IMG/VR virus record: IMGVR_UViG_3300040806_002115
Location: 1-26,989 of that record
Length of the DNA: 26,989 nt
Strand: one strand, 5' to 3'
Source of the DNA: a virus
Part shown: positions 1 through 26,989 of the stretch, in pieces
Position numbering within the stretch: the first letter of the stretch is position 1
How the letters are laid out: the number at the start of each line of letters is the position of its first letter
Program-made: the position numbers and the translations under genes
Notes under the pieces: model-generated
Seen by the model: only the letters and a program-made list of their open reading frames with translations
What the model was told of the DNA's origin: nothing
The model's database searches: none

Positions 1-683
1 AGTGCTGCCATTAGTGTTGCTTTAATAGATTCAACAGCCATTGCATTATCGCCACGTTGTGCCGCTTTGTATGATTTCTTTTCGCGGTTGATGCCACCAC
101 TTAAATCTTTAATCATTACTTCGTGATCATCATACTTCTCATCTGGTTCGTTAGCATAGTCGCCTTCTTCAACTGCTTCTTCTGCAACAGCTTCACAACC
201 TTCGCCGCAAGCACTACATCTGCCAGTTCCATTACGCTCATCTTGAACAGGAGCACTGCAACAGTTGCTTACCATACCTTCTGCGTTTTCATCACCTGGA
301 GAGTATGCTTCGTCTGTATCTTCGTCGCCTGGCTCGCCCATCATTGCCGATAAACGTTCCATGTCCATACGTGGTGAAAGTGTTTTAGCACTAACTGGCT
401 CTGCTGCACCTAGTCCTGCGTTTTTCATCATGTCTAACAAATCAGCAACATGTTCTTTACCACTTGCATTCATGTTAACATTTACTGTTACAGGATTGTC
501 TTTGTCCATCTCTGGTGCAGGCATTGCAGGCATAGGTCCTTCATCAACCATTGATCCACATTCATCTACTGCTTGAATTGACTCTAAAATAGTTTTCATA
601 TCGTTAACATTTGATCCTGCTACTGACGGCTTATCGCCTGTTGCGGCCGAATCCATATTTTCTAATATTTTTTTCATATCCAT
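1..683 (-). CDS. Partial acidic virion-associated protein of marine T4-like phages, function unknown (3' end beyond window)
   Basis: The minus frame starts at ATG 683 and stays open for 227 codons to the window edge, so the C-terminus is missing. An AGGAGG ribosome site lies about 8 nt upstream, inside the end of the preceding gene. The product is acidic and Met-rich at the N-terminus. A segment near residues 66-90 resembles a conserved stretch I associate with hypothetical proteins of marine T4-like phages. It has a Cys cluster (C141, C142, C156, C159, C163) compatible with a small zinc site, and a conserved-looking tract near residues 177-216 (YANEPDEKY, then DLSGGINREKK, then GDNAMAV). I cannot assign a function. 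Its place at the 3' end of a late structural operon suggests a virion or assembly role. Frame, start and openness are read directly; family resemblance is from memory. Confidence 0.8.
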   Translation of the reverse strand, partial: MDMKKILENMDSAATGDKPSVAGSNVNDMKTILESIQAVDECGSMVDEGPMPAMPAPEMDKDNPVTVNVNMNASGKEHVADLLDMMKNAGLGAAEPVSAKTLSPRMDMERLSAMMGEPGDEDTDEAYSPGDENAEGMVSNCCSAPVQDERNGTGRCSACGEGCEAVAEEAVEEGDYANEPDEKYDDHEVMIKDLSGGINREKKSYKAAQRGDNAMAVESIKATLMAA

Positions 684-687
684 AATT

Positions 688-1245
688 TCAGCCTCCTACA
701 ACTGCTTTAGTATTTTCTACATCGCCAATGTCCGATGACTCTCCAACTGGTGCACCTTCAGCACCGCTGTGTTCATTTTCTTTGCGAGCAGTTTCTAATT
801 CTTTTAACAAACTCATTACACGACTTCCTGCAACATCTTCTTGTGCAGTTTCGCCGCCCATGTCTTCCTTAGTTAACATAGTTTCATAAGGCGCAGTGTC
901 TTTTGATTTTTGATATTCTTCTCTAGGATCATTCATATTGCGTACAATAATATATGCCTGGTCAATGCCGCAACACTTACCTAAATATTCTTGTAGTACT
1001 TGACTAGTTGTCGGATATTCAACTTCTGCTTCAAAATATGTAACTTCCATATTTTGTAACTGTGGGAAGTCTAGTGGACGTTCTTGTATTGGTGTCTTTT
1101 TACCCGATGTCATGTTTATCACACTAAATTTCTTTAGAGCAGTTTCTAAATTATCTACACAGTCGTCTGGACAGTCTCCAGCAACTCCTATTTTAAATTC
1201 ATAAGTCTTTTTAGACTCGGTAAGTATTTCTGTAAATGATCTCAT
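688..1245 (-). CDS. Conserved hypothetical protein of the late structural operon
   Basis: A 185-residue product beginning MRSFTEILTESKKTYEFKI. The N-terminal 115 residues look like a compact alpha/beta domain; the tail after about residue 120 is polar, low-complexity and Gly/Ser/Glu-rich, likely disordered. Paired Cys residues occur in GDCPDDC (24-30) and GKCCG (89-93). Similar proteins recur next to gp16/gp4 in marine T4-like phages, but I know of no function. It is preceded by a late-promoter-like octamer at 1273-1280 and followed after 4 nt by the next gene, whose ribosome site overlaps its stop codon, so the two are probably co-translated. There is no signal peptide or membrane segment. 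Confidence 0.85.
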   Translation of the reverse strand: MRSFTEILTESKKTYEFKIGVAGDCPDDCVDNLETALKKFSVINMTSGKKTPIQERPLDFPQLQNMEVTYFEAEVEYPTTSQVLQEYLGKCCGIDQAYIIVRNMNDPREEYQKSKDTAPYETMLTKEDMGGETAQEDVAGSRVMSLLKELETARKENEHSGAEGAPVGESSDIGDVENTKAVVGG

Positions 1246-1271
1246 TGCGCATTGATCCTGTTGTCTATGTA

Positions 1272-1772
1272 TTATTTATCTTTATCTAAGCCTTTAAGTC
1301 GTTCTAAAAGACTATTTCTATCAGTAACTACATAGCCTTCGCCGTTAATGATAGAGTCGTCATTTTTATTACTATCTTTATCCATTTTTTCTTTTTTAAG
1401 TTGTAGTTCAACCATTTTTAATTTTTTGTCTAATTTTGCAACTTTAGCATCTAATCCTGTTTTAAGCATTCCGCCTGCAACTTCAAATACACGACCGCTG
1501 TAACGACTTTCAACATTCATGCCTAAATCCATTAGATCTTCATATGCTTGCATTGCTTTATCTGCTACTTCATTAAGTTCTTTGTCAGCTGCTTCGCCTA
1601 GACCTTTTACACTCGGTAGCGCCGCAGTAATTTTATCAAACTCGGCTATGTCTCTAAAAGTTTCTGCTTGTTCAATTTCGTATGCCTTTTGTTCTTTTTC
1701 TTGATCTTCTGCTTGATCTATAATTTCTTTAGAATCAGGTAAGTTTAAAAGGTCTTCTAATTTTTTAGTCAT
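1272..1772 (-). CDS. gp16: Terminase small subunit, T4 gp16-like
   Basis: A 166-residue, highly charged and mostly helical protein, close in length to T4 gp16 (164 aa). The small terminase recognises DNA and regulates the large terminase during headful packaging into the prohead. Family-like features are the short acidic N-terminus ending in a Leu-rich LEDLLNLP stretch, a central helix pair near residues 75-110 (YEDLMDLGMNVESRYSGRVF, then EVAGGMLKTG), and a Lys-rich coiled-coil segment (about 108-134) ending in KKLKMVELQLKKEK. In T4, gene 16 sits between 15 and 17; here it lies downstream of gp4 on the opposite strand from gp15, and gp17 is not in the window. A late-promoter octamer lies at 1799-1806. 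The call rests on pattern similarity, not an alignment. Confidence 0.75.
   Translation of the reverse strand: MTKKLEDLLNLPDSKEIIDQAEDQEKEQKAYEIEQAETFRDIAEFDKITAALPSVKGLGEAADKELNEVADKAMQAYEDLMDLGMNVESRYSGRVFEVAGGMLKTGLDAKVAKLDKKLKMVELQLKKEKMDKDSNKNDDSIINGEGYVVTDRNSLLERLKGLDKDK
1273..1280 (-). promoter_or_regulatory. Late-promoter-like octamer (GATAAATA)
   Basis: Minus-strand GATAAATA overlapping the gp16 stop codon, 28 nt upstream of the gene starting at 1245. It matches the T4 late box at seven of eight positions. Confidence 0.5.
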
Positions 1773-1798
1773 GGGTCCTATCCATTATATGCTACTAT

Positions 1799-1806
1799 TA
1801 TTTATC
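1799..1806 (-). promoter_or_regulatory. Late-promoter-like octamer (GATAAATA) before gp16
   Basis: Minus-strand GATAAATA, 27 nt upstream of the gp16 ATG, overlapping the last codons of gp4. The same octamer and spacing occur before the gene at 1245. Confidence 0.5.
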
Positions 1807-2239
1807 TTTTACGACCATTGTGGAAAATATCATCTTCAGTAACAATACGGAATATTATTCCTTTTTGTTTACACCATGCTCTTGCAGCTTCCCATTTAGC
1901 TTGATTTATTACATAATGTGCTTGATTGTGTTTACTTCTGCCTAATCTTTCTCGCATTGCTTGATTGGCAGGTTTAACTTCGATTAATTCTACACGCTGC
2001 TTCGTGCCTTTGTCTGAATAAACTATAAAAAAATCTGGAACATATATAGTTTGCTTACCGGTAAGTGGATTTCTATAAGGTATACGTATTGCTTCACTAG
2101 CCCATTGTAATATAGCAGGATGATCGTCACACATTTTCATAAATGTAAATTCCCATCCTGATCTGTATGTAGGTGTTTTTGTACCTACATACTTTTGTGG
2201 ATTTTTTAGATTATATTTACCTTGAGCAAAACGTCCCAT
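1802..2239 (-). CDS. gp4: Head completion protein, T4 gp4-like (nuclease-fold)
   Basis: A 145-residue protein closely matching the T4 gp4 (gp50/65) layout: GKYNLKNPQKYVGTK at residues 7-21, then YRSGWEFTFMKMCD (25-38), IPYRNP (53-58), YVPDFFIVY (66-74), VELIEVKP (83-90) and a C-terminal FRIVTEDD (131-138). The D-x(n)-E-x-K pattern (PDFF, then LIEVKP) is the core of a PD-(D/E)xK-type nuclease fold. In T4, gp4 is added to the filled head and is needed for head completion before tail joining. The ATG overlaps the stop of the upstream gene as TAATG, indicating coupled translation. Length is typical and no key residue appears missing. Confidence 0.9.
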   Translation of the reverse strand: MGRFAQGKYNLKNPQKYVGTKTPTYRSGWEFTFMKMCDDHPAILQWASEAIRIPYRNPLTGKQTIYVPDFFIVYSDKGTKQRVELIEVKPANQAMRERLGRSKHNQAHYVINQAKWEAARAWCKQKGIIFRIVTEDDIFHNGRKR

Positions 2240-2604
2240 TAGATAATAATATTTCTAGCCTCGAGTCTCAAACCTTCAATGTTAGTTTTAAAACCTAACT
2301 GACTAGTTTTATCTCTGCTGTTATTAAGTATTTGTCCTATAACATTATTAAGTTGTACATCATTAACGCCGTCTAAAGTGTCTAATAGTTTTTGTACAGA
2401 AATTTTATCAGTTCTTGCTTGTGCTAATAATGTATTAGCAGTTGAAGTTGCACTAACTTCTTCAAAGCCTCTTTTCAAAAAATAACCAATTACTGCATCG
2501 ATATCGGCTGCACTAAATGCTGCTGTTGGTTGATAAAATTTGTCAAAAAATCGTTTAACTTTTGTGGCGCTGTCTGGACTTAACGTATTTGGTAACTGTG
2601 ACAA
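2239..2604 (-). CDS. Small hypothetical protein between gp4 and the tube-like baseplate gene
   Basis: A 121-residue, helix-rich, soluble protein with no motif I recognise. It starts at TTG (plus 2602-2604), supported by an AGGAG ribosome site 7 nt upstream and no better ATG nearby. Its stop codon overlaps the gp4 start (TAATG), and it follows the upstream gene by 10 nt, so it belongs to the same operon. Proteins of this size lie beside gp4 in other marine T4-like phages, but T4 itself has none there. A structural or assembly role is inferred only from neighbours. Confidence 0.8.
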   Translation of the reverse strand: MSQLPNTLSPDSATKVKRFFDKFYQPTAAFSAADIDAVIGYFLKRGFEEVSATSTANTLLAQARTDKISVQKLLDTLDGVNDVQLNNVIGQILNNSRDKTSQLGFKTNIEGLRLEARNIII

Positions 2605-2614
2605 TAAATTTCTC

Positions 2615-3790
2615 CTATTTTATAGCATTTACAACTGCGTTTGCTAGATTTACAATTTTTCTATCGCCGCCTACTAATTTTCCAATAACTTCTTTTTGTA
2701 TTGCTTGTTGAGTTGCGCCTTCTAACGTGTCATACTGTTGAAAATTTCTACTATTATACGAATCACTAAATGAACCTGTGCCTAAAGCAACTTTAACCAA
2801 ACTATTTAAAGCAGCAGGATTGTTTAATATTCTATCAGCAAGTACATTAGGATCGTTATTTACATCTCTAACAGTATTTGCAATTCTTATAACAAGGTCA
2901 GCTTCTGGTGCACCTGGAAATCTAAGATTACTTATGCCGCCAGTACTCAATACCGAATCAGCTATTATTGCTCCTAATGTAGGAGCACCGCTGGAATTTC
3001 TACCTAATAATGGATTAGTAGGATAACCAAAATTATTTGATGTGTGTCTAAAAGGTCTAGGTTGATTAGCATAAAATTGTTCTAGTTTATCACTGACAGG
3101 ACTAGGTGTATTATCGTATCCAGTTTCTGGTGCAGTAAATCCTTTTGGCGTGTCAAAATCATTTACATATCCGCTATCATATAATACCGATTCGTACATT
3201 ACTGTTAATTGATTTTCAGTAATACCTGAGGCGTCACTATAATCTAAATCACTATGTTGCCAGTTTTGCACTACTGGATTAATTAATGTATAACTATTCC
3301 ATTCTTGTTTTGCTAATTGAAAAATTTTAATTTCTTTAAAAAAGGGCGTATTAAAGTTATTATCTAACCCGTAGCTAGGAACACTGTTTGCAAACTTATC
3401 TAGTGGATCATAATCAAATCCAGAATTTTTCTTACCGTCTCTATAATAAAAATTGTAATATTCTTTTAATAAGTCTTTTGTGTGTCCTGCCATATCGTCG
3501 TGAAATGTAAAAGTTACAGGTTCGTAGTCTATTCGTGTTTGAATATTCTTTTTTCTATTATACTGTTGCACCGTAGAAATCTGTGATGTATATGAAGGTA
3601 AATTTAAACTTTTAACTAATACATTTATTAAATTATTTTTAAAAGAAGAAATAGGAGACTTAAATCTTGCTTCAGGTGTTAGGTCAAAATAGCAATGATA
3701 TAGATACTTAACCTTCGGAGAAAAATCAAGCCTCTGTTGTGTATATAAATTATGGGCATGCTGAGCATCTCGTAAAAGAATTGACGACAC
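2615..3790 (-). CDS. Tail-tube-fold baseplate protein (T4 gp54/gp48 type)
   Basis: A 391-residue protein. Residues 25-115 carry the signature seen in the tube family: KVKYLYHCYFDL, then TVQQYNRKKNIQT, then PVTFTFHDD followed by a Tyr-rich helix (EYYNFYYRD). This pattern (change of basis, long loop, beta strand ending in HDD) is the gp19-like fold that baseplate proteins gp54 and gp48 share, on which tube polymerisation starts. The C-terminal 130 residues are hydrophobic and helical. I chose GTG at 3790 because AAGGAG lies 7 nt upstream; the frame stays open 22 codons further, but that part is AT-rich leader containing a late-promoter octamer. It directly follows gp19 across a terminator. Whether it is gp54 or gp48 cannot be settled by eye; gp53 is less likely because of the tube signature. 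Confidence 0.7.
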   Translation of the reverse strand: MSSILLRDAQHAHNLYTQQRLDFSPKVKYLYHCYFDLTPEARFKSPISSFKNNLINVLVKSLNLPSYTSQISTVQQYNRKKNIQTRIDYEPVTFTFHDDMAGHTKDLLKEYYNFYYRDGKKNSGFDYDPLDKFANSVPSYGLDNNFNTPFFKEIKIFQLAKQEWNSYTLINPVVQNWQHSDLDYSDASGITENQLTVMYESVLYDSGYVNDFDTPKGFTAPETGYDNTPSPVSDKLEQFYANQPRPFRHTSNNFGYPTNPLLGRNSSGAPTLGAIIADSVLSTGGISNLRFPGAPEADLVIRIANTVRDVNNDPNVLADRILNNPAALNSLVKVALGTGSFSDSYNSRNFQQYDTLEGATQQAIQKEVIGKLVGGDRKIVNLANAVVNAIK

Positions 3791-3809
3791 AATGAATCTC
3801 CTTATAAAG

Positions 3810-3817
3810 TATTTATT
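3810..3817 (-). promoter_or_regulatory. Late-promoter-like octamer (AATAAATA)
   Basis: Minus-strand AATAAATA about 20 nt upstream of the GTG start at 3790, just downstream of the terminator that closes the gp18/gp19 unit. It resembles the T4 late -10 box TATAAATA recognised by the gp55-type sigma factor. It would let the baseplate/gp4/gp16 genes be transcribed independently. Confidence 0.5.
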
Positions 3818-3839
3818 ATAATTAATTATATACGCACAT

Positions 3840-3871
3840 AAAAAAATAGAGAGCAAAAGCTCTCTATTTTA
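3840..3871 (-). terminator. Intrinsic terminator after tail tube gene
   Basis: A perfect 12-bp stem (3843-3854 pairing with 3859-3870) with an AAAA loop. Read on minus, the stem is followed by a run of seven T (plus A at 3840-3846, partly within the stem). It lies 24 nt beyond the gp19 stop codon and upstream of the next gene's promoter, as expected for the end of a gp18-gp19 transcript. The plus-strand reading also has a short T run, so it could work both ways, but no plus gene ends here. Confidence 0.85.
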
Positions 3872-3893
3872 TAGTTATGCCACTATATAATAA

Positions 3894-4571
3894 TTAACCT
3901 TGAACTGACTGGTTACCTGTAACTAGTACTCCAGGTCCTGTTGATGTGTCACCGCTTGGTCTATTAACAGGTTCGCCTACGCCATTATTTCTAGTAGTTC
4001 CGTCTTGATCTGTTTGTACTGCATTATCGTATCTTATACTTAATGTAACAGTAACTGGATCAGTCGATGCACTATATGCTAATGAATTATAATTAGCTGA
4101 TTCTAAATAGCAACCTACTAGATTCCATTGTTCTAATACAGTCGGAGACGTTGCGTCTCCGCCGTTGCCGCCGTCTAATATTTGAATTTTTGTTTCAAAT
4201 TTATAACTTGCTCCAGAAACTGCACTTGCTTGTTCATAAAAGTCAAATTGTTTCTGTAACTGTTGTCCGGTTACTTTACTTATATTATTATTTACATCGT
4301 CACGTAATGTAAGTGTAATCGGATCCCAAGAATGTTTACCTGCTAGGTATGATCTTGAGTTATACACATCTAGTGTAATTGTTTCGAAATTAACTGTTGG
4401 ACGAGTAACGTCTACAACCTGTTTTGTTACTTCAGTTAGTAGTCCTCCGTCAATACCAAAATTTTGTAATACAACTCGAAATCTGTATTGCAATTTCGGC
4501 ATTAACAATGTACCGTTTCTTTGGCCATCGTCGATCGGAACCGAAATATTTCTTAATGATGTTAGTGGCAT
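3894..4571 (-). CDS. gp19: Tail tube protein, T4 gp19-like
   Basis: A 225-residue protein that polymerises into the inner tube through which DNA passes. Family features: LQYRFRVVLQNFG near the N-terminus, TKQVVDVTRPTVNFETITLD (49-68), then a Tyr/Ser loop (YNSRSYLAGKH), WDPITLTLRDD (82-92), a helical segment with FDFYEQ, WNLVGCYLES, and a final strand DPVTVTLSIRYDNA. The C-terminal 35 residues are Gly/Thr/Asn-rich and probably flexible or surface exposed, beyond the roughly 163 residues of T4 gp19. It lies directly downstream of the sheath gene, the T4 order, with its own late-promoter octamer at 4596-4603 and AGAGG ribosome site. Confidence 0.9.
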   Translation of the reverse strand: MPLTSLRNISVPIDDGQRNGTLLMPKLQYRFRVVLQNFGIDGGLLTEVTKQVVDVTRPTVNFETITLDVYNSRSYLAGKHSWDPITLTLRDDVNNNISKVTGQQLQKQFDFYEQASAVSGASYKFETKIQILDGGNGGDATSPTVLEQWNLVGCYLESANYNSLAYSASTDPVTVTLSIRYDNAVQTDQDGTTRNNGVGEPVNRPSGDTSTGPGVLVTGNQSVQG

Positions 4572-4595
4572 ATTTTATCCTCTCTTTGATACATA

Positions 4596-4603
4596 TATTT
4601 AGC
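4596..4603 (-). promoter_or_regulatory. Late-promoter-like octamer (GCTAAATA) before gp19
   Basis: Minus-strand GCTAAATA, 24 nt upstream of the gp19 start, between sheath and tube genes. It would give extra transcripts of the abundant tube protein. Confidence 0.5.
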
Positions 4604-4617
4604 TCTTTTTAGTAATC

Positions 4618-4631
4618 AGGCCCTAGGGCCT
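4618..4631. terminator. GC-rich perfect palindrome between gp18 and gp19
   Basis: AGGCCCTAGGGCCT is a perfect 14-nt palindrome 5 nt past the gp18 stop. Its GC-rich arms stand out in AT-rich DNA. It can fold into a short hairpin, but neither strand has a clear T run after it, so it may be a weak terminator, an RNA-processing or stabilising hairpin, or a protein-binding site. Confidence 0.4.
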
Positions 4632-4636
4632 AATTA

Positions 4637-7600
4637 TTAACCTCCTAATGCAGCAATTTCGCCTGTGTTTTTAATACGCAACGGAATGTAAATAAATTCA
4701 ATTGCTTTTACTGGTTCAATTGCTATATCTAACCAAAGCTCGTTACGATCAATTCTAGCTGGTGTATTATTTGAATCATCACATACTGTAATGAAATCAT
4801 ACAATGCACGTAAGCTAACTAATTCTAAACAAAATGCATCAGCTGCTGATTTGACTTGATCTCTTGTGATTCTGTCATTCGGTTCAAACAAGTAAGGTCT
4901 TGCTAATAGTTCAAGCTGTGTTCTCATATAAACAATCAATCTTGCTACATTAACTCTGTCAAGAGCGCTTGCATTTCTTGCTCTAGTTTTTTGACCAAAT
5001 ACAACTAATCCTGCTCCACTAATAAATGTAATTGGATTAATATTATTTTCGTATAATGTATCTCTTTGTCCTGTATTAAGAGAAATACTTACAAACTCTC
5101 CTTCAGAATTTACATATCCTGAACTTGTTGCATTTGTAACTCCGCCACGTCTTGTACCAGCTGGTGCAAACCATGGATAAGCAACCTGATCATTTATTAT
5201 CATTGTGCGTAGAGCCATATGACTCGGTGGAACAACAACGTTATTACCGTTATTATCACTTGTGAATCCCCATGGATAATACATACCTAAATATTCATCA
5301 AAGCTCACAGCACCATTATCATTATCTTCTACTGCCGAACGAACATTTGATGCCCAGTTATTCAAAGATGTTGCATCTGGTGTTAATCTTGCAGGGGAAT
5401 CACCTACAACAAATCCTGTTAAGCGTCTGTCGTAATTAAGTGTAATCAATTCTCCGATTAATTCCGGATATCCTGGACACGCCATTAAGTTAAATCTTCT
5501 TGCTTCTTCGTCGCGGATATCTTGGTTACCGTTAACAGTTGCTTGCAATGACTGTACAACTGATTTACGTTGTGCAAGTCTACCAAATGTACCCGAACCG
5601 TCTGCATTGTTACCACTTAGTGTTACCCAACGGTGTGGATAATATGCATCCATTGATTGTGCAGTACCATTAGCATCAAATTCATCGCCGCTATCAACTG
5701 TATATTGCTCGTTATCACCCGATGTATCTATGTAGTTGCGCTCAAAACGCTTAACGTTAAATCCGCTTCTACGTGTGTTCCATAGCAACATACCTTTTGG
5801 ATATAGTGCCGGATCTGGACAATCAGGATCTACATAGTTACTTTCTAATAAATCTGTGATTTCTGCTGCATCACTTTCTGATCCTGCTGCGCCCCAACGT
5901 GCGTCTGCAAATAGTATACCATTTTCAGTTGTTTGATCTGTTTTATCTACTAACACCCACGAACTTAACGCTTCGTTATATTTGTATACAGTTCCGTACT
6001 CTTCAATGTCGCCAGTTGCAATCCAAATATCGCCATCTTGTAATGGATTTGATTGTGAATTTTCAGTAGGTTCACTAGCTGACACTATAGGTCCATTTGG
6101 ATCTGTATCACCAGTACCATTTCCGTGATCATAATTTAAATACCCTATCCAGTTTGCACCGTCGTGTATCATCATATCAACTTCGTCTACTACTGAATTG
6201 TACCAAACTTCACCGTCTGCTGTTAAGCTTAATGGTGCATCAACTGCTGGAGTATAGTTTAATACTTTCCAGTTTGAAGCTAAAAATACATTAGCAACGC
6301 TGCCTTCACCTAGTAGTGTCGGTGCGTCTGTAGTAATTTGTGTTGGTGCATTATACAAGTTTGATGTAGTTGCAGTATTACCTGCTTCAAATACAGCAAA
6401 TCCTGTTAAAGCTAATGCCCCGTCGATATCGTAAAGATAAAAATCACCACCTGTTTTATGTTCAATAGCAATTCTATTTTGACTATCAACACTTGCTACA
6501 ATATTTGTTAAACCTGCTGCGTTAATTGCGCCTGCAATTGTATCTGCATCACCTGATGCGCCTGCTGCTGTAAAACTAACAGTTACTGGTGCAGCAAATA
6601 CATTTGAATTTGTTTTTGTTTCAGCAATTGCAAAGTCATATGCAACTAAATTTGTTAATCCAGTTGTAATTTTAGGACTTTTAATAGATGTAGCACCGTT
6701 AGAATTTCTACGATAAAATTTAAAGTTAACTTTCGGATTAGTATCTTCTTCAATATTTACTTTTGCATAAAGATCGCCTGTTACAAGATTTGACCCGCCA
6801 CCTGCTCTGTCTAATCCATATAGTGCTGCTGAACTAGTTTGAAAAGCAGGAACAGTTATTCTTTCCCATAAATTAGTTTCAGCGTTATAATTTTTTATAC
6901 GTAGATCAATACCGCCATTTGGTTCTGTTGTTTTAAACCAAATTGAACCAGTTGGTCTTGGGTTAACATCTACTGCTTTAAATGCAGGTACACTTGTATG
7001 ATCAGCAACAGCAATTTTAGGTGAATAATAAGTGCCTGCTACTAGCCCAAGTTCTGCATTTGCTGTTCCTGCGCCTATTACTAAGCTGTCGTTTGTTGTA
7101 TATATTTCTAATGCACTATCTACAACTGCTGCCGATACTCCTGAAATACCTGCATCATTAATATCCACTGCTGCTAATGCTGCCGATGCACCACTTAATG
7201 TAATTGCTACTGCGCCGTCAATAATAACTGTATTACTAGGTGTAACTGTTGGATTTTGCAACGACCCTCTTACTGTATAATGACTAGACTTCCATGCATC
7301 TGACCCAACTTCTACCCAAGTTCCGCTATTATTTTTATAGTATGCTCTATTCATAGTGGTAATGGCTACAATGCAATAATCGCCTATTGCACCTACACTT
7401 GCTTTAGGTGCTCCCGGTGATGATAAACTTTCGCCTACTGTTCTATTAACATCATTTGGAGTTAAAACAATAGGTATTATAGTATTAAAACTTTGTCCGC
7501 CAGCTGAATTAATAGCTGCGCCATTCCATTCTTGAATTCCAAAGTCTGTAGATTGTACATCAAACCAGTATGCGCCTGCTGCTGGTTCGCCTCCTGGTGC

Positions 7601-7972
7601 AGTTGCACTTGCTGTTAGTTTTCCTAAATCAAGATCTGCTCTACATACATATACACGATTAGTAACTCCTAATAACGAATATGCAGTTTGTAGTCCGTAT
7701 TCATTTAGTTCTCCTGCATGAATCGGATTATTGTTAGTATCAGTATAAAATGTTGGAGTACCAAATAATTCAACTAATTCTCTTTGTGAAGTAACTAAGT
7801 ATGGTGTTCCAGCATTTGCTGCTAGTGTTCCTGCTGCTAACTCTGAGCCTCCGCCGTTTAGTTTATTTTCAGCAGAAGCTACAAATATCATAGGTACAGT
7901 ACCAGCAGCTGCCGGAGTATAAAAACTCTCGTCTATGACTTGTACTTCTACACCTGGTGATGTTAATGCCAT
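4637..7972 (-). CDS. gp18: Tail sheath protein, T4 gp18-like, greatly expanded
   Basis: A 1111-residue contractile sheath subunit (T4 gp18 is 659 aa). The N-terminus (SPGVEVQVIDES, residues 5-16; LFGTPTFYTD, 69-78) and C-terminal third (about 820-1111) are sheath-like: VVGDSPARLTPD (855-866), PITFISGAGLVVFGQKTRA (980-998), SALDRVNVARLIVYMRTQLE (1002-1021) and a final strand region IEPVKAIEFIYIPLRI. Residues about 130-700 are extra. They are rich in Ala/Thr/Gly beta structure with at least five copies of a loose 'GxIW...Y...W' hairpin motif (near 132-152, 196-221, 341-372, 586-611, 646-674). Sheath insertions of this type project outward, so the extra mass is likely exposed on the tail surface. 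An AGGAG site precedes the ATG and a late-promoter octamer lies at 8007-8014. Confidence 0.93.
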   Translation of the reverse strand: MALTSPGVEVQVIDESFYTPAAAGTVPMIFVASAENKLNGGGSELAAGTLAANAGTPYLVTSQRELVELFGTPTFYTDTNNNPIHAGELNEYGLQTAYSLLGVTNRVYVCRADLDLGKLTASATAPGGEPAAGAYWFDVQSTDFGIQEWNGAAINSAGGQSFNTIIPIVLTPNDVNRTVGESLSSPGAPKASVGAIGDYCIVAITTMNRAYYKNNSGTWVEVGSDAWKSSHYTVRGSLQNPTVTPSNTVIIDGAVAITLSGASAALAAVDINDAGISGVSAAVVDSALEIYTTNDSLVIGAGTANAELGLVAGTYYSPKIAVADHTSVPAFKAVDVNPRPTGSIWFKTTEPNGGIDLRIKNYNAETNLWERITVPAFQTSSAALYGLDRAGGGSNLVTGDLYAKVNIEEDTNPKVNFKFYRRNSNGATSIKSPKITTGLTNLVAYDFAIAETKTNSNVFAAPVTVSFTAAGASGDADTIAGAINAAGLTNIVASVDSQNRIAIEHKTGGDFYLYDIDGALALTGFAVFEAGNTATTSNLYNAPTQITTDAPTLLGEGSVANVFLASNWKVLNYTPAVDAPLSLTADGEVWYNSVVDEVDMMIHDGANWIGYLNYDHGNGTGDTDPNGPIVSASEPTENSQSNPLQDGDIWIATGDIEEYGTVYKYNEALSSWVLVDKTDQTTENGILFADARWGAAGSESDAAEITDLLESNYVDPDCPDPALYPKGMLLWNTRRSGFNVKRFERNYIDTSGDNEQYTVDSGDEFDANGTAQSMDAYYPHRWVTLSGNNADGSGTFGRLAQRKSVVQSLQATVNGNQDIRDEEARRFNLMACPGYPELIGELITLNYDRRLTGFVVGDSPARLTPDATSLNNWASNVRSAVEDNDNGAVSFDEYLGMYYPWGFTSDNNGNNVVVPPSHMALRTMIINDQVAYPWFAPAGTRRGGVTNATSSGYVNSEGEFVSISLNTGQRDTLYENNINPITFISGAGLVVFGQKTRARNASALDRVNVARLIVYMRTQLELLARPYLFEPNDRITRDQVKSAADAFCLELVSLRALYDFITVCDDSNNTPARIDRNELWLDIAIEPVKAIEFIYIPLRIKNTGEIAALGG

Positions 7973-8006
7973 TTTTTCTTTCTCCTATTGGGTAGTGTTC
8001 TTATTG

Positions 8007-8014
8007 TATTTAGT
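8007..8014 (-). promoter_or_regulatory. Late-promoter-like octamer (ACTAAATA) before gp18
   Basis: Minus-strand ACTAAATA, about 35 nt upstream of the sheath ATG, with the AGGAG ribosome site between. Matches the CTAAATA-type late box described for marine T4-like phages. Confidence 0.55.
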
Positions 8015-8069
8015 AGATTTATTTTAAATTCACCTATTAAACCATACAAAAAAGGGGCAAAAAAGGTGC

Positions 8070-8077
8070 GATAAATA
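8070..8077 (+). promoter_or_regulatory. Late-promoter-like octamer (GATAAATA) before the HNH-like gene
   Basis: Plus-strand GATAAATA ending 5 nt before the ATG at 8083. If transcription starts the usual distance downstream, the mRNA would begin at or just after that ATG, so this would yield a leaderless message or the box is a chance match. Confidence 0.35.
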
Positions 8078-8082
8078 AAGTT

Positions 8083-8421
8083 ATGAGACCATTATGTATT
8101 TGTAAGCAAAGACCAGCAGCAATTAATTACCGTAAAGGTAATAAAGTATACTATAGAAAAAAATGCGAGATATGTGTTAAGCACGGAAGTATTGGACACG
8201 GTCTTCCGAGATGGCAAATTGCAGGCTATATTAAAAAAGATTATTGTGAAAAGTGTGGATTTAAATCTAAGTATCAAGAACAATTTGATGTTTTTCATAT
8301 AGATGGACATTTAGAAAATTCTAGACCTAGTAACCTAAAAACTATATGTGCAAATTGTCAACGTATTTTACAAAAAGAAGGATCAATGTGGAAACAAGGA
8401 GATCTTACTCCAGATTTTTAG
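8083..8421 (+). CDS. HNH-like, zinc-ribbon protein (possible endonuclease)
   Basis: A 112-residue basic protein. It has an N-terminal Cys set (C5, C7, C28, C31) and a treble-clef HNH-like core: CEKCG (55-59), then HIDGH (72-76), N79, N84 and CANC (89-92), a pattern common in small HNH proteins of marine T4-like phages. If active it would cut DNA, possibly as a homing-type or packaging-related nuclease; the usual catalytic His may be H72. It lies on plus between the minus-strand sheath gene and the DUF3310 gene. No ribosome site is visible before ATG 8083 and a late-promoter-like box ends 5 nt upstream, so the start is the best available but not proven. Confidence 0.75.
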   Translation: MRPLCICKQRPAAINYRKGNKVYYRKKCEICVKHGSIGHGLPRWQIAGYIKKDYCEKCGFKSKYQEQFDVFHIDGHLENSRPSNLKTICANCQRILQKEGSMWKQGDLTPDF

Positions 8422-8422
8422 G

Positions 8423-8451
8423 TTGACATTTAACTTACTTTATGTTATTAT
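8423..8451 (+). promoter_or_regulatory. Near-consensus sigma-70 promoter
   Basis: TTGACA (8423-8428), a 17-nt spacer and TATTAT (8446-8451) match the bacterial housekeeping promoter (perfect -35, five of six at -10, ideal spacing). It sits 35 nt upstream of the DUF3310 start. In a region otherwise headed by late-type boxes this indicates early transcription by unmodified host RNA polymerase. Confidence 0.75.
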
Positions 8452-8485
8452 TATTGTAATGATAAGGCATTAATAGGAGTACGGC

Positions 8486-8761
8486 ATGTCGATTGATTAC
8501 AAGTTTAATGAAAAAGCACTTATTGAAGAGTTTCAAGCATATATTGATAGTACATATCAAGGTCATTATGCTACTAATAAATTTCAGTCAACTGAAGTAA
8601 TTATTGAACGAGGTCATGGTACAGGTTTTTGTATGGGCAATGTTGACAAGTATTCTAATCGTTACGGCAAAAAGGGTTCTAAGGATGATGCAAGAAAGGA
8701 CTTAATGAAAGTTTTACATTATGCACTAATACAATTGCATATACATGATAACGACCTTTAA
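8486..8761 (+). CDS. DUF3310 family protein
   Basis: A 91-residue protein with the DUF3310 core: GNVDKYSNRYGKKG (51-64), then a DxxKDLMKVLHYAL helix (68-81), corresponding to the family pattern GNaxKYxxRxxKK followed by DLxKxxxYL. The family is common in phages and includes the region found in T7 gp1.7-like proteins; its role is nucleotide-related at best and unproven here. The N-terminal 45 residues lack the usual longer lead. It has a good AGGAG ribosome site 6 nt before ATG and its own sigma-70-type promoter, suggesting early expression. The stop codon shares TTAA with the stop of the convergent neck-type gene. Confidence 0.75.
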   Translation: MSIDYKFNEKALIEEFQAYIDSTYQGHYATNKFQSTEVIIERGHGTGFCMGNVDKYSNRYGKKGSKDDARKDLMKVLHYALIQLHIHDNDL

Positions 8762-9513
8762 CCTATAGTGAAGCCATATCCTGTGCCGCCGGCAACAGCT
8801 AATGATACTTCTTGTTCTAGCTTATCCATCTCAGTTTGTGCCTCTGCTTTGAGTGAGTCACCGTTTAGTGTTGATCCACCTTGTGGACCTGCAATAGTAG
8901 CAAACTTTGAACGTGCTTCGCCTAGCATATATTTACAACTTGCAAGAGTATAATCTTTAATCCATTGTACAGCTAAGTAATCTTTTAGTAATTCTTCATC
9001 TGGACGATAATTGTATACCATTAATAAAAGATCCTCTTCAGAGCGCGGCCTTTGTAATATTGTCAATTTCTTTGTAGTTGAATTCCACTGGAATTCTATA
9101 AAACTACCAAACATTCTGCCTACTAGTTCTTGATACTGACTAAACATATCATATGTTGCTAGTCCGCCCATTTTAGAACCTGATAACAAATAAGTGTTTG
9201 TATAAGCAAGATTAAATGGTTCAAACAGTGTGCCGCCTCCGCCGCCTCCGGATCTTGATCCTATTGATCTGCGAAAAATTTGTCTAACTTCCATTACTTC
9301 ATTAGGTAAAATATATTCGTTTTGATCTATTACTGTTGGCATAAACATATACGATTCTTCTACACTATAATCACTGCGCATACGATATCTTGTTAGCGCC
9401 TTTGTTAACGCTGTTTGATAATGTATCGGGTCTAATTCAACATCGACCATTCCGCCGCCGAGGAATGCGTTTACATAATCAAATATTTCTTGTTTTTGTG
9501 TTGCTAGTGTCAT
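8758..9513 (-). CDS. Neck/head-tail connector type virion protein (possibly gp13 equivalent)
   Basis: A 251-residue protein of a family widespread in marine T4-like phages. Visible parts: an N-terminal helical segment (YQTALTKALTRYRMRSDYSV, 32-51), a beta region YILPNEVMEVRQIF (67-80), a Gly run (about 89-94), a segment NTYLLSGSKMGGLATYDMFS, WNSTTKKLTILQRP (143-156), and a C-terminal helix with YMLGEARSKFA. Helices, a middle beta part and a C-terminal helix fit the head-tail adaptor fold. It is divergent from gp14, and T4 order 13-14-15 would place gp13 here, but I see no specific T4 gp13 motif. GGAG lies 8 nt upstream of ATG. Confidence 0.7.
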   Translation of the reverse strand: MTLATQKQEIFDYVNAFLGGGMVDVELDPIHYQTALTKALTRYRMRSDYSVEESYMFMPTVIDQNEYILPNEVMEVRQIFRRSIGSRSGGGGGGTLFEPFNLAYTNTYLLSGSKMGGLATYDMFSQYQELVGRMFGSFIEFQWNSTTKKLTILQRPRSEEDLLLMVYNYRPDEELLKDYLAVQWIKDYTLASCKYMLGEARSKFATIAGPQGGSTLNGDSLKAEAQTEMDKLEQEVSLAVAGGTGYGFTIG

Positions 9514-9530
9514 ATGAAGTTCTCCAATAG

Positions 9531-9552
9531 TATTTATTCGTTACGATAAATA
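9531..9552. promoter_or_regulatory. Divergent pair of late-promoter-like octamers
   Basis: Minus-strand AATAAATA (9531-9538) serves the neck-type gene; plus-strand GATAAATA (9545-9552) serves gp14 and gp15. Only six bases separate the boxes, so the two polymerases would compete for the same site. The plus box overlaps the first A of the upstream-most ATG of the gp14 frame. Confidence 0.6.
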
Positions 9553-10730
9553 TGTATAACAATAGGAGAACGGCTATCCCTCGCTTATCACTATACAAAC
9601 CAGAACGTGGCAATGATTATGAATTTCTCGATCGTCAGATTGAAGAAATGTTTCATATTGGCGGAACTGATATTAATATACACAAATATTTAGGACCAGT
9701 AAATCCTGAAGAAGATGAAGCAACGGCTGCGCAACCGCAATACGATGCTGTAAATGAAACTAATATACAAGATTTGCTATTTTTAGAAAATAGAGATAGA
9801 AAATACGAAAAAGATGTATATAGTCATAGAGCTATATATAATGTTCAAGATATTGATTTTGATTTAAGTCAATTTGGATTATTTTTAAGTAATGATACAT
9901 TATTCATGACTGTACATATTAGAAGTATTGTAAAAACTTTAGGTAGAAAACCTTTAAGCGGAGATGTTATAGAATTACCACATTTAAAAGATGAGTATGC
10001 ATTAAACGATTATGATGTTGCATTAAAACGCTTTTATGTTATCGAAGATATTACTCGAGCTGCTGAAGGATTTTCACAGACTTGGTATCCGCACCTATAT
10101 AGATTAAAATTAAAACAAATATACGACGGTAGAGAATATGCCGAAATTTTAGATTTACCAGTTAGTGAAACAAACGATACAACACTAAGAGACGTATTAT
10201 CAACATATGAAAAAGAAATGCAAATTAATAATGCAGTAGTGCAACAAGCCGAAGCAGATGCACCATTAAGTGGCTATGATACTACGCACTTTTACACCAT
10301 GGCATATAACGAAGATGGAACAATTGATCTTGAAACAGCAGATCAAACAGATATAGATGCAAGTAATATTACTAACACAACAGACGAAATTTCTGCAAAT
10401 CCTGAAAGAAGTGCATACAATGGATACTTAGTTGGTAATAATACTCCAAATGGTGCTCCGTATGGTGCAGGAATACAATTTCCTAGAGTAAATTATGACG
10501 GCGACTATTTCTTGCGTACTGACTTTTTACCTAATAGATTATTTAGATATGACGGAAATAAATGGATAAAAGTTGAAGATAATGTTAGAATGACATTAAC
10601 TAACACTCTTGATCGAGTAACACAAAGACATTCATTTGTAAATAACACTAATAGTAGCGAGATTGCTGGAGAAACTGTCGAAGAAAGACAAAGTATATCT
10701 AAAGCACTAAAACCTAGGGCAGATAATTAA
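9552..10730 (+). CDS. gp14: Neck protein, T4 gp14-like
   Basis: A 392-residue head-closure/neck protein (T4 gp14 is 256 aa). IPRLSLYKPERGNDYEFLDR and MFHIGGTDINIHKYLG open the protein. The T4-like core LFLSNDTLFMTVHI (110-123), then GRKPLSGDVIELPHL (131-145) and KRFYVIEDI corresponds to the gp14 strand pair around EPKEGDLIYFP. The last 90 residues are an extension with a GDYFLRT...YDGNKWIKV hairpin (317-341) like those in the sheath and fibre. The ATG at 9552 overlaps a late-promoter box, so it is probably not translated. An AGGAG at 9564-9568 points to a start at ATC 9576 (residue 9), which would be a rare codon. The stop overlaps the gp15 ATG (TAATG). Confidence 0.85.
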   Translation: MYNNRRTAIPRLSLYKPERGNDYEFLDRQIEEMFHIGGTDINIHKYLGPVNPEEDEATAAQPQYDAVNETNIQDLLFLENRDRKYEKDVYSHRAIYNVQDIDFDLSQFGLFLSNDTLFMTVHIRSIVKTLGRKPLSGDVIELPHLKDEYALNDYDVALKRFYVIEDITRAAEGFSQTWYPHLYRLKLKQIYDGREYAEILDLPVSETNDTTLRDVLSTYEKEMQINNAVVQQAEADAPLSGYDTTHFYTMAYNEDGTIDLETADQTDIDASNITNTTDEISANPERSAYNGYLVGNNTPNGAPYGAGIQFPRVNYDGDYFLRTDFLPNRLFRYDGNKWIKVEDNVRMTLTNTLDRVTQRHSFVNNTNSSEIAGETVEERQSISKALKPRADN

Positions 10731-12154
10731 TGCTATATTTTTATGACGGACAAGTAAGACGATATATTAGTCAAATTATACGTATGCTAAGTAATTTTTC
10801 TGTGCAAGACGGAAAAGGCGGACTAAAAGAAATACCAGTAATGTATGGCGATCTTACTAGACAAGTGGCTAATATAATTAGAGAAAATAGCGAAAATAAA
10901 TTGCCTAGTGCGCCGCGAATGAGTGTTTATGTTACAGGTTTAGAATTAGAAAGAGATAGAATACAAGATCCTAGTTTTATTAAAAAAACAAACATTGTAG
11001 AACGTGCATATGATGAAGACAATAATCAATATCTTAACTATCAAGGTAAAAACTATACTGTAGAAAAACTTATGCCTATGCCTTATTTGCTGCGAGTTAA
11101 TGCAGATATCTGGGCAAGTAGTACAGATCAAAAATTACAAATATTAGAACAAATTTTAGTATTTTTTACGCCGAGTCTTGAAATACAAACTACTGACAAT
11201 TATGTTGACTGGACAAGTTTAACTGTTATAAATCTTGATAACATACAATGGACAAATAGAAGCATTCCGGTAGGTGTAGATAGTGAAATTGATGTAGCAA
11301 CACTTACATTTACAACTCCGATTTATATTAGCACTCCGGCTAAAGTAAAACGTTTAGGTGCTATAACTAATATTATTACAAGTATGTTTGACGAAACTCA
11401 GGGTACTATTGATTTAGGAAATGATCAAGCAACTTTAAACAGATGGGATGATGTTGCAACATCGGGCAGATTCACAGGCGAGTTTGGCGAAACAGCTGAA
11501 ACACAAATTGCAAAACATTCAGCTGATGTTAATGATGGACAATACGGTGTATACATAAGAGGAAATCAAGCACAGTTATACGGTAGAGGTTCTATCGGTA
11601 CAACAAGTTGGCGTTCAGTAACAGAAAATTTACCAGGAACTTATACCGGTGGCGTTAGCAGAATATTCCTAACAAGTTTAGACACTGATGCAGTTCTTAC
11701 TGGAACAATTGCATTAAATGAATTAGATGAAACAATACTAATAGTAAACTGGGATGTTGATAGTTTTCCTGACGATGACATTATTTCCAGTGATATCGGC
11801 GATCGTACTAGTATAGATTATATAATTGATCCACGTAGACGTAATCCTTCTGATATTAAAACTCCGGGTACTAGGATACTACTTTTAGATGATATCGGTG
11901 GAGAAGATGCACTAGAATCAGCAATAGCGTGGAAAAATGTAGACAATAGTCAATTAGTAGCAAGTGCTAATGATATAATAGAATGGACTGGTACAAAATG
12001 GAATATAATTTTTGATGCTAGCGAAACAGATCAAATAACTTATATTACTAATTTAAATACAGGAATACAATACAGGTTTAGTAATGGCGAATGGCTAATA
12101 AGTGTTGAAGGCGATTATCCAGTTGGCACCTGGCGCATTGACCTTTATGGCTAA
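10730..12154 (+). CDS. gp15: Tail completion / sheath stabiliser protein, T4 gp15-like
   Basis: A 474-residue protein; the first 230 residues match gp15: LYFYDGQVRRYISQIIRMLSNF at the start (compare T4 GYFYNSSFRRYATLMGDLFS), EIPVMYGDLTR (34-44), PYLLRVNADIWA (118-129), QKLQILEQILVFFTPSLE (134-151) and a final PIYISTP strand (197-203). gp15 forms the hexameric ring closing the tube and sheath for head joining. Residues 230-474 are an added C-terminal part absent from T4 gp15 (272 aa), ending in two Trp-containing hairpins (about 415-474) of the kind found in neighbouring virion proteins. It is coupled to gp14 by TAATG. Confidence 0.9.
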   Translation: MLYFYDGQVRRYISQIIRMLSNFSVQDGKGGLKEIPVMYGDLTRQVANIIRENSENKLPSAPRMSVYVTGLELERDRIQDPSFIKKTNIVERAYDEDNNQYLNYQGKNYTVEKLMPMPYLLRVNADIWASSTDQKLQILEQILVFFTPSLEIQTTDNYVDWTSLTVINLDNIQWTNRSIPVGVDSEIDVATLTFTTPIYISTPAKVKRLGAITNIITSMFDETQGTIDLGNDQATLNRWDDVATSGRFTGEFGETAETQIAKHSADVNDGQYGVYIRGNQAQLYGRGSIGTTSWRSVTENLPGTYTGGVSRIFLTSLDTDAVLTGTIALNELDETILIVNWDVDSFPDDDIISSDIGDRTSIDYIIDPRRRNPSDIKTPGTRILLLDDIGGEDALESAIAWKNVDNSQLVASANDIIEWTGTKWNIIFDASETDQITYITNLNTGIQYRFSNGEWLISVEGDYPVGTWRIDLYG

Positions 12155-12162
12155 TTATTATT

Positions 12163-12624
12163 ATGAAACAAATAATCTGTAGTGGTGCTTTATTCTACTC
12201 TCTTGACACTCGAAGATTTCTTTTTTTACACAGAAATAATGGTAAAAGAAAAAATCTATGGGGATTAGTCGGAGGTACTAATGAAGATAAGGAAACACCT
12301 TGGGAAGGTCTTCGTAGAGAAGTTGAAGAAGAAATAGGATTTCTGCCAGAAATAGTAAAAACTATGCCATTAGAAACTTTTATATCTAATGATGAGCTAT
12401 TTCATTATCATACATATATTTGTATAGTACAAGACGAATTTATTCCAAAACTAAATTTTGAACATGATGGATATGCTTGGGTTAGTTTTACAAAGTGGCC
12501 CAAACCATTACACGACGGTGTAAGAAATACACTAAACAATAGAGTCAATCAAAAAAAACTACAGACAGTATTTGAAGTTTTAGATTTATTATTAGAGAAC
12601 CGCAATGGAAACAAAACAATTTAG
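12163..12624 (+). CDS. Nudix hydrolase
   Basis: A 153-residue Nudix-fold enzyme with a complete Nudix box, GTNEDKE followed by seven residues and REVEEEIGF (38-60), so all metal-binding acidic residues are present. Such enzymes hydrolyse nucleoside diphosphates linked to another group, using Mg2+. Before the box is WGLVGG; the remainder is a normal Nudix beta sheet and C-terminal helix. Substrate is not predictable: mutagenic nucleotides, dinucleotides, NDP-sugars or RNA caps are possible. It begins 8 nt after gp15 without a clear ribosome site and overlaps the next gene by 20 nt, so it is translated with its neighbours as the first accessory gene after the neck genes. Confidence 0.92.
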   Translation: MKQIICSGALFYSLDTRRFLFLHRNNGKRKNLWGLVGGTNEDKETPWEGLRREVEEEIGFLPEIVKTMPLETFISNDELFHYHTYICIVQDEFIPKLNFEHDGYAWVSFTKWPKPLHDGVRNTLNNRVNQKKLQTVFEVLDLLLENRNGNKTI

Positions 12625-13249
12625 AAATATAGGATATATTTTACACAAACTACAAGATAGTGAGCTGTCTCATATATCCCAACGAATTAAAGATATACAA
12701 GATAATTTTGATACTTCTACTCCGGTAAATTATCAACTTATAGGACAAATTGAAAGAGAATTTGATTTAGGAGATGATAAAAAGTGTCAAGAAGAAATGT
12801 ATAAAATTTTAATGCCGCTTGTAGAAGAATATGAAAATCATTTTACTTATTTAAAAAATAGATCAAGATTATTAGTTGATAAAAGTCCTGCACTTACTTT
12901 AGAAAGTTTGTGGGTAAATTATCAAAAAAAATATGAATTTAATCCTACACATAATCACAACGGCGTATATTCATTTGTGATATGGCACAAAATACCATAT
13001 AGTATAGAAGACGAAAAACAAAATAGTCCAGGTAAAAAAGCAAATAATGCATTAGCTGGACACTTTGAATTTCAATTTACTAATAGTTTAGGAAATATAT
13101 TGCAGGAATCATTGCCTGTAGATAAAGAATGGAATAATACTATCTGTCTTTTCCCTGCTGAAATGATACATAATGTGTATCCATTTTTCACATCAGACGA
13201 TTATAGAATTACAATTTCAGGAAATATAAGTTTGGAGATGCACAGGTGA
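12605..13249 (+). CDS. 2OG-Fe(II) oxygenase-like protein (marine phage type)
   Basis: A 214-residue protein resembling the putative 2-oxoglutarate/Fe(II) oxygenases of marine phages. The core reads LWVNYQKKYEFNPTHNHNG (102-120) with H116 and H118 in place of the usual HxD, then FSVIW-like strand, and a second half CLFPAEMIHN (181-190) with H189 and a later R201 (DYRITISGNI) as the expected co-substrate arginine. The first 95 residues are helical and unassigned. If active it would hydroxylate an unknown substrate; the HxH pair is a known variant of related families (PF13759) but leaves activity uncertain. It lies in an operon with Nudix and cupin genes, overlapping both. Confidence 0.7.
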   Translation: METKQFRNIGYILHKLQDSELSHISQRIKDIQDNFDTSTPVNYQLIGQIEREFDLGDDKKCQEEMYKILMPLVEEYENHFTYLKNRSRLLVDKSPALTLESLWVNYQKKYEFNPTHNHNGVYSFVIWHKIPYSIEDEKQNSPGKKANNALAGHFEFQFTNSLGNILQESLPVDKEWNNTICLFPAEMIHNVYPFFTSDDYRITISGNISLEMHR

Positions 13250-13608
13250 GTGATAATGTAGAGAAACATCCTTGGGGATTTGAAGCAGTATGGGCAAAAG
13301 CAGAAGGCTATGGTGCTAAACATATGATGTTCCTTCAATCAGGAAGTAAAACTGATATATTTTTTCAAAAAAAGACACATAAAACTTGGTTTGTTGCATC
13401 AGGAAATTTTTCTGTAAAATGGATAGATACAAGTAATGGTAAAGTATTTGAATCAAAACTAGAAGAAGGATCTGTATTCGAAGTTGAACCTTTAAGGCCA
13501 GTGTGTTTAGAAGCACTTACAGATAATAGTTCAATTACTGAAGTTAATAACGGTATATACGATGATGATAAATTTATTGTTTACCCTAGTAATAATGTAG
13601 GAATATAA
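13246..13608 (+). CDS. Cupin-fold protein
   Basis: A 120-residue small beta-barrel of mannose-6-phosphate-isomerase-type cupin look: HPWGFEAVWAKAEGYG at the N-terminus, then FFQKKTHKTWFVASGNFSV (39-57), a turn, KLEEGSVFEVEPLRP (71-85) and a final strand. The normal HxH and Glu ligands are reduced to H45 and few others, so metal binding is doubtful and it may be a binding or sugar-modifying protein. GTG start at 13246, overlapping the previous TGA as GTGA with GGAG about 9 nt upstream. It is followed without a gap by the next gene. Confidence 0.7.
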   Translation: MSDNVEKHPWGFEAVWAKAEGYGAKHMMFLQSGSKTDIFFQKKTHKTWFVASGNFSVKWIDTSNGKVFESKLEEGSVFEVEPLRPVCLEALTDNSSITEVNNGIYDDDKFIVYPSNNVGI

Positions 13609-13869
13609 ATGTTACCTAAACTATCAGAATCACAGTTTTTCAAAGACGAACTAAAATTGTTTGAAATTCATATGCAAGATCTATCAAACGACAAAAAAAT
13701 TGAAGCACAAAGAAAGATTGCAAGTCTTTTAGAATTAGTCGAATATGTAGACACAGGTCATACACAAAAAATTGGATCTAGAATAACTCCGTCATTAATG
13801 GATAATACTAGATCACAAATTGTAGATCTTAGAAAACAAATAGCAAAAATTTGTAATATTAGTTTATAG
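13609..13869 (+). CDS. Small hypothetical helical protein
   Basis: An 86-residue, mostly helical, soluble and charged protein with no recognised motif. Its ATG directly follows the stop of the cupin gene (TAAATG), so it is probably translated by the same ribosomes. It ends inside the 3' end of the convergent protease gene, sharing 11 nt. It closes the plus-strand run that starts at gp14. Confidence 0.75.
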   Translation: MLPKLSESQFFKDELKLFEIHMQDLSNDKKIEAQRKIASLLELVEYVDTGHTQKIGSRITPSLMDNTRSQIVDLRKQIAKICNISL

Positions 13870-16800
13870 TTATTACACCGTGCATTGCATCGTGAGCTTG
13901 ACATTGATAATAGTATGTTCCTGTAGTCAATCCAGTTGTATTCCAGGTTACAGTTCCTGAGATGGCTCCTGCGTTTGTTACACCTGAGGCTTGATTACTG
14001 CTACCTGTACCTTGAACAGTCTTGATTAAGAAAGGATGTCCCGGTGCATTAACAGAGAATTCAATAAGATCGCCTTGACTAAATGTTAAACTTACATTAT
14101 TTCCATTTACTGCACCGTTTTGATCTGTACCAACCATTGTGTATGCTCCTGCGCCTACGTTTGTAACGTTAATTGTATAATCAGCCGTTGGTGTTAAACT
14201 TGTATCGTTAATTGTAATTGGATTAGTTGTATAAACAATTGTACCACTAGTACTTCCTGTTCTAATTTGTACTTGGAAGTTTTCTGCACCCTCAGTTCCT
14301 TCATCTGCTGTCGGTGTTACACTAAATGATCCTGCATTGCTGGTAATTGTAAAGTTACCACTTGAAGTGCTAAAATCACTTGCATTTGTAACACTCCAGT
14401 ATAGTGTAGTTGCATTTGCTATGTCTGTTGTTACAACATTTACTGTTAAAGCACTACCTTCGTCGATAGATTGGGCTGCTGGATAAGCATAGTAAGTTGG
14501 ACCAACAGCTTGGCTTGAATCTGTAATACTAACGTTTGTTGATGATTCACCGTTGTCTAGTGCAATTGCTAGTGTTTTATCACCATCAGTGGTTCCATCT
14601 TTTGCTGTGTTGATTTCAAGTGTAGCAGTGTTTGAACTAACTATAAAGTTGCCAGTTAATGAAATTGGTGCATCTGCACTATATCCCGATGCGCCTGCGA
14701 CTGTTGGATCGCCTACATCACCATCTTGGAATATACTTCTAATAGTTGTGAGTGATGGCTTACTAATTACATCTGCTATATGCGTATTAAACAACGCATA
14801 GCCTAACGGATTGTTTGCTAGTATACCTGCTGGCGTGCGCATATCATCTGTCCACTCAGGAGCAAGACTATTGCCGTCCCATAAAGTTGAATAATCAAAC
14901 ATACAGAAGTTTAGCAAGTACAAGTATTCTTTGACTGCTACTTCAAACGCATCGCCGTCTGTCTTCCAGGCATTTGATGGACTTTGATATCCTGATGGAT
15001 CCCATTTGCCTGCATCAAATGCTTCTGCCATTGCGTTATACAAATCACTTGTTGCCCAGTCTGAACTTATGCTAGGATACATTTTTAATGTTGCTGCATC
15101 TAGACCATGCATATGTAGTGTATGGAAGACGTGTTCAATCACTTCTTGTGCATCTTCGTCACCTGTTCCAGGAGTACCACTACTGTTTAAGTACCATACC
15201 ATATCGTTTTGCACTGTTTCATCAAACAATGGCTCTAATCCCCAACTACGTATACCTGCATCGTCTAAGAAGTTTGGTGTATAGTCGCCACCTGCGCCTC
15301 TTGCAATTCGTTGTATAGTTGGTTTCGGTGAGTGATAAGATGTTGTATTACCTAGCAGTGTTTCGATGAATTGATTTTGTTTGCCTGCGTTAATACCTGC
15401 GCCTGCGCTATCAGTAAACAATTGGAACATACGTGCTACTTTTTCGATAAATGCATCTGGCACTGCTGTTTGTCCACCTACTGTGCCTGCACTAACTAAT
15501 CTAACACCTGCTGTCCTAACTTCTCTAGTAAAGAAGTTACTACCATATCCTACAGTATTTCCTACAGCGCCGCTAGCTCTTGGACCAGTATTCAAGTCAC
15601 TTGAATTAACACCTGAGATTGTGTATGGTACGCTAGTTGCATCGGCTACATTTGTTGTAGTAAGTGTAAACGTTGTTTTCTCACCTTCCTGGAGAGAACT
15701 TGAACTTGCAATAAGTGAGTAAGATTCTGCTGCGCCGCCTGGTGTAGTACTTGTATCATTAATTGTAATATCGATGTCGTCTTCACCATTATCTAATGCT
15801 AGGTTCATAACTTCAGAACCTTCTGTAGTAATATCTTCATCAAACGTAAAACTCAATGATGCAAAATTACTGCTAACAGTAAAGTTACCTGTTATGGATC
15901 CACTTGATAAATCTGATGCATCTATACCTGTAATAGTATACGGAATAGTTGTTCCGTTTGATACGTTTGTTGTATTAAGTAAAATACTTATACTATCGCC
16001 TTCATTAACAGTTGTTGATCCAGAGCTTAGTAGATATGTAGGAGAGCCTGTAATACTAGTATCATTGATTACAACACTTACATCTTCGCCTAACCCGTCT
16101 AATGTTAATGTTAAGGATTCAGAACCTTCCGTAGTAGCATCTGCTGCAATATTTATTGCAAGTGTATCTGTATTCGAAGTTATAGTAAACGATCCTGTTA
16201 GTGCTATATCTATATCAGATGCATCAACACCTGTAATTGTATATGGAATACTAGTAGCATCTGCTACATCTGTTGTTGTAAGGGTAATAACAATTGAATC
16301 GCCTTCGTTTACATCTGGAACACTACTTGATAGACTATAAGTTGGCGGTGCTGTACTTGTATCTGCAATAAGTACATTGTCTGATAACGAAGTTGTTCCA
16401 TTTCCGTTACTATCAGTTGCGTCTAATGTTATTGTAAGAGTTTCAGTACCTTCTGTGTCTAAGTCTTCTACAAGATTTAAGCTTAACGTTGATGTATTAC
16501 CTGCAATTGTAAATACACCAGTTAAACTTACTAAGTTGATATCATCTACCGATACACCTGTAATTGTGTATCCAACTGTTGTACTATCAGCAATCTGACT
16601 TGTATTAAGAGTAAACGTAATTGTATCACCTTCATTTGCTGTTTCTACATCTGCTGCAAGACTTGTATATGTCGGAACAATCGGAGTTGTACTAGTGTCT
16701 ATAATAGTAATATTAACGCTATCGCCGCCATTGTTAAGTGCTAGTGTAATTGTTTCAGTACCCTCTGTAGATAAGTCCTCTGCTAATGTAAAGCTAATAT

Positions 16801-19132
16801 TAGAAGTATTATCTACAACTATAAAGCTTCCTGATATACTACCAGAAGTAAAATCATTAGCAGTTATTCCTGTACCTGTAATTGTATATTGAATTGATGT
16901 TCCGTTTGGAATATTTGTAGTTGTTAGATCAACATTAAATGTTCCTCCTTCATTAACAGATGTTGGAGAAGCTACAAGTGAATATGTAGGATCTAAAGAT
17001 GTATCATTAATAGTTATTGGATTTGATGTAATACTAGTACCATTTATACTTAATGTTAATTCTTCAGCACCTTCTGTAACAGCATCTTCTGCAATTACTA
17101 ATTCAATAATTGATTTATTATTATAACCTACATAAAAATTTTCGTTTAAATCTACTGTAGTGTCATTAACCTTTATAATAGAAAATATTGTATCAGGTCC
17201 TGAAGCAGACTCTTCCACTCCTAATCTATATGTATTTCCGTCTGTTGAAGTAAGTAATCCGTTTTCAGAAAAGGCAGAATCTGAATTATAATCGCCTACA
17301 ATTGTTGTATTCCAACGTAATCGATATCTATATCGTTGACCAGGAGCACTACTACCGGTTAATGTTCTAATTACTTCGTATGTATTACTAACATATCTTT
17401 CTTGCCATTGATATAGATTACTAATATCTGAAGTTGTAATTCCCGAAAGTGTAAACGGAATGTCTGTTCCTTCGTCTATATTTACTGTTGTAAGGGTGTA
17501 TCTTACTGTGCCGCCTTCGTTGATGCTGGTAACATTTTGAGATAGATAATATAACGGAATAGTAGTAGAAAGCGATACAGTACCAGATAACGATAAGGGT
17601 TGTTTTCCGTATTTCGAAAACATCATTCTATTAGGACTGCCCATTAATGATGTTTCGTATGCTGTATAATCTGAATCTAATCCTGTAGAATATAATACAT
17701 CTTTACTTTCAGCTATTAATTTATTTTTTATTTGTAACGGAGTTGCATTAGGGTCTACTTGTAAATGAAGTGCAATTAACCCAGCAACTTGAGGAGATGC
17801 CATACTTGTACCGCCGATGTTTGCAATTTTATACCCTGGAGTAAAATAATCTCCTGCACTTGAACCAAATACATTAGTGTCACTACAAGCACTTATTATA
17901 TCAGTTCCTGGTGCCCAGAAATTTGTGCCAGGTCCTTTATTACTACTACCTGCTGTTTTATCTCTAAATACTACACCATCTTGTTGTGTAGTACTATCTA
18001 CATTGCCTACAATAAATGCTTCTTCGCTATATGGACTAGATCCTTGATGATACTGAGTAGTAAGTCCACTAAAAGTTACTTCGTTGTTGTAATCAAGGCC
18101 TGTAGGCACATCTATTTTATAATATTGATTTCCTGATGCAATGCATACATGTATTCCTGCATCAATCATATCTTCAATCTCTGCATCAATTTGCGCTAAT
18201 CTTATGGGAATTCTTCTAGATGTGCCGCTTGCGCCGGTTAGTTGAGGGACTATGCCATACGTTTGCCATAACTGATTTTGTGTTTCACCGGTATAAGACC
18301 ACGGTGTTCCTCGATATGTTCCTCCAGTTGGATCAGTAGTAGTAATTGTTCTACCATATCCCCAACTCATATTTACTACTGTAGGACGTCCGTTAGTTTT
18401 TGCTAGGTGCCATAATCGAATCACATCAAAGCAGTCGGTTGTGCTTATGCCTCCATTTGGATCCGAAGGACCTTCTAATCCTGAAACTTTTACTGCATAT
18501 ATATTTGCATTTTTAGCCCAGCCATATGTTTTGCCTGCGGTAATTCCTGCGCAATGTGTTCCGTGTCCATGATAATCAGTATAATGTCCTGCAGGCATTG
18601 TGCCAGGTAATCCACTTTCGCTATACCAATCAAGTTCTATAAATCTACTGGCTCCTTGCATGTTTTGCCATTCTGGGTGATCGGCACTAGTACCTGTATC
18701 TTGTATTACTACATCGACATCAGTTCCATCAAGCCCATAAGGATAAAATCCATCTGGTGCAGTAGTTCCAGAAGAATACGAATTTATATCATCAATACAT
18801 CTTCTAAGACCCCAGTTTGCCTTTGTATTGTCTACTGCTGAAGTTTTATCAAAGTTAAATCCTTGTGTAAGATGAAGCATTTTATCTATACCGTCTTGTT
18901 GATCTATCGGTATTTCTACTGCTTCTACTCTTGGATCATTTTTTAATCTTTCAGCTTCTTCGTCACTTAATAGCCAGTTAGTCATTCTCTTGGAGCCCGG
19001 CCTAGAATTTGCAACATCTACTGATCTTTCAGGTATAAATTCGTTTCCGGTTGAGCTGGATAATTCTGTATCTAATTCTTCTAAATTATTATTTCTTTTT
19101 ACAACTACTACATATTCTTTTTCGGTGCTCAT
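13859..19132 (-). CDS. Giant subtilisin-type protease with Calx-beta-like repeats, nested domain and cupredoxin-like C-terminus
   Basis: A 1757-residue protein. Residues 1-100 resemble a short inhibitor-like lead. Residues 105-505 are an S8 peptidase with the triad D145 (VVIQDTGTS), H190 (GHGTHCAG) and S443 (GTSMASP), and oxyanion N335 (ASGNQ), so proteolysis is expected. From about 523 to 1645 lie seven Calx-beta-like repeats with recurring 'VNEG', 'TEGSE' and 'INDTS' turns, normally calcium-binding adhesion modules. Inside one repeat, residues about 1183-1488 are a separate helical domain with an EHVFHTLHMH cluster (1333-1342). Residues 1650-1757 are cupredoxin-like with H1699, C1744, H1747 and M1750. 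There is no signal peptide. The ATG overlaps the fibre stop (ATGA). It is most likely a tail-associated, receptor- or matrix-degrading protein. Confidence 0.9.
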   Translation of the reverse strand: MSTEKEYVVVVKRNNNLEELDTELSSSTGNEFIPERSVDVANSRPGSKRMTNWLLSDEEAERLKNDPRVEAVEIPIDQQDGIDKMLHLTQGFNFDKTSAVDNTKANWGLRRCIDDINSYSSGTTAPDGFYPYGLDGTDVDVVIQDTGTSADHPEWQNMQGASRFIELDWYSESGLPGTMPAGHYTDYHGHGTHCAGITAGKTYGWAKNANIYAVKVSGLEGPSDPNGGISTTDCFDVIRLWHLAKTNGRPTVVNMSWGYGRTITTTDPTGGTYRGTPWSYTGETQNQLWQTYGIVPQLTGASGTSRRIPIRLAQIDAEIEDMIDAGIHVCIASGNQYYKIDVPTGLDYNNEVTFSGLTTQYHQGSSPYSEEAFIVGNVDSTTQQDGVVFRDKTAGSSNKGPGTNFWAPGTDIISACSDTNVFGSSAGDYFTPGYKIANIGGTSMASPQVAGLIALHLQVDPNATPLQIKNKLIAESKDVLYSTGLDSDYTAYETSLMGSPNRMMFSKYGKQPLSLSGTVSLSTTIPLYYLSQNVTSINEGGTVRYTLTTVNIDEGTDIPFTLSGITTSDISNLYQWQERYVSNTYEVIRTLTGSSAPGQRYRYRLRWNTTIVGDYNSDSAFSENGLLTSTDGNTYRLGVEESASGPDTIFSIIKVNDTTVDLNENFYVGYNNKSIIELVIAEDAVTEGAEELTLSINGTSITSNPITINDTSLDPTYSLVASPTSVNEGGTFNVDLTTTNIPNGTSIQYTITGTGITANDFTSGSISGSFIVVDNTSNISFTLAEDLSTEGTETITLALNNGGDSVNITIIDTSTTPIVPTYTSLAADVETANEGDTITFTLNTSQIADSTTVGYTITGVSVDDINLVSLTGVFTIAGNTSTLSLNLVEDLDTEGTETLTITLDATDSNGNGTTSLSDNVLIADTSTAPPTYSLSSSVPDVNEGDSIVITLTTTDVADATSIPYTITGVDASDIDIALTGSFTITSNTDTLAINIAADATTEGSESLTLTLDGLGEDVSVVINDTSITGSPTYLLSSGSTTVNEGDSISILLNTTNVSNGTTIPYTITGIDASDLSSGSITGNFTVSSNFASLSFTFDEDITTEGSEVMNLALDNGEDDIDITINDTSTTPGGAAESYSLIASSSSLQEGEKTTFTLTTTNVADATSVPYTISGVNSSDLNTGPRASGAVGNTVGYGSNFFTREVRTAGVRLVSAGTVGGQTAVPDAFIEKVARMFQLFTDSAGAGINAGKQNQFIETLLGNTTSYHSPKPTIQRIARGAGGDYTPNFLDDAGIRSWGLEPLFDETVQNDMVWYLNSSGTPGTGDEDAQEVIEHVFHTLHMHGLDAATLKMYPSISSDWATSDLYNAMAEAFDAGKWDPSGYQSPSNAWKTDGDAFEVAVKEYLYLLNFCMFDYSTLWDGNSLAPEWTDDMRTPAGILANNPLGYALFNTHIADVISKPSLTTIRSIFQDGDVGDPTVAGASGYSADAPISLTGNFIVSSNTATLEINTAKDGTTDGDKTLAIALDNGESSTNVSITDSSQAVGPTYYAYPAAQSIDEGSALTVNVVTTDIANATTLYWSVTNASDFSTSSGNFTITSNAGSFSVTPTADEGTEGAENFQVQIRTGSTSGTIVYTTNPITINDTSLTPTADYTINVTNVGAGAYTMVGTDQNGAVNGNNVSLTFSQGDLIEFSVNAPGHPFLIKTVQGTGSSNQASGVTNAGAISGTVTWNTTGLTTGTYYYQCQAHDAMHGVITIN
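14669..15586 (-). other. Domain nested inside a Calx-beta-like repeat
   Basis: The repeat beginning near residue 1137 stops at SSDLNTG and resumes about 305 residues later with SLTGNFIVSS, where neighbouring repeats run straight through (for example ASDLSSG then SITGNFTVSS). The intervening segment is helical, not Calx-like, with a His-rich helix at 1333-1342. Two 60-nt blocks inside it (14941-15000, 15121-15180) are 47% GC by hand count, against 18% (17101-17160) and 35% (16021-16080) in flanking repeats, which suggests separate ancestry. Boundaries are approximate. Confidence 0.75.
15840..17080 (-). repeat. Tandem Calx-beta-like coding repeats
   Basis: DNA of the central repeat array of the protease gene. 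Units of about 300-315 nt recur with the same order of short motifs (NEG turn, YTITG strand, GNF strand, EGSE turn, INDTS end), and antisense reading frames stay open through them because of this regular composition. It is a protein-level repeat with moderate sequence divergence, not a CRISPR or identical DNA repeat. Confidence 0.75.
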
Positions 19133-20310
19133 GTTATGCTTCCTGTATCTAATTCAATCCAGTTTCCGTTTTGATATGCTTCTATTTTATTAGAAGTTGT
19201 ATTATATATCATATCTCCATTTGCTGAAATTAAACCATCTCTATCTGTATCACTAAAACTAGGCAATCTTAAAGGGCCGCCTGTAATAGATACACCGTCG
19301 CCTGTACTTATTGTTAATCTTGCTGCTGTTTCTAATTCAGCATTTCCTATTCCTGTATTTTTTAATGAGCTTGTTTCTATTGTATTTGCAATGAGATCTC
19401 CGAGTATTAAATCTGTCCCGGATTGTATGCTAGGAGGATCTACAAAGGTTACTACTCCGCTACCGTTAGTTTGTAAAAATTGTCCAGTATCGCCATCTGT
19501 TACTCCTAAATCAAAAAATTCAGTTGGTTTTGGTCTTACAAACGATCCGCTTGACTCTACATAAACATATAATAGTTCATCATCACTATCAAACCATAAA
19601 GTACCATTTGTAGCTTCAGATGGTTGCGATGGACTAACTGTAATATTTGCTCCGCTATCATCGGCGCCGCTGCCTGTTCCTGGCATACTCACAGTTATAG
19701 TATTTCCCATAAGTGTATGATTTTGACACCAATAATAAAGTGTTTCAGGAGTTGACGTTGTTACTGTAATTTGTACTTGTCTTGTTTTAGATCTTTGAAA
19801 ATCTCTCCAGTATTCTGCTTGTGTTACTTCTTCACCGTTTAGAATATATATTACATTTTCTAAATACGATGTGCCGCCGCCGAGTTCGCCACTAGCGTTG
19901 TCTGAACTAAAATTTAACGGGTGTTGATTATTTTCACCACCTTCAACATTTGGAAAATATACATTTGTTTGATCTGTTTGATCAAAAACATAAGTGTAAC
20001 CTACTACCATTGATATTGCGGGCTTATACTCTCCGTTTAGCACATACTTGTTTCCGGAATCACCACCTTGTGGGCCTGTAATAGTTACATTATATTTTAC
20101 AGTTGCTATCTCTTTTGCAGCAATATTTCTAGGTAACGATTCGTCAGTAAGTACTTCAAATCCGCCTCGGTTTATAGTTCTGCCACTATACACTCTTAAA
20201 GTATTTGTTTCTTTACTAAAAAATACCTCACCGCTAGAACCTGTAGCTCTATCTAAAAATTCTTTTGCTCTAGGAATTATCCTTATACGATCAACAATAG
20301 GTGATGCCAT
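19129..20310 (-). CDS. Fibre-like virion protein with cupredoxin-like domain
   Basis: A 393-residue protein. Residues 1-55 hold a hairpin typical of phage fibre or structural proteins (GEVFFSKETNTLRVYSG). Residues about 70-210 are a cupredoxin-like beta barrel with potential type-1 copper ligands H130 (NNQHPLNF), C195 and H198 (YYWCQNH) and M201. Residues 225-260 and 360-390 repeat the hairpin (GTLWFDSDDELLYVYV; GDMIYNTTSNKIEAYQNGNW), and the region between is beta-rich and possibly trimeric. A late-promoter octamer is at 20334-20341. Its stop overlaps the protease ATG, so the two are likely made together and may form one tail-side assembly. The virion role is inferred. Confidence 0.8.
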   Translation of the reverse strand: MASPIVDRIRIIPRAKEFLDRATGSSGEVFFSKETNTLRVYSGRTINRGGFEVLTDESLPRNIAAKEIATVKYNVTITGPQGGDSGNKYVLNGEYKPAISMVVGYTYVFDQTDQTNVYFPNVEGGENNQHPLNFSSDNASGELGGGTSYLENVIYILNGEEVTQAEYWRDFQRSKTRQVQITVTTSTPETLYYWCQNHTLMGNTITVSMPGTGSGADDSGANITVSPSQPSEATNGTLWFDSDDELLYVYVESSGSFVRPKPTEFFDLGVTDGDTGQFLQTNGSGVVTFVDPPSIQSGTDLILGDLIANTIETSSLKNTGIGNAELETAARLTISTGDGVSITGGPLRLPSFSDTDRDGLISANGDMIYNTTSNKIEAYQNGNWIELDTGSIT

Positions 20311-20333
20311 CTATATTCTCCATTCGATATTAT

Positions 20334-20341
20334 TATTTATC
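20334..20341 (-). promoter_or_regulatory. Late-promoter-like octamer (GATAAATA) before fibre/protease unit
   Basis: Minus-strand GATAAATA, 23 nt upstream of the fibre-like gene, lying in the 37-nt gap after the halogenase gene. It would drive the fibre-protease pair as a late transcript. Confidence 0.55.
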
Positions 20342-20347
20342 GTATAT

Positions 20348-21877
20348 TTAATCTAGTTGTCCTGTATATTCCCATAATATATTTTCTTGTTTAATAGTTT
20401 CTGTAAACTGATCAAATCTATAATTAGCACGATATATTCTTTCTACTCTATCATGTAATTCTTTAAGTTCTTGCTGTGCTTGATTTATACTAAAATCGTT
20501 TAGATATTTCGAACAAACTTCAGGTGAAAGTTGACCAGTTTGTATTAATATATAGCTCCACAATTGCCATCCTGCTGCTCCGGGATACGACGGAAAATCA
20601 TAAAGTGTTGGCATTTTAGTTTTACACATTTCTCGAATCATTTTTGAAAATTCTGTTTCAATTGCGCCGCTTGTAATGTATTTCCAAAATTCACTATCTG
20701 TACGTCCGCCCATATAATGTGCTACAAGAAAATCTTTAAAATCGTCAAACATTTTGTTTACTCTTTTATTGTATGCTTTAATACATGCAGGATTTAAAGT
20801 TGTTTCTAAATCATCTTTTAAGTATTCAAATGCAAAGTATTTAAGTTGTACAATTGCGCCATGAATTGAAGTAGCTTCTAAAGGTTCTGCAAAAGTGCTA
20901 CTAAGCCCAATGGTTAAACAATTCTTAACCCATGTATTTTCTAGTCTTCCAGTATCAAAAGTAAATGGATCTCTTAATGGTTCAATTTTTCTACCAAGAG
21001 TTTTCTCAATTTCATTTAATGCTTCGTCGTCACTTATAAAATCACTACAATATGTATAGCCGCAGCCTTTCCTTGTTTGTATAGAAGCTTGCCACATCCA
21101 GCCGGCTGATAGCGCCTGAGCTTCTGTATAAGGATCTGGTTTTGTAGTGTCGTTGTACTGTAAGAAGAAGGGTATAGCTCTATCAACAGGTAAATTTTCT
21201 TTATAACAAATCCATTTTGTTCCTAATTTATTAGCTAGTATTCGTCTAAATCCTGAACAATCTATATAGAAATCAGAGTCTATAATTGTTTCATTATCTA
21301 ATATCAGCTTGTCTATTCTTCCCTTTTCGTCTTGTGTTACTTCATTTATTATTGCATCAATTAATTCAACATTTTCATAACGTGTGCAAACTTTTTGTAA
21401 GTAATCGGCTACTAGTCTTGCATCAAAATGCCATGCATGTGTCTGTTCTTCATAAGTTCCTGTTCTTTTAAGTATAGGCGCTGTTCTAGCTTCCATTAGA
21501 CACCCAAAATATGTACCTCTATGTAAATTTTGTTTATCGTTTACTGCTAAGAATGAAGTTACACTATCAGGTAAATTTAAAGCAGTTGGAGTTCCGTCTA
21601 TCGGCGCAAAGTAATTATAATCCTTTACCCAATCTTTATGCAATATTCCATACTTAGGCATTGCAGCTGTCTTTTTTACAAAATCTAACGGATCGATACC
21701 AAAGTCACCGTAAGTTCCTAATATAAAATCCATTAGTTCTCCAGTTACTCCTTCGCCGGCTCCGAGTATTCCAATTTTACTCGATGCAACTATTTTAATT
21801 TTTGCATTTGAATTATGTGCTAAAAATAAAGCCGATATCCATCCTGCTGTACCGCCGCCGACTACTGTAATTTCCAT
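20348..21877 (-). CDS. Tryptophan-halogenase-like flavoprotein, divergent
   Basis: A 509-residue member of the flavin-dependent halogenase family (PF04820 type). It has the FAD-binding GGGTAG (7-12), the halogenase lysine position K75 in MPKYGI, DCSGFRR (206-212) and EPLEATSI (331-338). In typical members the chloride-site Ser-Thr pair follows this Glu; here Ser is Ala335. The usual WxWxIP motif is WMWQAS (260-265). Such enzymes use FADH2 and O2 to make hypohalous acid, passed to the lysine for halogenation. The substitutions may mean altered halide or substrate, or another oxidation. The phage halogenase VirX1 of a cyanophage, which iodinates varied compounds, shows phage members can be active. 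Divergent from the oxygenase operon; late box at 21927-21934. Confidence 0.88.
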   Translation of the reverse strand: MEITVVGGGTAGWISALFLAHNSNAKIKIVASSKIGILGAGEGVTGELMDFILGTYGDFGIDPLDFVKKTAAMPKYGILHKDWVKDYNYFAPIDGTPTALNLPDSVTSFLAVNDKQNLHRGTYFGCLMEARTAPILKRTGTYEEQTHAWHFDARLVADYLQKVCTRYENVELIDAIINEVTQDEKGRIDKLILDNETIIDSDFYIDCSGFRRILANKLGTKWICYKENLPVDRAIPFFLQYNDTTKPDPYTEAQALSAGWMWQASIQTRKGCGYTYCSDFISDDEALNEIEKTLGRKIEPLRDPFTFDTGRLENTWVKNCLTIGLSSTFAEPLEATSIHGAIVQLKYFAFEYLKDDLETTLNPACIKAYNKRVNKMFDDFKDFLVAHYMGGRTDSEFWKYITSGAIETEFSKMIREMCKTKMPTLYDFPSYPGAAGWQLWSYILIQTGQLSPEVCSKYLNDFSINQAQQELKELHDRVERIYRANYRFDQFTETIKQENILWEYTGQLD

Positions 21878-21926
21878 AAATTATCCTTTTATATAAGTAT
21901 GTATCTAAAAAATTAACTGGGTACTT

Positions 21927-21941
21927 TATTTATGGTAAATA
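21927..21941. promoter_or_regulatory. Late-type boxes between divergent halogenase and oxygenase genes
   Basis: Minus CATAAATA (21927-21934) fits the halogenase at 21877. On plus, GGTAAATA (21934-21941) overlaps it head to head, but lies only about 18 nt from the oxygenase start, so a usual start site would leave little leader. The minus box is the more credible one. Confidence 0.4.
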
Positions 21942-21958
21942 CTTTGCAAGGAGTTCAT

Positions 21959-22558
21959 ATGGAATTAAATTTTGAATATCTTTTTTCAACATATCTAACT
22001 ACTTTAAAAAATCTTAATATTGATAATGATTCTTTAGAAGAGTATGCATACTTGCAAAGAGAAAACGATAACGGTGTAGAAAAAAGTAACTGGAAGGGCT
22101 GGCAAAGCGACACTTTAGAAGAACAAAATTCTGAAGTTGAAAAGCTATGTTCTATAATAGAAGACGCATGTAATGAATTAAAAAATAACTTAGGATTTAA
22201 AAAACACTTAATTCCAAAAATAAACAATATATGGCTCAATATTAATTCTAACGGATCTTTTAATCGCCCACATTTACATCCTGGTAGTATATTTTCTGGA
22301 ACGTATTATATAAAAAAATCAGCAGAAGATGGAAATATAGTATTTACTACACCTTGTGTGCAGCAACAATATCATATAGAAAAAGAGTTAATAGACCAAT
22401 TTCATCCTACAACATCAAGTGTATATACTATTCCCGCAGAACCTGGTACAATGATATTATTTCCGTCATGGGTAGAGCATTTTGTTGAACCGAACAACAC
22501 AGATGTAGATAGAATTTCCATTGCATTTAACGTAGCATTATTAGAGGATAAAAAATGA
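21959..22558 (+). CDS. 2OG-Fe(II) oxygenase (PF13759 type)
   Basis: A 199-residue protein with a good match to this family. WLNINSNGSFNRPHLHPGS (92-110) carries H105 and H107, then FSGTYYIKK, a GNIVFTTP strand, and FPSWVEHFVEP (168-178) with H174 and R185 (RISIAFN). These give a likely iron site and 2-oxoglutarate arginine, so a hydroxylase or related oxidation is expected; the substrate is unknown. I start at ATG 21959 because AAGGAG sits 5 nt upstream; an ATG nine codons earlier lies inside the putative promoter. It overlaps the second halogenase start (ATGA), so both are translated together. Confidence 0.88.
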   Translation: MELNFEYLFSTYLTTLKNLNIDNDSLEEYAYLQRENDNGVEKSNWKGWQSDTLEEQNSEVEKLCSIIEDACNELKNNLGFKKHLIPKINNIWLNINSNGSFNRPHLHPGSIFSGTYYIKKSAEDGNIVFTTPCVQQQYHIEKELIDQFHPTTSSVYTIPAEPGTMILFPSWVEHFVEPNNTDVDRISIAFNVALLEDKK

Positions 22559-24015
22559 AAAATTTAGTGATTGCAGGCGGCGGCACTGCAGGCTGGTTTG
22601 CAGCATTGTATATGAAAAAAATATTTCCACAGTCTAATGTAACTGTAATACAAAATAAAGAAATAGGAATAATAGGTGTAGGCGAAGCAACAACACCAAA
22701 AATTTTAGATTTTTTAGATTCATTAGGTATACACCCACTAGATATAATACCTCATATAAAAGGCGGAATAAAAAACGGAATAAATTTTGAAAATTGGAAC
22801 GGCGACGGAAACCGCTACATGCATGCGTTTGATGATAAACTAGTTGATTTTAAAATAGATAATATTTTTGACTCAAAATGTTTAGATTATTATCATAAAC
22901 TTTTAATATCAAAGAACTTACCTTTTGACGAATATATATACCAAACAAAAATAGCATATCAAAATAAAGTAGATATTTATAATACAGACTGGGCGTTACA
23001 TTTTGATGCTGCCGAAATGGCTTCTTATTTAAACAAAATAGGAATTGAAAGAGGTATTAATGTTGTTGAAGATAAAATTATAGGTGTTGAATCAGATGAT
23101 AGAAATTTTGTATCTATAATAAAATTAGAATCTGGCAAAGATTTAAATTGTGATTTTGTTTTCGACTGTACAGGATTTAGAAGAGAAATAATAGGAAAAT
23201 TTTACAAAGAAGACTGGATTAGTTTTAGAGATTATATGCCTATGAAAAAAGGTATACATTTTTGGTTGCCGCAGCAAGACGATGTAGAACCGTTTACTAG
23301 TGCTATTGCATTAAAATACGGGTGGAGTTGGAAAATACCATTACCGCATAGAATAGGATCAGGTTATATATACGATTCAGATTATATTTCAGATGAAGAA
23401 GCATTACTCGAAGCAGAAGAGTTTTATAATCAGAAATTAGATGTTAGAAGAACTATTCCATTTGATCCGGGAAGATTTAAAAATTTATGGGTTAAAAATT
23501 GTATTGCACTAGGTCTTGCTGGTAGTTTCTTAGAACCTTTAGAGTCAACTTCTATATGGCAAACTCTAAACCAATTAGAAGAGTTAAAACATTTCTTAAA
23601 TGACCTTGATAAAGACACTCCTAGAGATTTATATAACGAAATGATTGGAAATAGTATTGAATATAAATCGTTATTTGTATACTTACATTATTTTACAAAA
23701 CGATCAGATACGTTGTTTTGGAAGGAATTTAAAGAAAAACATCCTGTACCAGAAAAATGGAAACATATTTTTGACAAACTTAAAGCAGGGGATTTAAGAT
23801 TTATGGATATCGGTAATATAAAAATTCCAGGACACTTTGGATTAACAAGTTATACACAGGTAGGACACGGTTTAGAATATATAGATTCTATTAATATGGA
23901 TAATTATCAAAATATAAATCCTAGCATCGAAGAATATAAAAATCTTATAGACGAAAAAGATAAAACTACAGCAGTTAATCATACACAGTTTTTAAAGTGG
24001 CTAGAAACTAGATGA
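22555..24015 (+). CDS. Tryptophan halogenase, canonical motifs
   Basis: A 486-residue flavin-dependent halogenase. It keeps the family hallmarks: GGGTAG (8-13), GVGEATTP (41-48), the catalytic lysine K73 in IKNGINFENW, WSWKIP (257-262) as the exact WxWxIP motif, and E330-S331-T332 in EPLESTSI, which corresponds to the glutamate and chloride-binding pair of PrnA. It should therefore chlorinate or brominate an electron-rich ring when given FADH2 and halide; no flavin reductase is visible nearby, so the host's would be used. Substrate is not deducible. It is flanked by an oxygenase (ATGA overlap) and a carbamoyltransferase (ATGA overlap). It differs clearly from the divergent halogenase at 20348-21877, so it is not a recent copy. 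Confidence 0.92.
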   Translation: MKNLVIAGGGTAGWFAALYMKKIFPQSNVTVIQNKEIGIIGVGEATTPKILDFLDSLGIHPLDIIPHIKGGIKNGINFENWNGDGNRYMHAFDDKLVDFKIDNIFDSKCLDYYHKLLISKNLPFDEYIYQTKIAYQNKVDIYNTDWALHFDAAEMASYLNKIGIERGINVVEDKIIGVESDDRNFVSIIKLESGKDLNCDFVFDCTGFRREIIGKFYKEDWISFRDYMPMKKGIHFWLPQQDDVEPFTSAIALKYGWSWKIPLPHRIGSGYIYDSDYISDEEALLEAEEFYNQKLDVRRTIPFDPGRFKNLWVKNCIALGLAGSFLEPLESTSIWQTLNQLEELKHFLNDLDKDTPRDLYNEMIGNSIEYKSLFVYLHYFTKRSDTLFWKEFKEKHPVPEKWKHIFDKLKAGDLRFMDIGNIKIPGHFGLTSYTQVGHGLEYIDSINMDNYQNINPSIEEYKNLIDEKDKTTAVNHTQFLKWLETR

Positions 24016-25724
24016 ACATATTAGGAGTTAACTTTAATTCACATTGTTCTGCTTGTCTTATAGTAGATAATGAAGTAATCTATTTCAATCAAGAAGAAAG
24101 ACTGTCTAGACAAAAAAACGATAGCGGTATTCCTTATCTTTGTCTAGAAGAAATAAAAAAAATAGAAACAAAAATAGATTTATTACTTGTAACAGGTTAT
24201 AATTATAATATTAATAACGGTTTTTATTTGTTAAACTTTCTTAATAAAAGCGGTTTTAATATAAAAGAATGGTACGGTTATTATAAATCACATCATTTAG
24301 TTCATGCTGCAAAAGCCTTAAACGATAGCGGCTTCGATGATGCTCTTGTGTTTGTACAAGACGGAAAAGGGTCATCGTATATGTTATCAAACGGTTATGA
24401 AAGTGTAGAAACTACTAGTATATTTGAGTATTCAAAAGATAAAGGCTTTTCTTGTGTGTATAAAAATTTGTTTTCTCACTATCATACAGCAAGAAATTTA
24501 GAAGTTGAAACAGATATATTTCCTATTGTAGATCACGAATATGAAAAGGCTTATTCGTTCCCAGAAAATGGCCTGTATAAAGATACAAAATTTAACATTA
24601 CTAATTACTTTGATTTAGGATTATTATATACTATAACAGGGCAGTGTTGCGGATTTACTGATGACGGCGGGAAATTGATGGGACTTCAAAGTTACGGAAC
24701 TAACGACAGCAAATTACCAGATGTACTCTTTGATGATTATAAAATTAACATGGACATATTTACACTAGATCAATCTAATATATATAATAATGAATTTAAT
24801 TATGAAAAATATCCGTATTTAGAAACAGAACAAAAGAAAAAAAACTTTGCTTATAAAGTACAAAAATCTTTTGAAGAGAAACAACATAATTTAATATTAA
24901 AATATCTAAAGAAAACGGGAAAAAAGAATTTAGTAATGTCTGGAGGAACTGCATTAAATGTAGTAGGAAATGGTAAACTATTATCTAAACTAGATTCTGA
25001 TATTAATATTTTTGTTGAACCTGTTTGCGGCGATGAAGGTAATAGTATAGGAATTTGTAATCTGTATCTATTAGAAAATAACATAAAGACATCTTTCAAT
25101 ATTTACAATTGTGGGACAGATCCCGAATACAATTATAATTTACTTGAGTTTGAATCTGAAAAAAAAGTTACTAATCAAGACATTGCTGAACTTATTGCCA
25201 AGGGCGCAATTGTATCGTATTTCCACGGAAAGGGAGAAGCTGGTCCTAGAGCATTAGGAAATAGAAGTTTATTATTTAATCCTAGTATAATAGATGGTAA
25301 AGACATAGTTAATCAAGTAAAAGGAAGAGAAAGCTTTAGACCTTTTGCATGTAGTATACTTGAAGAACATGCAAAAAACTGGTTTGACTTTAAAGGTCAA
25401 AATTCTTCTCCTTATATGATGTTTGCCCTTGAATGTAATAAAGATGTAGAAAAAATAATTCCCAGTGTGATACATGTTGATGGTACTTGCAGAGTACAAA
25501 CTGTAAATATAGAACAAAATAAAAATTATTATAATTTAATTAACGAGTTTTATAAAATTACAAATATTCCTTTACTTTTCAATACATCATTTAATCTAGC
25601 AGGCGACCCTATTGTACATACAGTACAAGATGCATTAGAATCTATAAGAAATAGTAAAATAGAATATTTATATCTGCCTGAAATTAACACCTTAATACAT
25701 AGTGAGAATCTTTATGAAAACTAA
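24012..25724 (+). CDS. Carbamoyltransferase (NodU/TobZ family)
   Basis: A 570-residue protein of normal length with both domains. The N-terminal Kae1-like part has H11, a HHLVH metal site (H94, H98) and FVQDGKGS (D117); later GGTALN (311-316) and PVCGDEGNSIG (337-347). The C-terminal YrdC-like part has GEAGPRALGNRS (408-419) and KGRESFRPFA (437-446), followed by NTSFN. Enzymes of this type use ATP and carbamoyl phosphate to place a carbamoyl group on a hydroxyl of a sugar or small molecule. The neighbouring hydroxylases could create or accompany such a site (inference). The conserved 'HD' near H11 is HC here. ATGA overlap upstream; 11-nt overlap downstream. Confidence 0.93.
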   Translation: MNILGVNFNSHCSACLIVDNEVIYFNQEERLSRQKNDSGIPYLCLEEIKKIETKIDLLLVTGYNYNINNGFYLLNFLNKSGFNIKEWYGYYKSHHLVHAAKALNDSGFDDALVFVQDGKGSSYMLSNGYESVETTSIFEYSKDKGFSCVYKNLFSHYHTARNLEVETDIFPIVDHEYEKAYSFPENGLYKDTKFNITNYFDLGLLYTITGQCCGFTDDGGKLMGLQSYGTNDSKLPDVLFDDYKINMDIFTLDQSNIYNNEFNYEKYPYLETEQKKKNFAYKVQKSFEEKQHNLILKYLKKTGKKNLVMSGGTALNVVGNGKLLSKLDSDINIFVEPVCGDEGNSIGICNLYLLENNIKTSFNIYNCGTDPEYNYNLLEFESEKKVTNQDIAELIAKGAIVSYFHGKGEAGPRALGNRSLLFNPSIIDGKDIVNQVKGRESFRPFACSILEEHAKNWFDFKGQNSSPYMMFALECNKDVEKIIPSVIHVDGTCRVQTVNIEQNKNYYNLINEFYKITNIPLLFNTSFNLAGDPIVHTVQDALESIRNSKIEYLYLPEINTLIHSENLYEN

Positions 25725-26343
25725 TTATATTATAGTTGACGACTTTTACGATAACCCTTGGGAGATAAGACAACGTGCATTAGAATTAGAATATAAAAAA
25801 ATAGAAGGTGCTACATATCCTGGTTTAAATTCTTTAGGATTTTTATATAATAATGAAATGCATAAAAATATCGAAGGTATCTTAAATACAAAATTAGAAA
25901 ATCCAAAAGACATGCAAGCTGGATATTTTCGTATTTCTCACGAAGATGCCGATGCTGCACAAGATATACATATAGATCCAGACTTTGACTATGGAGGTGT
26001 ATTGTTTTTAAATCCGGCAAATCAATGTACAAACAATGCCGGTACTAGTTTTTATACACATAAAATATTAGGAATCGATAAAGGTCCAAAAAATTTAGAA
26101 GAAGTTAAACAACTAGGATTTCCAGGTTATGAAAATTTTGTAAACGAAATGATTTATGGCGATTGTCTTGATAGATCAAAATGGGAACGATATTGTAGAA
26201 TACCTTACAAATTTAATAGACTAGTATTATTTGATAGCCATTTATGGCATAGTCATGGAGTTAATTTTGGAAATAATTTACAAAATTCTAGATTAGTACA
26301 ATTATTTTTTTATAAAAGGTTAAAAAATGATACAAGTATATGA
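25714..26343 (+). CDS. DUF6445-type putative 2OG-Fe(II) oxygenase
   Basis: A 209-residue protein matching the layout I associate with DUF6445: YPGLNS (35-40), AGYFRIS (69-75), then DIHIDPDFDYGGVLFLNPA (84-102) with HxD (H86, D88), GTSFYTHKILGID (110-122), and NRLVLFDSHLWHSHG (168-182) with the second His and R193. This is the iron-binding triad and arginine of the 2OG oxygenase fold. The substrate is unknown. I start at ATG 25714, although a GTG four codons earlier is in frame; the ribosome site is weak and translation is probably coupled to the carbamoyltransferase, whose stop it overlaps. It overlaps the next gene by 17 nt. Confidence 0.85.
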   Translation: MKTNYIIVDDFYDNPWEIRQRALELEYKKIEGATYPGLNSLGFLYNNEMHKNIEGILNTKLENPKDMQAGYFRISHEDADAAQDIHIDPDFDYGGVLFLNPANQCTNNAGTSFYTHKILGIDKGPKNLEEVKQLGFPGYENFVNEMIYGDCLDRSKWERYCRIPYKFNRLVLFDSHLWHSHGVNFGNNLQNSRLVQLFFYKRLKNDTSI

Positions 26344-26833
26344 CGATTTTTTAGACAAAAATATTTTTAAAAATATACAACGTGAAGTAATGTTTGATGA
26401 TATTCCTTGGTTTTATAATAACGGAGTTCTAGGAACCCATAAAGAAAATTTACGAGATTATCAACTTACGCATACACTTTTTGTAGATCAAAGAATTACA
26501 TCAAAATATTTTGAAGTGTTTGAACCTTTATTATTTAAAATAAAACCTTTAGCAATTATTAAAATAAAATTAAATTTAAATTTATATAGCGGCGAAACTA
26601 TACACGAGCACGGATATCATTCAGATTATGAAGGTACTAGAGATGAAATAATGTCTACTGGTATTTTTTATTTAAATGATAATAATGGGTATACAATATT
26701 TGAAGAATCAAAAGAAAAAGTATTATCTAAATCAAATAGATTCTTAGAATTTCCAACTACAAAAAAACATAGCGGAAGCACAAGTACAGATACAAAAAAT
26801 AGAATTGTTCTAAATTTAAATTATATAAAGTAA
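26327..26833 (+). CDS. 2OG-Fe(II) oxygenase, P4H-like
   Basis: A 168-residue compact oxygenase. Signature residues are H98 and D100 in GYHSDY, FYLNDNNGYTIF (114-125), NRFLEFP (137-143), H148 and R159 (NRIVLNLNYI), which together form a full HxD...H...R set. Related phage and bacterial proteins are taken as hydroxylases of proteins or small molecules; nothing here fixes the substrate. It is the last gene of the plus-strand enzyme operon. The next reading frame, on the other strand, ends 2 nt beyond its stop. Confidence 0.88.
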   Translation: MIQVYDDFLDKNIFKNIQREVMFDDIPWFYNNGVLGTHKENLRDYQLTHTLFVDQRITSKYFEVFEPLLFKIKPLAIIKIKLNLNLYSGETIHEHGYHSDYEGTRDEIMSTGIFYLNDNNGYTIFEESKEKVLSKSNRFLEFPTTKKHSGSTSTDTKNRIVLNLNYIK

Positions 26834-26834
26834 A

Positions 26835-26989
26835 TTAGTATACCCACGAAACATAACTATATCTAGTTCCCTTTGTTACTGGTTCTACTTTGTGAGGATA
26901 CATAAAGTTACTAGGAAAAATTAAAACGGCACCTGGAGGAATATCTATTATCGTATCCCACATAACAAACTCGCCACCTTCATAATTAT
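26835..26989 (-). CDS. 2OG-Fe(II) oxygenase, C-terminal part (5' beyond window)
   Basis: A minus frame enters from the right edge, runs 50 codons and stops at 26835-26837. Its product has YEGGEFVMWDT, then PPGAVLIFPSNFMYPHKVEP and GTRYSYVSWVY. This is the usual end of a P4H-like oxygenase: the second iron-binding His is in PHKV and the 2-oxoglutarate Arg in GTRYS. It is convergent with the previous oxygenase gene, separated by one base between stop codons. As it is partial, the length and first half are unknown. Confidence 0.8.
   Translation of the reverse strand, partial: NYEGGEFVMWDTIIDIPPGAVLIFPSNFMYPHKVEPVTKGTRYSYVSWVY

Follow-up and report, generated by a model that had tools for sequence, protein, structure and literature searches.

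An island of halogenase-, carbamoyltransferase- and 2OG-oxygenase-family genes adjoins a glycine-rich tail-fibre-block gene in relatives of a T4-like marine phage

The window analysed here, a complete IMG/VR virus record of 26,989 bp, carries an island of two PF04820 halogenase-family genes (hal1, hal2), a NodU/TobZ-type carbamoyltransferase (CT) gene and four 2OG-oxygenase-like genes. What is new here is that in relatives, where the island extends past the window's right end, it abuts a glycine-rich PF21722 gene within the tail-fibre block. We propose, tentatively and as something short of probable, that the island enzymes modify a tail-fibre protein post-translationally. Of the three substrates considered in the first-pass annotation of this DNA (virion protein, host glycan, host metabolite), the island's location favours a virion protein.

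Results

Layout of the island

The seven tailoring-type genes of the first-pass annotation, from 20348 to 26987, were borne out with their coordinates; among the four 2OG-like genes, that at 25702 is backed by motif only and that at 26836 is truncated at the record end. The island and its tail-gene neighbours read as follows.

12163..12624, + strand: NUDIX hydrolase, tail region
12605..13249, + strand: additional 2OG oxygenase, phrog_81, same tail region
13246..13608, + strand: cysteine-dioxygenase-like (cupin-like) protein, phrog_7851, tail region
13859..19132, - strand: 1757-aa subtilase-domain repeat protein, tail region
19129..20310, - strand: tail fibre/baseplate-type protein adjoining hal1
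20348..21877, - strand: hal1, PF04820 flavin halogenase-family protein, 509 aa (PF04820 E 3.1e-89)
21932..22558, + strand: 2OG-Fe(II) oxygenase, phrog_81, 208 aa, overlapping hal2 from upstream (PF13759 E 5.8e-23)
22555..24015, + strand: hal2, PF04820 flavin-dependent halogenase (PF04820 E 2.4e-105)
24012..25724, + strand: CT, predicted NodU/TobZ/GdmN-type O-carbamoyltransferase, 570 aa (PF16861 E 1.3e-58, PF02543 E 1.4e-22)
25702..26343, + strand: DUF6445/phrog_1644 protein, possible 2OG oxygenase, 213 aa (HxD...H...R pattern only)
26327..26833, + strand: phrog_274 protein, 168 aa (phrog_274 E 2.5e-43; 2OG-oxygenase-like model)
26836..26987, - strand: phrog_61 2OG oxygenase, partial, C-terminal 50 aa in record (phrog_61 E 1.2e-15)

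As first described, five genes are coupled on the + strand, overlapping successively by 4, 4, 23 and 17 bases (the 23-base overlap shrinks to 11 if an in-frame ATG is taken instead of the GTG start), with hal1 and the partial 2OG gene on the opposite strand. The late T4 promoter TATAAATA occurs twice in the window versus 7.4 times expected, both times within opposite-strand genes. A RiPP precursor inside the cassette was rejected among ORFs of at least 60 aa: the gap from hal1 to the first + strand gene measures 54 bases, and the + strand genes overlap.

Conservation across relatives

The order hal1 (-), 2OG gene and hal2 (+), CT (+) recurs in at least 13 other IMG/VR records, with about 40-56% identity in the distant ones. 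Dereplication left 47 hal2-like loci, of which 9 show this order, two of the nine on the window's backbone; the starting set of 81 loci comprised the best 80 of 319 relatives plus G004 and was dereplicated at 90% halogenase identity. Purifying selection acts on the orthologues (dN/dS 0.02-0.16), and this, together with full-length open frames and the same order in all these records, makes the arrangement more than chance. The first-pass annotation had allowed that homologues might occur independently, with no conserved neighbourhood; the dense tailoring set that it saw beside tail genes has instead kept its neighbourhood across deep divergence.

Within this frame, content varies. Some kin of the window have three halogenases in the island, and phages that are otherwise near-identical differ by a hal2 swap and by the lack of one 2OG gene: the hal2 allele is exchanged in G002 and G004 (64% identity versus 95-99% for neighbouring proteins), and the phrog_274 gene is missing from both.

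The enzyme families

hal2 satisfies the PF04820 profile with GxGxxG, and alignments place its active-site positions at K73, E330 and WSWKIP (the WxWxIP motif); the roles of the catalytic Lys, the Glu and WxWxIP are in part those given in the available text of PMC8407142. hal1 retains the catalytic Lys and Glu positions and, in place of WxWxIP, has WxWxA, as aligned in 6 of 6 hal1-clade sequences and also in L045_b. By family membership, hal1 is thus a putative halogenase; both proteins belong to PF04820 as the first-pass annotation had it, but since hal1 lacks WxWxIP, it is only assumed that both are halogenases by activity. A genome-contig scan with two short patterns confirmed 0 of 105 candidate cellular relatives of hal1.

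VirX1, identified by its match to PDB 6QGM, has PF04820 and the catalytic Lys/Glu in common with the window pair, and WxWxIP in common with hal2. It differs in sequence (~27% identity to hal1, ~30% to hal2) and is not an orthologue. Its closest match is the S-CREM1 halogenase (60%), and the window pair falls outside the starred tree clade containing S-CREM1, in a tree that includes VirX1's neighbour CPUG_00132 (row Syn10_VirX1) and not VirX1 itself.

CT has Carbam_trans_N and Carbam_trans_C domains, which assign it to the NodU/TobZ-type family. Among the 2OG-like proteins, profiles support the 21932 gene and the partial 26836 gene, whose G004 counterpart (96% identical) is PF13640. The 26327 protein is placed by the fold of a moderate model: it has no Pfam match at E 0.001 and its PHROG name is 'DNA endonuclease V', yet its model (pLDDT 66.8) matches 2OG oxygenases, with protein prolyl hydroxylases making up 49 of the 50 PDB matches listed. 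Such a predicted fold does not by itself give the substrate. The DUF6445 protein at 25702 (PHROG name 'minor coat protein') shows an HxD...H...R pattern read by eye, and its model (pLDDT 44.3) was too poor for a fold search.

A glycine-rich gene at the island's far end

In all five relatives whose annotation covers the far end (G001, G003, G004, G007 and G008), the island ends at a glycine-rich gene of ~330 aa beside fibre genes. In G001 this gene lies ~3 kb past the window's end; in G004 (200 kb) it is PF21722 and the sole ORF above 20% Gly among 201 called. Considered as a possible gp38-type polyglycine adhesin with a PGII sandwich fold, the candidate tip gene of the relatives combines a PF21722 match and 30% Gly with the lack of any match to PDB sequences at E 1. 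Its tail-fibre PHROG matches are weak (phrog_863, E 2e-5), its best match being a family of unknown function. Invariant columns across five sequences include 9 of 11 Trp, 10 of 18 Tyr and 11 of 22 Pro. The PF21722 profile is itself partly compositional.

The proximity was then counted in named phages (19 records, one per phage name, from 60 listed of 80), which had been picked before the glycine-rich idea, tail-fibre adjacency having already been noticed after the first eight. Both families occur in 13 genomes; of these, 8 have a halogenase no more than 1.5 kb from a PF21722 gene (0.67 expected) and 11 have one no more than 10 kb away (2.3 expected), the expectation coming from random rotation, which ignores phage kinship and the frequent recombination of fibre neighbourhoods. 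Leaving out P-RSM6 and S-SZBM1 gives 6/11 and 9/11 (p about 1e-5), and the PhoH control gives 0/12 and 1/12. These counts use over-cut-off PF21722 matches (sub-cut-off ones in P-SSM2, S-CREM1, Sf-FR1 and Syn1 were left out), and split halogenase fragments of S-SSM7 and P-TIM40 were merged into one each. VirX1 belongs to one such halogenase-PF21722 pair.

Several observations speak against the tip as target. In 7 of 20 genomes a halogenase occurs without an over-cut-off PF21722 gene; in P-SSM2 and S-B64 the two are about 64 kb apart; many HTVC008M-like phages carry the hal2-type gene between neck and terminase genes (in HTVC008M, 8 kb from the tip gene); and only 3 of 8 genomes have CT less than 10 kb from a PF21722 gene. 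Because fibre neighbourhoods recombine often, the halogenase-fibre adjacency may be hitch-hiking.

In the 47 loci (from the best 80 of 319), a set largely separate from the genomes counted above though sharing L008 (G004) and L108 (HTVC008M) with them, 21 have one Gly-rich ORF at a distance of 1-9 kb from the halogenase. Speaking against the tip as target, such ORFs, defined by our own threshold of 20% Gly and 150 aa, are rarer within 3 kb of it than farther away (4/267 vs 17/226). The tip and the enzymes are separated by a small gene whose copies are homologues inside each phage group but match between groups only at E 0.005; hence we claim no single shared chaperone.

Comparison with known systems

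Halogenases and carbamoyltransferases are not, as the first-pass annotation had it, known only singly in marine T4-like phages. The available text of Iyer et al. 2021 (PMC7824862) describes a halogenase, carbamoyltransferase, 2OG and cupin cluster in S-SSM6a, S-SSM7 (NC_015287) has such a set, and overlapping halogenase pairs occur in P-TIM40, P-RSM6 and Syn10. S-SSM7 and, by that description, S-SSM6a share the window's enzyme families in one coupled block, which in S-SSM7 ends beside gp13/gp14 and includes annotated cysteine dioxygenase and 'minor coat protein' genes. That block has one halogenase and two CTs with heptose genes mixed in, whereas the window's island has two halogenases (three in some kin) and no recognised sugar genes. 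The S-SSM6a-type set of CT, halogenase, 2OG and cupin-like gene is all present in the window, the last (13246) 6.7 kb from hal1; that cluster's HemK-like methylase and HAD phosphatase are not among the window's family matches.

In Syn10 (with VirX1), P-TIM40 and P-RSM6, glycine-rich tail-fibre genes are immediately followed by halogenases and 2OG genes, and 2OG runs come after halogenases in P-TIM40, S-CREM1, S-WAM1 and P-RSM6; the Syn10, P-TIM40 and P-RSM6 pairs differ from the window's in having no adjoining CT and in belonging to another halogenase clade. HTVC008M gp78-79 repeats the window's pattern of a 2OG gene immediately before a hal2-clade halogenase (46% identity), and its four-2OG block (gp69-72) lies between the Gly-rich gp65 and neck genes, but its halogenase sits between terminase genes and its CT elsewhere.

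Discussion

A proposed modification of the tail fibre

On the proposed reading, the cassette would be half of a conserved 'tail-dressing' island in T4-like marine phages. The enzymes would act during virion assembly on the adhesion apparatus of the phage itself: the halogenases, using host reduced flavin, would halogenate its aromatic side chains, and the 2OG oxygenases with a prolyl-hydroxylase fold would hydroxylate side chains there; CT might then cap a hydroxyl that the oxygenases had introduced, or one of a fibre-attached sugar. The most likely target would be the glycine-rich protein at the island's far end, which we infer to be the fibre tip. As the tip sequence is well conserved while the enzymes are swapped, the modifications could serve to adjust receptor binding or to protect the tip. 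Flavin reductase (PF01613) was found in 0 of 6 records, which counts against fibre-protein modification, as does the lack of WxWxIP in hal1. The available text on the virion proteomes of S-CREM1 (14 proteins) and S-SCSM1 (45) reports no such modification and mentions no search for one.

More doubtful is the wider claim that marine T4-like phages halogenate, hydroxylate and possibly carbamoylate their own glycine-rich tip, varying adhesion through swapped enzyme cassettes with the tip near constant, and that VirX1 and many fibre-linked 2OG oxygenases have this as their native function. The island would thereby link VirX1 and these oxygenases to a single target that can be tested, the glycine-rich tip of the tail fibre. 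To our knowledge, marine-phage 2OG oxygenases, though many, have no tested function. S-SCSM1 has 24, according to the available text of PMC9602691, and the published descriptions of VirX1, in the parts available, state no native substrate. If true, halogenation would join virion chemistry, and host recognition would be diversified in a way that surveys of fibre sequences would miss.

Alternative roles

The solved relatives of CT (TobZ, GdmN and the novobiocin enzyme) act in antibiotic pathways. The island could instead serve a halogenated, hydroxylated and carbamoylated amino-acid or sugar metabolite, or a host surface polysaccharide, as the available text of Iyer et al. 2021 (PMC7824862) proposes for the S-SSM6a cluster. 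S-SSM7 has CT, 2OG and halogenase genes amid heptose-pathway genes and an epimerase, one HTVC008M CT lies within a sugar cluster, and elsewhere in G004 there are KdsA/KdsB-like, GT8, sulfotransferase and radical SAM genes. We nevertheless consider such a pathway unlikely: no sugar or scaffold gene was recognised within the island in annotated relatives, the island is constantly placed among tail genes, and the adenylation/AMP-binding domain (PF00501) was found in 0 of 6 records (two genomes of 200 and 147 kb and four 41-54-kb fragments), in line with the first-pass annotation, which saw no scaffold enzyme.

Distinctly unlikely, in our view, is a dressing of the virion with glycans, in which hydroxylation would ready fibre sites for phage-made sugars, CT would carbamoylate the sugar and the halogenases would act on the protein or aglycone. 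G004 does carry sugar-nucleotide and glycosyltransferase genes, and DSL-LC01 has collagen-like genes followed by a halogenase and then a glycosyltransferase; the G004 sugar genes, however, lie about 27-44 kb from the island, inside which no glycosyltransferase was recognised in annotated relatives.

Somewhat less credible again is that a recombination-prone neck-to-fibre stretch gathers auxiliary genes with unrelated targets, such as the 2-oxoglutarate modulation discussed in the available text of Sullivan et al. 2010 (PMC3037559). The hal2 swap and the presence or absence of a 2OG gene between near-identical phages would fit, as would the scatter of 2OG genes through genomes, only 42 of 156 (matches over cut-off, recorded by start position) having a Gly-rich gene within 10 kb, even so more than the 20.7 expected. 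A 2OG gene stands beside hal2 in 25 of 47 loci (from the best 80 of 319), a modest excess over the 17.3 obtained by shuffling labels within loci (1000 shuffles, sd 2.9, maximum 27). Gene order kept at about 40-56% identity across lineages, with purifying selection, argues against mere accumulation.

DNA hypermodification by 5-hydroxymethylcytosine carbamoylation (Yang et al. 2021 type) is very improbable: the phage 5hmC enzyme and the window share the CT family, and oxidases are present, but the thymidylate-synthase-homologue partner that marked DNA-modifying carbamoyltransferases in the available text of PMC8670742 (PF00303, thymidylate synthase/dCMP hydroxymethylase) was found in 0 of 5 records here (G004, 200 kb, and four fragments).

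Neighbouring tail genes

Returning to a fibre protein as substrate, neither the subtilase-domain protein nor the 393-aa fibre protein serves as a general candidate, the cassette being kept without them at that place in G008, L038, L039 and L041; no clear candidate for a Trp- or Tyr-rich substrate emerged among composition outliers. In relatives without the subtilase/fibre pair there, the NUDIX gene adjoins hal1. A homologue of the 2OG gene at 12605-13249 lies between hal2 and CT in G003, G007 and L043.

Tailoring genes form an old, retained island in a T4-like phage

The window is a complete IMG/VR virus record (26,989 bp). Judged from its gene content, which includes tail sheath (phrog_10581), tail tube, head closure, neck Ad2 and sheath stabiliser genes, the window is a fragment of a T4-like myovirus. 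The first-pass annotation had described its right-hand part as a cassette of tailoring enzymes; gene calls, profiles, relatives and dN/dS confirm that this cassette is real, conserved and under purifying selection.

Genes of the island, in order along the window
within the island, which starts at 20348; minus strand; hal1, halogenase family (PF04820)
following hal1; plus strand; 2OG-Fe(II) oxygenase (2OG)
22555-24015; plus strand; hal2, halogenase family (PF04820)
following hal2; plus strand; NodU/TobZ-type carbamoyltransferase (CT)
25702-26343; plus strand; DUF6445 protein (phrog_1644)
26327-26833; plus strand; phrog_274 protein
right end of the window; minus strand; phrog_61 2OG gene, end portion only

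The five plus-strand genes overlap by 4, 4, 23 and 17 bases. For two of their products the PHROG names are probably wrong: the phrog_1644 protein (‘minor coat protein’) belongs to DUF6445 and carries an HxD...H...R pattern, with a low-quality model, and the phrog_274 protein (‘DNA endonuclease V’) gave a 2OG-oxygenase-like model (pLDDT 66.8, pTM 0.70). Among the 50 PDB matches listed for the latter, 49 were protein prolyl hydroxylases—PHD2, Pseudomonas P4H, Dictyostelium and PBCV-1 enzymes—with TM-scores to the query of about 0.5-0.6.

Hal2 retains GxGxxG, the catalytic Lys, the Glu and WxWxIP. Hal1, a halogenase-family protein and putative halogenase, retains the Lys and Glu, and WxWxIP is replaced by WxWxA in all six hal1-clade sequences. 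A third halogenase, hal3, is present in four of ten records compared. Since hal1, hal2 and hal3 form separate starred groups in a 39-row tree—HTVC008M grouping with hal2, and P-SSM2, S-H38 and S-SCSM2R with hal3—this phylogeny identifies them as distinct slots, not recent duplicates.

To survey other viral contigs, we scanned them with a hal2 profile, which returned 319 relatives; the best 80, together with the 200-kb relative G004, were examined. The order hal(-) 2OG(+) hal(+) was found in 12 of these 81 loci, with a CT downstream in each of the 12. After reduction at 90% halogenase identity it remained in 9 of the 47 representatives; of these nine, L005 and the G004 locus (L008) have the window's backbone. 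Counting 3300008111_002653 (pieces L040 and L099), 13 records beside the window show the island order. Proteins of the distant ones are about 40-56% identical to the window's; those of the near-identical relatives G001, G002 and G004 reach 94-99%, with hal2 at 64% or 98%. On the hal1 side, all records with the island order carry NUDIX/sheath-stabiliser or fibre/subtilase genes; on the opposite side, contigs reaching far enough show further 2OG genes (some with hal3) and then a fibre block. Within five genes of the halogenase, a 2OG gene occurred in 36 of the 47 representatives, a virion gene in 23, a CT in 12 and another halogenase in 11, counts that include many incomplete loci and labels from profiles grown on these same phages.

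Between the window and G001, G002 and G004, cassette orthologues gave dN/dS values of 0.02-0.16, and the swapped hal2 allele 0.25. Against G004, dS was 1.12 for hal2 and 0.11-0.19 for neighbouring genes, and nucleotide identity in 100-column steps fell to 60-86% across hal2 (22548-24035) from 89-100% on either side. The gene at 26327-26833 is cleanly absent from G004. The island is therefore an old, retained unit in which single enzymes are exchanged.

Elsewhere in the window, the tail sheath protein (4637-7972) is of unusual length (1111 aa), two tail-tube-like genes lie at 2615 and 3894, and the tail region holds a 1757-aa subtilase-domain protein with repeats (13859-19132), whose G004 counterpart has 1445 aa and an altered C-terminal part.

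A glycine-rich gene lies at the far end of the island

The window's right end falls inside the island. Beyond this point, G001 carries more 2OG genes and a phrog_274-like gene, followed ~3 kb on by proteins of 186 aa and 333 aa, the latter 30% glycine. Its orthologue in G004 belongs to PF21722, is the sole ORF above 20% glycine among 201 called, and neighbours three fibre proteins, one of the S74-chaperone type, one small and one of 2341 aa; G003, G007 and G008 have the glycine-rich gene at the same position. Because of this fibre block, and because S-WAM1, P-RSM6, P-TIM40 and Sf-FR1 have PF21722 genes with a tail-fibre or fibre-assembly annotation, we infer the protein to be a fibre tip; its PHROG matches to tail-fibre families are weak. 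Across five sequences, 170 of 327 tip columns are invariant, including Gly 81/98, Trp 9/11, Tyr 10/18 and Pro 11/22. Identity across lineages was 66-70% for the tip, 60-61% for neck Ad2, 39-66% for the S74 protein and 32-37% for the 186-aa protein. Conservation of the presumed tip gene of G004 (L021 3884-4885) above neck Ad2 is unexpected for a receptor-binding tip.

Halogenase genes lie near PF21722 genes in other phages

We mapped PF04820 and PF21722 in 20 genomes (19 named phage records and G004), 13 of which had PF21722 over the cut-off. A halogenase lay within 1.5 kb of PF21722 in eight of the 13 (Syn10, P-TIM40, Sf-CH11, S-CREM1, S-WAM1, P-RSM6, Sf-FR1 and S-SZBM1) and within 10 kb in 11, adding G004, S-SSM7 and HTVC008M; in P-SSM2 and S-B64 the nearest was ~64 kb away. 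Random halogenase rotation, which ignores kinship and gene clustering, expects 0.67 and 2.3, respectively. Leaving out P-RSM6 and S-SZBM1, kin of S-WAM1, gave 6/11 and 9/11 (p about 1e-5, ignoring remaining kinship). As a control, PhoH lay within 1.5 kb of PF21722 in 0/12 and within 10 kb in 1/12. Within 10 kb of a glycine-rich gene were 42 of 156 2OG genes (20.7 expected) and, in three of eight genomes, a CT. Two of the seven genomes lacking an over-cut-off PF21722, S-SRM01 and DSL-LC01, were left out of the proximity counts; by eye, their halogenase adjoins glycine-rich or collagen-like fibre genes. Among the 47 representative loci, a single glycine-rich ORF was present in 21, at a distance of 1-9 kb from the halogenase and mostly about 300 aa long; such ORFs were commoner beyond 3 kb than within it.

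A match to PDB 6QGM identifies VirX1 as CPUG_00131 of Syn10; it is the second gene of an overlapping halogenase pair beside two PF21722 genes. In the Syn10 locus (L049 5995-9100) it is annotated as a hypothetical protein and its neighbour as a tryptophan halogenase.

The island enzymes may modify the fibre tip

We propose that the island enzymes modify the fibre-tip protein, the halogenases relying on a host flavin reductase; PF01613 was found in none of six records. Tip modification would account for where the island lies, for the prolyl-hydroxylase fold and the tip's conserved aromatic residues, for the missing adenylation domains (no PF00501 in six records searched) and for enzymes being exchanged while the tip stays constant. 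It leaves the CT poorly explained. Gp38-type polyglycine adhesins are described as receptor-binding tips of T2-type phages (PMC12892980), which is an analogy; a PDB sequence search with the tip returned no match. Methylation of a virion protein (PMC13288928) and human EGLN3-like phage 2OG proteins (PMC12774648) have been reported.

The main rival is a metabolite or capsule pathway, as proposed for S-SSM6a (PMC7824862), in favour of which S-SSM7 carries heptose genes and G004 has sugar genes at other places. A 5hmC route, namely DNA carbamoylation, is disfavoured because its partner gene according to PMC8670742, PF00303, was absent from the five records searched.

Earlier work has long recorded prnA, 2OG and CT genes in cyanophages (PMC3037559, PMC2984593, PMC10452541). 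In PMC9602691 and PMC9964418, the 2OG genes, 24 in S-SCSM1 and ten in S-CREM1, are interpreted as reprogramming the host, and the halogenase of S-CREM1 is suggested to serve in antibiotic protection. A phage gene cluster of this kind is already known. In a mainly non-subscription literature that included PMC8407142 and PMC12645471, no paper was found to connect halogenases with tail fibres. With tip modification as the proposal, the island offers a specific way to test the function of viral halogenases.

Other regions of G004

A second tailoring-like region follows tail-fibre-like genes at 139-173 kb of G004 (L025 1174-19096 and L026). In a scan of 17 of its proteins, six were radical SAM members, two of these carrying SPASM domains at the N terminus; a TauD-like oxygenase is also encoded there. 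Sugar-building genes lie at 9-25 kb (L018 8902-10377 and L019 3481-5581):

Genes at 9-25 kb of G004
KdsB-like cytidylyltransferase
KdsA-like DAHP-synthase-family protein
sulfotransferase
GT8
nucleotidyltransferase-mannose isomerase fusion
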